Of a stretch of 64,000 bases of DNA, positions 1 through 64,000 are shown piece by piece. The notes under the pieces are model-generated. The model saw only the letters and a list, made by a program, of their open reading frames with translations, ran no database searches and was not told the DNA's origin. Within the stretch, counting starts at the first letter, position 1, and each line of letters starts with the position of its first letter. The translations under genes were made by a program, and so were the position numbers. This DNA is from Bacteroides sp. (lineage in GTDB: Bacteria; Bacteroidota; Bacteroidia; Bacteroidales; Bacteroidaceae). The stretch is from contig NZ_JAQVBV010000003.1 in the NCBI RefSeq assembly GCF_028690125.1, positions 1-64,000 of the forward strand. The letters run 5' to 3'.

Positions 1-10
1 TAACGCTCAT
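1..10 (-). CDS. possible start of a gene leaving the window on the left
   Basis: Only the start codon and two further codons are visible. On the minus strand an ATG at 10-8 is preceded by a purine-rich stretch (GGAAGGAAAG) at ribosome-binding distance. A TATTTTTG promoter element lies about 110 bp upstream at 126-119. The product cannot be named. Confidence 0.3.
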
Positions 11-118
11 CACCACTTTCCTTCCTACAGATGAATTACTTAACCACATAAATGATTGAATTTAAATTATTTAATTGTTAGAACTAAAATTTCGTCATTT
101 TACACCACTTACAGACTG

Positions 119-126
119 CAAAAATA
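119..126 (-). promoter_or_regulatory. candidate -7 element TATTTTTG for the gene leaving the window at left
   Basis: On the minus strand this matches the Bacteroides -7 consensus TAnnTTTG. It lies in the gap between the araC-type gene and the left edge, pointing at the possible ATG at position 10. No good TTTG was located at -33. Confidence 0.35.
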
Positions 127-169
127 GAGCAAATTGATTGATTGACCAAAGAATTAAAGAAATTATTCC

Positions 170-1042
170 TTAATCGGGAAGCTTTCCGATTTTTTCACCA
201 TTGGCTGCTTTCTTTCGTAAAGCGCGCGGAGTGTCTCCAAAAGAGTCTTTGCAGAAATGTGCGAAGTGGGATAGGGAATCGAAGCCATACCGATTGCAGA
301 TTTCAGTAATACGCATTTTGGTATGCTGAAGATCCTCCAGTATACCTTCTCGTTTTTTCTCTAATATCCATTCGTAGACGGGTACACCGTATAAGTTTCT
401 AAAAAGACGCCGGAAGGTAGTAGTTGTATACCCTCCTAAATGTGCAAATTCTTCTACATTCTTTACCTTACTGTAATTTTGCATGATAAAATATTGGAAG
501 CTCTCTGTATACGTACTGATAGGATAAAAGAAAGCTCCTAATTGAGGAATTGGATAATAGTTGGTGATAAGATATGTTAATTCATGGCATTTTAACTCAA
601 TAAATTTACCACAAGGGAGTTGCTCGTCAAGATAAATGGCCAGGTCACCAATCAGGTACTTCAGCTTTGAACTCATAATCAGAGGAGTATAGGTAATTGG
701 AGCTTCTGCCTGATTGATAATTTCTTCATATCGGTCCGGGCAGATCAGAGGGAGTTCGTTAAACCAGTAACAGATATATTTTACCTCCGTGAGTGCCAGC
801 AATTCAACCATCGAACCAATAGCTTGAAGAATAAACTGTCCCTCGTACAATATTGTGCCGGGATATTCTTCGCTATTAATCAATAATTCTCCTGAAATCA
901 TGAAAAGGATGCAATTTTGTGTACACTTGTCTTTAGGGAAATGTTGCCCTCTCGACAGTTTTCTGTATACACATATACCTTCAGTGACTTTGGGGCATTG
1001 TGAACAATCTGTATATGTTTTGCAGAAAGGATCTCTAGCCAT
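170..1042 (-). CDS. AraC-family transcriptional regulator with N-terminal cysteine cluster
   Basis: This 290-residue protein ends in an AraC-type double helix-turn-helix domain (about residues 185-280). The second helix region contains ITEICNRYGFDSLSHFAHF, followed by the family-typical FGDTPRALRK. The N-terminal 180 residues look like a sensor domain. They begin with six cysteines at about positions 7, 13, 16, 24, 40 and 44, which could bind a metal or sense redox state; that is inference. The gene is divergent from the GH30 gene, with a TATCTTTG promoter element about 30 bp upstream, so control of that neighbour is plausible but not shown. The family assignment is secure and the signal unknown. 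Confidence 0.85.
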   Translation of the reverse strand: MARDPFCKTYTDCSQCPKVTEGICVYRKLSRGQHFPKDKCTQNCILFMISGELLINSEEYPGTILYEGQFILQAIGSMVELLALTEVKYICYWFNELPLICPDRYEEIINQAEAPITYTPLIMSSKLKYLIGDLAIYLDEQLPCGKFIELKCHELTYLITNYYPIPQLGAFFYPISTYTESFQYFIMQNYSKVKNVEEFAHLGGYTTTTFRRLFRNLYGVPVYEWILEKKREGILEDLQHTKMRITEICNRYGFDSLSHFAHFCKDSFGDTPRALRKKAANGEKIGKLPD

Positions 1043-1073
1043 GAATTTTATTGTAATGATTCTTATAAGGGAA

Positions 1074-1081
1074 CAAAGATA
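1074..1081 (-). promoter_or_regulatory. -7 promoter element TATCTTTG for the araC-type gene
   Basis: Read on the minus strand this is a perfect TAnnTTTG, placed 32 bp upstream of the ATG at 1042. Confidence 0.55.
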
Positions 1082-1231
1082 AACTTTTTCTATGAAAATA
1101 TACGTAAATATGTAGAATCATTCCTTTTTTATTATTGTTTCGCTTGTTCTATTTGTTATAATTCTACCGGAAATATGTTGGATTTTACCTCTCTTTTTTT
1201 TCATCCTTTCGAAAATTCAGAGCAAAGATTA

Positions 1232-1261
1232 TTTGGCGAGTGAGATATTTCTGTATTTTTG
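1232..1261 (+). promoter_or_regulatory. candidate promoter of the GH30 gene
   Basis: TTTG at 1232-1235 and TATTTTTG at 1254-1261 are separated by 18 bp, close to the Bacteroides -33/-7 arrangement. The GH30 ATG lies 80 bp downstream. Confidence 0.5.
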
Positions 1262-1341
1262 TCTTCTTTAATACTATCCTCTCAATTACCAAGACGTTAG
1301 TATGCCATTCTTGATCAATAATTTATTTAAAGTGTACATTT

Positions 1342-2913
1342 ATGAAAATGAGATTATTAGTTACTTCCATAGGAATATGGCTAATGAATATGACAGCCGG
1401 GGCACAACCTGCCATTTCTTTTCAGATAGAGACCTCGAAACCTTGCCAGGTTATAGAGCACTTCGGTGCTTCCGATGCTTGGAGTATGCAGTTTATAGGT
1501 TTGTGGCCACAGGAAAAACAGGATCAAGTAGCTGACTGGCTCTTTAGTACCGAAAACGATGAGAACGGTCAGCCTAAAGGAATTGGTTTATCACTGTGGA
1601 GGTTTAATATCGGAGCTGGAAGTGCGGAGCAAGGGAGTGCTAGTGGAATTTCCTCTCCTTGGAGGCGTGCTGAATGCTTCTTACAGGCTGATGGAACGTA
1701 TGATTGGACCAAGCAACAGGGACAACGTAATTTCCTGAGATTGGCAAAGGAACGTGGAGTTGATAAGTTTTTGGCGTTCCTGAACTCTCCTCCCGTCTTT
1801 TATACACAGAATGGCTTAGCTACCAATACAGGTCGTGGGGGGACAGCAAATCTCAAGCCTGATTGTTATGAGAACTATGTTCATTTTCTGGCAGATGTAG
1901 TGCAGGGAGTAAAAGAGCATGACGACATTAAATTTAGTTATATTTGTCCTTTTAATGAGCCGGACGGACATTGGAATTGGACAGGATCTAGTCAGGAGGG
2001 TTGCCCGGCAACTAATCGGGAGATTGCTCATACGGTTCGGTTATTAAACAAAGAATTTACCGATAGAAAGATAGATACAGAGGTTTTGGTGAATGAGTCG
2101 TCCGATTATCGTTGTATGTTTAGTACTCATATGACGGATTGGCAACGCGGATATCAGATACAATCGTTTTTCCGCCCCGATAGTGTGAATACTTATTTGG
2201 GGGACGTCTCTAAAACTCCTCGTCTGATGGTGGGGCATAGCTATTGGACAAATACTCCTTTGAGTGCTTTACGTCATATTCGATCTCAGTTACGCGATAC
2301 ATTAGACAAATATAAGGTCGATTTTTGGCAGACAGAGGTTTGCATCATGAGTAATGATGAAGAAATTGGCGGCGGAGGGGGCTTTGATCCTACGATGAAG
2401 ACTGCGCTTTATGTGGCTCGAATGATTCATCATGACATAGTGTATGCCGGTGCTAAAAGTTGGCAATGGTGGCGTGCTATTGGTGAAGACTACAAGGATG
2501 GCTTGATTCGTGAGCTCGCAGACGATGACTTTCGGAATGGTAGGGTGGAGGACTCTAAATTGATGTGGGTGTTAGGTAACTATAGCCGCTTTATCCGTCC
2601 GGGTGCTGTCAGGCTGACTGTTTCTGCGTTTGACAACACCGGGAAATTGGTTCCTGAAGGGGATACCGACCAGAAAGGACTGATGTGTTCTGCTTATAAA
2701 AATACAGATGGAAAGTATGTGGTTGTCCTCATTAACTATGCAAATGAAGACAAGGAGTATTCAATAGGAAAAGGCAACGCGAAAAAAACAGAGTGGCAGG
2801 TTTACAGCACATCAGATCGTGAAGGTGAAAATCTGAAACCTGTAGCCAAGATAAAGGGGAGAAAAGTGAATCGGATTCCCGCACGTTCTGTCATTACACT
2901 TTTATCAGAGTAA
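1342..2913 (+). CDS. secreted GH30-family glycoside hydrolase
   Basis: This is a 523-residue GH30-type (clan GH-A) enzyme with an N-terminal signal peptide ending near AGA-Q (residues 19-21). A (beta/alpha)8 catalytic domain spans about residues 30-430 and a C-terminal beta domain follows. The expected acid/base glutamate is E206 in PFNEPDGHW and the nucleophile is E332 in FWQTEVC. The motif NEPDGHWNW resembles GH30 endo-beta-1,6-galactanases more than glucosylceramidases, so a beta-1,6-galactan target is my best guess, held loosely. The gene stands alone with an AraC regulator divergent to it and no SusC/D pair alongside. It may act on side chains released by other loci. ATG at 1342 is preferred because it directly precedes the signal peptide. 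Confidence 0.85.
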   Translation: MKMRLLVTSIGIWLMNMTAGAQPAISFQIETSKPCQVIEHFGASDAWSMQFIGLWPQEKQDQVADWLFSTENDENGQPKGIGLSLWRFNIGAGSAEQGSASGISSPWRRAECFLQADGTYDWTKQQGQRNFLRLAKERGVDKFLAFLNSPPVFYTQNGLATNTGRGGTANLKPDCYENYVHFLADVVQGVKEHDDIKFSYICPFNEPDGHWNWTGSSQEGCPATNREIAHTVRLLNKEFTDRKIDTEVLVNESSDYRCMFSTHMTDWQRGYQIQSFFRPDSVNTYLGDVSKTPRLMVGHSYWTNTPLSALRHIRSQLRDTLDKYKVDFWQTEVCIMSNDEEIGGGGGFDPTMKTALYVARMIHHDIVYAGAKSWQWWRAIGEDYKDGLIRELADDDFRNGRVEDSKLMWVLGNYSRFIRPGAVRLTVSAFDNTGKLVPEGDTDQKGLMCSAYKNTDGKYVVVLINYANEDKEYSIGKGNAKKTEWQVYSTSDREGENLKPVAKIKGRKVNRIPARSVITLLSE

Positions 2914-3440
2914 CTTTATTTTTATTTGCTATTTCTTTTAGTTTAATTCTATTATCAGCCTAAGTTCGTTGCATTCTTGCCCTATTAATGTGGAAGATTG
3001 CATTGTGAATTGATTGTGTCATTTTATTCTGTTGATGCAATTAGAATATATAAACTGTTTTCTATCTATGATTTTATCTCTGATTCAACTAATCCTTTTA
3101 TACTATGTGTTTTGAAAAAGTTTATGAAACGAATAAGCTCAAATGATTTATTCAGTGAATAAATCATCATGTCTTCTTTTTTATTCTAAGGTCTTTGAAG
3201 GTCTGTTTGATTTGTATATTATTAATTGATAATATTCATGAAAAAAACGAGAGAGGAACGAACAATTAGCGAAAAGTTTAAGTCCTTGAAAGCGGTAATA
3301 TTGCCAAATAATGGAATATAACCTCCTAATTCAATGTCGTGAGACTAACTTTATCAATGTTTTTTGAATGTAGATTAGAGAAACAATAGGTACGATGATT
3401 TAAATAAATTAGGCAGGTTGTTTTAATCAAACAGAGAAAA
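2914..3440. other. 527-bp intergenic gap between GH30 and the recombinase
   Basis: I see no gene here. The notable content is a 25-bp perfect palindrome at 3143-3167, listed separately. The rest is AT-rich and probably holds the recombinase promoter, which I could not place. Confidence 0.6.
3143..3167. repeat. 25-bp perfect palindrome, 12-bp arms with a 1-nt centre
   Basis: The left arm ATGATTTATTCA (3143-3154) is the exact reverse complement of the right arm at 3156-3167, with a single G between. A T-rich stretch follows after about 8 bp on the + strand. It could be a terminator for the GH30 transcript or a protein-binding site for the recombinase gene. Its hairpin is AT-rich, so terminator strength is doubtful. 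Confidence 0.7.
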
Positions 3441-4379
3441 ATGGGGAATTTAATTTCATTTATGCAAAAAGTAGCCGATGGGTTACAGACGAGTGGTAAT
3501 TATGGGACCGCTCATGTGTATAGGAGTAGTTTGAATGCGCTTATCTCATTTCATGGAAATACTCATCTGCCATTTCGGAAAGTTACTCCTGAATTTATAA
3601 AGAGTTTTGAGATACATCTACGTGGAAGAGGATGTAGTTGGAATACTGTTTCTACTTATATGAGGACTTTGAGAGCGGTATACAATCGAGCAATAGAATG
3701 TCGTAGGGCGATTTATATACCACACTTATTCAAATATGTCTATACCGGAACACGTGCTGACCGGAAGCGGGCCCTGGACAACGGCGAGATGTCACAGCTA
3801 TTAAATGATTCATCACCAAGTACCGTTATCCCTTATTGCTTGAAAAAGACGAAAGCATTGTTTGTGTTGATGTTTTTGCTGCGCGGATTGCTTTTTGTGG
3901 ATTTGGCTTATCTGAAAAAAAAGGATTTGGATGAAAACGTACTTACCTACCGTCGGCGTAAAACCGGGCGACAGTTAAGCGTAACATTGACACCCGAAGC
4001 AATGGTGCTGGTAAGGAAGTATATGAATACAGACCTAAACTCTCCTTATCTCTTTTCATTGATAACGGCCGGGGAGGGTACTAAAGAAGCTTATCGTGAA
4101 TATCAGCTTGCACTTCGTAACTTCAATTATCAACTTACCTCACTTAAAGAAATCTTGGGATTTACGTCCGATTTAAGTTCTTATACAGCCCGCCATACAT
4201 GGGCTACAATGGCTTATTACAGTGAGATTCATCCCGGCATTATCTCCGAAGCAATGGGACATTCGTCTATCATGGTGACGGAAACTTACCTAAAGCCTTT
4301 TAGGAATAAGAAAATTGATGAATCAAACATTCAGGTGATTGACTTTGCAAAACAATATTTTAAAAGTGTAATAGCCTGA
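3441..4379 (+). CDS. tyrosine-type site-specific recombinase (candidate DNA invertase)
   Basis: This 312-residue protein has an N-terminal SAM-like core-binding domain (about 1-105) and a C-terminal phage-integrase catalytic domain (about 110-300). Visible catalytic residues are R148 in LLRGLLFVDL, K174 in RRKTG, R251 in SSYTARHTWAT (with Y248 where many relatives have His), H274 in AMGHSS and nucleophile Y283 in TETYLKPF. This is the typical Bacteroides integrase pattern, some members of which invert promoters. Its stop codon lies only 10 bp before an 18-bp inverted repeat whose partner sits 264 bp further on, in front of the surface-protein gene. That makes inversion of this segment its most likely job. 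Action in trans on other sites remains possible. Confidence 0.9.
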   Translation: MGNLISFMQKVADGLQTSGNYGTAHVYRSSLNALISFHGNTHLPFRKVTPEFIKSFEIHLRGRGCSWNTVSTYMRTLRAVYNRAIECRRAIYIPHLFKYVYTGTRADRKRALDNGEMSQLLNDSSPSTVIPYCLKKTKALFVLMFLLRGLLFVDLAYLKKKDLDENVLTYRRRKTGRQLSVTLTPEAMVLVRKYMNTDLNSPYLFSLITAGEGTKEAYREYQLALRNFNYQLTSLKEILGFTSDLSSYTARHTWATMAYYSEIHPGIISEAMGHSSIMVTETYLKPFRNKKIDESNIQVIDFAKQYFKSVIA

Positions 4380-4424
4380 AATTTAATTTGTTACTTAGTA
4401 GGTAACGACAATACTTTCTTGTGA

Positions 4425-4450
4425 CATCCCCAAAGGCGTTTTGGGGGATG
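4425..4450. terminator. hairpin inside the invertible segment, after the recombinase gene
   Basis: CATCCCCAAA pairs with a TTTGGGGATG-type arm (one extra G) across a short GGCG loop. No T-run follows on the + strand. In the present orientation it would sit behind the recombinase gene. Inversion would move it in front of the surface-protein gene. Confidence 0.5.
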
Positions 4451-4623
4451 ATTGCTGACAAAAAGCATAAAAAGATTATTTCCCTCATTTAGGCAGAAAA
4501 CTGAGGGGCAGAGAATTCTTTGTCCAAGTTTTAAGGTTAATAGACTGTTAATGCTAAGAATTCGTAGTTTCGTGTATTTTGCTATTCTTTTTTAATAGTT
4601 TATGAGAAAAAATATGTTATTTG

Positions 4624-4655
4624 TTTGCTTGTTTTCAGAAATATGTCCATATTTG
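4624..4655 (+). promoter_or_regulatory. rightward promoter inside the invertible segment (ON orientation)
   Basis: TTTG at 4624-4627 and CATATTTG at 4648-4655 are 20 bp apart, one mismatch from the Bacteroides TTTG/TAnnTTTG consensus. Transcription would start near 4662, cross the right inverted repeat and reach the ATG at 4752. Confidence 0.6.
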
Positions 4656-4751
4656 CAGCGTGTTTTATTCCCGTTACCTACTAAGTAACGGGAAAGTATT
4701 GTTGAAACTTAGTGTTTAATAATATATTATTAATGTAATTTTTAAGTAGTT

Positions 4752-7547
4752 ATGAGAAAAAAATTTGTGAAAGTGATGTTCTTCGGAGCATTGGCTCTTT
4801 CCACTGTCACCTATGTAGGCTGTAAAGACTACGATGATGACATTGACAATCTGCAAACTCAGATTGATGCCAATAAAGCCGATATCGCCAAATTACAATC
4901 GTTTGTGGATGCAGGCAAATGGGTGAAAACAGTAGAGCCTATTACCGGTGGATTTAAAATTACCTTTAACGATGAAAAGTCTTATGAAATCGTAAATGGT
5001 GCAAAAGGTGACAAAGGTGAAATAGGGGCAGAGGGTTCTGCGGGTTCTAAGGTTACTATTGATAAAGAAACCAGTGAATGGTTGATTGACAACGAACCGA
5101 CAGGGTGGTATGCAAAAGTTCAGGACGGTCATTCTCCTTATATTGCTGATGGCAAAAATGGCGATAAAGGTTATTGGTATTTCTGGGACAGTGCAGCTGG
5201 TAAATTTGTAAAAGGCGATAAGGCACAAGGTAATGACGGTGAATCTATCACGGGACAAAACGGCAAATCTCCTTATATAGATAAAACTACCGGTCAGTGG
5301 GTTTATTATAACGAAGCAGGAGAAAAAGTATTTGGTCCTGTGGCTGCCGGAACTAATGGAAATGATGCTGTATCACCTTTTATCGGCGATGATGGATATT
5401 GGTACTATTGGGATGTTAAACAAACAGGTGAGGACGGTACTCCTGGTAAACTTGTAAAAGGTGCTTATGCACAGACAAGCGTGTACGTAGTGAAAGCTAA
5501 AGACAGGCCTGCTTATGACCTTCACATCAATGTACAGAACGCAGATGGTACGTTTACTGCAAAAACTTTGGCTCTTCCTTCTGCTGAAGCCATTGCTACA
5601 ATGGACATTGTTTCAATTGCAGGCGGTGAGATTTCTCAAGGTATGACTCAAGCCATTGAATTGTACTATGGTGTAATTGATAAAGAGATAGAGTTTAACG
5701 GAAAGAAATTTGGTGCTAAAGACAAAAAGACTACATTGGTAGGCAGCAACTTTAATACGCTTTTTGCTCTGGTTAATCCCACAAGTGTGGATTTCTCTGA
5801 ATATCCTGTTACATTGATCAACTCACACGGAGAAGAAGTGTTTAATGTCTCTCAGGAAAAGCACATGAGTACTACTCCCTTAACTACTACTCGTGCAACT
5901 GATAAGTGGAACGTTGGTGTATATGCTTTGAAAGTTTCTTTAAACCCTGCCAACGTTACTGGAGACTTGAACGGCAAGACTTATGCTTATGCTTTGAAGA
6001 CCAAAGATGCATTCAGCAATGAAATTATCTCTAAATATGATGCCAAGATCATTGCAAAAAATGAAGCGAAATCTTTAGTAGCAAAGGAGGTAGATGTTGA
6101 TTATACAAAAGCTGCGGAACTTGATCAATTGTTTGCCGGAGAATTGACTAAGGTTGTTGATCATTATTACACTATTGATGATAATGAATTGAAGGCTATC
6201 GGTGCTACTTTTGATAAGGCTACTAATACAATTTCTGCGCCTGCTAAGCAAGGTTCAGTTAATGTAAAAGTAAACTATTTAAAAACTGATGGTCAGAAAG
6301 TAGAAGGAGCAAGTGCTGTGATTTGTAAAGTGACATTTACATATAGTATCGGTACTGATATTAATGTTGCAGAAGCTGCCGTTTGGACGCTTGCTAAGAA
6401 TGCAAACACTACTGATATGACTCAGAATAAAGCTTCTATCACTATTACTCCTGAAAGCAATGCTGACTTATTCAATTTGTTGAATAAAGACTTTGGTAGC
6501 GGTAGACAGGCAACTTTGAAGCTGGATGCTGCTGATGTTAAGTTTGCACAAAGCATTAATAATATTACTTATGCTTCTAATTCTATCAAGCTGGCTGCAA
6601 ATCAACCTGAAAAGCTTATGAAAGATGGTAAGGTAACAGGCTATAAGATTACCTTTAACTTTGATCCGACAACTATTTGTGCTACCGTTCATAATGCTAT
6701 GTTGCAAGTTATGAATCCTGCATCGACTCCTGCGTTGGGTGACAATGTACTGAAGAAAGTTAATGTGAAAGTAGAAGTTAAGAATCCGGGTATTTTCGAA
6801 TTCAAACCTCTGGATGCATACTTTACAAACTCTAACACAGCAGTTGCTTACGGTACTCCGGCTAATAATACTGTAGGACAGGATCTTTATGCTCTCTTCG
6901 AAGTAATTAGTGATGCTGACAAAAATCATATCACTTTCTCTGAAGAACGTCCTAATTTCGGAACATCAGCTAATCCTCAATATGGTGCTGCTTGGCTGTC
7001 TGGAATATCATCTGAATTGAAAGTACCATTGTACAAAGCGGAGAAGAATGACGGAGTATATTCTGAACGTAAATTGATAATTTCTTATCAACCATTTGGA
7101 AACAATCGTCTGGCTTCAATCTCTAAAGAGTTTAATCTGACAGTAAGATCTGCTATCAAGCAAGGTTCACATCCTGATATTGAAGCGAAAAATGGTAAAG
7201 TGCTTTCTATAAAAGAGACAGAAAAATCATTCAAGATTGCACCGAATTTATTTGCTGTGAAAGATGTTTATGCTAAAAATGTAGTAATCGCGGCTACAAG
7301 TAGAGATGCCAGAGTGACAAATGTTACTATTGAGCTGAGCTCTGAAATTGCTAAATACGCTGAAGTTGCAGGTCAAACTAGTAGTCCTGTAGCCTTTGGT
7401 AATGAATTGACAGTACAGTTGAAAGCTAATACAGTATCTATCGCACGTGAAATTACAGGCTATGCTTTAGTGAAGATCACAGATACATGGGGTGCTGTAA
7501 CTGAAGTTAAATGCCCGATCACAATGAAGGCAGATGGCGCTAATTGA
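4752..7547 (+). CDS. large phase-variable surface lipoprotein, S-layer-like, with collagen-like repeats
   Basis: The 931-residue protein has a lipoprotein signal with lipobox cysteine C24 (TYVGC) followed by KDYDDD, an acidic stretch typical of Bacteroides surface-exposed lipoproteins. A short coiled-coil-like segment (residues about 30-55) precedes a G-x-y collagen-like run (GAKGDKGEIGAEGSAG). About three repeats of a SPYI...GYWYFWD...KGD type follow to about residue 245. The remaining 680 residues look like beta-rich immunoglobulin-like domains. The layout resembles the phase-variable surface-layer protein described in B. thetaiotaomicron (BT1927); this is recall, not alignment. No enzyme motifs are seen. 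Expression should depend on the orientation of the upstream segment. Two hairpin terminators follow. Confidence 0.8.
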   Translation: MRKKFVKVMFFGALALSTVTYVGCKDYDDDIDNLQTQIDANKADIAKLQSFVDAGKWVKTVEPITGGFKITFNDEKSYEIVNGAKGDKGEIGAEGSAGSKVTIDKETSEWLIDNEPTGWYAKVQDGHSPYIADGKNGDKGYWYFWDSAAGKFVKGDKAQGNDGESITGQNGKSPYIDKTTGQWVYYNEAGEKVFGPVAAGTNGNDAVSPFIGDDGYWYYWDVKQTGEDGTPGKLVKGAYAQTSVYVVKAKDRPAYDLHINVQNADGTFTAKTLALPSAEAIATMDIVSIAGGEISQGMTQAIELYYGVIDKEIEFNGKKFGAKDKKTTLVGSNFNTLFALVNPTSVDFSEYPVTLINSHGEEVFNVSQEKHMSTTPLTTTRATDKWNVGVYALKVSLNPANVTGDLNGKTYAYALKTKDAFSNEIISKYDAKIIAKNEAKSLVAKEVDVDYTKAAELDQLFAGELTKVVDHYYTIDDNELKAIGATFDKATNTISAPAKQGSVNVKVNYLKTDGQKVEGASAVICKVTFTYSIGTDINVAEAAVWTLAKNANTTDMTQNKASITITPESNADLFNLLNKDFGSGRQATLKLDAADVKFAQSINNITYASNSIKLAANQPEKLMKDGKVTGYKITFNFDPTTICATVHNAMLQVMNPASTPALGDNVLKKVNVKVEVKNPGIFEFKPLDAYFTNSNTAVAYGTPANNTVGQDLYALFEVISDADKNHITFSEERPNFGTSANPQYGAAWLSGISSELKVPLYKAEKNDGVYSERKLIISYQPFGNNRLASISKEFNLTVRSAIKQGSHPDIEAKNGKVLSIKETEKSFKIAPNLFAVKDVYAKNVVIAATSRDARVTNVTIELSSEIAKYAEVAGQTSSPVAFGNELTVQLKANTVSIAREITGYALVKITDTWGAVTEVKCPITMKADGAN

Positions 7548-7594
7548 ATTTCTAATCAATAAGACTGAATAAGTTTTAGATGAGAATTTAATCT

Positions 7595-7629
7595 AAGGGT
7601 ATCTCTTCCCCACTGGAGATACCCTTTTT
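7595..7629 (+). terminator. rho-independent terminator of the surface-protein gene
   Basis: AAGGGTATCTC pairs with GAGATACCCTT across a 10-nt loop and runs into five Ts. Confidence 0.85.
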
Positions 7630-7695
7630 AAATTATAATTCAAGGAGTATAAATCTGTTCTTGGGAAAGCCCAGATTTTATAACAAACTCTTGAT

Positions 7696-7735
7696 CAAGG
7701 ATACCTCTAGTTCCCCTGGGGTATCCTTTCTTTTT
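7696..7735 (+). terminator. second, related terminator hairpin
   Basis: AAGGATACC pairs with GGTATCCTT and is followed by a T-rich run. Its stem sequence resembles the first hairpin about 70 bp upstream, suggesting local duplication or a tandem terminator. Confidence 0.75.
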
Positions 7736-8129
7736 ATACCATAGTATCCTTGAATCAGTACGTAGATTGGCCGATAACATAGGTATTGATGTTGTGTGGC
7801 TTTTTCTCCTCTTTCAACCGTTTAGAGCGGCATGAAACGGTGACTAGTACTAATTATAAAATCATTTTTAGACTTTACAGAAGGACTTTCTCTCTTTTCT
7901 ACACCAAAAAATATCTAATTCGAAAGATACATATTGTAAATTAGTAGTTTGGCAAGGTCTTTCTACATAATCTTGCTGTTATCTTCTTAATTTCTTAAAA
8001 TCGGCAAAGTGCCGATTCTATGGTTTCGATTATGGAAGTGGTGTGCGATCAAAAGAATGTTAGTCCGTTCGCATCAATAATCAGATTTGTTTTTTGTGCT
8101 CTTTAAATATCATAGGGCATAAATCTGTT

Positions 8130-9704
8130 TTATTTCAACTTTTCCTTAAATTCTTTACTATTCAATATTTCCAGTGCCTTTTGTACACTTTCATTGGTCG
8201 TATTCATTATTTGAAAGTACTCATTCATATCCCAGATGTCACGTGCAAGGAGTGCTTTTAATTGGATTTTGATTAATGGAAGCGATTTTTCATACTGTTG
8301 TTCATCGAACTTCACTCCTTCTTTTTCACCCATCTCACGCAAAGCGGATAACATATCATCACTGATAACAAACTTCTTGTTGAACTCGTCAAAGTTCTTG
8401 TATTTATTTGCTAATTCCTTCCGTTGATTTTCGATGTACTTCATTACATACTTGATCACTACTCCCTTGGCAACCAGATTTCGGTGATAGTCCGTAAAAA
8501 GAGTAGTATCAATTGGAACAAAATAATCCGGCATAATACCACCACCGCCATAAACAGTACGTTTGAGTTTCTTGGTCTGTACTTTCAGTGAGTCGGGGAA
8601 ATGAATACTGTCGGCATTCATCAATTCTCCGTGGTTGAAACGATCTATCAGATCTTTATTATAATCAGTTTCGCTGTCATAAGGTTTTTGAATGCAACGA
8701 CCGGACGGAGTATAATAGCGTGCGATAGTCAGACGAATCATGGAACCATCGGGAAGTTCAACAGGCCGTTGTACCAATCCTTTGCCGAAAGAGCGGCGAC
8801 CTACGATTATACCTCTATCCCAGTCTTGTATAGCGCCACTGACAATTTCACTGGCAGAAGCCGTATATTCATCTACCAAAACGACGAGACGACCATTACG
8901 GAACTCTCCGTTACCTTTTGCAAAGAATTCACTGCGCTGTGCAGCCCGTCCTTCGGTGTATACGATCAGTTCTTTCTGCCCCAGAAACTCGTTGGCAAGG
9001 TCGATAGCGGCATTCAGATAGCCTCCACCATTTCCTTGCAGGTCAAGGACCAGATCTTCCATTCCTTGTTTCTGAAGATCTTTCATTGCTTTTTTGAATT
9101 CTTCAGCCGTAGTTGCCCCGAAACGGTTGATACGGATATACCCTATTTTCGGTTGAATCATATAGGATGCATCAAGACTGAGAATAGGAATCTTGTCTCT
9201 CTTTACAGTGAATACTAACGGATCTTTTACACCACGGCGGACGATTGTGAGATCTACTTTTGAGTCTTTCGGACCACGAAGTCTTTTCATAATATCCTCC
9301 GTACTCATCTTTACTCCGGCAATGGCACTGTCATTGACTGCAATGATCCGGTCACCGGCAAGGATACCGACCTTTTCGGAAGGACCGTTGCTGACAGGTT
9401 GTACCACTAGCAATGTATCTTCAATCATTTGAAATTGTACTCCGATACCTTCAAAATTTCCTTGAAGGGGTTCGTTCATCTTCTTTACCTCTTCTGCATC
9501 TGAATAGGTAGAGTGGGGGTCGAGTTGTGCCAACATTTTGATGATGGCCTCTTCTACCATCTTGTCCTCGTCTACTTTGTCCACATAAAGATTGGTAATG
9601 GCGTACTCTGCCATTTGTAGTTTGCGCATGGCAGGTGAACCGAAGTCCTGAGCTTGTGTGGTGATTGCCCACAAACAAGCTAATAATATATATACCTTCT
9701 TCAT
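8130..9704 (-). CDS. S41-family C-terminal processing protease with PDZ domain
   Basis: The 524-residue protein carries a cleavable signal peptide (ending near TTQAQ), a PDZ domain at about residues 80-165 and an S41 protease core. The catalytic serine is probably S283 in TASASEI and the lysine K308 in SFGKGLVQ. This is the 25-residue spacing seen in the Tsp/CtpA Ser-Lys dyad. A C-terminal helical extension reaches 524. It should act in the periplasm, trimming or degrading envelope proteins. It is the last gene of an operon with coaD (41-bp gap), parE and a GNAT-like gene. Family and catalytic residues are clear; the substrate is unknown. Confidence 0.93.
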   Translation of the reverse strand: MKKVYILLACLWAITTQAQDFGSPAMRKLQMAEYAITNLYVDKVDEDKMVEEAIIKMLAQLDPHSTYSDAEEVKKMNEPLQGNFEGIGVQFQMIEDTLLVVQPVSNGPSEKVGILAGDRIIAVNDSAIAGVKMSTEDIMKRLRGPKDSKVDLTIVRRGVKDPLVFTVKRDKIPILSLDASYMIQPKIGYIRINRFGATTAEEFKKAMKDLQKQGMEDLVLDLQGNGGGYLNAAIDLANEFLGQKELIVYTEGRAAQRSEFFAKGNGEFRNGRLVVLVDEYTASASEIVSGAIQDWDRGIIVGRRSFGKGLVQRPVELPDGSMIRLTIARYYTPSGRCIQKPYDSETDYNKDLIDRFNHGELMNADSIHFPDSLKVQTKKLKRTVYGGGGIMPDYFVPIDTTLFTDYHRNLVAKGVVIKYVMKYIENQRKELANKYKNFDEFNKKFVISDDMLSALREMGEKEGVKFDEQQYEKSLPLIKIQLKALLARDIWDMNEYFQIMNTTNESVQKALEILNSKEFKEKLK

Positions 9705-9745
9705 TGTCTTTTTCCTTCTAATTTATAATTCACCTACCAAGAGGT

Positions 9746-10204
9746 CTAATCTTTTACTTTCATTCCTTGTGGAATAAATTGGCTAATATCTTTATCATAA
9801 GTTAATAATTCACGTACGATAGTTGAACTGACACAGGTTAATTCCGGTTCGGTGAAGAGTAGGATTGTTTCGATACCTGCTAGTTTGCGGTTAATGTCTG
9901 CAATCGTTTCTTCGTACTCGAAGTCTTTCACTGTACGGATGCCGCGGATAATAAATTTCGCATTTACTTGCTGGGCAAAGTCAATGGTCAGGCAATCGTA
10001 TGACATCACTTGAATATGAGGATTGTTTTTATAAAGACCCCAGATCATTTCCTCTCTTCTCTCGATAGGGAAATATGTATTTTTGTTTTCGTTGATTCCA
10101 ATCCCAATCACTATTTCGTCCATAAAAGTGAGTGCACGTTCCACTACCGAGTAATGTCCGATGGTGAAGGGGTCGAAAGTACCCGGAAATATTGCTTTTC
10201 TCAT
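9746..10204 (-). CDS. coaD: phosphopantetheine adenylyltransferase
   Basis: CoaD converts 4'-phosphopantetheine and ATP to dephospho-CoA, the penultimate step of coenzyme A synthesis, in the cytoplasm. The 152-residue length is typical. The nucleotidyltransferase motif [11 protein letters not shown] lies at residues 7-17, [12 protein letters not shown] near 88-99, and a C-terminal SSTIVRELL resembles the ISSTxVRE signature. The gene overlaps the 3' end of parE by 4 bp, implying translational coupling, and is followed by the S41 protease gene. Confidence 0.97.
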
Positions 10205-12081
10205 GATGCCAAGTCTTCTTCTATAACCAAATTGTCTATAATAAAGTTTTGCCGTTCCATGGTATTTTTACCCATATAGAATTCAAGGAGTTCTTTTACA
10301 GCATCAGTTTTACGTAACGTAACCTGCTCCAAACGAATGTCTTTACCAATAAAATGCTTGAACTCGTCCGGTGAAATTTCTCCCAGACCTTTGAATCGGG
10401 TGATTTCCGGGTTAGGGTTAAGTTCGTTAATGGCGTTGATGCGTTCTTCTTCACTGTAGCAATAGATGGTTTTCTTTTTATTACGTACACGGAAGAGTGG
10501 TGTCTGTAAGATGTATACATGACCTTTCTTGATGAGATCAGGAAAGAATTGCAGAAAGAAGGTAATCAGCAATAGGCGGATGTGCATACCGTCCACATCG
10601 GCATCGGTTGCCACAATCACCTTGTCATAGCGTAATCCTTCAATTCCGTCTTCTATATTTAAAGCAGCCTGGAGTAAATTGAATTCCTCATTCTCGTAAA
10701 CTACCTTTTTGGTTAATCCAAAAGAGTTCAACGGTTTACCGCGAAGGCTGAATACTGCTTGAGTATTGACATTACGACTTTTAGTGATAGAACCACTGGC
10801 TGAGTCTCCCTCGGTGATGAAGATACAGGATTCTTCTTCGAGTCCTTTTCCTTTCGGATCATTCAGGTGGATACGGCAATCGCGCAATTTGCGATTGTGC
10901 AAGTTTGCTTTTTTAGCACGTTCGCGTGCCAGCTTGGTGACACCTGCAATGGCTTTACGTTCCTTTTCTGATTCTTGAATCTTCTGGAACATAGTATCGG
11001 CTATATCCTGATGCTTGTGCAGATAGTTGTCTACCTCCTGTTTGATGAAATCGCCTACATATTTATTAACGGTTATGCCACCGGGAGTCATATTAGTGGA
11101 ACCTAGCTTCGTCTTGGTCTGACTTTCGAAAATAGGTTCTTCCACATTGACAGCAATAGCGGCTACCAGTCCGTTACGAATATCTGTATAATCCAGGTTC
11201 TTATTATAGAATTCTTTAATAGTACGGGCAATATGCTCTTTGAAAGCACTCTGGTGTGTACCTCCTTGGGTAGTATGCTGTCCATTGACGAAGGAATAAT
11301 ATTCTTCTCCGTACTGTCCGGTATGCGTGAAGGCTATTTCTATATCTTCCCCCTTCAGATGGATGATCGGGTAAAGTCCGGTAGCAGTCATATTATCATT
11401 CAGCAAGTCTACCAGACCGTTGCGTGATAAGATACGATGACCGTTGTAGATGATGGCAAGTCCGGTGTTGAGATACGTATAGTTGCGCAGCATCGTTTCA
11501 ATAAACTCAGGCTTGAAGCAATAATTTACGAATAATGTATTATCCGGTTCGAAAAAGATAAAAGTTCCGTTTTCTTCTTCCGTATCCGCTGTCTTGTCAG
11601 TAAGCAGTTCTCCTTTAGAGAAAGTAGCGATACGTACTTTGCCGTCGCGGTAGCTTCGTACCTCAAAGCTTGAACTTAGCGCATTGACCGCTTTTACACC
11701 GACACCGTTCAGCCCGACACTCTTTTTGAATGCCTTACTATCATATTTACCACCGGTATTGAGCATACTGACAGCTTCTATCAGTTTCCCTTGCGGAATG
11801 CCACGGCCATAGTCGCGGACACTCACACGGAGATTCTCTTCAACAGTGATTTCGATTTTCTTGCCTGCTTGCATTTTGAACTCGTCAATACTGTTGTCAA
11901 TCACCTCTTTCAGGAGGACATAGATTCCGTCTTCGGCATGTGCACCATCCCCAAGCCTACCGATATACATACCGGGCCGTGTGCGCACATGTTCCATGTC
12001 GCTCAGATGTCGGATGTTGTCGTCTGTGTACTCTACTGTTCCATTGTTGTTGTCTACAGATATCAATTCGTTCTCTTCCAT
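10201..12081 (-). CDS. parE: type IIA DNA topoisomerase subunit B (topoisomerase IV ParE type)
   Basis: This 626-residue ATPase subunit has a GHKL ATP-binding domain (DNSIDEF, YGRGIP and [14 protein letters not shown] within the first 145 residues), a transducer domain, and a TOPRIM domain with EGDSASGS near residue 425 and the [10 protein letters not shown] metal site. It ends with the GyrB C-terminal motif [13 protein letters not shown]. It lacks the long insert of many proteobacterial GyrB proteins and its length fits ParE. No subunit A gene is adjacent, so the ParE rather than GyrB call rests on length and context. It follows the GNAT-like gene by 5 bp and overlaps coaD. Confidence 0.9.
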
Positions 12082-12086
12082 AGTTT

Positions 12087-13223
12087 TTATTTTATCTCTT
12101 TGATGAACGCACGGCGGCGCTTATGTTGTTGAGTCTCAAAGTAATCCCACTGTGCCTGAACTTTTCCATTCAATTCCAGTTCGGGGTTGCTTTCCGCAAA
12201 GATAAAACCTAATTTTTGATAAACCGGAATTAAATCGGAAAATAACAAAGCATTAACACCTTTATTCTGATACTCCGGCTTTACTGCGATGAGCAGTAAA
12301 TCGAGCATTTTAGCACGACGTTTCATAAATAAGGCTTTCAACAGATAGAACCATCCGAGAGGTAGCAACCGCCCGTGTGACTTTTGTAAAGCTTCGGACA
12401 ATGACGGCATGGAAATTCCCACAGCTATCAATTTGTCGTCTGCATCAACGATGAGTGGAACCATTCGCAAATCGAGGATAGGAAGGTACATTTTGACATA
12501 TTGGTCAATCTGACGCTGTGAGAGAGCAGAGTAGCCATACAGTTCTTTGTATGCCTCGTTCATGAGCCGAAATATTTCTTGTCCGTATTCTCGTGCAAGT
12601 TTTTTTCCGGAGGTATATTTCTTTATTCTAAGATTATATTTTCGCTGAATGATGTCCGAGATACGTTGGTGTTTCTCCGGTACAGTTTCCGGAATGTATA
12701 TTTTGTATTCCACCCAGTCTGCATCCTTCTCAAATCCCATCTTTTCTATGTGTTCGGGGTAGTAGGGATGATTGTAGATAGTAGCCATGGTACTAAGTTG
12801 GTCAAATCCTTCTACTAACATTCCTTCGGCATCGAAATCCGTAAATCCTAATGGTCCTTGAATATGGTCCATACCTTTGGATCTTCCCCATTCTTCCACA
12901 GTACGAATCAGTGAAGCAGATACCTCAGGATCGTCAATGAAGTCTATCCAACCAAAGCGGACATTTTTTTTATGCCAAGCTTCATTAGCACGGTGGTTGA
13001 TGATGGCGGCCACACGGCCTACGATTTTATTGTCTTTGTATGCCAGAAAATAATCTGCCTCACAAAATTCGAATGCTGCGTTTTTCTTTTTATTGAATGT
13101 GTTGAGCATATCGTCGTAGAGGTCGGGCACTGAGTAAGGATTTTCTTTGTAAAGTTTGTAATTGAAACGGATAAATTTTTTCAATTCTCTCTTCGAAGAA
13201 ACTTTCTTGATTGTAATAGCCAT
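12087..13223 (-). CDS. GNAT-like acyltransferase family protein, substrate unknown
   Basis: This 378-residue protein resembles a conserved Bacteroidota family with an acyl-CoA N-acyltransferase fold. Visible features are an N-terminal [19 protein letters not shown], a fold-typical [14 protein letters not shown] near residues 70-85, and a C-terminal half with [20 protein letters not shown] that matches the acetyl-CoA-binding motif A region. No signal peptide or membrane segment is seen, so it is probably cytoplasmic. It is the first gene of the operon that continues into parE, coaD and the S41 protease, with a TATCTTTG promoter element just upstream. The substrate is not predictable from sequence. 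Confidence 0.75.
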
Positions 13224-13247
13224 ATCTCGTATTTATGATTGAGGAAG

Positions 13248-13255
13248 CAAAGATA
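13248..13255 (-). promoter_or_regulatory. -7 promoter element TATCTTTG for the GNAT-parE-coaD-protease operon
   Basis: This is a perfect TAnnTTTG on the minus strand, 25 bp before the ATG at 13223. Confidence 0.55.
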
Positions 13256-13372
13256 CGTGATAATCTTTAAATTTCAGCGTTCAGGGACTCAAAATCCAAA
13301 GAGATGACTTCAAATAGTTGTCCCTGATCTCTTTATGTTACTGTGGCTTATGGGTTGATTGATACTTTTTAG

Positions 13373-14263
13373 TCAGACAATTGTCTTCTTTTTGCAATAC
13401 ATTTCCCTGAATTCGTGAGGTGTTCTCCCTTTTTTTTTCTTGAAAATACGATTGAAGTTTGATATATTATTATAGCCACATTCAAAGCAAATTTCTGCGA
13501 CTGTTTTATTTGTATCAATCAGCATACGGGTAACCATGCCAATACGTATGTCAATGAGGTACTCAGTAAAACTTCTTCCTGTATGCTGACTGAAGAAACG
13601 GCTGAAAGCTCCTTCGCTCATATTAGCCAGTTCGGCTACTTCGCGAAGGGTAAGATCGCGCATATAGTTTTTCTTTATGTAGTCGTCTACCAACCGGATA
13701 CGCCGGCTTAGTACATTGGCATCTGCATTTGCGAAACACGAACTGGAGAGTGCGCGGGTATCTCTTGCCAAAGACATCTCATACAGTAAAGAAAGAAAAG
13801 TTATCACTGAATAAAATCCTTTTTCTTCGCATGTCAGGGAATTGATTAATGAACGTATTTTCAATATGGAAGATAAAGAAAATGCTAATCCTTTATTCCC
13901 GTTTTTAAGCATATTATTTATACTGGAAAACTGATCTTTTCCTAATAATTTCTCAGATAACCAGTCACCGGAAAATTGAATGGTAACTTCACGGATGTTA
14001 CCCGGAACGAGATTATGGTTACGCCACCCATGTTCTAAGTTTCCATTAGAGATCATGACCAGTTCATAATCTCCTATTTCTTCGATTGAGTCACCAACAA
14101 CTCGTTCTGCCCCTTTGGCATTTTCTATATAGTTAATTTCAAATTCTTTATGTGTATGAATCGGATAATTAAAATCCGCTTTCTTTCTCTCAATTACGTA
14201 GAGGCAATCACTCTCTGAAATAGGGGTGATTTCATGCAATACTGTGTTTTTAGGTGTTGTCAT
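13373..14263 (-). CDS. AraC-family regulator of the mannan locus (probable)
   Basis: The 296-residue protein has an N-terminal cupin-like sensor domain (HTHKEFEINYIENAKG near residue 38) and a C-terminal AraC helix-turn-helix domain at about 190-290. Both helices are visible (LREVAELANMSEGAFSRFF and VAEICFECGYNNISNFNRIF, then GRTPHEFR). Cupin-AraC proteins often sense sugars. It lies on the same strand as, and downstream of, the GH5-terminated operon, separated by 364 bp that hold a long inverted repeat, so it probably has its own promoter. It is the only regulator inside the mannan locus, hence the likely controller. The ACTATAAT-type palindromes at 28422, 33086 and 33146 are candidate binding sites; that link is inference. 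Confidence 0.85.
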   Translation of the reverse strand: MTTPKNTVLHEITPISESDCLYVIERKKADFNYPIHTHKEFEINYIENAKGAERVVGDSIEEIGDYELVMISNGNLEHGWRNHNLVPGNIREVTIQFSGDWLSEKLLGKDQFSSINNMLKNGNKGLAFSLSSILKIRSLINSLTCEEKGFYSVITFLSLLYEMSLARDTRALSSSCFANADANVLSRRIRLVDDYIKKNYMRDLTLREVAELANMSEGAFSRFFSQHTGRSFTEYLIDIRIGMVTRMLIDTNKTVAEICFECGYNNISNFNRIFKKKKGRTPHEFREMYCKKKTIV

Positions 14264-14627
14264 AGCCCGTCTTTTATTTAATGCCTAAAAATAATGTTTT
14301 AATTTCAGCTTCACAACAAAAAGGTAGGATAAAATGCAAGTAGCTTATTTAACTTATACTCGAAATAAGTGTTTGGGGGTAAATGTTAAAGTGTTTAGTG
14401 CTTTGCGTCTTGTCAATATTTGAATTCTGGTTCATTTGAAATATTGCCTGATAATTGGGATTTTGTGATGAATTTATATTGATGTATGTAGATTATATTT
14501 CAGACGCGGATGACGCAGACAACTCCGGTTTAAAAGATAAAATTAAAATTAAATCTTAAAAAATCCGCCTTGCCTGCGTCATCCGCGTCTAAAATATTTT
14601 TGTATATTTAGTCTTGTATATGTAATC
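14264..14627. other. 364-bp gap upstream of araC and downstream of the GH5 gene
   Basis: No gene is visible. The main content is the 17-bp-arm inverted repeat at 14502-14590. The araC promoter was not confidently located. Confidence 0.6.
14502..14590. repeat. long inverted repeat, GC-rich 17-bp arms around an AT-rich loop
   Basis: AGACGCGGATGACGCAG (14502-14518) is perfectly complementary to 14574-14590. The pairing continues outward past one mismatch (ATATTT/AAATAT). A smaller AAGAT/ATCTT stem lies in the loop. The arms are far richer in GC than the surroundings. A degenerate relative lies at 21965-22022 in the same operon. It may stabilise or end the long mannan-operon mRNA. Confidence 0.85.
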
Positions 14628-15908
14628 TTATTTTTTTAATAGTTTAGTGTATTTCTTGATTACTTTCATGGTTGAATTGTCTTGAGAGAATACTGAGTTG
14701 AGTCCTTGCTCTTCTTGTGCCGGATCTCCCGTGTAATCATCACCGGGTTTCCAGAATATATGATCTGCCACAGGCTTAGCAAAACCACCCCAACTCCAAA
14801 AATTACATCCTGCAAAGCGACCGTTGTTCTCCATATTTTCGTGGATATAAGAGAATACTGCTTCATAATAGCTATCACGGCTTTTTGTAGGACTGCCGGG
14901 AACGAAGCTTAGTCCGTCGCGTGGAAATCCGAATTCTTCCAATACAATGGGTTTGTTGTATTTTTGAGCGATAACTGTGTGCTCATCAATATATGCTTTC
15001 GTATTTGTAATGGCTGTCTGTAGGTTTGTTGTCAGTGTCTCTTCGTTCACCCATCCCCAGTTCTTAGGCCAGATATGAATAGTCATATAATCTATGTTGG
15101 CATCTGAATGAATTGTTTCATATAAACTCAGGTCTCCTTCACATCCGGCTTTGCCTTCGCTCCCTGTAGATACCAAATGATTCTTATCCAATGACTTAAT
15201 TTGTGTGGCAATGTCAGACATCCATTCGGCAAATGCTTCTTTGTTGGCATCACTGAAAGCACGAGGCTCGTTACCGATTTGCCAGGACATAATGGTAGGA
15301 TCGTCGGTATATTTACATCCGGTATAACGGTTGGTACGTTCCAGCATATCGTTTATATAGTTTGAAAACAATGCTTTTGCCTTTTCGTTTTGGGCATATT
15401 TCTGCACATAAGTAGTGAAGCTGTTCCATCCGTCCACAGAAGGGATAGGTGCTTTTCCTGCTCCCGCCCATTCCAGGTATTGAGAATAACCTCCGGACCA
15501 TTCCCATGAATTATTCAAGTAAAGCACTGCATACATTTTTCTTTTGCTCATTTCTTTCAAAAGAAAATCCAGTCCGTCGAGTATTTCGTCATTATAAACT
15601 CCCGGTTCTTTTTGCAAGGTGGGCTGGATACGTGAAGCAATACCGTCTGCTCCGTCACCCCCAACTAAGATGCGGAGGTTGTTGATACCGTTCTTTTTCA
15701 TGAAATCCAGTTCGTGTATCAGACGGGTTCTATCTCCTCCTTCTCCCTGTGAACCTAATATTGCACCGTACCAGAAGTTTGTTCCGACATAGCTGTAGGG
15801 TTTGTCTCCAATATAGAACTTACCGTTCTTAACAGATACAAAAGGGTTGCTGCCGTTACAAAAGCATACAATACAAAATAAACAGATGATGCTTAAAACT
15901 CTTTTCAT
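14628..15908 (-). CDS. GH5-family endo-beta-mannanase (probable)
   Basis: From the ATG at 15908 this is a 426-residue enzyme. The longer start in the ORF track would overlap the upstream gene and lacks a signal peptide directly after it, whereas MKRVLSIICLFC begins one. The GH5 (beta/alpha)8 domain shows the acid/base glutamate at about E214 in SWQIGNEPRAF and the nucleophile at about E325 in IVLEEFGFP. YVGTNFWYG and WSWGGFAKP resemble bacterial and plant-type mannanases (subfamily 7). The enzyme would hydrolyse internal beta-1,4-mannosidic bonds outside the cytoplasm. The signal peptide is cysteine-rich, so lipid attachment is uncertain. It is the last gene of the susC-led operon, 20 bp after the GH28-like gene. 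Confidence 0.85.
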   Translation of the reverse strand: MKRVLSIICLFCIVCFCNGSNPFVSVKNGKFYIGDKPYSYVGTNFWYGAILGSQGEGGDRTRLIHELDFMKKNGINNLRILVGGDGADGIASRIQPTLQKEPGVYNDEILDGLDFLLKEMSKRKMYAVLYLNNSWEWSGGYSQYLEWAGAGKAPIPSVDGWNSFTTYVQKYAQNEKAKALFSNYINDMLERTNRYTGCKYTDDPTIMSWQIGNEPRAFSDANKEAFAEWMSDIATQIKSLDKNHLVSTGSEGKAGCEGDLSLYETIHSDANIDYMTIHIWPKNWGWVNEETLTTNLQTAITNTKAYIDEHTVIAQKYNKPIVLEEFGFPRDGLSFVPGSPTKSRDSYYEAVFSYIHENMENNGRFAGCNFWSWGGFAKPVADHIFWKPGDDYTGDPAQEEQGLNSVFSQDNSTMKVIKKYTKLLKK

Positions 15909-15928
15909 TATTCTTAGGGTTAGGTTTA

Positions 15929-17458
15929 TTATTTGTTTATATGATTTTCGACGTTGGTACATCCTTTAATAATGGCTAAAGGAGCGGAAAAATTTGCCGG
16001 AGACGGAGAAGCTGTAACATGATCAATAGATAATGTGTTTATTTCTGTTGCTTCTATCGGTGCAGTGAAATAGGGTTGGCTGATGTTGTCACCCCATGAC
16101 ATTGTACCATTGCTCAAGCGAATATTTTTTGCATTTTCTGCATAGAAGATAGGAGTATTGGATGCAAAAAATTCTTTTTCGGGTATGCTGGTTGGTCGTA
16201 AGTCGATATTACCCCCGGCAACATTATCGAGGTGGCTTTGCTGTAGACGAAAATCGAAGTTAGTAAAGTCGATATTCTCAATCGTACAGTCAGGGGCTGC
16301 ATAGATATAGACGGAATTTTCAGAGTTACAAGTTACGTTTGTGAAATGTACGTTTCGAATGGCTCCCGGAATACTTTCACGTCCACGAATAGCAGAAATC
16401 TTAATAGGCTCTCCATTGCCCCACCAATCGCCTGTATGCAGACGGGTTTCGATATTCAGGTTGGCAAAGTTGATATTGTCAATACCTGCATAATCGCGGA
16501 TATTAATATTGATACCGCAATTGGAATCAAAGATAGTGATATTGCTAAAATTATAATTGGACATTACATTCTGGTCCCATCCACCAATGCGGATAGCACT
16601 TGATCTGGAACGTAATATACAATTGGAAATATTGATGTTTTTAGAGGGACGTGTGATACGCTGAAAACCGGGATCACCGAAGTGCCAGTCATAACCTGCC
16701 AATACAATTGCGTCGTCTCCACAGGAAATGTAGCAATCGGAGACATTGACATTACTGCACGAAATAATGTCTAAACCGTCGCTGTTGGGGATAACGAGGT
16801 TATTATCTATTTTCAGGTTACGAACTGTGATACGGTCACAATGCACGATGACAAAACACCAGTAAGGAGAGTCAATACAAGTAAAGTCATTCAATTCTAC
16901 GTTGGTACAGTCACTAAATACAATCATTTGGTGGAAGCGGTCTTTCGGATACAAAGGTCCGTCGCCAATTCCGCTATTGACTTTACGCAGATTCTTTCCT
17001 TGACGTACGTAGTCCAATACAGTACCAGAGATTACTTTCGCACTGTCAGTGTACATAAATTCCATTCCTTGCCCGTAGATGGTTCCTTTGCCTGTGATAG
17101 ATACATTGTCTGCTTTTTCTGTGTAGAAAACTCCTGCAAGTTCTGTGTTGTGACGTTGATATTGTGTTAAATCTGTTGTAGCAATCAGACGCGCACCGGT
17201 TTCGAAGCGAAATTCGATGTTGGAGCGCAGGTTTAAAGTCCCTACCAGATAATCGCCTTTGGGGAGAAGAACCACTCCACCACCTGCTTTGTAACAGTCG
17301 TCGATAGCTGATTGGATAGGAACTGTAGTCAGTGTTTGACCATCACTTTTTGCTCCGTAATCTAATACGTTGAATTCACTTTTTGCACTTTTACCGCATC
17401 CCATCAACATGAGTAATGAGACCAGTATCAGCATATTTGTAAGTTGAATATTTCTCAT
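15929..17458 (-). CDS. GH28-like beta-helix lipoprotein lacking canonical polygalacturonase motifs
   Basis: The 509-residue protein has a lipoprotein signal (LMLMGC, cysteine near residue 21), a pectate-lyase-3-type start (FNVLDYGAKSDG...AGGGVVLLP) and a right-handed beta-helix. GH28 landmarks are partly kept: NSDGLDI in place of NTD and GDDAIVL for the DD pair. The GHG histidine is replaced (SSAIRIGG), and the RIK substrate clamp appears as GININI. RIK residues bind the uronate carboxylate in polygalacturonases, so loss suggests a neutral substrate; this is inference. It is a close paralogue of the gene at 28685. It lies in the mannan operon between GH97 (14-bp gap) and GH5. Confidence 0.8.
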   Translation of the reverse strand: MRNIQLTNMLILVSLLMLMGCGKSAKSEFNVLDYGAKSDGQTLTTVPIQSAIDDCYKAGGGVVLLPKGDYLVGTLNLRSNIEFRFETGARLIATTDLTQYQRHNTELAGVFYTEKADNVSITGKGTIYGQGMEFMYTDSAKVISGTVLDYVRQGKNLRKVNSGIGDGPLYPKDRFHQMIVFSDCTNVELNDFTCIDSPYWCFVIVHCDRITVRNLKIDNNLVIPNSDGLDIISCSNVNVSDCYISCGDDAIVLAGYDWHFGDPGFQRITRPSKNINISNCILRSRSSAIRIGGWDQNVMSNYNFSNITIFDSNCGININIRDYAGIDNINFANLNIETRLHTGDWWGNGEPIKISAIRGRESIPGAIRNVHFTNVTCNSENSVYIYAAPDCTIENIDFTNFDFRLQQSHLDNVAGGNIDLRPTSIPEKEFFASNTPIFYAENAKNIRLSNGTMSWGDNISQPYFTAPIEATEINTLSIDHVTASPSPANFSAPLAIIKGCTNVENHINK

Positions 17459-17472
17459 GGGTTATTTGTTTT

Positions 17473-19452
17473 TTATTTTTCCGGATAAATATGGATGGCA
17501 GCACCGCCATTATTGGCCAACTGAAGCTTAATGGTACTTTTCTTGTCAATCTTCATTGTATGTTTTACCAAATGGTTGGGGTTACTGTTTGTATCATTTG
17601 CATCACTATAAATTTCGGCTACATATTTTCCATCACCGAGGAAATCGGTTTTGAAAGATACAGCACGTTCCTTGCTATTATTGATTGTTCCTATATACCA
17701 GTCGTTTCCTTTTCTGCGTGCTACAGTGACGTATTCCATTACAGAGGCAGAAGGTACTACAGTGTCGTCCCACGTAGTAGGTACTTTCTGTATAAATTCA
17801 AAGCCCGGCTGTCCTTCATAAGCTATCGGAGAATCACAAACCATACCCAAATAACACTCTAATACTACGTACATACCCAGCATATGACAACGTGTATTTG
17901 TTACCAAAGGATTGGTGTATTGAATCTGGAATTTGTCTTTGGGTACAGCACGGAAACCTCCCAGATGATAATCTGTAACACCGGCTAAAAGACGGGTGAA
18001 TGGAATAGCAATGTCCAAATCTGCTCCCATATCCTTTGACCATTTGTAACATTCGTAGTTGCGGGTACCTTCACGTGCAAACTCGTTCGGATAAGTACGA
18101 TTTAAACCTGAGGGCTTGCTGGAACCGTGGAACTGAACAAATATTTTATGTTCGGCTGCTTTTTTTAGTATCTCTTCCTGAATGCAGATCATTTCCTGAT
18201 CGTCACGGTCCATAAAGTCCACCATCATTCCTCTGACACCCCATTTCTCGAATTCCGCCAGAGCTTCTTCCAGTCTGTTATAGAGAGGTTTCCAGTTCAC
18301 CCACATATGCAGCCCTACTCCCTTGCTTGCGGCATATTTGGCAATAGTATCCATATCCAGTGATTTCACAGGCTTCATTACATTGGCTGTTTCGCTTGGA
18401 AACTCAAAACTCATGTTTTCATCTTCATACCAAGGTTGTTCTGCATAGCCATAGATAGAATGAAAATCAAGTCCGGCCCGTGCAACGAAATCAATATAGT
18501 ATTGGTTGGTATAGAAGTTATTACCGGGTAAAAAGAAACTATCCGGAACTATATTCCCGTTCCACCAGGAGAAAGTTGTTTTTCCCGGTTTAATCCAGGA
18601 AGTATCTTTGATGGCACACGGATCGTTCAGGTCGGTCAGTAGATTAGAAGCGATAAGAGTTCCTACCTGTTCGCCGATCATCATTACTCGCCAGGGAGAC
18701 TGATGAGGAAGTTGTGCTTTCACTTTAATCTGTTGCTGACCGGGTAATGGAGATAACTTTCCACGTAGTGAACCTTGTTCATTCATCAGGTACATACCCG
18801 CATAGTTGCGGATAGCAGCCTCGGTAATGGCCATATATACACCATCATAATGGTATAGAGTCGGCATTTCCATTAGCTGATTGGCAGGGATATCCGAATA
18901 TTTCATTTGGGAATAAAATCCTTCATGTGAAGTGGTATATGATTTCAGAAACATGGTCAATACATCCGGATTATTAGCCAGATTGAAAGAGGTCAATTCG
19001 TCATACATGATGTAAGATGCCCACTGATCCTGTTCAGGAAATACATAGCGGAATGCTGCCCCGTCATTGAACACGCGAACTACTACGTCCACTTGCCGGT
19101 TAGGAGCTTTAGTCTCTTTCAATGGAATGATGGCTTCCTGAAAGGGATCTTCCACATGAGAGCTTTTTCCGGCAATGAGGTTATATTTCTCTATGCCGGA
19201 ACGCTTAGAGATCTTTCCAATAGTGACATTGTCTCCGAATTTTCCGTTATCAAATTCAAAGCCAAGTGCTCCGTCTTTAACTAATTGTGTGTTTTTATAA
19301 TACACACTATAACTTGGAAGGTCGTTCTTCTTTATTTGCACCGTAAAACGGATGTTGCCATCCGGAGACTTCACAGTGATACTCTTTTGTGCTTGGATTG
19401 ATCCGTAAGTACAAAGTAAAAGAGTAAATAGGAATATAATCTTTTTCATCAT
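17473..19452 (-). CDS. GH97 glycoside hydrolase, retaining type (probable alpha-galactosidase)
   Basis: This 659-residue enzyme has a signal peptide ending near SIQAQ and the GH97 layout: N-terminal beta-sandwich (about 22-290), catalytic barrel (about 290-560) and C-terminal beta domain. D412 in MVDFMDRDDQ and E467 in RNYECYK are 55 residues apart. That spacing matches the nucleophile/acid-base pair reported for the retaining alpha-galactosidase BtGH97b (Asp415, Glu470, from memory). The inverting SusB type lacks this aspartate. Removing alpha-1,6-galactose from galactomannan would fit the neighbours. It is probably periplasmic. It follows GH26 by 120 bp and precedes the GH28-like gene by 14 bp. 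Confidence 0.88.
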   Translation of the reverse strand: MMKKIIFLFTLLLCTYGSIQAQKSITVKSPDGNIRFTVQIKKNDLPSYSVYYKNTQLVKDGALGFEFDNGKFGDNVTIGKISKRSGIEKYNLIAGKSSHVEDPFQEAIIPLKETKAPNRQVDVVVRVFNDGAAFRYVFPEQDQWASYIMYDELTSFNLANNPDVLTMFLKSYTTSHEGFYSQMKYSDIPANQLMEMPTLYHYDGVYMAITEAAIRNYAGMYLMNEQGSLRGKLSPLPGQQQIKVKAQLPHQSPWRVMMIGEQVGTLIASNLLTDLNDPCAIKDTSWIKPGKTTFSWWNGNIVPDSFFLPGNNFYTNQYYIDFVARAGLDFHSIYGYAEQPWYEDENMSFEFPSETANVMKPVKSLDMDTIAKYAASKGVGLHMWVNWKPLYNRLEEALAEFEKWGVRGMMVDFMDRDDQEMICIQEEILKKAAEHKIFVQFHGSSKPSGLNRTYPNEFAREGTRNYECYKWSKDMGADLDIAIPFTRLLAGVTDYHLGGFRAVPKDKFQIQYTNPLVTNTRCHMLGMYVVLECYLGMVCDSPIAYEGQPGFEFIQKVPTTWDDTVVPSASVMEYVTVARRKGNDWYIGTINNSKERAVSFKTDFLGDGKYVAEIYSDANDTNSNPNHLVKHTMKIDKKSTIKLQLANNGGAAIHIYPEK

Positions 19453-19572
19453 AATAGTATTTCGTTGTTTAACTCGTCTTTTGCAAGTATTCAGTAACGT
19501 ACGTAGGTATCAAACGGAAGCTTGTTGAATCTGGTTTACTGTATATATATTCAGGAAGCCCATTCCTAAAGA

Positions 19573-20688
19573 CTAGTTATTTATATCCTGATTCATTAAG
19601 ATACGTGGCTGTGAAACCATTTTCTTAAAGTCTTCCGCCGACTCATGTCCTTTGTAGGGCAAATAGAAATGTCCCGGTTTATTAGGTTCCCAAGCGTTAC
19701 GCCAGAATAATATCCATGAGATCTTATATGGTTCTAATAATGGAGCAATGACTTTTGTGAAGTAATCAGCTTGCTTAATTCCTTCCCATCCGGTTTCGGA
19801 AACAGTAGGAATCTTACCTGCTTTTTCTGCATATTTTGTCACAATATCCATGTTGTGTTTCATATCGCGACAGTAGTTTTGAATAGCCGTTTCATCGTCA
19901 CCGAACTGATAAATGTCGAAACCAACAATATCCACATATTCATCTCCCGGATAACGCTCTAAGTAAGCAGCTTCATCCGTGCAGCCGGAAGGGGAATAGG
20001 CAAAAAGAAGGTGATGCACACCAGATTCACGTAAGTGGTCTACTGTCATACGCCACATAGCAATATAATCTTCAGGGGTACTTTGTTCAGCTCCCCACCA
20101 GAACCATGAACTGTTATGTTCATGATATAAGCGGAAAACAACCGGAATATATTCCCCGTTTTTATCTTTTAAGGTATTAAAAAATGTAGCCAGACGGTCG
20201 AGCCACTGGATAAATTCCTCGTGTTTAGCTTGTCCCGGAAGGACGGAATGAACGACGTCATTACCTTTACAATCCCATGTGGAACCACCTGTGATAATAT
20301 TGTCACCGTGCCAGCTCATGGTGTTGATACCTCCGCGCGCATCCGTTTCGATGATACCTTCACGCATCTTGTTAAAATATACAGAGTCCAGACTTCTGTC
20401 TGCTCCCAGTTCCAGATGCCCTATTTCCCATCCGGTTACTGCCGGATAATCCCCTGTGACTTCTTTTACGTCAGAGGTTCCGGGCTTATAGCTCTGATGC
20501 CCATAAGCCAAATCGTCCTGATGTCCTACCATAATACCTTTATCCTTTAGTTGGAACAGACGGTTATAGAGGGAACAAGCACGTTTTGTAGCCTGAGGGT
20601 CGGAAAGCTTCTTATCTGTGTCCTGTGTTCCACAACTCATGTTCATAAAAGCAGAACATATCATGATGAATAGAATAGATTTTTTCAT
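19573..20688 (-). CDS. GH26 beta-mannanase lipoprotein
   Basis: The 371-residue protein has a lipoprotein signal with cysteine near residue 19 (FMNMSC). The GH26 barrel shows acid/base E190 in [15 protein letters not shown] and nucleophile E298 in [12 protein letters not shown]26 enzymes cleave beta-1,4-mannan. The compact size and the linked GH130, epimerase and symporter match the mannobiose-releasing ManA system described in B. fragilis, so mannobiohydrolase activity is likely. Endo action at the surface is the alternative. Its ATG overlaps the stop of the GH130 gene by 4 bp, so the two are translationally coupled. Confidence 0.9.
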
Positions 20689-21869
20689 TGTTTATTTTTG
20701 TTATAGGCTTCATTTCTGTCAATAAGCTCATATAGAGTTTCTACAGAAGCCACACTTCTAAAGCCGTCCGGAGAAGTATTGAAACAGTAATCTAAAAGGC
20801 GGTCGATGGATGACACAGCTACGTGCATACGCGTATCACAAGACGCATAATAGATGTAAACCGTTCCATCTTCATCCGCAATCCAACCATTGGAGAAAAG
20901 GACATTGGAAACGTCCCCAACGCGTTCTTGTCCTATGGGAGCCAGTAGATGACCGGCAGGTTCGGCGATTACTTGATCCGGATGTTCCAAATCCGTCACG
21001 TACAGATATAGGACATAGCGTAACCCTGCAGCACACATCCTTACTCCATGTGCCAAGTGAAGCCATCCTTTATTTGTTTTAATAGGGTGAGGTCCTTCAC
21101 CGTTTTTAAGTTCTTTAATGGTGTGGTAGTGACGGAAATTAATAATGCTTTCTTTATCTATTCTGGCATGGGTAATATCATCCACCAGTGCCCAGCCGAT
21201 TCCTCCACCGTTGCCGGCATCAATAAAACTATCTTGCGGACGGGTGTAAAAAGCATATTTGCCGTTTACAAACTCAGGATGAAGCACCACATTCCGTTGT
21301 TGGCTTTGGCTAATCAGGTCCGGTAACCGTTCCCAATCAATCAGATTCTTAGTGCGGGCAATACCGGCAGCTGCAACAGCAGAAGACAAATCACCTTTGG
21401 GAGCATTTTTGTCTTTGCGCTCTGTGCAGAATACACCATAGATCCATCCGTCTTCGTGGCTAGTCAAACGCATATCGTATACATTTACATCAGGCTCTGT
21501 GGTTTCTGGTAAACGAACCGGATATTTCCAGAAGTTGAAGTGGTCGATACCGTTAGGACTCTCCACTACAGAAAAGAAAGATTTGCGGTCGTTACCTTCT
21601 ACGCGTGCTATCATTACATACTTCCCATTCCATTTCATTGCTCCGGCATTGAATACCCCGTTGATACCAAAACGTTCCATAAAGTATGGATTGTTATCAG
21701 GGGATAAATCATATCTCCATTCAATAGGAGTATGCGCAGCTGTCACTACAGGATATTTATAACGCTCGAAAATTCCATTACCCGGTAATATCGGTTCATT
21801 AGGACGCTCCATAAGAGCAGCATATTCTTCAGCAACCTGTGTAAGGCGCTGATTAAATACATTTACCAT
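20685..21869 (-). CDS. GH130 4-O-beta-D-mannosyl-D-glucose phosphorylase
   Basis: This 394-residue cytoplasmic enzyme (no signal peptide) has the GH130 five-bladed propeller signatures. The conserved catalytic aspartate is about D132 in [21 protein letters not shown] and [10 protein letters not shown] match the phosphate and sugar site regions of subfamily 1. It would phosphorolyse mannosyl-glucose to mannose-1-phosphate and glucose, the last step of the pathway fed by the 2-epimerase at 30440. Length and motifs agree with the B. fragilis mannosylglucose phosphorylase. A subfamily 2 mannan-oligosaccharide phosphorylase is less likely. It follows the binding-lipoprotein gene after a 181-bp gap with an imperfect hairpin and overlaps GH26. 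Confidence 0.93.
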
Positions 21870-21964
21870 TTCTGTCTTTATTTAGATTAAAAAACTTAGT
21901 TCTTTAAGAAGGTGTTTCATTCCTGCTCAAAAGAGTCCTGTGATATAGCTCTTCAGATACAGGC

Positions 21965-22022
21965 GACGCAGACAACGCGAATTTTTAAGTTTAAGATCCG
22001 CGTCATTCGCGTCATCTGTGTC
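21965..22022. repeat. imperfect inverted repeat between the binding-lipoprotein and GH130 genes
   Basis: GACGCAGACAACGCGAAT (21965-21982) pairs with 22005-22022 with three mismatches in 18. The words GACGCAG and CCGCGTCAT also occur in the repeat at 14502-14590, so both belong to one dispersed family. In the operon mRNA it would form a hairpin separating the transport genes from the enzyme genes. Confidence 0.75.
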
Positions 22023-22050
22023 GAAAGAATTATTCATTGAGAGTCTATGA

Positions 22051-23286
22051 TTATTCTACTTTTATCTTCTTGACAAAGCGTAAGTTCCAGAAGTAAAACT
22101 CCATATCGCCTGCTAACTCGCGATTCATTGCCATTTTCAGGTTAATGCGCTCGCCTTTGTCTTCATAAGGCTTTTTAGCGATCTTCAGACTCGTTTTATT
22201 TCCGTCTTTGCCTTTGAATACATCTGTTACTTCTAAGGAAACAGTCTGCCATTTTCCCATTGTGTTGAGAGAAACTCCGTTGTTGGTAGAAGCTGGGTCC
22301 CAATTGTATATCAGACCGTCTCCTTCTAGATCCCCATTTCCTATCTTTATGTAGCGTGCCAATGGTACTTCAGCTGGATTGAGTATTTCCATTTTTACGT
22401 AGTAATTTTCAGGATTAGCCAATAGATCTGCAGCTGTATCATCCAACCAGAAGTGAGTAATCATAATGTTGTCATATTGCCAAGCTCCCGTATATGTCTT
22501 TTTCAACGTAACGTACCATTTAAATAATGGAGCAGCGGGATCAGAGTCTGGATTAACAGGAACAATACCTGTAGGCCACCATCCGTCTGACCATGTTCTG
22601 TCATCATTGGTCAGAATGGCAATTCCCTTTTCTCTGAATGGAATTTTTGCAGGTGAATCTAGTTCCGGTGTTGAAATTGTAAGATATGATGTCTCATCCG
22701 TAGACGTTCCTTCTGGAACTTCAATGCTAAATCCGCTTTGAGAACAATTAAAGATTCTGATATCTTGATTATTGAATTTAACACTGGCACTGATTGAGTC
22801 TATCTTATACAAGTCGAAATCGCTTCCCAATACTTCTACAGTATCTCCGTCTGCCGCAAAATCATTAGAGAATCCTTTGATTTTTAATTCCGGCAGTGTT
22901 ACATTTAAAGGAGTCGTTATTTCTCCTAAAGCAGTTTTGATAGTCAGTGTATTGGTTACTGTACCGGGCAACACACGTGGAACAACTATCTCCAGGCGAT
23001 GACGTTTGGTATATACTTGAGAAAGGTCCAAGCTGATATCATTAACAAGTACTTCTGTTACCCGTGCAAGATTGTCGCCAAAAATAGCTATTGATTGATT
23101 AAGAGAAGCTACACTGATAGCTTTGGTCGTATCCGATGAGGCTGTGATTTTTCGTACTACAGGTGCTCCGTTGGCTCCCAAGTCAGCGTCCCATCCTTCA
23201 TCCATATTCACTACATCACTGCAACTAATAGTAGTAAGGGATGTGAATAAGGCAAAAACTGTATGTTTCAAATATGTAATTTTCAT
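22051..23286 (-). CDS. surface glycan-binding lipoprotein with IPT/TIG domains
   Basis: The 411-residue protein sits directly after SusD, the usual place for a surface glycan-binding protein. It has a lipoprotein signal (TTISC, cysteine near residue 22) followed by SDVVNMDE. Two IPT/TIG-like immunoglobulin domains follow (about 40-135 and 135-215). The C-terminal 190-residue beta domain is rich in tryptophan and aromatics (WSDGWWPTG, FYFWNLRF) and probably binds glycan, as in the SGBP-B group. It would capture mannan at the cell surface with SusD. No catalytic motifs are seen. The gap to susD is 34 bp. Confidence 0.82.
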   Translation of the reverse strand: MKITYLKHTVFALFTSLTTISCSDVVNMDEGWDADLGANGAPVVRKITASSDTTKAISVASLNQSIAIFGDNLARVTEVLVNDISLDLSQVYTKRHRLEIVVPRVLPGTVTNTLTIKTALGEITTPLNVTLPELKIKGFSNDFAADGDTVEVLGSDFDLYKIDSISASVKFNNQDIRIFNCSQSGFSIEVPEGTSTDETSYLTISTPELDSPAKIPFREKGIAILTNDDRTWSDGWWPTGIVPVNPDSDPAAPLFKWYVTLKKTYTGAWQYDNIMITHFWLDDTAADLLANPENYYVKMEILNPAEVPLARYIKIGNGDLEGDGLIYNWDPASTNNGVSLNTMGKWQTVSLEVTDVFKGKDGNKTSLKIAKKPYEDKGERINLKMAMNRELAGDMEFYFWNLRFVKKIKVE

Positions 23287-23320
23287 GATTGCACTTTATT
23301 AAATCTATTCATTAAGTTTA

Positions 23321-25066
23321 TTAACTCCAACCCGGATTATTCTCGTTAATCGAAGAGTTAGAATCTATTTCGCTGGAAGGGATCGGGAACAAACGATGTT
23401 TTTCCGAACGTACTTTGTTCACGCCCTGTTCATCTTGTCCGCCGATAGCATTCATTACATCTACATAGATTCCCCACCGAATCAAATCCCAACGACGGTC
23501 TCCTTCGAAAGCAAGCTCTATTGAACGTTCTTTCAATACGTTGGATCTGAAATCTATGATGTCGGCAACATTACCTTCTCCGGTTAAAGAGAGTAAGGTA
23601 GCTTGACTACGTTCGCGAACATCGTTTAATGCACCTAATGCTATACCATCACTTGTTCCGTGTACTTCTGCATAGGCTTCTGCATAGATTAAAAGTATAT
23701 CTGCATAACGTAACAAAGGATAGAAAGCATCTCCATGCGTAGTAGTACGATCTGAACGGTCGAGATATTTAGTTGTATACGCCAGATAATAAAGGTCAAA
23801 TTGTTTAGATAAATAGGTCCAATCATCATTGAAAGGTGCTTCCTTGTTTTCTACTTTTTTACGGTATTCTTCCGTATTTGGATAGAATGCTCCCAATTTA
23901 TTGGTTACTTCGTAAGTCCATCCTCTTTTCCATCTGTGACGGATACCTTCTTTTACTCGCAAGTCTTTGCTTTCAATCATCTTATACCAGTGGTCACGCT
24001 GTCCGTGCCACAAACCATCAGCAATGTAACCGCTTCCATCTTCGATTCCACAGAAATGATAGGAGTAATATTCGCAATAGCGAGTATCCGAAGCAGATGG
24101 CTGGAGAGACCATAAGAACTCAGAACCATTGCTGTTAGCACGTTTCCACAAATCACTGTAGGTCTGTATTAATGAATACTCTCCATATTCTTTATCCATT
24201 ACCTGTTTTGCTTTTTCATAAGCTTTGGTATAATATACTTGCGGATCAAAAGCTTCGTATCCGGGAAGTTGGTGAGTAGTGATTTCAATTTTCTGAGGTT
24301 CAGTATAGGCTTTACCTTCTCCTTCACCGCTCCATGGTTTACCACCATATACCCATAGACGAGTACCATTAGGCATAGCTCCTGATGCCATTGTTGCATA
24401 AACTTTTGCTAATAAACCAGCGGCAGTACCTGCTGTTACGTGTCCTGTTACGTACTCGCCATCTGTATTTTTGTAGCATTCTGTTTCCGCATCTTGCAAT
24501 AGTTCGATGATATAGGCATAAACATCTTTAACTTCGCTGCGTGGTACATTTCGGTCTCCGGTTTCGCTGATTGATTCTTTACGCAAAGGGACAGGTCCGT
24601 AAGCTCTGACAAGTTGGAAATAAGTCCATGCTTTTAGGAATTTAAGTTCTCCGTTGATCGCTGTTTTTAACCGGTCGTTCACATTCGACATACTGTTTAC
24701 TTTATACATAGAAAAGTTGCAGCGGTGAATCATTGCATAGCCGTCTTCCCATAATGCATTGACCATGCTATTATTTTGGAAGTTACCTGCTCCAAATGTA
24801 CCAAATGCCCAGCTAGGTCCCGTTAAATAATCACTATCATATTCCCAGATCAGAGGGAAATTGTTACTGTTGAACATCGTGAGAATCTTGCTATATGTGC
24901 CGGTTAGCCATTGATTAGCACCTTTATCGGAGTCTTCAATATCATCCGGTTGGATGAAGTCAAAAGATTCTTCTTTTAGCCAGTCTTGGCATGAGGTCAT
25001 TCCCGCCATTAATGAGATCCCCATTGCGGCGGCCATGATAATATTATATATATTTTTTGTTTTCAT
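23321..25066 (-). CDS. SusD/RagB-family outer-membrane glycan-binding lipoprotein
   Basis: The 581-residue protein has a lipoprotein signal (GMTSC, cysteine near residue 26) followed by acidic residues in IQPDDIEDSDKG. It has the SusD fold: helical TPR-like half (LKFLKAWTYFQLVRAYGPVPL, quoted in part as WTYFQLVRAYGPVPL) and the C-terminal RYADILLIYAEAYAEV and RRWDLIRWG motifs. It forms the lid of the SusC transporter and binds oligosaccharide. It lies 21 bp after susC in the mannan operon. Confidence 0.95.
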   Translation of the reverse strand: MKTKNIYNIIMAAAMGISLMAGMTSCQDWLKEESFDFIQPDDIEDSDKGANQWLTGTYSKILTMFNSNNFPLIWEYDSDYLTGPSWAFGTFGAGNFQNNSMVNALWEDGYAMIHRCNFSMYKVNSMSNVNDRLKTAINGELKFLKAWTYFQLVRAYGPVPLRKESISETGDRNVPRSEVKDVYAYIIELLQDAETECYKNTDGEYVTGHVTAGTAAGLLAKVYATMASGAMPNGTRLWVYGGKPWSGEGEGKAYTEPQKIEITTHQLPGYEAFDPQVYYTKAYEKAKQVMDKEYGEYSLIQTYSDLWKRANSNGSEFLWSLQPSASDTRYCEYYSYHFCGIEDGSGYIADGLWHGQRDHWYKMIESKDLRVKEGIRHRWKRGWTYEVTNKLGAFYPNTEEYRKKVENKEAPFNDDWTYLSKQFDLYYLAYTTKYLDRSDRTTTHGDAFYPLLRYADILLIYAEAYAEVHGTSDGIALGALNDVRERSQATLLSLTGEGNVADIIDFRSNVLKERSIELAFEGDRRWDLIRWGIYVDVMNAIGGQDEQGVNKVRSEKHRLFPIPSSEIDSNSSINENNPGWS

Positions 25067-25087
25067 TGTACATTTCAGGTCTTTAAA

Positions 25088-28000
25088 TTAGAAACTCATT
25101 TTTACGCCAAAAGAAAAAGTACGGCTGCTTGGGTAAGAGAATAAATCGACACCTTGACGAGATACATCACTACCGAAAGCATTCACATCCGGATCATACC
25201 AGCTATATTTACTAATGGTAAAGAGGTTGGATGCACTGGCATAAACGTTGATAGAATTTACGCCTTTCCAGTTTTTCGGGAAGAAAGTGTAACCTAAACT
25301 TACATTCTTCAAACGCAGGTATGAACCATCTTCAATATATCTGTCAGTGAACTTCCATTCGCGGGTATATCCGTCGGCAACGGCTCTAGGCCATTTGGCT
25401 CCTTCTGTATTTCCTTCTCTCCAACGAGTATCATATTGCTCTCTGGTAATATTAGAGATGCCTGTCATAGAAGCACTGGTGTTGTTTGCAATAGTATTGG
25501 CATTTACAATATCATTGCCATAAGTACCTTGCAGGAAGAAGCTGAATGTGAAATTCTTATATTGCAAAGTATTAGTCAAACCATAGATAAAATCCGGGTT
25601 TGTATCTCCGATTACGCGCTTGTCTGCATCGGTTATCTGACCATCTTTATTGTAGTCACGGTATTTAATTTCTCCGATCAAGTTTTTTGCTTCACCTTCT
25701 GACACATTTGCATAGCGTGGATCTGCCCTAACTTCTGCCAGATTGTCGTAGAAACCGTCTTCTACAAAACCTACTACCGTTCCGATAGGACATCCGTTAC
25801 GCATTACGAATACGTTCTTGATGCTGTTTACGAACTGGCTTGCATACTGGTCACCTGTCAATCCACCGATACGGTTACGGTTGAATGAGATATTTGCATC
25901 AATCTCCCAATTCAGATCTTTGTGTACTGTTGGGTGGAATGCTCCGGTAATTTCAAGACCTTTATTAACAACATTACCTATGTTAGTTGCCATCTGTGTG
26001 TAACCGGAGTTAGTTTCGATATTCACTTTCTGAAGCAAATCTTTCGTACGTTTGTAGTATGCGTCGATGGTCAGATTCACTCTTCCTTTTGCGAATGAAA
26101 CATCCAGTCCGAGGTCTACTTGATCTGTAGTCTCCCATTTCAGATTTTTATTGATCGGACCTTTCCAGGTTTGCTCAGCATATCCTGAGTTCAAAGAACC
26201 GTTGAATACATAACCTGCAACAGACATTGCCGGAAGGGTTGCATAAGTATCTATGCCCTGATTACCTGTCTGACCATAGCTTAAGCGTAGTTTTAAATCA
26301 TCGAAGATGTTCAAGCTTTCAATCCATGGCTCAGCAGACAAACGCCAAGCTAATGCCCCTGATAAGAAGTGTGCATATTTATTGCCTTCTACAAATACAC
26401 TTGAACCGTCTGCACGATAAGATACAGTTGCCATATATTTGCTTTTATATGAATAGTTCAAGCGTGCCAGATTAGATTGCATCCGTTTCTTTCCGCGTCC
26501 AGAAGATAATGGGTAAACTTTACCTCCTGCGCTCATATCCCACATCATAGTCAGGTCGCTTGGGAAATTGTAAGCAGACATTCTGTTGTATTTCCAGTTG
26601 GACTCTTCGAAAGTAATACCGGCCAATGCGGCAAAGTCATGATCTTCTGCGAAAGTGTGATTGTAGGTCAATAAAGTTTCACTGGTAACACCTTCAGACC
26701 ACCCTGTTCCTTGTGCACCTACCCCATTGGTCGGTTCGTAGCCTTGACGAGTCAATCGGTTGTAGTACATATTACGGTCGTTTCCTGAATAGCTGAAACC
26801 TAAGTTTTCACGCAATTTTAAACCTTTCAGTAGAGTTGCTTCGAAATAAGAAGATAAGTACACATTGTTTGCACGATATTCATCGAAAGCTTCCCGTACA
26901 TATACATATGGATTGGTTGCAAGCCAGTTCAATTCATTGTTGTCTTTGGTGTTGATGCTGGCATCATAAGTCGGAGGGAATACCAAAGCTGAATAAATCA
27001 CACCGTCACCACCTGAAGTACTTGAATTGACAAAGTTAGTCAATGCATTCGTATAGTTTACATTTAATCCAACTTCCAACCAGTTGGTTACCTTACGCCA
27101 AAGATTGGAGCGGACAGCAAAACGTTTGTAGTCAGAACCTACAATTGTACCTGCCTGCTTACTATAATTTAATGACATCATATATCCGCCTTGTGCATTA
27201 CCACCATCTATACTTAAATTATATTCCTGAGTAAATCCTGTTTGGAAGATTGCATCTTGCCAGTCCGTTGAACCTACATTGTAATTATTGCCATATTCAT
27301 CTGTATAAACTCCCGGGCGGCGGAAATCTTCCGGTGACGGAGAATACTTACCGGTATTGGTCATTAAGTTACCAGATGTATCTGTGCTATAATACCATTC
27401 ACCGCGATAAGGCAATTGTCCTTTCGGATTAGAGTTCAGTACCTGCTCATTCATGTATTGAGCATAAGTAACAGGGTCCAGAACATCTATCTTCTTTGCA
27501 ATTTTAGAAACACTGAAGTTGGAGGAGAAGGTGATGTTATTTTTACCTTCTTTACCACGCTTCGTAGTAATAATGACAACTCCGTTAGCTCCACGTGAGC
27601 CGTAGATGGCTGTAGAAGAAGCATCTTTCAAAACCTCGATGGACTCAATATCATTAGGATTGATATTGGCTAATGGGTTAGAACCTGAACCGGTACTACT
27701 GATACCAGTATCGGGTGCAGTGCCACCACCGCCATAAGGAAGTCCGTCTATTACATAAAGTGGTTGTGTGCTTGTACTAAAAGAGTTTGCACCACGTACC
27801 TGAATTGTTATACCTCCACCGGGAGCACCGTCGTTCTGCTTTACTTGCATACCGGCAATTCTTCCTTGAAGTGCACCGTTGATACTTAGTGCCGGGTTAC
27901 CTTTCAGGATATCATCAGCCTTTACCTGGCTAACCGAGCCTGTCAAGTCCCGCTTCTTCATTGTACCATATCCCACTACCACAACATCATTCAACTGATT

Positions 28001-28294
28001 GACATCGTCGGCCAGCTTCACATCTAAACGATTTTGTGAATTAACTACTACTGTCTTTGAAGTCTTACCTATGTAAGAGAAGATCAGTATGTCCCCCTTT
28101 TGTACTTCAATAGTGTAATTGCCGTCAAAATCAGTAGTTGTCCCCTTCTGAGCACCTTGTACCTGGATAGTAGCTCCAATCATAGGAGAGTTGTCGCTTG
28201 CATCAATCACTGTTCCACTGAGTGGAAAGGATTGAGCCAAAACCAAGCTTGTATAGAACAAGCAACAAATAAGAATTAATCCGATTCTTTTCAT
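25088..28294 (-). CDS. SusC/RagA-family TonB-dependent outer-membrane transporter
   Basis: The 1068-residue transporter begins with a signal peptide and a CarboxypepD_reg-like domain (SGTVIDASDNSPMIGA). The canonical LNDVVVVGYGTMKKRDLTG plug start and plug domain follow (STAIYGSRGANGVVIITTK near residue 230), then a 22-strand barrel ending in SFGVKMSF. It lacks an STN domain, so it probably does not signal to an anti-sigma factor, which fits regulation by the AraC protein. It is the first gene of a leftward operon reaching 14628. A TAACTTTG element and an ACTATAAT-type palindrome lie upstream. Confidence 0.96.
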   Translation of the reverse strand: MKRIGLILICCLFYTSLVLAQSFPLSGTVIDASDNSPMIGATIQVQGAQKGTTTDFDGNYTIEVQKGDILIFSYIGKTSKTVVVNSQNRLDVKLADDVNQLNDVVVVGYGTMKKRDLTGSVSQVKADDILKGNPALSINGALQGRIAGMQVKQNDGAPGGGITIQVRGANSFSTSTQPLYVIDGLPYGGGGTAPDTGISSTGSGSNPLANINPNDIESIEVLKDASSTAIYGSRGANGVVIITTKRGKEGKNNITFSSNFSVSKIAKKIDVLDPVTYAQYMNEQVLNSNPKGQLPYRGEWYYSTDTSGNLMTNTGKYSPSPEDFRRPGVYTDEYGNNYNVGSTDWQDAIFQTGFTQEYNLSIDGGNAQGGYMMSLNYSKQAGTIVGSDYKRFAVRSNLWRKVTNWLEVGLNVNYTNALTNFVNSSTSGGDGVIYSALVFPPTYDASINTKDNNELNWLATNPYVYVREAFDEYRANNVYLSSYFEATLLKGLKLRENLGFSYSGNDRNMYYNRLTRQGYEPTNGVGAQGTGWSEGVTSETLLTYNHTFAEDHDFAALAGITFEESNWKYNRMSAYNFPSDLTMMWDMSAGGKVYPLSSGRGKKRMQSNLARLNYSYKSKYMATVSYRADGSSVFVEGNKYAHFLSGALAWRLSAEPWIESLNIFDDLKLRLSYGQTGNQGIDTYATLPAMSVAGYVFNGSLNSGYAEQTWKGPINKNLKWETTDQVDLGLDVSFAKGRVNLTIDAYYKRTKDLLQKVNIETNSGYTQMATNIGNVVNKGLEITGAFHPTVHKDLNWEIDANISFNRNRIGGLTGDQYASQFVNSIKNVFVMRNGCPIGTVVGFVEDGFYDNLAEVRADPRYANVSEGEAKNLIGEIKYRDYNKDGQITDADKRVIGDTNPDFIYGLTNTLQYKNFTFSFFLQGTYGNDIVNANTIANNTSASMTGISNITREQYDTRWREGNTEGAKWPRAVADGYTREWKFTDRYIEDGSYLRLKNVSLGYTFFPKNWKGVNSINVYASASNLFTISKYSWYDPDVNAFGSDVSRQGVDLFSYPSSRTFSFGVKMSF

Positions 28295-28388
28295 GGTTTT
28301 TTTTAATGTATTAATTATATTAAGGTATGTATAAATCTCTCGTGTATTATACTAAGTGAATGATTTATTTCTTCTCTCTCATCTGTGG

Positions 28389-28396
28389 CAAAGTTA
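28389..28396 (-). promoter_or_regulatory. -7 element TAACTTTG for the susC-led operon
   Basis: A perfect TAnnTTTG on the minus strand, about 95 bp before the susC ATG. No good -33 TTTG is present, as is common for activator-dependent promoters. The palindromic cluster begins about 25 bp upstream. Confidence 0.5.
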
Positions 28397-28421
28397 CGAT
28401 ATTCAATGTTACTGAAAGCAT

Positions 28422-28442
28422 ACTATAATAGCATTATATAGT
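28422..28442. promoter_or_regulatory. candidate operator (ACTATAATA ... TATATAGT)
   Basis: Imperfect palindrome with half-site ACTATAAT, lying where an activator of the susC promoter would bind. Related sites are at 33086-33101 and 33146-33169. Confidence 0.45.
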
Positions 28443-28619
28443 ATTATTATGATCTCATTCTTCAGACTGCTAAAGTATCGTATTTTAGATATATATTCCA
28501 AATAATCAGTGTTAAAGGTGTACTTTTAGTTATCTTTGCAGAAATGATAAAATCATAAAAAAGTATAGTTAGTATCAAGATATAGCATTTTAATATTACT
28601 TTTATTACTTAGCTTGTTT

Positions 28620-28627
28620 TAACTTTG
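28620..28627 (+). promoter_or_regulatory. -7 element TAACTTTG for the GH28-like gene
   Basis: Perfect TAnnTTTG on the + strand, about 57 bp before the ATG at 28685. A further TATCTTTG at 28531-28538 is an alternative. Confidence 0.4.
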
Positions 28628-28684
28628 CACTTGATAGTTTTTGTCAGCTCGATTGATATTAACCATAAATAAATATACCATCTT

Positions 28685-30199
28685 ATGAAACGATTGACAT
28701 TCTTATTACTTCTTTGCTATGGGGGGATTCTGCAAGTTTTGGCATCCGTATTTAATGTGACTGAATATGGAGCCGTTGGCAATGGAAAGCAGTTGGATAC
28801 ACGTTCTATACAGCAAGCTATTGATAAATGCTATGAAGCCGGCGGTGGTCGCGTGTATGTCCCTGCCGGAACGTATTTGGTTGGTACGTTGAATTTACGT
28901 TCTAACGTGGAGTTCTATCTTGAAACGGGAGCTACTTTAAAAGCAACTACGGATCTGACTCAATATCAACGTCATAATTCAGAGTTGGCGGGTGTTTTTT
29001 ATACCGAAAAAGCTAATAATGTATCTATTATTGGTAATGGTTGTATTGACGGAGACGGCATGAGTTTTATGGAACCGGGAAAAGAAAAGATCATTGGAGA
29101 TCAGGAGAGGTTGCAAACTCGTCAGGGACTTGATTTCCGAAAAGTAAAAGGTACATTAGGTGACGGGCCATTGTATCCGAAAGACAGATATCATCAAATG
29201 ATTGTTTTTAGTGAGTGTACGGACATTACTCTGAAAGATTTTAAGTGTTTGGATTCTCCGTATTGGTGTTTTGTGATTGTACATTGCGAAGGAGTTAAAA
29301 TACAAGGACTATACATTAATAATAATCTGATGATTCCTAATAGTGATGGTATTGATATTATTTCTTGCAGCGATGTTACGGTTTCCGACTGTCGTATTTA
29401 TGCCGGCGATGATGCAATTGTGGTTGCCGGATACGGCTGGCATCATGGAGATCCGGGTTTTAAGAATATTCTGAAACCATCTAAAAATGTGAATGTTAGC
29501 AATTGTGTCTTACAGTCACGTTCCAGTGGTATCCGTATTGGCGGACATGATCAGAATCCGATGTCGAATTATAATTTCAGCAATATCACGATTTTCGATT
29601 CTAACCGTGGTATCAATATCTCAGTCAGTGACTCTTGTTCTTTGGAAAATGTGACATTTGATAATATCCGTATCGAAACCCGTTTGCATACAGGCGACTG
29701 GTGGGGACAGGGAGAACCAATAAATATTACGGCTATGGTTCTTGTCCCGGAGAAACAGAAAATTGGTGTCATCCGTAATTTGTTTTTCAATAATATAACT
29801 TGTGTCGGTGAGAACTCAATTGTAATGATTGCCGATAAACAGACGCAATTACAAAATATTTATTTCAATAATTTCGACTTTATATTACGCAAAAGCGCCA
29901 TTGAGGATGTTGCCGGAGGAAATTATGATTTACGGTTGAATGTAAATCCGAAACGTACTCTTTATGCTGCCGATATTCCCGTATTCTATATAGAGAACGC
30001 TAAAAATGTTTATTTCAATCAGGGAAATATCGGTTGGGACAGAGCGGATATGCCGTATCATACGTATGCTATAGATGCGGTTGATGTTACCGGTTTGCGA
30101 ATTAGTAATACTACTGCTACTGCTTCTCCCGCACATCCAACTTTCCCAGCATTACGTACCCGTAATTGTAAACAGGTAATTAACAATATAATCAAGTAG
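28685..30199 (+). CDS. GH28-like beta-helix protein, paralogue of the gene at 15929
   Basis: The 504-residue secreted protein has a signal peptide ending near residue 21 and no lipobox, unlike its paralogue. Its beta-helix begins FNVTEYGAVGNG. Shared blocks with the paralogue include TDLTQYQRHN and YPKDRYHQMIVFS. NSDGID (219-224) and GDDAIVV (241-247) keep the acidic residues of GH28. The GHG histidine is absent (SSGIRIGG, 280-287) and the RIK motif is replaced by GINISV. It may therefore be active on a non-uronic substrate, or serve another role. It is divergent from susC and monocistronic, ending at a terminator. Confidence 0.8.
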   Translation: MKRLTFLLLLCYGGILQVLASVFNVTEYGAVGNGKQLDTRSIQQAIDKCYEAGGGRVYVPAGTYLVGTLNLRSNVEFYLETGATLKATTDLTQYQRHNSELAGVFYTEKANNVSIIGNGCIDGDGMSFMEPGKEKIIGDQERLQTRQGLDFRKVKGTLGDGPLYPKDRYHQMIVFSECTDITLKDFKCLDSPYWCFVIVHCEGVKIQGLYINNNLMIPNSDGIDIISCSDVTVSDCRIYAGDDAIVVAGYGWHHGDPGFKNILKPSKNVNVSNCVLQSRSSGIRIGGHDQNPMSNYNFSNITIFDSNRGINISVSDSCSLENVTFDNIRIETRLHTGDWWGQGEPINITAMVLVPEKQKIGVIRNLFFNNITCVGENSIVMIADKQTQLQNIYFNNFDFILRKSAIEDVAGGNYDLRLNVNPKRTLYAADIPVFYIENAKNVYFNQGNIGWDRADMPYHTYAIDAVDVTGLRISNTTATASPAHPTFPALRTRNCKQVINNIIK

Positions 30200-30238
30200 G
30201 CATTAGGTAGGTTCGTTTTCAGGATAACAGTGTGTGTA

Positions 30239-30275
30239 AAGCCCATCTTCGCATTAGTGAGGACGGGCTTTTATT
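30239..30275 (+). terminator. terminator after the GH28-like gene
   Basis: AAGCCC pairs with GGGCTT. The stem continues past one mismatch (TCTTC with GAGGA, including G-T) and is followed by TTATT. Confidence 0.7.
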
Positions 30276-30356
30276 AGCTAAGTAAAAAGGAATATGTTGT
30301 TATACGAATGGTTACACCATCCAATACAAAAGGTGTCACCATACCGGGAAGATAGT

Positions 30357-30370
30357 GTTAGTATACTAAC
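30357..30370. repeat. 14-bp perfect palindrome between convergent genes
   Basis: GTTAGTATACTAAC is exactly self-complementary. It lies between the 3' ends of the GH28-like and epimerase genes. Its function is unknown. Confidence 0.45.
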
Positions 30371-30439
30371 TGGATAGTTACCCCATTCTGGATATTGATA
30401 AAAGAAAACTTGTTTTGAGCTAAATTTATTAGTCTTTGA

Positions 30440-31633
30440 TTATTTCACTCTTTCGATTATTTCCATACACATCCGGCTGTTATGGTAAGGGCATTTCCAA
30501 AATCCGGCTTTATCGTCTTTGCGATTGATAATCCCATTGGCTTGTACACTCCAAAACCACTCTCCGTGTTTATGGTCAATCAGCTGCTCTTTGATGAATG
30601 TCCAGGTAGATGAAACTTTATGCAGAGCTTCTTCATTGTCCCAATGTTCATAGATATTAAAAAAGCCGACAACGGTTTCTGCCTGTACCCACCAATGGAA
30701 ATCAGTATCGGTATGCTTTGTATCCAGATGTTTCTCGTAAATCATTCCTTTTCCGGGCAATAGACCTTCAGCGGCTGCTTCGGCTATTTTATATACAATG
30801 GGTTCTGTTGCTACAATCAATGATGGGTCGCCTGTGACCAGAACCGCTTCGTGTAGTAACCAAGAGGCCTCTATGTCATGACCATAAGAAACAATGGGAT
30901 ATTTGCTCTGCCAATCATCATTGAAGAATAACTGTAGATGGGACGTTTCTTTATTTAATATTTTATGTGTAAATAGGCTGATCAGGTTTCTTAATTGTTT
31001 TTCGAGCTTCTCATCTTTCCAAACCCGGTAGAGGTTAGTATAAGGTTCCAAGATGTGCAAATGGGTATTCATCGTTTTGCGTTCATTGGCATCTTTCTCG
31101 CTGAGTCGCATATCGGCTATTTCCTCCCATTCCCGGGTCAGGGCTTCGTAATACCCGTTTTTGTTTTTGTCGAAACTATGTTCCTCAATGTCGTGGAAGA
31201 GGCGTATGGCATACTCTAACGCTTCGGGGTCTCCCGTAGCTCGGTGGTATTCACTCAGACCATAAATGGCAAAACCGATTGCATAAATTTGCTTTTTGGT
31301 ATCCAGTGGCTTTCCGTCCTTGTCTAAAGACCAGTAGATCCCTCCATAATTGCAATCATAGAAGCGGTCTATTAAATAACGTTTTGCTTTGGTAGCTGTT
31401 GCCAGATATTCTTCTTGCCTCAATAAACGGTAAGCTGCGGAGAATGTCCACAGGATACGGGCGTTCAATACAGCTCCTTTTTCTGCATCAGGCATTAATA
31501 CTTCGTTACCTGTGATGCGTCCGTAAAAACCGCCATGATCTTCGTCTGTCATTTGCTCCATCCAGTAGGGAAGGATGTTTTCAGTCAGCTCTTTCCGGAG
31601 CTCCTCTTTGAGGGTAGATGCTATTTTATTCAT
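30440..31633 (-). CDS. AGE-family 2-epimerase (probable cellobiose/mannobiose 2-epimerase)
   Basis: This 397-residue cytoplasmic enzyme has the (alpha/alpha)6-barrel of the N-acylglucosamine 2-epimerase family. Likely catalytic residues are R59 (NARILW), H191 (MNTHLHILE), H252 (SYGHDIEASW) and H384 (CPYHNSRMC). The histidine spacing matches characterised cellobiose 2-epimerases. HWWVQAE near residue 313 is also typical. In a mannan locus it would turn mannobiose into mannosyl-glucose for the GH130 phosphorylase. It overlaps the symporter gene by 8 bp, so uptake and epimerisation are co-expressed. Confidence 0.92.
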   Translation of the reverse strand: MNKIASTLKEELRKELTENILPYWMEQMTDEDHGGFYGRITGNEVLMPDAEKGAVLNARILWTFSAAYRLLRQEEYLATATKAKRYLIDRFYDCNYGGIYWSLDKDGKPLDTKKQIYAIGFAIYGLSEYHRATGDPEALEYAIRLFHDIEEHSFDKNKNGYYEALTREWEEIADMRLSEKDANERKTMNTHLHILEPYTNLYRVWKDEKLEKQLRNLISLFTHKILNKETSHLQLFFNDDWQSKYPIVSYGHDIEASWLLHEAVLVTGDPSLIVATEPIVYKIAEAAAEGLLPGKGMIYEKHLDTKHTDTDFHWWVQAETVVGFFNIYEHWDNEEALHKVSSTWTFIKEQLIDHKHGEWFWSVQANGIINRKDDKAGFWKCPYHNSRMCMEIIERVK

Positions 31634-33017
31634 TTTGTTTTTCTTTTCTTTTTTGTTCCAATTCGTCGGTGATTTCTTTCATTCTTTTCTCAGATAATGG
31701 GTACATACTGATGAAGATAATCGAGAGAATAGTTCCCACAGCCGGTAGCCAGCTCAGGAATAGTTTTATTCCGTGGATAGCCTCAACGCTTTGTACTTCG
31801 TTGGCACGGAAGCCGAAATAAGCAAGGAGCCATCCGGTAAGTGCGCTACCGATAGCCCATCCGAATTTTTGGCTCATGGATGAGGAAGAGAAGATTAATC
31901 CTGTGGCGCGATTACCTGTTTTTAGCTCTGAATAGTCGGCGCAGTCTGCATACATCGACCATAGTAACGGGAAAATACTTCCTGCACAAATACTGATAAT
32001 GATTTGTAGTGTGAAAATCCAAATCAGGTCGCCTTTGTCCAGCCAATAAAATAGGATAGAGAATATGGTTGCTATAACCATTGCACCCATGTATGTTTTG
32101 TTTTTACCCAACCGGTTGCTTACAGGAGCGGCCAATACAACTCCTACAATATTGGCTGCCTGACCGACTGCCAGATAAAGTCCGCTGAGTACGAATGAGA
32201 CTCCGAATAGGGATATACTTTGATAGTCTTCTTCTACAATGAAATACTTAAAGTAATATACGGTAGCCCCGTCACGGATGGAATTGAATACTAATGCGGC
32301 TACTCCTGCTCCCAGAAGTATCCACCAGGGGCGATTGTACAAAAGATCTTTTAAATCGGTTTTTAAAGAACTTTGTTTGGCATTGATTGCTTTTACCCTT
32401 TCACGAGTCCATGCAAAACAACCGTAAAATAGTATGGCACACATCATCCCAATGACTACTACGCTCATTGTCCAACCGTATTGTTCGCTATGTCCTACAC
32501 TAAACCAGTTCGTCATGGGCATGAAAAGTAACAGAGCGATAAAGCTGCCAATATAGGCAAATGCCATACGGTAAGTAGAAAGTGTATTTCTTTCTTTAGG
32601 ATCGGCGCTCATTACTCCCAGCAAAGAGGCATAAGGAACGTTGATGGCTGAATAGACCATCATCATTAATGAATAAGTGACATAGGCATAGATTAATTTG
32701 CCGGTATCACTGAAATCGGGAGTTATAAAAGTCAAAACTCCAATAAATGCGAAAGGTATGGCAAGGAATAGTAAGTAAGGGCGGAATTTACCCCAACGTG
32801 AATGTGTCCTGTCCGCCACAATGCCAACTAACGGATCGAATCCGGAATCCCATATTCGTGTGATAAGAAACATGGTCCCTACTACTGCCGCCGGTAGCCC
32901 GAATACATCGGTGTAGAATATCATCAGATAAGAACCGAACAATTTCCAAAACATAGACGATGCCATATCGCCAAAGCCATAACCTATTTTCTCTTTTAGT
33001 GCTATCATAATAATCAC
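31626..33017 (-). CDS. GPH-family (MelB-type) sugar:cation symporter
   Basis: The 463-residue inner-membrane protein has about 12 hydrophobic segments and the GPH signatures GYGFGDMASSMFW at the N-terminus, RIWDSGFDPLVGIVADRT near residue 50 and GLPAAVVGTMF. These families import disaccharides with Na+ or H+. In B. fragilis-type mannan clusters a related symporter sits beside the epimerase and is thought to import mannobiose, the likely substrate here. ATG at 33017 or the in-frame one at 33008 are both possible. A TATCTTTG element and a perfect 16-bp palindrome lie upstream. Confidence 0.92.
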   Translation of the reverse strand: MIIMIALKEKIGYGFGDMASSMFWKLFGSYLMIFYTDVFGLPAAVVGTMFLITRIWDSGFDPLVGIVADRTHSRWGKFRPYLLFLAIPFAFIGVLTFITPDFSDTGKLIYAYVTYSLMMMVYSAINVPYASLLGVMSADPKERNTLSTYRMAFAYIGSFIALLLFMPMTNWFSVGHSEQYGWTMSVVVIGMMCAILFYGCFAWTRERVKAINAKQSSLKTDLKDLLYNRPWWILLGAGVAALVFNSIRDGATVYYFKYFIVEEDYQSISLFGVSFVLSGLYLAVGQAANIVGVVLAAPVSNRLGKNKTYMGAMVIATIFSILFYWLDKGDLIWIFTLQIIISICAGSIFPLLWSMYADCADYSELKTGNRATGLIFSSSSMSQKFGWAIGSALTGWLLAYFGFRANEVQSVEAIHGIKLFLSWLPAVGTILSIIFISMYPLSEKRMKEITDELEQKRKEKQNE

Positions 33018-33039
33018 AGTATTAAAATATCAGACGAAG

Positions 33040-33047
33040 CAAAGATA
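33040..33047 (-). promoter_or_regulatory. -7 element TATCTTTG for the symporter-epimerase operon
   Basis: Perfect TAnnTTTG on the minus strand, 23 bp before the symporter ATG. Confidence 0.55.
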
Positions 33048-33085
33048 AGCATCTTTAGAGTGTAAATGCGATATAATTAGCACAC

Positions 33086-33101
33086 ATTATAGTACTATAA
33101 T
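33086..33101. promoter_or_regulatory. candidate operator, perfect 16-bp palindrome ATTATAGTACTATAAT
   Basis: Exactly self-complementary. It lies about 40 bp upstream of the symporter -7 element, in an activator position, and is built from the same ACTATAAT half-site as 28422 and 33146. Confidence 0.6.
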
Positions 33102-33145
33102 GACTGTTTGTTTTAGGAAATTATTGCCGTTTCGGGGAAATATGT

Positions 33146-33169
33146 ACTATAATAACAATCTATTATATT
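33146..33169. promoter_or_regulatory. candidate operator upstream of the GH28-GH26 fusion gene
   Basis: ACTATAATA and an 8-of-9 matching inverted half-site flank a 6-bp spacer. It lies about 20 bp before a near-consensus promoter element (TAGTATTTG, 33190-33198). Confidence 0.5.
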
Positions 33170-33261
33170 ATAATGGCTAATCGCATGATAGTATTTGTAT
33201 GTTATCTTTTCATATACTATTTTTACCGCATCGAACAGTTCATTATCTAATCATTAATAAC

Positions 33262-35913
33262 ATGAAAAAGTACATTGTATTACTAACACTTTTATGGTTG
33301 TCTGTTTGTGCTTATAGTACAACTTCTTTGCGCAGCCGCATTTTACCGGGAACGCTATCCTCAACGGAAGCGATCGTCTTTTGGGAATTTCCTTCTGATT
33401 ATCAGAAGATAAAACAGTATAATATACGTGTAAACGGGAAATTGGTGGGAAATACAACCCGGAACAGCTTTCGTATTGCCCAGCTCAAACCTGATACGGA
33501 TTATCAGGTAATGGTATGTGCCGTTTCTGAGCGTAATAAAGAACGTGCGGATCGGGCTATCCAATTAAAAACAACTCCGGCGCCACAGGTTTTTGATGTT
33601 ACTAAATATGGAGCGAAGGGAGATGGCAAGACTATTAACACGAAAGCTATTCAACAGGCAATTGATGATTGTACTCCTTATGGAGAAATTTATATACCCG
33701 CCGGTGAGTATCTGACCGGAGCACTTTTTATATTGAAAGATAACATCAACTTGCATATTGCTAAAGGAGCTACTCTGAAAGCAATGAATAACCTGGCTCA
33801 TTTCCCATTAGTAAAAAGTCGCTATGAAGGGAATGGCGTGGATGCTTTCGCAAGTGTGCTTAATTTGGGAAAACTGAATAATAAAGATAAAAGGTATACG
33901 AATATCCGTGTTTACGGGGGAGGCACAATTGACAATCAGGGTAGTGTATTAGCTAAACAGCAGACTGACAATCTTAGCCGTATGTCTCGTTCGCGCGGAC
34001 TTCCTATTATTAATTGTGATAATGTATCTATTGATAATATAACGATTACCAATCCTTGTACCTGGAATGTGCATCCTTTGCTCTGCAATGGTGTGACTAC
34101 TTATGAATGCCATATCGTTTCTTCCGGCTTCGGCCTTAGCAACGCTGACGGATGGGACCCTGATTCTTCGGCAGATTGCTATCTGTTGAATTCTGTTTTG
34201 GACGGTCAGGATGATAACATAGCAGTGAAGTCTGTTCATTATATTGATGAAGACGGTAAGGAGATCAAGAAAATTTGTGAGAATATTTATGTTAGTTTCT
34301 GCCATTTCGTTCGCGGAGGTGGTATTTGTGTCGGAGTTGAATTGCCTGCAGGCGTTCGTAATGTATGGTTTACCAATTGCCTGATAGAGGGTAGTGACCG
34401 TGGATTTATGATATGTAGCCGCCAAAATGGACAAGGTACAGGTGCTATCGAAAACATTCATTTCCGGGATATGGAAGTGAAGCAGACGGGTGACTGGGGA
34501 ATTAATATCAATCTGTGGTATTGGATTAACAGTTACAAACCGAATCGTTTTACATCAGCGGATATTCGTGAAATCAAGGATATATATTTTGAGAATATAC
34601 ATATTGCTAAAGCGTTGGGCAATCCTATACAAATCCTCGGATTGTCAGAACAGCCCATTAAGAATGTACATTTTAAAAATGTAACGATTGACGAGGCACA
34701 GTATGATGTGCTTTTACGGCATTGTGATAACATTTCTTTTGAAAAAGTAAATGTAGGTGACAGGTATTGGTTTTATGACAATGCTAAGAATGTGGTTTGC
34801 GACAGAAAGACTTCTCACCCTCTTGAGTTTAAATATCCCTATAAATTAGTGGATAAAGATGCTACATTCAAGGTAAAGGCACTTTATGAAAACCTTCACA
34901 AGGTAATGGATAGCGGACGTTTTATCTTTGGCGCGCAAGACGCTACTGCTTCCGGATATGGATGGTGTGATGATTCCGGTAAGAGTGATATTGAACGTAT
35001 TTCCGGCAAGAAACCTCAATTCTATAGCTGGGATTTTATGAATATTGCTACTCCACACGCTAAGCATCATATCCAAGATACGGAGAAAGTGCGTCGATTG
35101 ACTTGTCAGGCATTTTATGAAGGAGGAGTCATCTCTTATTGTTGGCATGCGGCCAATCCTGTGACAGGTGGTAGTTTCTATGAAACGGGGGATAGCATTG
35201 TGAAAAAGATTCTTCCGGGTGGAGAGTATCATAAGAACTTTACCGATATGTTGGATCAGGTAGCCGAATACAATAAAACATTGATAGGAAAAGACGGAGA
35301 ACAGATTCCGGTGATTTTCCGACCTTGGCATGAATTCGACGGAGATTGGTTTTGGTGGGGGAAAAAGTATTGTACGGCAGAAGAGTTCAAAGAACTCTAT
35401 CAGTTTACTGTCACTTATCTACGGGACAAATGTAATATTCGTAACTTCTTGTATGCGTTCTCACCAGACATCAATTTTACTTCTGAAGAAGAATATTTGG
35501 AACGTTATCCGGGAGATGAATATGTGGATATTATTGCAATGGACAATTATTGGAATTTCCGCTATGAAGAAAAGGATCTCGATGCAGCACATATTCGTTT
35601 AAAAGTCCTTTCGGATTATGCCATTAAAACAGGAAAGATTGCAGCCTTATCGGAAACTGGTCAAGGAGGAATTGATGATCCTAACTGGTTTACTAACCGC
35701 TTGCTTAAATCTATCTACGGCTATCCGGGGGAACCTGTTAAGCTAGCCTACGTTGCAGTATGGCGTAATAGTGTACAAGGTTTCTTTACTCCTTATAAAG
35801 GACATCCGGCAACAGATGATTTTCTGAAATTTATCAATGATCCGAGGGTTATTACTTCCAGTCCGTATGATTGGCTGGGAATGTATTATCATTTCAATTC
35901 ACCTATAAAATAA
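33262..35913 (+). CDS. fusion protein: FnIII-like domain, GH28-like beta-helix, GH26 mannanase
   Basis: From the ATG at 33262 (MKKYIVLLTLLWLSVC, a signal peptide) the protein has 883 residues. The track's earlier start adds 21 residues without signal character. Residues about 21-104 form a fibronectin III-like domain. About 109-520 form a GH28-type beta-helix with NADGWDPDS (294-302) and D317/D318 in GQDDNIAVKS. GGGICVGVE stands in place of GHG, and RGFMICSR in place of RIK. About 535-870 form a GH26 domain with acid/base E691 in FRPWHEFDGDWFWWG and nucleophile E798 in ALSETGQGG. One polypeptide thus joins a pectinase-like fold to a mannanase. It has no clear lipobox, so it is periplasmic or secreted. 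Confidence 0.88.
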   Translation: MKKYIVLLTLLWLSVCAYSTTSLRSRILPGTLSSTEAIVFWEFPSDYQKIKQYNIRVNGKLVGNTTRNSFRIAQLKPDTDYQVMVCAVSERNKERADRAIQLKTTPAPQVFDVTKYGAKGDGKTINTKAIQQAIDDCTPYGEIYIPAGEYLTGALFILKDNINLHIAKGATLKAMNNLAHFPLVKSRYEGNGVDAFASVLNLGKLNNKDKRYTNIRVYGGGTIDNQGSVLAKQQTDNLSRMSRSRGLPIINCDNVSIDNITITNPCTWNVHPLLCNGVTTYECHIVSSGFGLSNADGWDPDSSADCYLLNSVLDGQDDNIAVKSVHYIDEDGKEIKKICENIYVSFCHFVRGGGICVGVELPAGVRNVWFTNCLIEGSDRGFMICSRQNGQGTGAIENIHFRDMEVKQTGDWGININLWYWINSYKPNRFTSADIREIKDIYFENIHIAKALGNPIQILGLSEQPIKNVHFKNVTIDEAQYDVLLRHCDNISFEKVNVGDRYWFYDNAKNVVCDRKTSHPLEFKYPYKLVDKDATFKVKALYENLHKVMDSGRFIFGAQDATASGYGWCDDSGKSDIERISGKKPQFYSWDFMNIATPHAKHHIQDTEKVRRLTCQAFYEGGVISYCWHAANPVTGGSFYETGDSIVKKILPGGEYHKNFTDMLDQVAEYNKTLIGKDGEQIPVIFRPWHEFDGDWFWWGKKYCTAEEFKELYQFTVTYLRDKCNIRNFLYAFSPDINFTSEEEYLERYPGDEYVDIIAMDNYWNFRYEEKDLDAAHIRLKVLSDYAIKTGKIAALSETGQGGIDDPNWFTNRLLKSIYGYPGEPVKLAYVAVWRNSVQGFFTPYKGHPATDDFLKFINDPRVITSSPYDWLGMYYHFNSPIK

Positions 35914-35945
35914 GGTTTTCTTTTAAGGTAAAAAGATGTTTTGCC

Positions 35946-35993
35946 CTGACATAAGCTGGTAAGAAAAGATACAGCTTATGTCAGAGCTTTTTC
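35946..35993 (+). terminator. strong terminator after the fusion gene
   Basis: CTGACATAAGCTG pairs perfectly with CAGCTTATGTCAG across a 13-nt loop, followed closely by a T-rich run. Confidence 0.85.
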
Positions 35994-36134
35994 TTTCTGG
36001 GAACTTATAAAGTCAGCCCATCATTTTTCTTTCTGTCAATCTTGAATGAAAAAATAGAAGGTAGCTTATTTGTACTTATTCTATAGTTTGTTTTTGTTTG
36101 TTACATATTGATCTTAAGCGTATTATAACTTATG

Positions 36135-36224
36135 CTTGTGCCACGCCTTTGGCACAACTATGCCATAGTACTGGCACACTTGTGCCAATGCGATGGAACG
36201 GCTGTGCCAAAGGCATGGCACAAG
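36135..36224. repeat. nested inverted repeats built from TTGTGCCA
   Basis: Outer arms of 24 bp (36135-36158 and 36201-36224) match with two mismatches. Inside lies a near-perfect palindrome TGGCACA-CT-TGTGCCA (36172-36187) and a TGCCA/TGGCA pair. It is GC-richer than its surroundings and lies between convergent genes. It may be a dispersed repeat element or a bidirectional transcription barrier. Confidence 0.75.
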
Positions 36225-36276
36225 TGGAGATAATAAGCTTTTATTTGAGGCGTTTAAATGATCTTATTATTGTTGT

Positions 36277-37263
36277 CTAAATTGAGCGAATAAGTAGGAT
36301 TGTATAGATTACATAGGCTAATACTAGAACTCCTCCCTCTATCCGGGTAATGGTCCGTTTGGCGAAAAAGAGTCCGAGCAGCCAAAGTAAAATGCTGGCA
36401 CCTACTAGTGTGAAAAGGTCGAAATTAGTAATTCCACTTAGACTCAGAGGTGTTATGGTAGCACTACAGCCTAATACAAAGAAGATATTGAAAAGGTTAC
36501 TGCCAATCACATTACCAATGGCAATTTCCGGATTTTTCTTCATGGCAGCTACGATGGAAGTGGCAAGTTCCGGTAGAGAAGTTCCTCCGGCTACTAAAGT
36601 CAATCCGATGATTGATTCGCTGATTCCCATATTACGGGCAATTCCTGTAGCTCCATTAACGAAGATTTGTCCGCCAAAGATAAGGGCGGCTAGTCCACCT
36701 ATAATATAAATAGTAGACTTCCACCAGGGAAGTAGTTTTATTTCTTCTTCTTCCGTTGCGGGTGCTTGTTCTATTGTTTGTTCATTGGCAGATTTTGTTG
36801 AGAACGCAATAGCAAACGTATATCCCATAAAGATGGTGAAAAAGCAAAGTAGAAGTAATCCGTCTACTCTGTCCAGTATATTCTCTGTAGCTTTATTAAG
36901 AAAAACATCATTGGCGCAGATTAATAGCACAATAGAAGAAAGAATACAAAGAGGTATTTCTTTTTTCAGCGTATTTTTGGTGATGACAATCGGAGCCACT
37001 AATGCTGTACAACCCACAATCATCAGTGTGTTGAAAATATTACTTCCTACTACATTTCCTATAGCAATGTCGGCACTCCCTTTAATGGCAGAAGCGACAC
37101 TGACTGTTAGCTCCGGAGCGGAAGTTCCGAAAGCTACGATGGTAAGACCGATGACGATGGGAGGAATGCCGAAGCGTTTTGCTACTGAAGATGCTCCGTC
37201 TGTTAGTCCATTGGCTCCCAAAAGAATTAGGAGTAAACCTCCGATGAGTAGTAATATATTCAT
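36277..37263 (-). CDS. CaCA-family calcium/sodium antiporter
   Basis: The 328-residue inner-membrane protein has about ten hydrophobic segments and the two inverted alpha repeats of the family. The first reads FGTSAPELTVSVASA with GNVVGSNIFN. The second reads AGGTSLPELATSIVAA with GNVIGSNLFN. The loop between halves is acidic (ATEEEEI). It resembles YrbG. Ca2+ export in exchange for Na+ is the family role; other cations are possible. A TATCTTTG element lies 20 bp upstream of the ATG. It is not related to the mannan genes. Confidence 0.93.
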   Translation of the reverse strand: MNILLLIGGLLLILLGANGLTDGASSVAKRFGIPPIVIGLTIVAFGTSAPELTVSVASAIKGSADIAIGNVVGSNIFNTLMIVGCTALVAPIVITKNTLKKEIPLCILSSIVLLICANDVFLNKATENILDRVDGLLLLCFFTIFMGYTFAIAFSTKSANEQTIEQAPATEEEEIKLLPWWKSTIYIIGGLAALIFGGQIFVNGATGIARNMGISESIIGLTLVAGGTSLPELATSIVAAMKKNPEIAIGNVIGSNLFNIFFVLGCSATITPLSLSGITNFDLFTLVGASILLWLLGLFFAKRTITRIEGGVLVLAYVIYTILLIRSI

Positions 37264-37282
37264 GATTTTTTCCTTTTTATGG

Positions 37283-37290
37283 CAAAGATA
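37283..37290 (-). promoter_or_regulatory. -7 element TATCTTTG for the antiporter gene
   Basis: Perfect TAnnTTTG on the minus strand, 20 bp before the start codon. Confidence 0.5.
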
Positions 37291-37386
37291 GTTATTCTTT
37301 GAGATGAAATATCAAAAACAATATGTATGTTTGTATGTTTAATAAAAAAGTAAGATTATATGCTTATTTAATCCCGAATATCCTGT

Positions 37387-39207
37387 ATGAAAATGAAATA
37401 TTTAACCCGATATTGGTTATTGCTCGTGATAGTTCTTGGAACAGTGAATGCACACGCACAACTTAAGGAAGCAGTTAAGAATATATTATTGAGCGATACT
37501 ATAGCAACTTCTGATACCTCATTGAAGAAAGACTCGGATTCCGTTCAATTAGCAAATTTACAAAAATCATTAGACGAAGCCCGTCTAAGCGAAGCAAATA
37601 TGCGAATGGAAGTAGAGCAAATGAAACTCCAAATGGCATCAGTCGATTCGGTGAAATTTGCTCAACAGAGGCAACGTATTGATTCCTTGCGCAAGTTTAT
37701 CAAAGGAGTACCTGTCGTGGCAGATGGAGATACATTGTTCTATCTTTATACAAAACGTGGAGGTTATACTCCCCAGCAACGGGCGCAAATGACCGCAGCT
37801 GCGATTGACGAACTTGGAAGACGTTTTAATCTTAGTCCGGATTCTGTTTCAATTGATCACTCGGACATCGTTTCCGACCTTATGTATGGTAATAAAGTTT
37901 TGTTATCTCTTACCGATCAGGATGCTTTGTGGGAAGGAGTCTCTCGTGACTCACTGGCAAAAGAGAAACGCGATGTAGTGGTTACTAAGCTACATGATAT
38001 GAAAGCTGAACATAGTGTTTGGCGTATGGCAAAACGTGTTCTTTATTTTATATTGGTGATTTTAGGGCAATATTTATTGTTCCGTCTGACTACTTGGCTG
38101 TTTGGCAAACTCAAAGTCCGTATTTTACGTTTAAAAGATACCAGATTAAAACCTGTTTCTATCCAAGGATATGAATTGTTGGATACGCAAAAACAAGTAA
38201 ATCTATTAGTTTTTGCGGCGAATATCAGTCGGTATATCCTCATGGGTCTCCAATTACTCTTTACTGTTCCTTTGGTTTTTATTATTTTTCCGCAAACAGA
38301 AGGACTGGCATATCGCTTATTAGGTTACATTTGGACTCCTATCCGAAAAATACTGGTAGGGATTGTAGATTATATTCCTAATTTAATTACCATTATTATT
38401 ATCTGGTATGCGGTGATATATCTGATCCGCTTTGTCCGTTATCTGGCACAAGAAGTTGAGGCCGGCCGACTTAAACTAAGTGGTTTCTATGCCGATTGGG
38501 CAATGCCAACTTACCATATAATCCGCTTCTTGCTTTATGCATTTATGATTGCAATGATCTATCCTTACTTACCGTATTCCAAGAACGGGGTTTTTCAGGG
38601 AATTTCTGTATTTGTGGGATTAATTGTTTCGCTTGGATCGACTACCGTTATTGGTAATATTATTGCCGGACTAGTAATCACTTATATGCGTCCGTTTAAA
38701 TTGGGTGACCGTATTAAACTGAATGATACGACCGGAGATATTATAGAGAAAACACCGCTGGTCACCCGTATCCGTACACCGAAAAACGAGGTGGTGACTG
38801 TTCCTAATTCGTTTATTATGTCTTCTCATACTGTGAATTATACTACTTCGGCTCGTGAATACGGATTGATAATCCATTCTGAAGTCACCATTGGATATGA
38901 TGCTCCTTGGCGTCAAGTGCATCAATTGTTGATTGAAGCAGCATTGAATACTCCGGGTGTGGTAGATGATCCTCGTCCGTTTGTACTGGAAACATCATTG
39001 AGTGACTGGTATCCGGTATATCAGGTGAATGCCTATATTAAAGAAGCGGATAAAATGGCACAGATTTATTCCGATTTGCATCAGAATATCCAGGACCGCT
39101 TTAATGAGGCAGGGGTCGAGATTATGTCACCTCATTATATGGCTGTGAGGGATGGTAACGAGACGACAATTCCTAAAGATGACCTTAAGGGAAAAACAGA
39201 TAAATAA
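37387..39207 (+). CDS. MscS-family mechanosensitive ion channel
   Basis: The 606-residue protein has a signal peptide (ending near NAHAQ), a periplasmic region with a coiled coil (about 45-110) and several membrane segments from about residue 215. The MscS core comes next, with the pore helix region SLGSTTVIGNIIAGLVITYMRP near residues 415-437 (quoted in part as GNIIAGLVITYMRP). The beta domain motif LGDRIKLNDTTGDI follows, then VTVPNSFI. It would release solutes upon osmotic downshock. The N-terminal extension makes it one of the larger members. A TATGTTTG element at 37326-37333 may be its promoter. Confidence 0.93.
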   Translation: MKMKYLTRYWLLLVIVLGTVNAHAQLKEAVKNILLSDTIATSDTSLKKDSDSVQLANLQKSLDEARLSEANMRMEVEQMKLQMASVDSVKFAQQRQRIDSLRKFIKGVPVVADGDTLFYLYTKRGGYTPQQRAQMTAAAIDELGRRFNLSPDSVSIDHSDIVSDLMYGNKVLLSLTDQDALWEGVSRDSLAKEKRDVVVTKLHDMKAEHSVWRMAKRVLYFILVILGQYLLFRLTTWLFGKLKVRILRLKDTRLKPVSIQGYELLDTQKQVNLLVFAANISRYILMGLQLLFTVPLVFIIFPQTEGLAYRLLGYIWTPIRKILVGIVDYIPNLITIIIIWYAVIYLIRFVRYLAQEVEAGRLKLSGFYADWAMPTYHIIRFLLYAFMIAMIYPYLPYSKNGVFQGISVFVGLIVSLGSTTVIGNIIAGLVITYMRPFKLGDRIKLNDTTGDIIEKTPLVTRIRTPKNEVVTVPNSFIMSSHTVNYTTSAREYGLIIHSEVTIGYDAPWRQVHQLLIEAALNTPGVVDDPRPFVLETSLSDWYPVYQVNAYIKEADKMAQIYSDLHQNIQDRFNEAGVEIMSPHYMAVRDGNETTIPKDDLKGKTDK

Positions 39208-39730
39208 CTATTGATTCTTTTATCAAAAGTGATGAAATATATGTCCGGGCGTCCTTTAGTCAGACGTTTGTTGTTGCCGAATGTTCCACTGATTATTTCT
39301 GCTTTCATATTCAGGTGGGTGATAAGAATAGTACCATCTTCCACCAACATATACCCTCTATTTATGAGGGTTTCGACTGTATGGGCTTCTGTATTTTTAG
39401 CAGGGGACATTACTTTGATATCAACAGTTTTATCTTCCGTGCTGCATCCTGGAGAATAGATAATAGATAGAATTTGAAATATTTGCCACGGATTAAATAA
39501 TAAAAATAGGGATGTCCCTCTCCATCACGAAGAAGACATCCCGAGGTGTGTGTTTTTTGAGAGTAGAAGTTATCTTGTTAGGGTAGCTCTGAAAAATATG
39601 CTACCTCTTTTTTTTTACATTTCTTTTAGTGCACTTTAATTATATGCAGCAAAAGTAGGACTAAAATATTTCAAACATCTTCCGGGAAAAAGAAGAATGC
39701 GTAACAAATGTATTTCGTTTCTATTACGAA
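39208..39730. other. 523-bp gap between convergent genes
   Basis: A bidirectional hairpin is present (listed). On the minus strand an open frame without a proper start (about 39459-39135) reads SPGCSTEDKTVDIKV and onward. It looks like a short lipoprotein but overlaps the mscS 3' end and has no start upstream of its would-be lipobox, so it may be a gene remnant. The + strand ORF 39211-39459 has no support. Confidence 0.5.
39509..39542. terminator. bidirectional terminator hairpin after mscS
   Basis: GGGATGTC pairs perfectly with GACATCCC. The minus-strand side runs into TATTTTTATT and the + side into a T-run a few bases further on. Confidence 0.7.
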
Positions 39731-40912
39731 TTAAACCTTCTCACAAAGAATCAGGAGTTTCTTCTCGTTGTTTAAGGTGGTTGCAAACACATAGTCAGAG
39801 CCTCCATCTGATAGTTTAATCCGTTTGCGAAGTTCTCCTACGGAAGCAGGAAAATTGCGAATGCTGATATTACCTTTTTCTATATTCCCCAAAGTTTCTT
39901 TAATCTCTTTTTTGTTGAAACTGCAATATTTCTTAATGTGGAAAACTCTTCCGGGAAAATTTCTAATCAGAGAATCGGAAGTGTAAAGGTGACTATTGGG
40001 GTGTAGTTTTGAAATATGATATGCAGAAGAGAGACTTTTGTAGGCACCTCCTTTCAGAAGTGAGGCATTGGGCTCATAGAGATATTGTGCAAGAGCGTCA
40101 GTATAAACACATTTGCTATATTGCTCCTGTTCACGGCTGAAAGCGAACTCTTGCTCACCTTTAGTAGAGAAGTTTACACAATGGATAGGAATATCTTTGG
40201 AGGGTGTTTGTCCCAAGATTAAAAGTAATTCCTTACATTCATTATTGACGGAAATAATATGGACTTCTTGAGTAAATTGTAACTCTTTCAATGCCAAAGA
40301 TAGATCAAGCATAGGAGAGAGCTTTACCATTACTTTGTTTGCCTTCTTCAATAACAGCTCTTCCAATTCAGCCACGTTAGGCTCGCAATCGGAGATGGCT
40401 ACAGACTTCCCTCCGTGTTCGTTGCGACGGGCAGGGTCTATAAAAATGCAGTCTACGGGTAACATTGTTTTTAGGTAAGCAACTCCATCTTCATTTTTTA
40501 TACTGATATGATCAAGACCAAGTATAGGAAAGTTATGTGCTGCAATTTCACAAAGGCCTTCTTGACGTTCTACGTATATGACGGATCTGAATCGGGTAGC
40601 GAGAAATGAACAATCGATACCAAATCCTCCTGTAAGGTCTACAAGAGACTCGCCTTGTATCAATCTGGCTTTATAACGGGCTGTAGTTTCTGAAGAACAT
40701 TGTTCCAATGATAAGTGCTTTGGATACCATATATCTTCTATCTTTTTCCACGATGGAATTTTCTCTGTTGCAACTTGTCTGCCTGCTATCTGAGTGATGG
40801 CTGTAGGCATATCTACATCCGGGTATTTTTTTGCTTGCAAAGCCAAGGCACGCACATCATCTGTCTGATGTTCACGGATAAAAACTTGAGTTACTTGAGA
40901 TATCTGTATCAT
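39731..40912 (-). CDS. class I SAM-dependent methyltransferase with THUMP-like C-terminal domain
   Basis: The 393-residue protein has a Rossmann methyltransferase core with the SAM-binding motif LVDLTGGFGIDCSFLA near residue 90 and a catalytic-loop-like FIDPARRNEHGG near residue 157. A C-terminal part (about 300-393) of the THUMP-like type follows. Such proteins are probably RNA methyltransferases, but the target is unknown. It is cytoplasmic. It lies 40 bp downstream of the VanX-like gene and is probably co-transcribed. Confidence 0.85.
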   Translation of the reverse strand: MIQISQVTQVFIREHQTDDVRALALQAKKYPDVDMPTAITQIAGRQVATEKIPSWKKIEDIWYPKHLSLEQCSSETTARYKARLIQGESLVDLTGGFGIDCSFLATRFRSVIYVERQEGLCEIAAHNFPILGLDHISIKNEDGVAYLKTMLPVDCIFIDPARRNEHGGKSVAISDCEPNVAELEELLLKKANKVMVKLSPMLDLSLALKELQFTQEVHIISVNNECKELLLILGQTPSKDIPIHCVNFSTKGEQEFAFSREQEQYSKCVYTDALAQYLYEPNASLLKGGAYKSLSSAYHISKLHPNSHLYTSDSLIRNFPGRVFHIKKYCSFNKKEIKETLGNIEKGNISIRNFPASVGELRKRIKLSDGGSDYVFATTLNNEKKLLILCEKV

Positions 40913-40952
40913 AATTATCTGTATTCGGAACTATGTAATAGTTTGTAATTGA

Positions 40953-41711
40953 TTATGGAATCAGCTTGTGTTTTCGACGGGCTTCTTCTCTGCTACAAAG
41001 ATTGAAATGCCACCACTCGCTTGGGAGTGGACGGAATCCGGCTTTTTTCATGACTGTTCTTAATAATATCCGGTTCTGCCGTTCTTTTTCGCTGATCTTT
41101 CCTGTTTGTACTAATTCAACTTCTTGAGTAATATGAGCTTCGATACCAAGATGATCGATTTTTGTTCCCATTGGTAATGGAATATTCAAAGAGTCCAAAA
41201 TCCCGATATCTACTGCAAGTCCGTAATTGTGTAGTCCCCCTCCATGATTCGGATTGGATACATATCTGAATTTGGAAGTACCTTTCACCACATTCCACAT
41301 TTTCTTTTGCACGGACATAGGACGTGCCGCATCGTAAACAATGAGGCTATAGGAAGGGTGTAATTCTTTTAGTCCTTTTTGCACTTGTGCAAGGGCTTGC
41401 GCTGCATCCGGATGAAGATAGGCTTCATTCAGGTCATCATAAAGAATTTCTCCCGTGAAGTTATCTGCCCGGGTATACATTAAGTCGATATGAATAGTTG
41501 AATCGAGTTCGGAGATATTAACGAATCCAAGAGAGTCTAATGTGAGTGCTGTCCGGCTTTTAGTAAAGGTGCATTCAAGAGGGAGTGAAGTAACAGGTTT
41601 CACTGAATCTATAGATTCAATATGATGTTGTTTTTCTTTTGTTGGAGTATAGGAACAAGAGAAAAATAACACTAACCAAAAAACGAGTACGTTATACTTT
41701 ATAAGTCCCAT
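40953..41711 (-). CDS. VanX-type D-alanyl-D-alanine dipeptidase (M15D), lipoprotein
   Basis: From the ATG at 41711 the protein has 252 residues. The track's start at 41729 is a TTG abutting the tRNA terminator and is less likely. A signal peptide ends at the lipobox LFFSC. The zinc site is visible as HNYGLAVDIG (His and Asp ligands) and EWWHF (catalytic Glu, His ligand). YDAARP carries the conserved arginine. It would split D-Ala-D-Ala in the periplasm for peptidoglycan turnover or salvage. Nothing nearby suggests vancomycin resistance, because no vanH/vanA partners are present. Confidence 0.9.
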   Translation of the reverse strand: MGLIKYNVLVFWLVLFFSCSYTPTKEKQHHIESIDSVKPVTSLPLECTFTKSRTALTLDSLGFVNISELDSTIHIDLMYTRADNFTGEILYDDLNEAYLHPDAAQALAQVQKGLKELHPSYSLIVYDAARPMSVQKKMWNVVKGTSKFRYVSNPNHGGGLHNYGLAVDIGILDSLNIPLPMGTKIDHLGIEAHITQEVELVQTGKISEKERQNRILLRTVMKKAGFRPLPSEWWHFNLCSREEARRKHKLIP

Positions 41712-41730
41712 AGAGGTCTTGTTTAACAAG

Positions 41731-41766
41731 AAAACCCCTACAAGAAATTTACTTGCAAGGGTTTTT
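41731..41766 (-). terminator. terminator of the tRNA gene
   Basis: On the minus strand AAAACCCTTGCAAG pairs with CTTGTAGGGGTTTT with small imperfections, right after the tRNA 3' end. Confidence 0.8.
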
Positions 41767-41770
41767 AATG

Positions 41771-41844
41771 TGGACCAGCCTGGGCTTGAACCAGGGACCT
41801 CCAGATTATGAGTCTGTTGCTCTAACCAACTGAGCTACAAGTCC
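41771..41844 (-). tRNA. tRNA with CAU anticodon (Met, or Ile2 after lysidine modification)
   Basis: A 74-nt cloverleaf reads GGACTTGTAGCTCAG at its 5' end. The anticodon loop is CTCATAA (anticodon CAU), and the T arm is CCTGG-TTCAAGC-CCAGG. The acceptor stem has a T6-T67 mismatch and a G-T pair. CCA is not encoded. The choice between elongator Met and Ile2 cannot be made by eye. It is not the initiator type judging by the fully paired first acceptor base pair. Confidence 0.9.
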
Positions 41845-41936
41845 GGTGTATCCTTTTATTGGATGCGGTGACAAAAGTAGTTCTTTTTGCCGAATTATGC
41901 AAGTCCTTTTGATAAAAAACTGTAAAGTTTTCGTTC

Positions 41937-42248
41937 TCAGAACTTATATTTTCGTTTCGGGTTCTTTGGAAACCAACCTTTCTTCACTCGTTCCTCCTGC
42001 TCAAAAACCTCTTTAATGGTCCAAAACGAAGAAAAAGCGAATACACCTAATAAAGAAGATAGAATTACATTATCAATACTTAGTGAGGCAACGACGCCTG
42101 CAATGCCAAGTATAAGGAATATCCACCAACATCCTGTTCCCCAATAATATTCAGCCTTTACCACAATAGGATGAAAAAGACCGATAATCAAAAAGGTACA
42201 GATTCCAATGAATAATCCAGCCAGATGATATTCATTCAAAATTTCCAT
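41937..42248 (-). CDS. small membrane protein, DUF4491-like
   Basis: The 103-residue protein has three predicted membrane segments (about 10-30, 38-58 and 60-80). The motif HPIVVKAEYYWGTGCWWIF sits between the first two and a basic C-terminus (GWFPKNPKRKYKF) probably faces the cytoplasm. It matches my memory of the Bacteroidota family DUF4491. Function is unknown. It starts 4 bp after the Lrp-type gene and is surely co-transcribed with it. Confidence 0.8.
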   Translation of the reverse strand: MEILNEYHLAGLFIGICTFLIIGLFHPIVVKAEYYWGTGCWWIFLILGIAGVVASLSIDNVILSSLLGVFAFSSFWTIKEVFEQEERVKKGWFPKNPKRKYKF

Positions 42249-42252
42249 CCGA

Positions 42253-42717
42253 TTATTTTTCTACACGAATTGGAATTTCTTTTTTAATGCTTTGCTCCAG
42301 AGAAATCAATGTTTCAGTAGCAACTACACCTGGAATTTCCTGCATTTTGTTATTCAACAGATCCATTAAGTGTTCGTTGTCACAAGCATAAAGCTTAGTA
42401 AGCATAGTATAAGGACCTGTAGTAAAGTGGCATTCCACAATTTCGGGAATCTTTTGCAGCTCTGCTACTACAGATTTGTACATAGAACCTTTTTCCAGTT
42501 TAATACCAACATAAGTGCAAGTTCTATATCCCAGTGATTTTGGGTTCACATGATAGCCTGATCCAACAATAACTCCAAGGTCGATCAGTCTCTGTACGCG
42601 TTGATGGATGGCTGCACGGGATACGCCACACTCTGCCGCCACATCTTTAAATGGGATACGGGCATTCTGTGAGATGATCTCTAGGATTTGTCTGTCGAGG
42701 TTGTCTATTTTTTCCAT
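42253..42717 (-). CDS. Lrp/AsnC-family transcriptional regulator
   Basis: The 154-residue protein has an N-terminal winged helix-turn-helix (LDRQILEIISQNARIPFKDV and GVSRAAIHQRVQRL) and a C-terminal RAM effector domain ending in LISLEQSIKKEIPI. Proteins of this family form octamers, bind amino acids and control metabolic genes. No amino-acid genes are adjacent, so its targets are elsewhere. A TATATTTG promoter element lies upstream. Confidence 0.95.
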   Translation of the reverse strand: MEKIDNLDRQILEIISQNARIPFKDVAAECGVSRAAIHQRVQRLIDLGVIVGSGYHVNPKSLGYRTCTYVGIKLEKGSMYKSVVAELQKIPEIVECHFTTGPYTMLTKLYACDNEHLMDLLNNKMQEIPGVVATETLISLEQSIKKEIPIRVEK

Positions 42718-42757
42718 AATAATAAATTATATTTTGCTGTTGTTATCATATAGTAAG

Positions 42758-42765
42758 CAAATATA
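42758..42765 (-). promoter_or_regulatory. -7 element TATATTTG for the lrp-type operon
   Basis: Perfect TAnnTTTG on the minus strand, about 40 bp before the start codon at 42717. Confidence 0.5.
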
Positions 42766-42814
42766 GAGATTTATTTTAATTCTTCTTCTTTTCCGAGAAA
42801 AAAAAGAGGAAAAA

Positions 42815-42850
42815 GCAAAAAAAAGAGGTGCAACTCCTTTGCACCTCTTT
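42815..42850 (-). terminator. terminator of the FKBP operon
   Basis: AAAGAGGTGCA (42822-42832) pairs perfectly with 42840-42850 across a 7-nt loop. On the minus strand it runs into six Ts. Confidence 0.9.
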
Positions 42851-42880
42851 CCTTTTTCTATTTAGAAAGAACTTTTCTTA

Positions 42881-43759
42881 TTACTTGCTTGGCTCGATGC
42901 CCAACAATTCTACTTCGAATACCAAAGCAGAGAATGGTTTGATCTGACCAGATTCACTTGCACCGTATGCTAATTCCTGAGGGATATAAAGTTCCCATTT
43001 TGAACCTACAGGCATCATAGTCAGAGCTTCTGTCCAACCTTTGATTACTCTGTTAGCAGGGAAAGTGGCAGGTTCATTACGTTTGAATGAGCTGTCGAAT
43101 TCAGTTCCGTCGATCAAAGTACCTTTGTAGTTTACCTTCACTTTAGAAGTGTCAGCAGGGATTGCTCCTGTTCCTTCAGTGATTACTTTATATTGCAATC
43201 CGCTAGGAGTAGTTTTTACACCTTCCTTAGTTTTGTTTTCAGCCAAGAATTTCTCACCTGCAGCTTTGTTTTCAGCATATTTTTCTTCCATAGCTTTTGC
43301 TTTTACAGCTTCCATAGCTGTGCGAGTGTACATCTGAGCTTCGTCCATAGTCATCAGACCACCTTTTTCTAAAGCACCTGCGATGAAACCTGCGATGAAG
43401 TTATCTTTGCTGATTGTCTTAAGAGAATCTCCAGCAAATAATTCCTGGTTGATATTCTTAATCATGCCGTTAGCGCCATTTATTTGTTGTCCGATTTGCA
43501 GACCTGCAATGTATGCGATATCTTTTTTGCTTGTCTTGTTAGCGCCGTCGTTCAAACCTTTGATGAATTCTGCCATATTAGTAGTATCTACGTTCAGGCG
43601 TCCAATCAAATAATCTTTCAGACCTTGTGTCTGAGCCATACCGATTGAATAAGACAATGAGTCGATGTCTGTTTTGAGATTTGCTTTAGGAGCTTGAGCT
43701 GTACAAGAAGCAAGACCTGCAGCAGCTACGATTGCCATAAAAATACTAACTTTTTTCAT
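42881..43759 (-). CDS. FKBP-type peptidyl-prolyl cis-trans isomerase, lipoprotein
   Basis: The 292-residue protein has a lipoprotein signal (GLASC, cysteine near residue 19), an FKBP N-terminal dimerisation region (SYSIGMAQTQGLKDYL and onward) and a C-terminal FKBP domain (about 185-290). The latter shows VNYKGTLIDGTEFDSSF, FPANRVIKGWTEAL and IPQELAYGA. It should help fold envelope proteins as a FkpA/Mip-like chaperone. It lies 21 bp after a second, cytoplasmic-looking FKBP gene. Confidence 0.95.
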   Translation of the reverse strand: MKKVSIFMAIVAAAGLASCTAQAPKANLKTDIDSLSYSIGMAQTQGLKDYLIGRLNVDTTNMAEFIKGLNDGANKTSKKDIAYIAGLQIGQQINGANGMIKNINQELFAGDSLKTISKDNFIAGFIAGALEKGGLMTMDEAQMYTRTAMEAVKAKAMEEKYAENKAAGEKFLAENKTKEGVKTTPSGLQYKVITEGTGAIPADTSKVKVNYKGTLIDGTEFDSSFKRNEPATFPANRVIKGWTEALTMMPVGSKWELYIPQELAYGASESGQIKPFSALVFEVELLGIEPSK

Positions 43760-43780
43760 GTTGCTTTTTAAATTTTTTAT

Positions 43781-44365
43781 TTATAATACTTCAAGTAATT
43801 CAACTTCAAATACAAGTGTACTGTGAGGAGGAATCATTTCTCCGGCACCTTGTGCACCATATGCCAGTTCTGACGGAATATAAAGTTTCCATTTTGAACC
43901 TTCCGGCATTAACTGAAGAGCTTCCACCCATCCCGGGATCACTTGGTTTACCCCAAATACAGCAGGCTCTCCACGTTTAATTGAACTGTCAAACAGAGTT
44001 CCATCAATCAATGTACCTTCATAGTGGCACTTTACCTGGTCGGTGGCTTTTGCCTTTTTACCATTTCCCTCATTGATGATTTCGTATTGCAATCCGCTCG
44101 GAAGGGTAACAACCTCTGCTCTTTTTTTGTTTTCTTCAAGAAAGACTTTACCCTGTTCAATGCTGGCAGCATTCATCTTAACTTCCAACTCTTCGAAATA
44201 TTTGTTTACTATTTCGCGGGCTTCCTTGTGGCTGATTGCAGTCTGGTTGCCTTCCAATACGTCTTTAATAGCTTGTGCAAAGTCATCCACTTCGATGCCT
44301 TTTGCACCCATACTTGATAAGTTTTGGCCTATTCCAAGACCAATTGCGTAACTAAATTTATCCAT
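43781..44365 (-). CDS. FKBP-type peptidyl-prolyl isomerase without signal peptide (FklB-like)
   Basis: The 194-residue protein has no signal peptide and starts directly with MDKFSYAIGLGIGQNLSSMG, the FKBP N-terminal domain. The C-terminal isomerase domain shows CHYEGTLIDGTLFDSS and IPSELAYGAQGAGE. It is a paralogue of the lipoprotein encoded downstream and is probably cytoplasmic. A TACTTTTG promoter element lies upstream. Confidence 0.93.
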   Translation of the reverse strand: MDKFSYAIGLGIGQNLSSMGAKGIEVDDFAQAIKDVLEGNQTAISHKEAREIVNKYFEELEVKMNAASIEQGKVFLEENKKRAEVVTLPSGLQYEIINEGNGKKAKATDQVKCHYEGTLIDGTLFDSSIKRGEPAVFGVNQVIPGWVEALQLMPEGSKWKLYIPSELAYGAQGAGEMIPPHSTLVFEVELLEVL

Positions 44366-44440
44366 ACAATATTTTTATTGGAGATTGAAATGCAGTCCTT
44401 CATGACTTTAACATTCAATCAATTGCAATTTTATGAATCG

Positions 44441-44448
44441 CAAAAGTA
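44441..44448 (-). promoter_or_regulatory. -7 element TACTTTTG for the FKBP operon
   Basis: Perfect TAnnTTTG on the minus strand, 76 bp before the ATG at 44365. Confidence 0.45.
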
Positions 44449-44533
44449 CACGTTTTATTTGAATGATTTAGCATTTAGTATTTAAAAATTCTTATATCAC
44501 CGAAAGTTCACTCTTTTCTTTAATATAAATTTC

Positions 44534-46480
44534 TTATAATTCGTTAATATACATATCTAGCCAAGCTAACCGTTGCTCTATGAAATCTTTTAGGAACTGT
44601 ACCTCTTTTTCATAACTTCCCCGGTCTATGTAATTAGGCCACATCACTTGGTGTATATCCCATCCGGCTCCACCGTTTTCTTGGCTTCCGAAATTGCGTG
44701 CAGCAGCACCTTCCAATTCATTGGAACGGTTCTGTACAAATTGTGGAAGTTGATCTAATTGTGGTTTCACTGTATTCCATTTTTCTTTGAGTGCTTTTAC
44801 GAAGGCTGGATCCTTAAACATTTGATCGAACCATGGCGAACAGGTTTTAATATACCAACCTTTCGGACCGGTTGAAGTTGCTCCTTGTTCTGTTGTAATG
44901 TGATTGGCATTACCAAAAGCTATATCGAAATCCCATACAAGAGGTTGTTCTATAATATTATTTCCAAGAACAGCCATATAACAACTTCCTCGCATATTTC
45001 CGTCACAATTCTTTGAAAGTTCCTGTACGATGAAGTATTTAACAAATGATTCTATATCTATGTATTTATGGTATCCATTTTCAGGATCAGTGAATTTATC
45101 GGAATATAAAACAGATTCGGCTTTATTATAGAAGTCTTTAACAAACTTGACTTGCTCCGCAGTTGGTTCGTCCGGATCTTTAAACATCATAGGCAATTTC
45201 TTTATATCTGTTTTGAAACGTTCTCCTTCATCATAGTGAAAGTCTAGTTCCAAGAGGTAATCGCCATTAACAGCTTTATCAGCCAGATTGATATTAAGGC
45301 GTTCTTCAGACACCTTGACGTGTTCTGTCAAGGCATAAACTCCCAGATATTTTCCATTCAGATATACTTCTACACTAATTGATTTGGGTGTCCATCTCAT
45401 ACCGACAATCTGCGAAATTTTGAATGCAGTAATATTTCTTATAAGTGTTTTATCGGCATAATTAGCAAGTAAAGCCCAATCTTTATCCTTACTCATACCT
45501 AACAATTGAGTTTTTTTATCCAGCTTTATTTTATATGGTTTTTTGGGCATTCCCCAAGTTGAATTTCCACGTCCACGTATTCCGGCAGTGCCTTCAACAG
45601 GAGTCCCGTCCGTATAAAGTTTATCTGGGTCCTCGACTTTAATTGTTGCCTTTACGTAATTTTCTTTATCTTTAATTTCTGCATTATTCTCTGTATTAAT
45701 ATGGATCTGAGGAATATGTATTGACCTTATGGTTACTATATAATTGATCTTAGTTCCATCTTTTTTCTTTAAGCTGTATGTTAGGGGAGAATCGAAATTG
45801 TTAGCTGTTTTTTCACTAATTTGTGGAATGTCGCCGATAGTGACAGAAACGCCACGAAAACCGAAACTTAAAACGAGTGATTGAGTAGAGACACCTTCAG
45901 GAAGAATAACATTTACTGAATTACCTTCAATAACGGCTATAATATCTTTATCTAGTTCGCTATTTTGAGCAGCTTCCAGAACAAATGAATAAATACCTTC
46001 TTCCCCTTCTCTATTGAGTTTTCTTTTTTCTCCATCGTTTAGATAAACGGTGACTACATTATTATCATAAGCTATACAAACAATAACAGGGTCGCCTTCA
46101 GTAGATGTTTTTATTGGAATGCCCAGGTTTGTACCGTTTACTACCCATGTACCTGTGGTACTTTTAGTAACAACGGGAACTCCTTTACTTGCAATATCAA
46201 TGATGTAATATTTTACAGATAGTTCTATGGTACTTTTATCGCTTAAAGTAAAAGTTGTCGTTGAACCTGTAGCTTTGATCCCACTGACCATTAAAGATTT
46301 GTCAAGTGCATCCTCAAATTGCTGGAGAACTGTTGGGGTAGTGGTAGTAATAGGTGGTGGTTCATTTCCATCGTTATTACTAATGTCTTTTTTGTCATCA
46401 GAACATGAAAAGAGAAAAATTGAAAGAACAAAACAAAGCTGTAGAAAGGCTTGTAGAATTGATAAATTGTGCTTCTTCAT
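44534..46480 (-). CDS. CotH-like kinase-fold surface lipoprotein
   Basis: The 648-residue protein has a lipoprotein signal (IFLFSC, cysteine near 26) followed by SDDKKD, an acidic surface-export type stretch. The N-terminal 230 residues are beta-rich, with segments resembling Bacteroides DUF4971/DUF5018-type domains. The CotH domain spans about 250-640, with RGRGNSTWG, KDWALLANYADKTLIRN, YLGVYALTEHVK, YLLELDFH and WDFDIAFGNA. CotH proteins have an atypical protein-kinase fold and some phosphorylate surface proteins; activity here is untested. No partner gene is adjacent. Confidence 0.87.
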   Translation of the reverse strand: MKKHNLSILQAFLQLCFVLSIFLFSCSDDKKDISNNDGNEPPPITTTTPTVLQQFEDALDKSLMVSGIKATGSTTTFTLSDKSTIELSVKYYIIDIASKGVPVVTKSTTGTWVVNGTNLGIPIKTSTEGDPVIVCIAYDNNVVTVYLNDGEKRKLNREGEEGIYSFVLEAAQNSELDKDIIAVIEGNSVNVILPEGVSTQSLVLSFGFRGVSVTIGDIPQISEKTANNFDSPLTYSLKKKDGTKINYIVTIRSIHIPQIHINTENNAEIKDKENYVKATIKVEDPDKLYTDGTPVEGTAGIRGRGNSTWGMPKKPYKIKLDKKTQLLGMSKDKDWALLANYADKTLIRNITAFKISQIVGMRWTPKSISVEVYLNGKYLGVYALTEHVKVSEERLNINLADKAVNGDYLLELDFHYDEGERFKTDIKKLPMMFKDPDEPTAEQVKFVKDFYNKAESVLYSDKFTDPENGYHKYIDIESFVKYFIVQELSKNCDGNMRGSCYMAVLGNNIIEQPLVWDFDIAFGNANHITTEQGATSTGPKGWYIKTCSPWFDQMFKDPAFVKALKEKWNTVKPQLDQLPQFVQNRSNELEGAAARNFGSQENGGAGWDIHQVMWPNYIDRGSYEKEVQFLKDFIEQRLAWLDMYINEL

Positions 46481-46816
46481 GAATAAATGTATTAAATTGG
46501 TTATTAGATTATGATCAACTTAGATTATTATGAGGCTAATAGTATCGGATATTATAGGTTACTTGCTTGATGGTCAGAATGTCGATATGTGTCCGCAAGA
46601 AATATATATTACTCAAAAGTATGGAGTTTTTAGCAAACAAACAAGAAAATAACTTGAAAATTTAGTTCTAACATTATTTTTTGAAAGAAAAGTTATATTT
46701 ATTGTAGAAACAAAAGGGAAATTATCTCAAAGTTCAAGATTACATACGTTTAGATTTTCTTTTATCGACTATTCTCTTTATTTTTGTACTATTATGACAA
46801 CGCAAGGAGATAGTAT
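46481..46816. other. 336-bp divergent gap between the CotH-like and sirtuin genes
   Basis: It contains the sirtuin promoter element. A 40-codon frame at 46530-46652 has no visible family features. No other feature was found. Confidence 0.5.
46779..46786 (+). promoter_or_regulatory. -7 element TATTTTTG for the sirtuin gene
   Basis: Perfect TAnnTTTG, 30 bp before the ATG at 46817. Confidence 0.5.
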
Positions 46817-47518
46817 ATGAAGAATCTGGTAATATTGACAGGGGCAGGCATGAGTGCGGAGAGTGGAATTAGTACTTTTCGGGATGCAGGAGGACTATGG
46901 GATTGTTATCCTGTAGAACAGGTAGCGACTCCTGAGGGATATCAGCGTGATCCGGCATTGGTAATCAATTTCTATAATGAACGGCGAAAACAGTTGTTGG
47001 AAGTGAAGCCGAATCATGGACATGAACTGTTGGCGGAATTTGAGAAAGATTATCACGTGACAGTGATAACGCAGAATATTGATAATCTGCATGAACGGGC
47101 GGGTAGTAGCCATATTATTCATTTACATGGTGAATTGACAAAAGTTTGTTCGACCAGGGACCCCTATAATCCTCATTATATAAAAGAATTAAAACCTGAA
47201 GAATACGAAGTAAAGCTGGGAGATAAAGCAGGAGACGGAAGTCAGCTACGTCCTTTTATTGTATGGTTCGGGGAAGCCGTTCCAGAGATTGAAAAGGCGA
47301 TTCTTTGTGTGGAGAAAGCTGATATTTTCGTGATTATCGGGACTTCACTGAATGTATATCCGGCTGCGGGCTTGTTACATTATGTACCGGGAGGAGCAGA
47401 AGTGTATCTGATTGATCCCAAGCCTGTAGAGACGCATACTTCACGCCTAATCCATGTTATCCGGAAAGGAGCATCGGATGGAGTGGATGAATTGAAAGGT
47501 GCGTTGAGGGTTGGTTGA
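46817..47518 (+). CDS. cobB: Sir2-family NAD-dependent protein deacylase
   Basis: The 233-residue protein is a compact class III sirtuin. It has the NAD-binding GAGMSAESGISTFRDAGGLW (residues 8-27), TQNIDNLHERAG and the catalytic histidine in HLHGEL. The C-terminal GTSLNVYPAAGL also binds NAD. Zinc-binding cysteines are missing, as in several class III and Bacteroidota sirtuins. It would remove acyl groups from lysines using NAD. It is followed 52 bp later by an SGNH hydrolase gene, probably in one transcript. Confidence 0.92.
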   Translation: MKNLVILTGAGMSAESGISTFRDAGGLWDCYPVEQVATPEGYQRDPALVINFYNERRKQLLEVKPNHGHELLAEFEKDYHVTVITQNIDNLHERAGSSHIIHLHGELTKVCSTRDPYNPHYIKELKPEEYEVKLGDKAGDGSQLRPFIVWFGEAVPEIEKAILCVEKADIFVIIGTSLNVYPAAGLLHYVPGGAEVYLIDPKPVETHTSRLIHVIRKGASDGVDELKGALRVG

Positions 47519-47570
47519 TTTAAATGTTATTTTGTTATGTAACTTCCATTTCTATGGTAATAAGATACTT

Positions 47571-48428
47571 ATGAAAAACAAATTATTAATAGTAGGAGCG
47601 TTTTTGTCTTTTTGTTCTTGCATATATGGACAGGGTCAATCTGCCACAGTAGAAAAAGGACTGTTCATAAATAAAAAAGAGTATTTTCAGCATCCCTGGC
47701 AAGGTAAAAGAGTGGGGTATATCGGTGATTCTATTACAGATCCTAATTGCTACGGGGATAAGATTAAGAAGTATTGGGACTTTCTGAAAGATTGGCTCGG
47801 AATTACTCCTTTTGTTTATGGCATAAGTGGGCGACAGTGGGATGACGTGCCACGTCAGGCAGGAGAGTTGAAGAATGAACATGGTGCAGAGATTGATGCC
47901 ATCATTGTTTTAATGGGTACAAATGATTTTAATAGTGGTGTACCTATAGGCGAATGGTTTACTGAACGGGAAGAGCAAGTAATGGCAGCTTCCGGAGAAA
48001 CTAAAAAGATGGTAAAGCGGATTAGACGTATCCCGATAATGGATAAAGATACTTATAAAGGTCGTATTAATATAGGTATAAATCAATTAAAGAAGCTCTT
48101 CCCTGATAAGCAAATCGTTTTATTAACTCCTTTGCATCGTTCTTTTGCAGAATTTAGTGAGAGGAATGTGCAGCCGGACGAGAGCTATCAAAATAGTTGT
48201 GGAGAATATATTGATGCTTATGTTCTCGCTATAAAAGAAGCGGGTAACATTTGGGGAATTCCTGTGATAGATTTTAATTCAAAGACGGGCATCAACCCGA
48301 TGATTGAGGAACAACTTATTTATTTTAATGATCCCACTTTTGACCGTTTACATCCAAATACGAATGGTCAGGAACGGATGGCTCGTACATTGATGTATCA
48401 ATTGCTTTCATTGCCTGCGGTATTTTAA
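47571..48428 (+). CDS. secreted SGNH/GDSL-type hydrolase
   Basis: From the ATG at 47571 (MKNKLLIVGAFLSFCSC) the protein has 285 residues. The track's start at 47511 overlaps the sirtuin gene and lacks signal character. A lipobox-like FCSC suggests lipid attachment. SGNH motifs are visible: GDSITDPN (nucleophile Ser), MGTNDF, and DRLHPNTNGQ (Asp-His). Such enzymes are esterases, often deacetylating sugars. The substrate is unknown. Confidence 0.88.
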   Translation: MKNKLLIVGAFLSFCSCIYGQGQSATVEKGLFINKKEYFQHPWQGKRVGYIGDSITDPNCYGDKIKKYWDFLKDWLGITPFVYGISGRQWDDVPRQAGELKNEHGAEIDAIIVLMGTNDFNSGVPIGEWFTEREEQVMAASGETKKMVKRIRRIPIMDKDTYKGRINIGINQLKKLFPDKQIVLLTPLHRSFAEFSERNVQPDESYQNSCGEYIDAYVLAIKEAGNIWGIPVIDFNSKTGINPMIEEQLIYFNDPTFDRLHPNTNGQERMARTLMYQLLSLPAVF

Positions 48429-48834
48429 ATAACTTGAGTGTAGAATAAAATAATTATTAATCCGTTGATAATTTCGTGATTATCGATTGATTGATGCGGT
48501 GAATGATGAATTCTAAAATATTGCCCGGGTAAAACATTTCAGACATAGGTCATTCAATATTTTATTGTAAATGCATTGCTTGCTATTACAGTCTATTGTT
48601 TTTTTGAAAAAGAGTCCGGCATTGATGTGTAATTTGTCAATGATGGGCAGCTAATATTATTCAAAGAATCATATCGGATTTATGTTGAAATACATGAATT
48701 TTGTTATCTTTAGAGCTAGCATCTCGATTGAGTTTGAATAGAAATTATTAGGTAAAAGATTGAAAGGACTATCTCCTATGGGTGAGACAGTCCTTTCTTC
48801 ATGATAGTATTTATGTACTATATTACATAAATAA
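48429..48834. other. 406-bp convergent gap
   Basis: Apart from the terminator hairpin at 48762-48797 the gap shows no gene or repeat. Confidence 0.55.
48762..48797. terminator. bidirectional terminator hairpin between convergent genes
   Basis: GAAAGGACT-TCTC pairs with GAGA-AGTCCTTTC, interrupted by one mismatch, across an 8-nt loop. Confidence 0.7.
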
Positions 48835-49845
48835 TTACCATTGAATAGCTTGATCTTGATCCGGAATCAGTGTATTGATCTGGCGCTCCATTGTCATGGA
48901 ACCCTTTACGTCATATATCATTGGATTCTTTGGATCTGAAGTGAAGTCTGTATATTTATACTCTAGACGCAAGATCGTTATATGACGTTCCAAATAAGGC
49001 TTCGTCTCATGTTTTTGTATGATTAGCTCATAAGTACAATCACCTACAGGCACTATATTGGCTCCACTTGTAGGGTCACCTTGTTTAATTGTCAATGGCC
49101 CTGCCATATTCCCATCTTTATTCAGTGCCCCTTCATTAAAGGTCACAATCACTTTATACTTACTGCGATTCTCATCTTCTTCCCATACTGAGCCTGCATA
49201 GAAGAATATTGAATTATCGTCTACTACGCGAGTCACGCGGGTATCTACTATAGCGGGATCATTGGTAGTACCATCTACATAAATATTCATTAATGTAGTT
49301 GAATAAGTACCGGAATAGTTGTTGTATAAGTTAATACCCAATAAAGCCTTACACCATCCCTTACGAATATTGCGAGTGTAAGACGGGTCCTCTTCAATAT
49401 TTAATGGAAGCACCCATTTCTCATTTAAATCTAATCCTTCCAAATTAAAATTGAGAGTGTAGTTTTGTGTATTCTCACCGGCTGGTATAAGGCAAGTTTC
49501 TGATGGAAACGAATAAAATCTTTCAGGCAATTGCCGAAACCAAAGATCCTTACGTCCTATTGCAAATTTTTCAGTATTCAAATGAAGCAGTGTATCGTTA
49601 TCTACTCCGACTTTCACATTGATACTCCGTTCGTTATCACGCGTACCACTGACAATGACCGGTAACTGATAAGATGCCGTGCCGTCGGGTTGGTAGCGTA
49701 TGTAAATATCGCACACACCGTTGCTACCTACCGGTGCTTTAAACGAAATCATCTGGCTGTGTAGCTCATTTTCCCATTCATCGTTGCATGATCCAAAGAA
49801 GACACATACCGCCGACATAATTCCTAAAATATATAATTTTTTCAT
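48835..49845 (-). CDS. SusE-position lipoprotein, DUF1735/DUF4973-like
   Basis: From the ATG at 49845 (MKKLYILGIMSAVC) the protein has 336 residues. The track's start at 49881 adds 12 residues without signal character and overlaps the susD stop. It has a lipoprotein signal with lipobox FFGSC followed by NDEWENE. Two beta-domains follow: an N-terminal DUF1735-like immunoglobulin fold (SYQLPVIVSGT) and a C-terminal domain seen beside SusD genes. It probably binds glycan at the surface. It is the last gene of the leftward SGBP-SusC-SusD unit. Confidence 0.75.
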   Translation of the reverse strand: MKKLYILGIMSAVCVFFGSCNDEWENELHSQMISFKAPVGSNGVCDIYIRYQPDGTASYQLPVIVSGTRDNERSINVKVGVDNDTLLHLNTEKFAIGRKDLWFRQLPERFYSFPSETCLIPAGENTQNYTLNFNLEGLDLNEKWVLPLNIEEDPSYTRNIRKGWCKALLGINLYNNYSGTYSTTLMNIYVDGTTNDPAIVDTRVTRVVDDNSIFFYAGSVWEEDENRSKYKVIVTFNEGALNKDGNMAGPLTIKQGDPTSGANIVPVGDCTYELIIQKHETKPYLERHITILRLEYKYTDFTSDPKNPMIYDVKGSMTMERQINTLIPDQDQAIQW

Positions 49846-49873
49846 ATTGTATCCATTGTTTACGTTACTACCA

Positions 49874-51928
49874 TTAATCATAATCCTGCCATCCCGGTGC
49901 TTGAGTCATATTTTTATTACGTTTCAATTCGTCGTAAGTGATAGGCCAAAAATACTGTTTCCGTGAGAAGGAAGTTTGAAGGTTGGCTACTCTGACCGGT
50001 GTATAGAAAGCATCCCTATGGTCTTTGTTTACTAAAGTATTACAACCATAGATCTGCTCACTTTCATGCTCTTCGGCAATCTTCCAACGGCGTAAATCGA
50101 AGAAGCGCTGATTCTCGTTGAAGAATTCAATTTGGCGTTCGTGCACAAGCTTATTAAAGAACAATTTTGGATCTTCGTAAACAGCATTGTCGTAGTCAGG
50201 AAGTCCGGCACGCATACGGACCGGTTTGACGCCGCGGCGCATTTCTTCGATATCGCGTTTGATAGTATGTGTTTTACTTCCATCCCATGAAGCGATCTCG
50301 TAAGCTTTTCCCGAAGTCAAATTATTGAGTGCCTCTGCATATATCAATAGAATGTCAGCATAGCGAAGAGTAGGTTCTACCTTGTCACAGATACTTCCCC
50401 CGTGGTTAGCGCAATCTGTAGGATGGACATATTTTTTAACTCCAATACCGGTAATCAACCAATTCTGTCCACCATTGATACGACCGTCGTCTGCACCACG
50501 ATAGTACCATCTTTGTATATATCTATAATGCTCATCTTTTCCTTCTACGGCACTTGCACAGTCCCATACACATCCATTATAAGCTACTGATGCATAGAAG
50601 CGAGGCTCTCTGTTGGTATATTCCATATGAACGTCATTTGGCACGTGATCATAAAGATGTTCATTTTTGTTGTTATTGGTCACATATCCATCTGGGCAAG
50701 TTGCACGATCAAATGGCTTTCCGTCCGCCATATCATACGCGTCACATTGTTTTTGTGTCATACCATGGATGTTCCAACCACCGCAGGAAGCTGGCAATTG
50801 ATGTCTCACCAAGTCAGCGATACCTTGTTCTGTTTCCAAGTTATTACCATCTTTATTTAAACCACGAGTAAAGATCAATTCAGGGTTTTCTGCTGCATAC
50901 AACTCTCCGTTGAATATAGCGCGATAAGATTCGAACGGATCAATGTTTTGCCATCCTTCAGGGAAGTTTTTATTGGAATAAATGTCATGTGGCGGTGGGG
51001 TAATTGTACTGGGATATGATTTGTCATTGTCTTGTACTCTTACTCCTACCGTATAAATTTTATAAAATCCTGTGCTTTCTGCATATTCTATCATATCTTT
51101 CGCAGCAGCAGCGGCTTTTGCCCATTTCGACTCATCATATTCCTGTGGAATCAAGTTACGTCCCTTTTTATCTGTAAAGTCTGCCATTTCTGTATTTCCA
51201 TTAGTCAATGGACTAGCTCCGTAAAGAAACACTTTGGCACGTACTGCCAGAGCAGCTCCTTTTGTAGGACGACAAATATTCAGGTTATCCCGTCTCTCGA
51301 ATAATTCGTATGCAGCTTGCTGCATCTCAGAAGTGATAAAGTCTACACATTCATCATATGAATTACGGGGATAACTTAGTTCTTCATAAGATTTGGTGTA
51401 ATCAGCGCCTTCTATTGGCATAATGGGCACCGGACCGTATTTCTTCAACAATAACCAATAGAAATAAGCACGCAAGAAACGAGCCTGCCCTTTTACGTCA
51501 GTAATTTCTTCTTGAGTGAAATCTTTATTTTTATATACATTATTGATCAAGATAGATGCCTGATAGATAGCATCGTATGCCCAAGGCCATGAATTGGTAT
51601 AATATCCTCCATAGGAATATCCGTACCCGTATTCACCCAATTTGAATTTACGGTAACGGTCTCCATTATTTCCTTCATTAAATGCTTGGTCATCAGAGAA
51701 ATTAGTTGGACAGATGTCACTATGTCCCACTTCAATATTATCACCTTGTAGACGACTGTAGCAAAATGACAACCATTGCAATGTATAGTCTTTACTTTCA
51801 AAGATATGATCGTTTGATTGTTGTTCTTTAAAGTAGCGATCTACATTTAAGTAATCGGAACAAGAAGTGAAGCCAAGTCCAAGTCCGACTATGATCGCTC
51901 CCATCAATATATATTTTCCTTTTTTCAT
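49874..51928 (-). CDS. SusD/RagB-family lipoprotein (left duplicated unit)
   Basis: The 684-residue protein is longer than average for SusD. It has lipobox cysteine near residue 23 (LGFTSC) followed by SDYLNVD. SusD landmarks are GQARFLRAYFYWLLLKKYGP, LRYADILLIYAEALNNL and FDLRRWKIAEE. It is clearly homologous to the partial SusD at 62879 (shared QARFLRAYFYW and DELSYPRN-type blocks). It pairs with the SusC 19 bp upstream. Substrate is unknown. Confidence 0.94.
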   Translation of the reverse strand: MKKGKYILMGAIIVGLGLGFTSCSDYLNVDRYFKEQQSNDHIFESKDYTLQWLSFCYSRLQGDNIEVGHSDICPTNFSDDQAFNEGNNGDRYRKFKLGEYGYGYSYGGYYTNSWPWAYDAIYQASILINNVYKNKDFTQEEITDVKGQARFLRAYFYWLLLKKYGPVPIMPIEGADYTKSYEELSYPRNSYDECVDFITSEMQQAAYELFERRDNLNICRPTKGAALAVRAKVFLYGASPLTNGNTEMADFTDKKGRNLIPQEYDESKWAKAAAAAKDMIEYAESTGFYKIYTVGVRVQDNDKSYPSTITPPPHDIYSNKNFPEGWQNIDPFESYRAIFNGELYAAENPELIFTRGLNKDGNNLETEQGIADLVRHQLPASCGGWNIHGMTQKQCDAYDMADGKPFDRATCPDGYVTNNNKNEHLYDHVPNDVHMEYTNREPRFYASVAYNGCVWDCASAVEGKDEHYRYIQRWYYRGADDGRINGGQNWLITGIGVKKYVHPTDCANHGGSICDKVEPTLRYADILLIYAEALNNLTSGKAYEIASWDGSKTHTIKRDIEEMRRGVKPVRMRAGLPDYDNAVYEDPKLFFNKLVHERQIEFFNENQRFFDLRRWKIAEEHESEQIYGCNTLVNKDHRDAFYTPVRVANLQTSFSRKQYFWPITYDELKRNKNMTQAPGWQDYD

Positions 51929-51947
51929 ATTTCTTATTTATTATAGG

Positions 51948-54900
51948 TTATAAGTTTATCGTCAAGCCTATTGTATAGGATTTAGCTAATGGATATTCTT
52001 GTCCGTTAGAACTTCCTAATTCCGGATCCCAAAGCTTGAATTTGGAGAATGTAAGTAAATTAGTCCCCATCAAATAGATACGTACATTATCCAAATGGAT
52101 ACGGTTTACTAATCGTTTAGGAATTGTATAACCGATGTCCAGATTCTTCAGACGGAGATACGAACCATCGCGCAACCAATATGTAGAAGCTCGGTAATTA
52201 TTAGAGTTGCCGCCATAGCTTAGGCGAGGATAGATTGCATTCGGGTTTTCATTCTCTCCCAATGACCAGTAGTTTCCTGGCACATCGTTTAGGATATTTC
52301 CCCAACTATTTGATTGGAATGGATAAACTGTAAATCCATTAATAAAGAAAGATGATTTACCGGCTCCTTGAAAAAGTACATTGAAATCGAATTCTTTCCA
52401 TTGAGCAGAAAGTCCGAATCCATAAATCATGTTCGGTTTGGTAGTAGCACCGATAGGTACTACATCATTTCCATTAACGACTCCATCTCCATTCACATCC
52501 TTATATTTTATGTCACCGGGAGCTACTTCGCCAAAATCTTGTCTTGGACTATTGCGAATTTCATCATAATCTTTGAACAGTCCTTCAGCAATTAATCCAC
52601 GTGCTTGATCTACACGGAATCCGGCTATCATGTTGTACGAATAATGACTGAATTGTTCATCGTACTCTTTAATCTCATTCTTGCTATAGGTCATATTAGC
52701 ACGCAATCTCAGGTCTAAATCTCCAAATTTCTCATGAAAAGCAATATTCCCGTCGAATCCTCTGGATAAAACAGCGCCTACATTGGCATACGGAGCTGGA
52801 ATATGGTTCAATCCCACACTTTGCGGTAAAAACTTACGATTCAGATAGATTCCATCGCGTTGTTCGTGGAAGTAATCGACCGTACCGCTAAGTTTGTCAT
52901 TGAATAATGAGAAGTCTAAACCTATGTCATGTTTTGTAGCAACTTCCCATGTAATATATGGAGAAGATATTCTCGAATATGATAATCCCGGATAGTAATA
53001 AAGAGCTGTTTTGATATCACCGTAATAATATCCATCTGTATCATAAGTTGCAAATCTTTCTACATAAGGGAAGCGTATCTGAGTATCACCGTTCATCAAT
53101 TTATCATTTCCTACTTTACCATAAGAATAACGCAACTTAAACATATTCATCCATTTAAGATTTTGCTTGATAATTGGCTCTTCTGCAATGTTCCAGGCAG
53201 CAGAGTATGCGGGGAAGAAACCGAATTGATGGCCAGTAGCAAAGTTCTCCGAACCGTTGTAACCGAAGTTGAAATCAACGAAATAACGATACTTCCATCC
53301 GTAAGTAAATCGTCCGGCAAGACCCTGATGGCGATATTGAATTCCGGAAACTATTCTTTCGTAACCCGCTAATTCATAATAATTCTTGTTATCCACTTTT
53401 TTATCTTGTGAATACTTCATTACGGCTCCTACCTGATGATCGCCAAAAGTACGGTTATAATGTAACTCTGCTTCCAGATTCTCATATCGTGTACCGCTAG
53501 CTCCTGTTGTTGATAACATCAACTGTTCAGTTTCTATTCTTGTAAACTGGAGTTTACCTTCAGTTGTACGTTGTCGTTCTGCTAACCAGCTTTCCGGCCA
53601 TCTGTAATGGTTATCACTATTATCCGTATTCGTATCAAAACCAAAGCGTCCGTAAAATTTCAATCCATTTGTTATAAATTTCAGATCTTGTTCTAAATTG
53701 ACGGTTGTCTGTATTTTATTTTTCCATTTTTCCTGATATCCTTGTTGTGTAATCAGTACCCATGGATTTCTTTTTCCACCATTTCCTTGTGCTCCCCATC
53801 TACCGTCACTATATTGTGGAGGAGAGGCAATTGGATTATATCCCATCAGGGAGTTCCAAATTTCACCATATTGACTTCCCGGTAGATTTTGCTTATCCAA
53901 TGAACCGGCTACGCCAACTTTCAGTAAGGTAGTTTTCGTTAAGTCTATATCTATGTTCATACGATAATTCCAACGATGATAATTGGCATTGGTCTTATAG
54001 TCTTTCATAGTCCGATCTGATTCGTACATACCTCCTTCGTCCACGTAGCTGGCAGAAATAAAATAACGTGCTACCGTACCACCACCGGTTAAGTCAATGT
54101 TAGCTCGATAGGTAGGTGCTCCATCTTTCAATATCATACCCATCCAGTCTACATTTGGGAAAAGATCAGGATCCAGTCCATTCTCAATTAGCTCTATATC
54201 ACTATCAGAATAAGCAGCAGATTGATTACGTGTCATTAATGCTTCATTCATCATGCGAGCATACGTTGGTCCATCTACAAATTCCGGAGTTTTCGTGCGT
54301 GTATTGTAGGTCATTTCCGCTTTGGCATTGATTCGTGTCTTACCTTCTTTTCCTCGTTTAGTTGTAATCAATATAACGCCGTTAGCACCACGAGAACCAT
54401 AAATTGCTGTAGCAGAGGCATCTTTCAATACAGTGAAGTCTTGTATGTCTTCTACATTGATTTCATTCATGCTACGTTCAAACCCATCGACTAATACCAA
54501 TGCACTGGCTCCTGCACCAAAAGTAGAGATTCCCCGAATCCAGAATTCAGAAACATTATCACCCGGTTGTCCTGAGGTTTGACGTGCTATGATACCCGGT
54601 ACAACACCTCCCAAAGCATTAGTAATACTAGATGTTGAGGTTTTCAATTGGGACACGTCTACCGTAGTTACCGCACCGGTCACAGTTATTTTCTTTTGTA
54701 CACCAGTACCTGTTATTGTAACTTCGTCCAATACAGTCGATGAAGTCTCTTTCATCACAACATTCAGCACCCTCTTTTCTTTCACGAACACTTCCTGCTT
54801 GTCATAGCCAATGTAAGAGAATACCAAATATGAATAACTTGGAACCTTTATTTTAAAATGACCATTTATATCTGTCATCACACCCAAACTTGGTACGTTT

Positions 54901-55046
54901 TTCACAACAATATTCACACCAATCATGGGTTCTTTGTTTTCTTCTGTGACTGTACCTGTCACTTCTATCATTTGTTGTTGATCTTGAGCATAGGATATAT
55001 TTATCCACCCTATCATCAACAAAAATAGTAAAATGTAATTCTTCAT
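51948..55046 (-). CDS. SusC/RagA-family TonB-dependent transporter (left duplicated unit)
   Basis: The 1032-residue transporter has a signal peptide ending near ISYAQ and a CarboxypepD_reg-like domain (VTGTVTEENKEPMIGVN). The plug is entered through LDEVTITGTGVQKKITVTG rather than the usual VVVGYG motif, then contains SATAIYGSRGANGVILITTK. The barrel ends in SYTIGLTINL. No STN domain is present. It shares long blocks (FATGHQFGFFPAYSAAWN) with the SusC at 59753. It follows the IPT-NHL gene by 20 bp. Confidence 0.95.
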   Translation of the reverse strand: MKNYILLFLLMIGWINISYAQDQQQMIEVTGTVTEENKEPMIGVNIVVKNVPSLGVMTDINGHFKIKVPSYSYLVFSYIGYDKQEVFVKEKRVLNVVMKETSSTVLDEVTITGTGVQKKITVTGAVTTVDVSQLKTSTSSITNALGGVVPGIIARQTSGQPGDNVSEFWIRGISTFGAGASALVLVDGFERSMNEINVEDIQDFTVLKDASATAIYGSRGANGVILITTKRGKEGKTRINAKAEMTYNTRTKTPEFVDGPTYARMMNEALMTRNQSAAYSDSDIELIENGLDPDLFPNVDWMGMILKDGAPTYRANIDLTGGGTVARYFISASYVDEGGMYESDRTMKDYKTNANYHRWNYRMNIDIDLTKTTLLKVGVAGSLDKQNLPGSQYGEIWNSLMGYNPIASPPQYSDGRWGAQGNGGKRNPWVLITQQGYQEKWKNKIQTTVNLEQDLKFITNGLKFYGRFGFDTNTDNSDNHYRWPESWLAERQRTTEGKLQFTRIETEQLMLSTTGASGTRYENLEAELHYNRTFGDHQVGAVMKYSQDKKVDNKNYYELAGYERIVSGIQYRHQGLAGRFTYGWKYRYFVDFNFGYNGSENFATGHQFGFFPAYSAAWNIAEEPIIKQNLKWMNMFKLRYSYGKVGNDKLMNGDTQIRFPYVERFATYDTDGYYYGDIKTALYYYPGLSYSRISSPYITWEVATKHDIGLDFSLFNDKLSGTVDYFHEQRDGIYLNRKFLPQSVGLNHIPAPYANVGAVLSRGFDGNIAFHEKFGDLDLRLRANMTYSKNEIKEYDEQFSHYSYNMIAGFRVDQARGLIAEGLFKDYDEIRNSPRQDFGEVAPGDIKYKDVNGDGVVNGNDVVPIGATTKPNMIYGFGLSAQWKEFDFNVLFQGAGKSSFFINGFTVYPFQSNSWGNILNDVPGNYWSLGENENPNAIYPRLSYGGNSNNYRASTYWLRDGSYLRLKNLDIGYTIPKRLVNRIHLDNVRIYLMGTNLLTFSKFKLWDPELGSSNGQEYPLAKSYTIGLTINL

Positions 55047-55066
55047 AAGTATGTGTTTATATAGTA

Positions 55067-56467
55067 TTATTCTGTAGTTAAGTAACGAATTCCCTTGTTG
55101 TTGATATCACCAATATAGAAGATTTCCTGCTCAGCATCGTAAGCCAAGGAAGTAGGTCGGTTAAAACGCGCTTCCGTAAGTGGAGCTCCATCTACATAGC
55201 CCGTATATTTTTTGTCCGCATTATAGTTACTTCGTCCGGCTACCATAGTAGCTACGCCTTCCGGAGTCAATTTCCAAATGCAGTGATTTACGTCATCACT
55301 GAAATAGAAATCATAGTGCTCTTCCTTTCCAGCTTCTTCATACTCTTTATTTTTCACGAATATACCCGCCCATGGTTCTTCAAATCTAGCTACGTTACCG
55401 ACTCCTTCTGTGCATCCTTTTGAACTGAGAGAACCGGCTATCACTCTTGGTGTATCAAATAATTTAGTTTCTTTGTTGTAGTCAGATCTCATAATTGCTC
55501 CTCTTTGAGGTGCAAATACATACATGTATTTTTCTGATGGATGTAGTAACAATCTTGTGTGTGCTGAACCACCACCGATAGCTGTTAATGTAAAACATTT
55601 TACTGGCTTAACATCTATATTGGGTAGTATGTCATTAGTGCGCTGCATCTTATAAATAGCTCCATCATTCCAAGATGAATAAAATATCGAACCATCTTTC
55701 ATTGAAACGCAACCATAGCTACAGTATCCATAGTTGTAAGCACGTATTTTGCGGAATTGCTCACTACGTAAAGCATAATATATATTAGGAGCTGTATTGT
55801 CCGCTCCATGTCCATTATCATCAGGGAACAGCAACGTATCACCGTCGGCTGTAAAAGTGAAAGATACCATTTTGGCATACTGTGTTCTCGGGAAAAGCCG
55901 TTTTACATAGCGTTGAGTCAGATTCAATTCACGAAAACCATCATAATAGTTACATGAGAATAGTATTTGGTCACCACCTTCCGATGGCTTAGGATCAAAC
56001 ACCATCCAGTCATTAGAAGGACACGATCCTTCGCCGTCGAAAGAGCCATCTTGAAAAGCTGAATTACCATCCTCGTCTACTTTACGAAGCAAAGTTCCTA
56101 CAACAGTTCTGGCTTCATAGTTGAACGGTTCTTCGAATGTATAATCTGCTACAGTTTCGCCGTTTTTACCGTCAATTCGAACAGTCACATTACCGTCATA
56201 AGCACGTTTGGGAACCATGCAATAGAGTTTCTTGCCATCCGAGCCAATGGTCATGGCTGCTTGTCCGCCTACGCTTATATGTATTTTGGAAAGATCTTTT
56301 CCAAAATTACTACCCATGATATACATTCGGGTACGCACCGGACCTTGTTTAGGGGTAAAATCTGTAAAAACTACCGGTTGCGATGGATCAAACTCGCTAA
56401 GATCATTTTCATCTTTACAACCGACTAATAAACAGCATGTAAGTGCTACAATCAGATGTTTATTCAT
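55067..56467 (-). CDS. IPT/TIG plus NHL-type beta-propeller lipoprotein (left unit)
   Basis: The 466-residue protein has lipobox cysteine near residue 17 (LLVGC) followed by KDENDLSE, a surface-export type stretch. An IPT/TIG domain spans about 30-115 (FTPKQGPVRTRMYIMGSNFG). An NHL-like propeller of about 340 residues ends in ARFNRPTSLAYD and FYIGDINNKGIRYL. It is the first gene of its operon, before SusC, the reverse of the usual order. It probably binds the glycan at the surface; enzyme activity is not excluded. It is homologous to the protein at 58277 along its whole length. Confidence 0.82.
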   Translation of the reverse strand: MNKHLIVALTCCLLVGCKDENDLSEFDPSQPVVFTDFTPKQGPVRTRMYIMGSNFGKDLSKIHISVGGQAAMTIGSDGKKLYCMVPKRAYDGNVTVRIDGKNGETVADYTFEEPFNYEARTVVGTLLRKVDEDGNSAFQDGSFDGEGSCPSNDWMVFDPKPSEGGDQILFSCNYYDGFRELNLTQRYVKRLFPRTQYAKMVSFTFTADGDTLLFPDDNGHGADNTAPNIYYALRSEQFRKIRAYNYGYCSYGCVSMKDGSIFYSSWNDGAIYKMQRTNDILPNIDVKPVKCFTLTAIGGGSAHTRLLLHPSEKYMYVFAPQRGAIMRSDYNKETKLFDTPRVIAGSLSSKGCTEGVGNVARFEEPWAGIFVKNKEYEEAGKEEHYDFYFSDDVNHCIWKLTPEGVATMVAGRSNYNADKKYTGYVDGAPLTEARFNRPTSLAYDAEQEIFYIGDINNKGIRYLTTE

Positions 56468-57736
56468 AAATTAAACAATTAAAAGGTTAATAAAAAAGGT
56501 GTATTTAATATCTATTTCTATCTCACAATACTTAAAAAACAGCAACTATCTTAACTTGCTTGCTAGTTGAATGAGACTCATATTTAATTTATTCAATAGT
56601 TTTTCGTTTTCCTGCAGACATAAACTTTCAGTCTTTAACAACGAACTCCCGACATATTGAGACTTATTTTTATATCATACTTAGTATAAGGCAAATTATG
56701 TAAACTTGATTTTGAAAAAAGAAAGTAACGCATAATAGAGCATAATGTATTGTTTATGTGGTGCTTATGTATATAGGTAAACTTTGCGAAGCGTGATTGT
56801 TGTAATCGAAATCTCTTTTTGATAAATTAGAAAAAGTTTGAATTAGAAGAGTGTTTTGTGCTTATTTTGCAGTAATTTAATCAGAACTAAATATAGAAAA
56901 ATAGAGGAAAAAGTCCAATTTTCTAAATTAATTGATCTAAGAAGTAATAATACTATTTAGAAAATAATCTAAAAGGAGTAAAAGAACTGTTTAGAAGATG
57001 CATAAGATAATTTATTGATAGAAAATACATAATACTATAAAATTGATCTATTACTTATTTTATTGTCATACTTCATTATTTGACCCTTTGTATCTGGAAC
57101 AAATGACTATACATTAATATATTTATTACTTTCATTATATGAAGTGCTGTAATAGTTAGAAAAAGAAGTAGACTTAATTTCAATAGCGTACGATTAGGTA
57201 TTAATAGATATAATATCATTCATGAAAGGGCGATGCATACTTTATTATAAAATATCACGTAATTATAAGGTAAGGTTGTCTGTATGAGATGAGCATTCTG
57301 TATATGTAGTTTTTTGATGAATTAGTTAATTATATCCTTATAATCACGATACTATAGTTTAATGATCTGAATTCGAGGTCTTCATACCTTTTTTGAGTAC
57401 TAGCAAAGATTTATACTTGATCTCTTGTAACTGTGACATCGCTGCACATAGAGGCTTGTTTTATTAAGGGTTTCGTTTTAAGCATTATTGCGAAAGCTTA
57501 AAAAATATCATTCTGCTGAAATAAATGTTATTAAGTGGCGCGAAAAAAACAGTTTTTCTTCTATAACGCTAAAATGAATAAAATATTGTATTTTTTAATT
57601 TGTTTTTTGTATTCAGTCCAATCTTTCTTTACTTATTTTGTATCTGTGAATAGTGTCTAAAAAGCAACATTATCAAGCTTTATTTCTTTTGTTTTATAAA
57701 TAAAGTATTGCAAAAACGAAAAAAAACGATTTTTCT

Positions 57737-57767
57737 TTTGATTTATATATTTTTTGTTCTATTTTTG
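57737..57767 (+). promoter_or_regulatory. consensus Bacteroides promoter TTTG-N19-TATTTTTG
   Basis: TTTG at 57737-57740 and TATTTTTG at 57760-57767 are separated by 19 bp. Transcription would begin near 57774, giving a short leader to the ORF at 57832 and about 500 nt to the IPT-NHL gene. Confidence 0.65.
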
Positions 57768-57831
57768 TAGCAACAATAGAAATGAAATAAAACGATTTGT
57801 TAGCCGAATTTTTTTTAAAAAGAATATTATT

Positions 57832-58101
57832 ATGAAAAAGTCACATCTATCCGTAATATTCATGATTTTAAAAGTAGCAAAACTTTTAAAATCCATATTC
57901 GTTGTATACAAATTAAATCCAATATTCGTCAAATTCTTAGAAATATTTAATTTACATATAATTCGTAGATTAAGTCTTGTTATGCACAGCTTTGATTTTT
58001 CAAAATCAAGTTTACATAATTTGCCTTATGTCATGTTGGCAAGAAAAACAGCCTTACAATATGCCGGAAGCTACTCAATCAAAGAAAAAAAACAATGTTA
58101 G
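57832..58101 (+). CDS. hypothetical 89-residue protein in the leader of the right unit
   Basis: The ORF starts with ATGAAAAAGTC, 65 bp after a consensus promoter, and encodes a basic, hydrophobic-rich peptide (MKKSHLSVIFMILKVAKLL). I do not recognise it. The track's longer version starts at 57754, which would overlap the promoter, so the internal ATG is preferred. It may be a leader peptide, a gene remnant or chance. Its codon use follows the AT-rich surroundings, which weakens the case. Confidence 0.3.
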   Translation: MKKSHLSVIFMILKVAKLLKSIFVVYKLNPIFVKFLEIFNLHIIRRLSLVMHSFDFSKSSLHNLPYVMLARKTALQYAGSYSIKEKKQC

Positions 58102-58276
58102 TGTGGATGTTCATTTAAAACAAATAAGATTGGAGAAAGAATAGAATATTTAATTGACAAGTTAAATATAAGTCTATTTAGTTTATCTTATATACTAAGA
58201 TAGCCGATATTTTTAATGTAATCATTATGATATATATATAATATACCTTTTTATTAACCTTTTAATTGTTTAATTT

Positions 58277-59731
58277 ATGGATAAACACCTGCTTCACACA
58301 TTTGCAATGTGTAGTATGTTTTTAGCTAGTTGTGGTAGTGATGATGTTGCGCCGGGGACGTGGGTGACTACACCGGTCGATCCATCAAAACCAACGGAAT
58401 TTGCAGACTTCACTCCTAAAGAGGGTGGTGTGCGAACCCGAATGTACATTACCGGATCAAATTTTGGTACGGATGAGTCTAAGATTCATGTTACTGTAGG
58501 CGGACAAAAAACACCAGTTATCGGATCGAACGGTTCGAAAATCTTTTGTATGCTACCACCACGTGCCTATGATGGTGACATTAAAGTAGTCATCGATGAC
58601 AAAAATGGTAATGCTGTAGTAGAATATGCATTTGAGGAACGCTTTACTTACATTCCCAAAAAAGTAGTAGGAACATTATTAAGAAATTATAATGCTAGTA
58701 CCGGATCAGCACCGTTCCAGGACGGTGCTTTTGCTGATGGTGCCGGGCTTCCATGTAGTGACTGGATGGTGTTCGATCCCAAACCGGCTGGGGGGGATAA
58801 AATAATCTTTACCAGTAACTTTCAAAAAGGAAGTGAAGGCCTTCGTACGATTAACCTTACTAAAAAAGAGGTAAGAACACTTTCTACTGGTGTTCGAGGT
58901 AATAAGCAACAGTGTTTTACATTTTCTACTGATGGTGATACTTTGTTGATTGCCGATGATAATGGTAAGGGTAATTTAGGAGATATCACAATGGCTAATC
59001 TTTTCTATGCATTACGCACAGAAAACTTTACTAAATTCCGTCCATACAACTACCAAGCGTGCGCTTACGGTGTTGTCTATATGCCCGATGGAACAGTCTT
59101 TTATACAACTTATCCAGGAGGACGTATTATGAAAATGGTACGTAATGGTGGAATACCGAACATCGATACCAGAGCATTTTCTTGTTTCAGTTTCCAATCT
59201 CTCGAGGGTATTGGTGGCCGACAGATAAAGATGAAGGCCCATCCTGATGGAAAATACGTCTACGTATTTGGTATTTATAGTGGTATCATCTGGAAAAGTA
59301 TGTATGATCCTGTGGCAAAAGTACTTTTGACTCCGACAACTGTCGCAGGACAATCTGCATACAATAATGAAAAACTTCTTGCTGAAGGAACTGGATCATT
59401 GGCCCGTTTTGGAAATATCTGGAGTGGTACATTTGTGAAAAATCCGCAATATGTGAAAGATCAGACTTATGGTGATGATTACTATGATTTCTATTTTGCA
59501 GATCAAAAGGGACATTGTATCTGGAAAGTCACTCCAGACGGAATTGCTTCCATTGTTGCAGGACGTAGTAATTATACGGTAGATAGCAAATATACCGGTT
59601 ATGTTGAAGGCGATCCACTGATGGAAGCTCGCTTTAATGGTCCTCGCTCTATAACCTACGACGAAGAGGAAGAAACCTTTTATATTGGTGATGAGGGAAA
59701 TAAGTGCATTCGTTATTTAAGGACTGAGTAA
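58277..59731 (+). CDS. IPT/TIG plus NHL-type beta-propeller lipoprotein (right unit)
   Basis: The 484-residue protein has lipobox cysteine near residue 19 (FLASC) followed by GSDDVAPG. An IPT/TIG domain (FTPKEGGVRTRMYITGSNFG) is followed by an NHL-like propeller ending in GDEGNKCIRYLRTE. Blocks such as RTRMYI, YAFEE or YTFEE, DWMVFDPKP and HCIWK.TP.G recur in the left-unit protein, so these are paralogues. It is the first gene of the rightward operon, 21 bp before SusC, and probably binds the imported glycan. Confidence 0.82.
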   Translation: MDKHLLHTFAMCSMFLASCGSDDVAPGTWVTTPVDPSKPTEFADFTPKEGGVRTRMYITGSNFGTDESKIHVTVGGQKTPVIGSNGSKIFCMLPPRAYDGDIKVVIDDKNGNAVVEYAFEERFTYIPKKVVGTLLRNYNASTGSAPFQDGAFADGAGLPCSDWMVFDPKPAGGDKIIFTSNFQKGSEGLRTINLTKKEVRTLSTGVRGNKQQCFTFSTDGDTLLIADDNGKGNLGDITMANLFYALRTENFTKFRPYNYQACAYGVVYMPDGTVFYTTYPGGRIMKMVRNGGIPNIDTRAFSCFSFQSLEGIGGRQIKMKAHPDGKYVYVFGIYSGIIWKSMYDPVAKVLLTPTTVAGQSAYNNEKLLAEGTGSLARFGNIWSGTFVKNPQYVKDQTYGDDYYDFYFADQKGHCIWKVTPDGIASIVAGRSNYTVDSKYTGYVEGDPLMEARFNGPRSITYDEEEETFYIGDEGNKCIRYLRTE

Positions 59732-59752
59732 TACTATAAAACACATATTAAT

Positions 59753-62700
59753 ATGAAGAAAATATTTTTTCTATTCTTGTTGGTGGTAGGAAGTATCAGT
59801 GCCTCCTATGCTCAAGAACAACAGCAGGTAGAAGTAACGGGTACTGTTACTGACATAAATAAAGAGCCTCTTATCGGTGTGAATGTTACAGTGAAGAACA
59901 ACCCCGGATTTGGTACTATGACTGATATTAATGGTAAATACAAAATAAAAGTTCCAAACTACTCTTATTTGGTATTCTCCTATGTTGGTTTTGATCCTCA
60001 AGAATTGATTGTGAAGGACAAAACTGTGATTAACGTTATTATGAAAGAGAGTGAGGCCAATGTATTGGATGAAGTAACCATTACAGGTACCGGGGCACAG
60101 AAGAAAATTACAGTGACAGGTGCAGTAACAACAGTTGATGTGTCTCAGTTAAAAACTCCTTCTTCGAGCATTACAAATGCATTAGCAGGTACTGTTCCGG
60201 GAATTATGGCGCGTCAAACTTCAGGACAGCCGGGTGAAAACATTTCCGAATTCTGGATTCGTGGTATTTCCACGTTTGGTGGTGGATCGAGTGCTTTAGT
60301 GTTGGTTGATGGATTCGAACGTGAACTGAGTGATATCAATGTAGAAGATATTCAAGACTTCTCTGTATTGAAAGATGCTTCTGCGACAGCTATTTATGGT
60401 TCTCGTGGTGCTAACGGCGTTATATTGATTACAACTAAACGAGGAAAAGAAGGAAAGACGAAAGTTAATGCTAAAGTAGAAGCCTCATACAGCACCCGCA
60501 CTCAAACACCTGAATTTGTAGACGGTTTGACTTATGCCTCAATGTTGAACGAAGCCCTAACGACTCGTAACTTGCCTGCAGCATATTCGGAGGATGATCT
60601 TAACCTTATCGAGAATCAGCTTGACCCTGAACTCTTTCCAAACATAGACTGGATGAACATGATTCTTAAGAAAGGTGCGCCTATTTATCGTGCAACGGTT
60701 GATTTAAGTGGTGGTGGTACTACAGCGCGTTATTTTGTTTCTGCCAGTTATGTAGACGAAGGAGGTATGTATAAGACCGATGATGGGTTGAAAGATTACA
60801 ATACCAATGCCAATTATCGTCGCTGGAATTATCGTATGAATATTGACTTGAATCTGACAAAGACTACTCTACTTAAAGTTGGAGTATCAGGTTCATTAGA
60901 TAAGAAGAATCAACCTGGAGGATCAGCCGATCAGATCTGGATTTCTACATTAGCATACAATCCAGTTATGACTCCTGTGAGATATAAGAATGGATATTGG
61001 GCCGGACAAGGACCAGACTACTACGAGGATAAACCACTAAACAACCAAATCAATCCATGGGTATTGGTTACACAATTGGGATATAACGAAACTTGGAGCA
61101 ACAAAATACAAACCACTGTTAATCTGGAACAAGATCTGAAATTTATCACTGAAGGATTGAAGTTTTACGGACGGTTTGGGTATGATACCAATACGAGGAA
61201 TAATAATATACATAGGAAATGGCCTCAAATGTGGCAGGCAGAACGCCAACGAAATTCTGAAGGGGCATTGGAGTTTAAGAAGAAGTATGAAGAGCAAATG
61301 ATGTTTATAGTTCCAATCTCAAGTGGTGACCGAAGGGAATATCTCGAAGCTGAACTGCACTATAATCGTTCATTTGGTGCCCATATGGTAAGTGGAGTAA
61401 TGAAATATACACAAGACAAGACCGTTAACACTTCGGAGAATTTTAATGCAATTGCCATTCAAGCTATTGATGTTCGTCATCAAGGATTAGCCGGACGTTT
61501 TACTTACGGATGGAACTATCGTTATTTTGTTGATTTCAATTTCGGTTACAATGGATCGGAGAACTTTGCTACCGGACATCAATTTGGTTTCTTCCCTGCT
61601 TATTCTGCTGCATGGAACATTGCTGAGGAACCTATTATTAAAAAGAATCTCAAGTGGATGAATATGTTCAAACTACGTTACTCATACGGTAAAGTAGGTA
61701 ATGATAATTTAATGGCTGGTGGCACTAAGGTTCGTTTCCCTTATCTATCAACATATAAAAACGAGAATAAATATGGATATTATTATGGGGACTTAGGCAC
61801 GAGTAGCTCTCCTGGTGCTTTCTATCAAGGACTGACATATCAAAATTTTGCCTCAGAAGGTATTACATGGGAAATAGCCAAGAAACATGACGTTGGTATC
61901 GATTTCTCCATGTTCAATGATAAGTTTAGCGGTACTATAGATTATTTTAATGAACGCCGAGACGGAATTTATATGCAACGTACTCATTTACCTTACAGTA
62001 CCGGTTTGTTGGAATACTCCCCTTATGCTAACATAGGATCTGTAGTATCAAAAGGTTTCGATGGTAATATCGCTTACAGTCAAAAGCTGGGAGAAGTCAA
62101 TCTTACATTCCGTGGCAATATGACCTATAGCAAGAATGAAATTAAAGAATACGATGAAGCATATAGCCATTATAGCTATTCAAGTAACAGAGGATTTCGT
62201 GTAGACCAGCTAAGAGGATTAATTTCAAAAGGTTTATTTGTGGACTATGATGATATCCGCAACAGCCCTAAGCAGACATTTGGGGATGTGGCTCCGGGTG
62301 ACATTAAGTACAAAGATGTAAATGGTGATGGAAAAATAGACGATAATGATAGAGTACCTATCGGTGCAACAACTAAACCAAACTTGATCTATGGATTCGG
62401 ACTCTCAGCTCAATGGAAAGGGTTTGATTTCAATCTGCATTTCCAGGGAGCAGGAAAGTCTTCTTTCACTATGTACGGAGCAACTTCTTACCCTTTCACT
62501 TCAGGGTATTGGGGTAATATTCTGACTGATGTAGTTGATAATTATTGGTCGCTGGGTACTAATGAAAATCCGAATGCAAAATACCCACGTCTGAGCTTTG
62601 GAGGTAATTCGAACAACTACCGTACTTCTACTTTCTGGATGCGTGATGGTTCCTATCTCCGTTTGAAGAACTTGGAAGTCGGTTACACTTTACCTAAGAA

Positions 62701-62866
62701 TTGGACAAGAAGTCTGTTCTTAAACAAAATGCGTATCTATTTCATGGGAACCAACTTATTGACTTTCTCCAGTTTCAAACTGTGGGATCCAGAAATGGGA
62801 AGTGGAACAGGGGAAAAATATCCTTTGTCTAGAACCTATACATTGGGATTGACAATTAATTTATAA
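59753..62866 (+). CDS. SusC/RagA-family TonB-dependent transporter (right unit)
   Basis: The 1037-residue transporter is a paralogue of the one at 51948. It shares the CarboxypepD_reg-like start (VTGTVTDINKEPLIGVN), the unusual LDEVTITGTGAQKKITVTG plug entry, long identical barrel blocks and the TLGLTINL end. The most visible differences lie in extracellular-loop-like regions (for example near residues 405-430 and 655-690), where substrate contacts are expected. Stop and next start are 12 bp apart. Confidence 0.95.
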   Translation: MKKIFFLFLLVVGSISASYAQEQQQVEVTGTVTDINKEPLIGVNVTVKNNPGFGTMTDINGKYKIKVPNYSYLVFSYVGFDPQELIVKDKTVINVIMKESEANVLDEVTITGTGAQKKITVTGAVTTVDVSQLKTPSSSITNALAGTVPGIMARQTSGQPGENISEFWIRGISTFGGGSSALVLVDGFERELSDINVEDIQDFSVLKDASATAIYGSRGANGVILITTKRGKEGKTKVNAKVEASYSTRTQTPEFVDGLTYASMLNEALTTRNLPAAYSEDDLNLIENQLDPELFPNIDWMNMILKKGAPIYRATVDLSGGGTTARYFVSASYVDEGGMYKTDDGLKDYNTNANYRRWNYRMNIDLNLTKTTLLKVGVSGSLDKKNQPGGSADQIWISTLAYNPVMTPVRYKNGYWAGQGPDYYEDKPLNNQINPWVLVTQLGYNETWSNKIQTTVNLEQDLKFITEGLKFYGRFGYDTNTRNNNIHRKWPQMWQAERQRNSEGALEFKKKYEEQMMFIVPISSGDRREYLEAELHYNRSFGAHMVSGVMKYTQDKTVNTSENFNAIAIQAIDVRHQGLAGRFTYGWNYRYFVDFNFGYNGSENFATGHQFGFFPAYSAAWNIAEEPIIKKNLKWMNMFKLRYSYGKVGNDNLMAGGTKVRFPYLSTYKNENKYGYYYGDLGTSSSPGAFYQGLTYQNFASEGITWEIAKKHDVGIDFSMFNDKFSGTIDYFNERRDGIYMQRTHLPYSTGLLEYSPYANIGSVVSKGFDGNIAYSQKLGEVNLTFRGNMTYSKNEIKEYDEAYSHYSYSSNRGFRVDQLRGLISKGLFVDYDDIRNSPKQTFGDVAPGDIKYKDVNGDGKIDDNDRVPIGATTKPNLIYGFGLSAQWKGFDFNLHFQGAGKSSFTMYGATSYPFTSGYWGNILTDVVDNYWSLGTNENPNAKYPRLSFGGNSNNYRTSTFWMRDGSYLRLKNLEVGYTLPKNWTRSLFLNKMRIYFMGTNLLTFSSFKLWDPEMGSGTGEKYPLSRTYTLGLTINL

Positions 62867-62878
62867 AAAAAAGGAACT

Positions 62879-64000
62879 ATGAAGAATATATATATTTTAT
62901 TAGGAGCGATAGCTATCGCTTTCCAATTGTCCTTCACTTCCTGCTCCGACTATCTGAGTGTAGATAAGCATTTCAGAGATGTACAAACGGAACAGAAGAT
63001 TTTCGAAGATGATCTGTATACCTTGCAATGGCTGTCTTATTGTTATTGTCGGTTGTTAGGTGACAATATTGAAATAGGTCATACTCGTTTCGCTCCTCAG
63101 AATTTTGCGGATGATCAGGTTTTTAGTGAAACCTATGGTCGGTACAAAGCATATAAACTTGGAGAAATTGGATATGGATATGGGTACAGTGGCTATTATC
63201 AGAATACTTGGAAATGGTCGTATGCCGCCATTCTTCAGGCATCTATCCTGATTAATAATGTAGATATAAACAAAGACTTTACTCAGGAGGAAATTCAGGA
63301 TGTGAAGGGTCAGGCACGTTTCCTGCGAGCTTATTTTTATTGGATATTACTTAGAAGATTTGGTCCGATACCTCTTATGCCAACTGAAGGTGTTGATTAT
63401 GCCAAGACTTATGATGAATTGAGTTACCCGCGTAATACGTATGACGAATGTGTTGATTTTATTGCTTCAGAGATGGCACAGGCAGCGAAAGAATTACGGG
63501 AGAAACGGGATAACCTAAATCTTGCCCGTCCTACCCGTGGAGCAGCTTTAGCAGTACGTGCCAAAGTCTATCTTTATGGGGCCAGTCCACTAGCAAACGG
63601 AAACACAGAAATGGCTGACTTTGTGGATAAGACTGGACGCATCTTGATTCCGCAGGAATATGATGAATCTAAATGGGCGAAAGCTGCTGCAGCCGCAAGA
63701 GACGTGATAGAAGGTGGGTGGTACAAACTGTTCACGTTACCTAGACGTGATAAATCTAGTGATATCGCTAATCCGGTAACTGTAAAACCACCTTATAATG
63801 AGAAGTTCTCAGATAAGAATTTCCCTGAAGGATGGGCAGACATCGATCCATTCGATTCTTACCGTACATTGTTTAATGGTGAGGTATACTTGTATAATAA
63901 TCCGGAAATTATATTTGGTCGTGTTACAAATGATGCAGCATATGATAAAGATTATTTAGTAGATGCTTGTGACGTTGCCGATATGGCGAAACATCAGATG
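62879..64000 (+). CDS. SusD/RagB-family lipoprotein, cut by the window edge (right unit)
   Basis: The ORF track misses this gene because it runs off the window. It starts at ATG 62879 after an AAGGA ribosome-binding sequence and stays open for the 374 codons sampled to the edge. The signal peptide ends in the lipobox FTSC followed by SDYLSVDKH. GQARFLRAYFYWILL and ELSYPRNTYDECVDF match the SusD at 49874, so it is the right-unit copy. Confidence 0.93.
   Translation, partial: MKNIYILLGAIAIAFQLSFTSCSDYLSVDKHFRDVQTEQKIFEDDLYTLQWLSYCYCRLLGDNIEIGHTRFAPQNFADDQVFSETYGRYKAYKLGEIGYGYGYSGYYQNTWKWSYAAILQASILINNVDINKDFTQEEIQDVKGQARFLRAYFYWILLRRFGPIPLMPTEGVDYAKTYDELSYPRNTYDECVDFIASEMAQAAKELREKRDNLNLARPTRGAALAVRAKVYLYGASPLANGNTEMADFVDKTGRILIPQEYDESKWAKAAAAARDVIEGGWYKLFTLPRRDKSSDIANPVTVKPPYNEKFSDKNFPEGWADIDPFDSYRTLFNGEVYLYNNPEIIFGRVTNDAAYDKDYLVDACDVADMAKHQM

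Follow-up and report, generated by a model that had tools for sequence, protein, structure and literature searches.

The window (64,000 nucleotides of DNA from a gut Bacteroides species near B. bouchesdurhonensis) very probably carries a Bacteroides phase-variation cassette of the GTTAC-N7-GTAAC type (probability of about 0.93), in which the neighbouring recombinase, or a close paralogue of it, flips the promoter of a gene encoding a DUF4988 lipoprotein. At the sequence level, assignment to this class of invertible-promoter switch is supported by the repeats, the recombinase, the internal promoter and the occurrence of both orientations across loci. The class is already well known; judging from sequence comparison, the window holds a further case, with a cargo unrelated to the BT1927 S-layer protein, and it offers a clean example of the ON state. 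The features of the locus are as follows.

3441-4379, + strand: tyrosine site-specific recombinase of 312 aa (PF13102 and PF00589), candidate local invertase
4390-4407, + strand: left inverted repeat GTTACTTAGTAGGTAACG, starting 10 bp past the end of the recombinase ORF
4408-4671, no strand: invertible segment of 264 bp, reversed in a paralogue and in a syntenic relative
4481-4508 (approximate), no strand: conserved hairpin CCCTCA...TGAGGG (CCCC...GGGG type), in the half of the segment without the promoter
4624-4655, + strand: Bacteroides promoter TTTG-N20-CATATTTG (-33/-7), pointing at the lipoprotein gene
4668-4694, + strand: extended palindrome TTCCCGTTAC-N7-GTAACGGGAA at the right repeat, completed only in the ON orientation
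4672-4689, + strand: right inverted repeat CGTTACCTACTAAGTAAC, exact reverse complement of the left repeat
4690-4751, + strand: 5' leader of the lipoprotein gene, 62 bp, from the right repeat to the start codon
4752-7547, + strand: DUF4988 lipoprotein of 931 aa, with signal peptide, Cys24 and PF16378

The two 18-bp repeats are perfect and of the GTTAC-N7-GTAAC form, and they enclose 264 bp, so that this part of the original prediction is exact at base level. When extended, their similarity reaches 24 nt at 92 %, and the right repeat ends 62 bp ahead of the lipoprotein gene. The GTTACN7GTAAC motif occurs twice in the 64 kb, against 0.04 occurrences expected, and two were seen in 0 of 100 shuffles. 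Moreover, 4390-4407/4672-4689 is the window's sole perfect inverted pair of at least 18 bp at a spacing of 150-500 bp; none was found in 20 order-1 Markov windows. The recombinase gene had been noted to stop 10 bp before the left repeat, and the ORF at 3441-4379 bears this out. The ORF is full length and combines an N-terminal SAM-like domain (PF13102, 2.5e-20) and a catalytic phage-integrase domain (PF00589, 4.4e-12) with the motifs RHTW (251-254), GHSS and TETYLKP, the last containing Tyr283. Homologues of this recombinase stand ahead of similar repeats in about 50 loci, and the window's own genome holds at least four GTTACN7GTAAC pairs, every one beside a recombinase of its own; the other recombinases in this genome, among which the actual catalyst could lie, include an 87 % identical paralogue and two at capsule loci. 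Within the segment, the hairpin at 4481-4508 shows some compensatory changes over 21 segments (alignment A4, columns 77-104). The segment hairpins were considered as terminators and rejected as such, sequence inspection having revealed no T-tract directly after them; a search of Rfam at the switch matched no family.

The promoter is made of TTTG (4624-4627), a spacer of 20 nt and the -7 box CATATTTG (4648-4655), with one mismatch to the Bacteroides -33/-7 consensus. The off-consensus base of the -7 box is itself conserved in nearly all close homologues, and nowhere are related segments better conserved than in the promoter block TTTG...CATATTTGCA(G/C)CG. When both strands of 4380-4760 were scanned for TTTG-N19-21-TAnnTTTG-like promoters (5/6 or better), this was the single match (chance expectation of about 0.07 per strand in 264 bp), in agreement with the near-consensus promoter that had been predicted within the segment and aimed at the lipoprotein gene. 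The same scan found no Bacteroides-type promoter between the segment and the lipoprotein gene; a sigma70-like match lies outside the segment (4702-4730), and such matches are no commoner than in shuffles. With its sole Bacteroides-type promoter facing the lipoprotein gene, the locus was assembled in the ON state, and the ON state claimed beforehand holds on the direction of that promoter.

According to the proposed mechanism, the tyrosine recombinase encoded next to the segment, or else a close paralogue working in trans, would recombine the 18-bp repeats and thereby invert the 264 bp. In the ON orientation, the single promoter of the segment would transcribe the DUF4988 lipoprotein gene through a 5' leader starting with a hairpin, as the extended palindrome at the right repeat is predicted to form a strong hairpin at the mRNA 5' end. 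In the OFF orientation, which is the usual one in relatives, the promoter would face the recombinase gene and read out over its 3' end, leaving the lipoprotein silent. Presumably the window's recombinase is the catalyst in the window strain, and expression tracks orientation. The leader (4690-4751) shows about 90-95 % identity across DUF4988-type cassettes from many species, a conservation that exceeds that of most of the protein.

Segment orientation varies among homologous and syntenic loci, the window strain being represented by one assembly. A second cassette of the same genome (C10, L035), whose recombinase shares 87 % protein identity with that of the window, has a segment 94.7 % identical and inverted relative to its recombinase. 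The segment is also inverted at the syntenic locus of B. bouchesdurhonensis (L056), where the genes matching window positions 1-2913, the recombinase and the lipoprotein all align at 76-80 %. This reversal, in both the own-genome paralogue and the syntenic locus, speaks for the phase-variable, invertible promoter of the original prediction. All fetched loci together gave 50 distinct segments behind related recombinases. In 47 of these 50, the promoter is about 28-34 bp away from a repeat, and 47 were scorable, i.e. had a promoter 20-45 bp from a repeat. OFF segments, with the promoter facing the recombinase, numbered 43/47, and ON segments, with the promoter facing away, 4/47; as assemblies show the majority orientation, these counts are majorities and not rates. 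The four ON cases are the window, one MAG (L057/L130, a single locus), a capsule locus of the window's genome (L004) and a locus whose recombinase is split (L147).

Two UpxY capsule operons of the window's genome carry GTTACN7GTAAC switches of their own, one OFF and one ON (G000:C96:33574-33850 and G000:C146:201662-201950). Like the window, these switches (C96, C146) have repeat pairs (GTTACTTCTTAGGTAAC), a promoter 30 bp from one repeat and an adjacent recombinase; they differ in driving UpxY-type capsule operons and in their recombinase, which is about 39 % identical.

The switch might also bias itself, an idea that we regard as doubtful: in the OFF state the promoter would read through the left repeat and, within a few tens of bases, enter the recombinase gene from its 3' end, and the resulting antisense RNA would lower recombinase levels and stabilise OFF. 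If true, this would explain why 43/47 cassettes are OFF, and switching ON would lift the brake.

Two other accounts concern the activity of the switch itself. The segment could have been invertible in ancestors and now be fixed ON in the window strain, switching having been lost or frozen by selection. A single orientation is seen for the window locus (one assembly), and frozen loci seem to exist elsewhere: a B. bouchesdurhonensis cassette whose recombinase is broken and whose right repeat is unrecognisable is ON, and so is another cassette with a split recombinase. The window, however, displays no sign of decay. It has a full-length recombinase ORF that retains the motifs and two perfect repeats, and a close paralogue exists, all of which makes fixation very improbable. 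Alternatively, the repeats could be acted upon by a distant master invertase, in the manner of B. fragilis Tsr19/BF2766 or Mpi, instead of the adjacent recombinase. B. fragilis invertases can work on both local and distant sites (PMC4747536), and the window's genome offers at least four GTTACN7GTAAC pairs. This account nevertheless seems unlikely, given that a repeat pair and a recombinase co-occur in more than 40 loci and that the window's recombinase and segment have close counterparts located together. The B. fragilis Tsr19/BF2766 system (PMC4747536) resembles the window in its tyrosine recombinase with an invertible promoter of a surface structure immediately downstream, and its shift to OFF in culture likens it to the window type; it differs in controlling exopolysaccharide and a distant locus.

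Inversion by the neighbouring recombinase or a close paralogue remains our preferred reading. Among known systems close to it is the phase-variable S-layer locus BT1927 of B. thetaiotaomicron (PMC12548429; PMC12118408); the original prediction had drawn its parallel with an S-layer of that species. Promoter inversion at BT1927 was demonstrated experimentally. In B. thetaiotaomicron, about one cell per 1,000 has BT1927 ON; mutating one repeat locks the promoter ON or OFF, and locked-ON cells resist several phages (PMC12548429). The consensus repeat CCGTTACCTABVRAGTAAC, published for BT1927 and seven other upregulated loci (PMC12118408), agrees with the right repeat of the window at 18/19 positions. 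None of the genomes searched was identified as B. thetaiotaomicron itself, and the B. faecis orthologue served as comparator. A BT1927 qPCR primer (PMC12548429) matches B. faecis MAJ27 with 0 mismatches and its partner primer matches with 2 mismatches about 140 bp off, so the BT1927 orthologue was taken to be the 940-aa gene of L042; in genome G021, a single BT1826 primer matched with 2 mismatches, too weakly for use. The BT1927 locus resembles the window type in having an upstream tyrosine recombinase (that of the B. faecis orthologue is 69 % identical to the window's), GTTACN7GTAAC repeats, a single internal promoter that is the same in form and placement, and a lipoprotein gene downstream, and in being mostly OFF.

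The window gene could, on this showing, encode an S-layer protein of the BT1927 family, as the switch module is the same and a window-type cassette, encoding an 872-aa DUF4988 protein that shares 35-58 % identity with the window protein in two aligned parts, lies directly upstream of the BT1927 orthologue in B. faecis. We nonetheless consider this quite improbable: blastp of the window protein against the B. faecis orthologue gave no match, and hhalign of the two families returned a probability of 0.4 %. The orthologue is predicted to be almost all helical (mean pLDDT of only 56), as opposed to the beta-rich fold predicted for the window protein, so that a helical cargo family stands against a DUF4988/collagen-like/Ig-like one, and the orthologue's locus has downstream partner genes that the window gene is without. 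With the same switch module and no detectable protein homology, it is the switch that is shared and not the cargo. The original prediction was therefore correct in substance; of its S-layer parallel, the common switch module stood, and the kinship of the proteins did not, which leaves that parallel weak. By analogy with BT1927, a role in phage resistance might extend to the window protein. A crystalline layer made of a different fold is conceivable in view of the modelled structure, the S-layer protein SbsB (4aq1) being among its weak fold matches.

The lipoprotein matches PF16378 (DUF4988) with 32.9 bits (gathering score 30), and its lipobox Cys24 is invariant in 11 homologues. Its layout comprises the signal peptide with Cys24, a coiled coil, a collagen-like Gly-X-Y stretch and predicted tandem Ig-like beta domains. 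Searches of NCBIfam and PDB found no relative by sequence. The AlphaFold model (11-sequence alignment, mean pLDDT 69) is poor over the N-terminal 250 residues and consists mostly of beta strands in the remainder, and Foldseek retrieved cadherin-like tandem domains at low TM-score, with SbsB in the top 50. Kinship with cadherins or protocadherins was set aside (TM-scores of 0.1-0.2), these matches being taken solely as tandem Ig-like beta domains. The predicted structure is read as no more than a rod of Ig-like domains. No partner gene was found behind the lipoprotein gene, the next gene (8130-9704) being on the opposite strand. On the cell surface the protein may form a rod-like adhesin or a coat altering phage or immune recognition, and a phase-variable surface lipoprotein of this kind would probably serve phage or immune evasion or adhesion. 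One module (recombinase, repeats and promoter) is reused ahead of unrelated surface proteins, one family being helical (the S-layer type) and the other beta-rich and collagen-like, and switch and cargo should be treated apart when genomes serve to predict phage resistance or immune evasion.

The DUF4988-type cassettes closest in kind to the window (beside BT1927 in B. faecis, in G021, in B. acidifaciens and in Bacteroides sp. GM023) share with it the recombinase, the repeats, the promoter, a leader of 62-64 bp, the signal peptide and the first ~40-140 residues. They differ in the surface part, which has diverged to 29-37 % identity beyond the closest orthologues, and in an extra gene of ~370-390 aa downstream in some copies. 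Recombinase-switch-lipoprotein cassettes also occur in tandem pairs (L041 and L042 in B. faecis, L047 in Bacteroides sp. GM023), in which the N-terminus hardly varies and the C-terminal parts have diverged strongly. Certain cassettes of the same genome have an identical repeat spacer, which might permit exchange between them.

A recurrent sequence seems to break several recombinase genes of this kind. The 35-bp sequence end ATTCTGTTTTTTATTGCATTTCTAAATATTACTTA was found 11 times in 8 Bacteroides genomes (right ends L139, L140 and L142-L149; left ends L039, L080 and L078), and in 10/11 occurrences it is fused exactly ahead of the codons for Y-x-[AGS]-R-H-T-[WF], in different tyrosine recombinase genes that include several phase-switch recombinases. 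In two species (L117, L118), two tandem integrase genes adjoin it. The sequence appears to be the end of an integrative element whose target is the active-site motif in tyrosine recombinase genes and whose insertion would thereby break inversion switches; a literature search on an element of this type found no report. The reading that a single 46-kb element splits the B. bouchesdurhonensis recombinase gene was dropped because the interval contains housekeeping genes.

Finally, in a further arrangement the repeats flank the related recombinase gene itself, about 1.2-1.5 kb apart (L068-L072, L075-L077, L079, L082, L083, L089, L090 and L094). It occurs in the Bacteroidales B. cellulosilyticus, B. 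oleiciplenus, B. stercorirosoris and others, and the recombinase gene would there invert together with the segment.

Follow-up and report, generated by a model that had tools for sequence, protein, structure and literature searches.

Introduction

Among the described systems closest to the locus considered here is the galactomannan locus of Bacteroides ovatus. In this species, a surface endo-mannanase is followed by a periplasmic alpha-galactosidase and then by a galactose-sensitive, mannobiose-forming GH26; BoGal36A debranches before the galactose-sensitive BoMan26A, whose catalytic residues are E188 and E292, and both enzymes are likely periplasmic (PMC5217682). A mannan locus from an uncultured member of the Bacteroidetes encodes GH26, GH130, GH5, CE6 and GH3 enzymes and no GH28 (PMC6643232). 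With regard to GH28, catalysis by A. niger endoPGII requires D180, D201 and D202, and Arg256 and Lys258 belong to those listed for subsites -1 and +1; His223 in the same numbering is absent from rhamnogalacturonases, which are active (PMC8952511). In the open-access literature that we searched, with incomplete coverage, we came across neither a GH28-GH26 fusion nor a mannan locus with a GH28.

We describe here such a fusion gene and the mannan locus that contains it, from the gut bacterium Bacteroides sp. GCF_028690125.1 (contig NZ_JAQVBV010000003.1, positions 1-64,000 of the forward strand; this 64-kb stretch is referred to below as the window). The FnIII-GH28-GH26 order is a new domain architecture, and its GH28 part is likely to be a retargeted GH28, that is, a variant of known families.

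Results

The first-pass annotation of the window had read a single ORF with an FnIII-like domain, a GH28-type helix and a GH26 domain, and this was borne out both by single-ORF orthologues in four other species and by Pfam matches to fn3 (1.6e-6), Glyco_hydro_28 (PF00295; 4e-26, 92 bits against a cut-off of 22.9) and Glyco_hydro_26 (5e-41, 141.6 bits against a cut-off of 20.2). The open frame that contains the gene has its upstream limit at 33199, and the start at 33262 is likely to be real, since translation from this position opens with a signal peptide and the B. faecalis orthologue has its first residue at the corresponding site. A lipobox pattern scan of the N-terminus found none, so that the protein is probably periplasmic rather than surface-lipidated; an SPI-like N-terminus was observed in all four orthologues as well.

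An AlphaFold2 model of the FnIII and GH28 domains, computed from the window sequence plus 33 other rows, had a pLDDT of 92.4 and a pTM of 0.93. Its top PDB match by Foldseek was the Yersinia exopolygalacturonase 2uvf/2uve (E 1e-25, TM 0.83-0.84), followed by the galacturonidase 5olp and then by the Thermotoga exopolygalacturonase 3jur, and the right-handed parallel beta-helix together with the PF00295 profile places the domain in GH28. The full-length model (15 rows) had a mean pLDDT of 81.4 and was less certain in its GH26 part, which is assigned to that family by profile, TIM barrel and two catalytic Glu residues; Foldseek still matched this model to GH26 structures, including those of BoMan26A and CjMan26C. 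By sequence, the nearest PDB entry to the GH26 domain is the Muricauda GH26C. Judging by its nearest relatives and by the locus, this half of the protein is presumably a beta-mannanase.

We observed that the NADG motif, the DD pair and GGG in place of GHG, all reported in the first reading of the GH28 domain, were present as described when aligned to relatives, and that the two GH26 catalytic glutamates reported there, E691 and E798, align to those of BoMan26A (4zxo) and are invariant in all five fusion proteins. FMIC had also been reported in place of RIK; the loss of the basic residues holds, but F-M-I-C (382-385) aligns with L-R-I-K, and the replacement is strictly one of RIK by MIC. The sequences N-A-D-G-W-D-P and G-Q-D-D-N, and R-G-G-G at the GHG site, are each found in 5/5 fusion proteins, and the RIK site reads M-I-C in the window and B. 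faecalis, Q-I-C in Cryptobacteroides and H-V-C in both Alistipes proteins ([M/Q/H]-[I/V]-C). The domain, then, retains the three catalytic Asp residues of GH28 (NxDG, DD), has GGG in all five where polygalacturonases and xylogalacturonases have the GHG His, and is without the Arg and Lys of RIK around subsites -1/+1; on this last account the name polygalacturonase is not appropriate for it. The loss of GHG is decisive for the polygalacturonase type only and not for the family, and is no sign of inactivity, because rhamnogalacturonases are without this His too (PMC8952511). GGG for GHG is found also in several bacterial GH28 relatives, and loss of the K of RIK along with GHG is rare among the near ones. 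Retention of the Asp triad with loss of the His and the basic pair is what would be expected of a substrate-switched GH28.

A search for this domain order in other genomes, proposed with the first reading, was run on 85,462 species genomes with exact peptide patterns, by which more distant fusion copies could be missed, and recovered FnIII-GH28-GH26 in four close relatives, each as a single ORF of 876-885 aa. Identity to the window protein was 94% for B. faecalis, 72% for Candidatus Cryptobacteroides avicola and 66% for two Alistipes species, and profile scores were at least 845 bits in the orthologues against at most 249 in anything else. We found no further copy in 301 family genomes, and among 160 genus genomes only one additional full-length copy (94% identity), which is probably B. 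faecalis again. A frameshift or assembly fusion is rejected, since all four relatives carry the fusion as one uninterrupted frame.

Purifying selection acts on the GH28 domain as it does on the GH26 domain. For window versus B. faecalis and for Alistipes versus Alistipes, respectively, dN/dS was 0.023 and 0.096 in GH28, 0.020 and 0.061 in GH26, and 0.12 and 0.17 in FnIII, ratios that are rough because dS is near or above 1. Within 6 residues of key GH28 positions, 50/66 residues (76%) are invariant, against 162/333 (49%) elsewhere in the domain (Fisher p 5e-5), an enrichment that is supportive only, since the key positions were picked by the analyst. Of the two outcomes that would have told against the first reading, a frameshift is ruled out, and an inactive GH28 domain appears less likely, given the Asp triad, a dN/dS of 0.02-0.10 and the conserved active-site region.

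As can be seen in Table 1, 13 genes (~13.4-35.9 kb) form a locus for beta-mannan utilisation, with the fusion gene at its end, and this locus has the features of beta-mannan loci in Bacteroidota: SusC/D, GH26, 2-epimerase, GPH transporter and GH130 mannosylglucose phosphorylase. The N-terminus of the stand-alone GH26 ends in MNMSC, which makes it a possible lipoprotein, although the strict lipobox pattern is not matched. The locus GH97 scores better against alpha-galactosidases than against alpha-glucosidases, and alignment to 3a24 places an Asp nucleophile in VDFMD where 5e1q has Gly. An identical gene set occurs in B. faecalis, in Cryptobacteroides (on two contig ends) and in Alistipes Zagget8. 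In Alistipes SUG839 the locus is rearranged on one contig, with SusC ~39% and SusD ~30% identical to those of the window; it additionally has an AXE1-type acetyl esterase and three stand-alone GH26 genes, and it is without GH97 and GH28a, whereas the fusion and GH28b are kept, so that the GH28s may themselves debranch there.

Outside the mannan locus the host genome has one GH28 only, and a PF00544 pectate lyase was sought in this genome and none was found, although it has GH88/105-type genes and, outside the locus, one strong GH36-type (PF02065) match. The proposal made with the first reading, that both domains serve one mannan-type substrate, gains support from the single outside GH28 and the absence of PF00544, and from the position of the gene inside, and travelling with, a complete beta-mannan locus.

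Table 1. Positions in the window of the locus genes and of the domains and active-site residues of the fusion protein
Feature	Position	Strand	Basis or remark
AraC-family regulator	13373..14263	-	Pfam; conserved with locus
GH5-type exo-beta-mannosidase, nearest 1uuq (Man5A)	14628..15962	-	333 bits
GH28b, third GH28-type protein, LMGC lipobox	15929..17458	-	Pfam, alignment; NSDG and DD kept, no GHG/RIK
GH97 with VDFMDRDDQEM nucleophile motif of retaining alpha-galactosidase BT1871	17473..19452	-	Alignment
Stand-alone GH26 mannanase	19573..20688	-	Pfam; N-terminus
GH130 mannosylglucose phosphorylase	20685..21869	-	650 bits to 3was
Surface glycan-binding protein (SGBP_B_XBD)	22051..23286	-	Pfam
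SusD-like protein	23321..25066	-	Pfam
SusC-like TonB-dependent transporter	25088..28294	-	NCBIfam
GH28a, second GH28-type protein	28685..30199	+	NSDG and DD kept, no GHG/RIK
2-epimerase (AGE family), probably mannobiose 2-epimerase	30440..31633	-	Pfam; conserved neighbour
GPH/MFS sugar transporter	31626..33017	-	Pfam MFS_2; conserved neighbour
Fusion protein, 883 aa: signal peptide-FnIII-GH28-type beta-helix-GH26	33262..35913	+	ORF, Pfam, orthologues
Signal peptide / N-terminus	33262..33336	+	Sequence and lipobox pattern scan
FnIII domain, residues 26-106	33337..33579	+	Pfam fn3; strands in AF2 model
GH28-type beta-helix, residues 107-505	33580..34776	+	Pfam, AF2 pLDDT 92, Foldseek 2uve/2uvf
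D296 of NADG (294-297), first GH28 catalytic Asp	34147..34149	+	Invariant in 5 orthologues, alignments A3/A4
D317-D318, GH28 catalytic Asp pair (QDD 316-318)	34210..34215	+	Invariant in 5 orthologues, A3/A4
G352-G353-G354 replacing GHG	34315..34323	+	Alignment to relatives; invariant
M383-I384-C385 replacing RIK	34408..34416	+	C385 invariant; 383 = M/Q/H
GH26 domain, residues 528-883	34843..35910	+	Pfam; nearest PDB 6q78 GH26C, CjMan26C, BoMan26A
E691, GH26 acid/base (HE 690-691)	35332..35334	+	BoMan26A WHE motif alignment; invariant
E798, GH26 nucleophile	35653..35655	+	BoMan26A ETG motif alignment; invariant

GH28a and GH28b share 57% identity and retain NSDG and DD, with SSGI/SSAI at the GHG site and NIS/NIN at the RIK site. 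A lipobox scan of GH28a found none; GH28b has one. In the GH28 tree, the GH28a/b group lies far from the fusion group (support 100/100 each), so that GHG and RIK have been lost in two lineages within one mannan locus. Among the 301 family genomes, no relative of GH28a/b at E<1e-60 was found outside these loci.

Related arrangements were found elsewhere. In G737, of the same genus, separate FnIII-GH28 (GHG, QIK) and GH26 genes are adjacent (L132/L135; C87:123725-126364, minus strand), and their neighbours are pectin-type genes, with a GDSL esterase, a GH3, a hybrid two-component-type regulator and SusC/D; this pair would fit a uronic acid substrate instead. We rejected it as the split ancestor of the fusion: its GH28 is canonical and its GH26, whose place in the tree is unsure owing to a long branch, is not sister to that of the fusion, so that it looks like an independent neighbour pair. 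The nearest relative of the fusion GH26 is one from a mannan locus of G245 (SH-aLRT 94). This locus (L089), also from the same genus, is without GH28 and has two GH26, GH5, GH3, GH130, GPH and epimerase genes. The nearest FnIII-GH28 relative outside the fusion group (L086:5460-14757) has GGFG at the GHG site and lies near GDSL esterases, a polysaccharide deacetylase, GH115 and GH20.

Elsewhere in the window, a phage-type integrase gene precedes one for a 931-aa protein that contains GEKG/GDKG repeats of collagen-like type (3441-7547), and a CotH kinase-domain protein is encoded at 44534-46480. Between 48835 and 62866, two loci face in opposite directions and resemble each other in their SusC-like proteins (51948-55046; 59753-62866) and in their TIG-domain proteins (55067-56467; 58277-59731).

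Discussion

Conservation of the fusion in five species suggests that a pectinase fold has been re-purposed to trim mannan. We propose, at what we would call even confidence, a periplasmic two-headed enzyme in which a retargeted GH28 debranches imported manno-oligosaccharides and GH26 then releases mannobiose. The FnIII-GH28 half would descend from exo-type GH28 pectinases, with the inverting Asp machinery kept but without the His and the basic residues on which pectinases rely around subsites -1/+1. Acting presumably as a catalyst, and probably in the periplasm, it would remove an alpha-linked substituent from the imported oligosaccharides before the backbone is cut. The tethered GH26, kin to substituent-hindered, mannobiose-forming enzymes, would then cut the bared backbone to mannobiose, which would pass to the GPH transporter, the 2-epimerase and GH130. 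In the simplest reading, the fusion would unite steps two and three of the B. ovatus scheme. Our leading guess for the substituent is alpha-galactosyl, with mannose as the leaving group, because alpha-galactose has an axial O4 in common with galacturonic acid and occurs on mannans. Still, alpha-galactose may not be the target of the GH28s, since a GH97 alpha-galactosidase is present in the loci of four of the five species, and a GH28 that acts on a neutral sugar of mannan was not known in the literature and libraries that we searched.

That GH97 lends some weight to a variant in which the target of the GH28 is some other neutral sugar in alpha linkage (for example an L-sugar, glucose or a second galactose in a longer side chain) and GH97 handles ordinary alpha-1,6-galactose, and three GH28s in one locus likewise suggest a more complex decorated mannan. 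We nevertheless consider this variant improbable: nothing in the gene content of the locus indicates a defined plant mannan decorated in this way, and the one Alistipes locus without GH97 keeps two GH28s. Possibly, the GH28 instead still cleaves a galacturonide or other uronide, on a mannan that bears uronic acid or is linked to pectin. Its ancestry, the exopolygalacturonase as best structural match and the canonical FnIII-GH28 that directly adjoins GH26 in G737 are in keeping with this, and rhamnogalacturonases, which cut a linkage with rhamnose as the partner sugar, show that galacturonate on both sides of the bond is no requirement in GH28. What makes it unlikely in our estimation is that the R, K and H are all gone from the fusion GH28 and from both partner GH28s, that the locus yielded no pectin lyase and the genome no PF00544, and that the G737 pair has a GH26 that is not sister to the fusion GH26.

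The GH28-type domain could also be a dead carbohydrate-binding module that holds mannan for GH26. If the domain were catalytically dead, one would expect the Asp triad to have been lost in some lineage, yet this domain is constrained much like GH26, and its partners GH28a and GH28b, which keep the triad, are stand-alone proteins, one of them with a lipobox. The loss of GHG and RIK speaks for such a module, as does a precedent in Bacteroidota, the CBM89 beta-helix of CapGH10, which was inactive on 30 substrates and binds xylan; CBM89, however, is without the conserved catalytic residues of beta-helix glycoside hydrolases (PMC8810776), and the fusion proteins, down to 66% identity, do not vary in the Asp triad or around it. 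On balance, we find a CBM89-like module unlikely.

If the proposed debranching by GH28 is extended to the partner proteins, at least two independent GH28 lineages would have dropped galacturonide binding and become mannan-debranching alpha-glycosidases, one of them fused to a mannanase. We offer this tentatively, as a possibility somewhat short of even. Such enzymes may, for example, be alpha-galactosidases on Gal-Man, with debranching and backbone cleavage in one polypeptide.

GH28 is regarded as a family of pectin enzymes, and in genome annotation the presence of a GH28 gene is taken to indicate pectin use. In the present case, a mannan locus includes three GH28-type proteins of two distant lineages, none of which retains the residues for pectin binding. 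Should these proteins be active, GH28 would gain an activity not yet described, it would be an error to annotate loci of this kind as pectin loci, and the fusion would provide a compact mannanase that both debranches and cleaves.

Among known systems, the best structural match to the FnIII and GH28 beta-helix of the fusion is YeGH28 of Yersinia enterocolitica (2uve/2uvf), which shares the Asp triad and has the same FnIII and beta-helix order. In contrast to YeGH28, to which it is ~23% identical, the GH28 of the fusion is without the GHG His and RIK, is joined to GH26 and is placed in a mannan locus. The mannobiose-forming BoMan26A (4zxo) and CjMan26C (2vx4) belong to the same family as the GH26 half and resemble it in both catalytic Glu residues and in a loop 2 of similar length; here, however, GH26 is C-terminal to FnIII-GH28, and loop 8 is shorter than in BoMan26A, which makes exo action of this half unsure. 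The CBM89 of CapGH10, a GH10 xylanase, is similar in that it, too, is a parallel beta-helix joined to a hemicellulase in a Bacteroidota protein, and differs in having no GH28 catalytic residues (PMC8810776), whereas the fusion matches the GH28 Pfam profile and keeps all three Asp residues. The likeness of the locus to bacova_02087-97 of B. ovatus extends to SusC/D, GH26s, isomerase, symporter, mannosylglucose phosphorylase and a separate debranching enzyme, which in that system is a GH36, with no GH28 mentioned (PMC5217682). In contrast, the locus described here has GH97 and three GH28-type proteins, one of which is fused to GH26.
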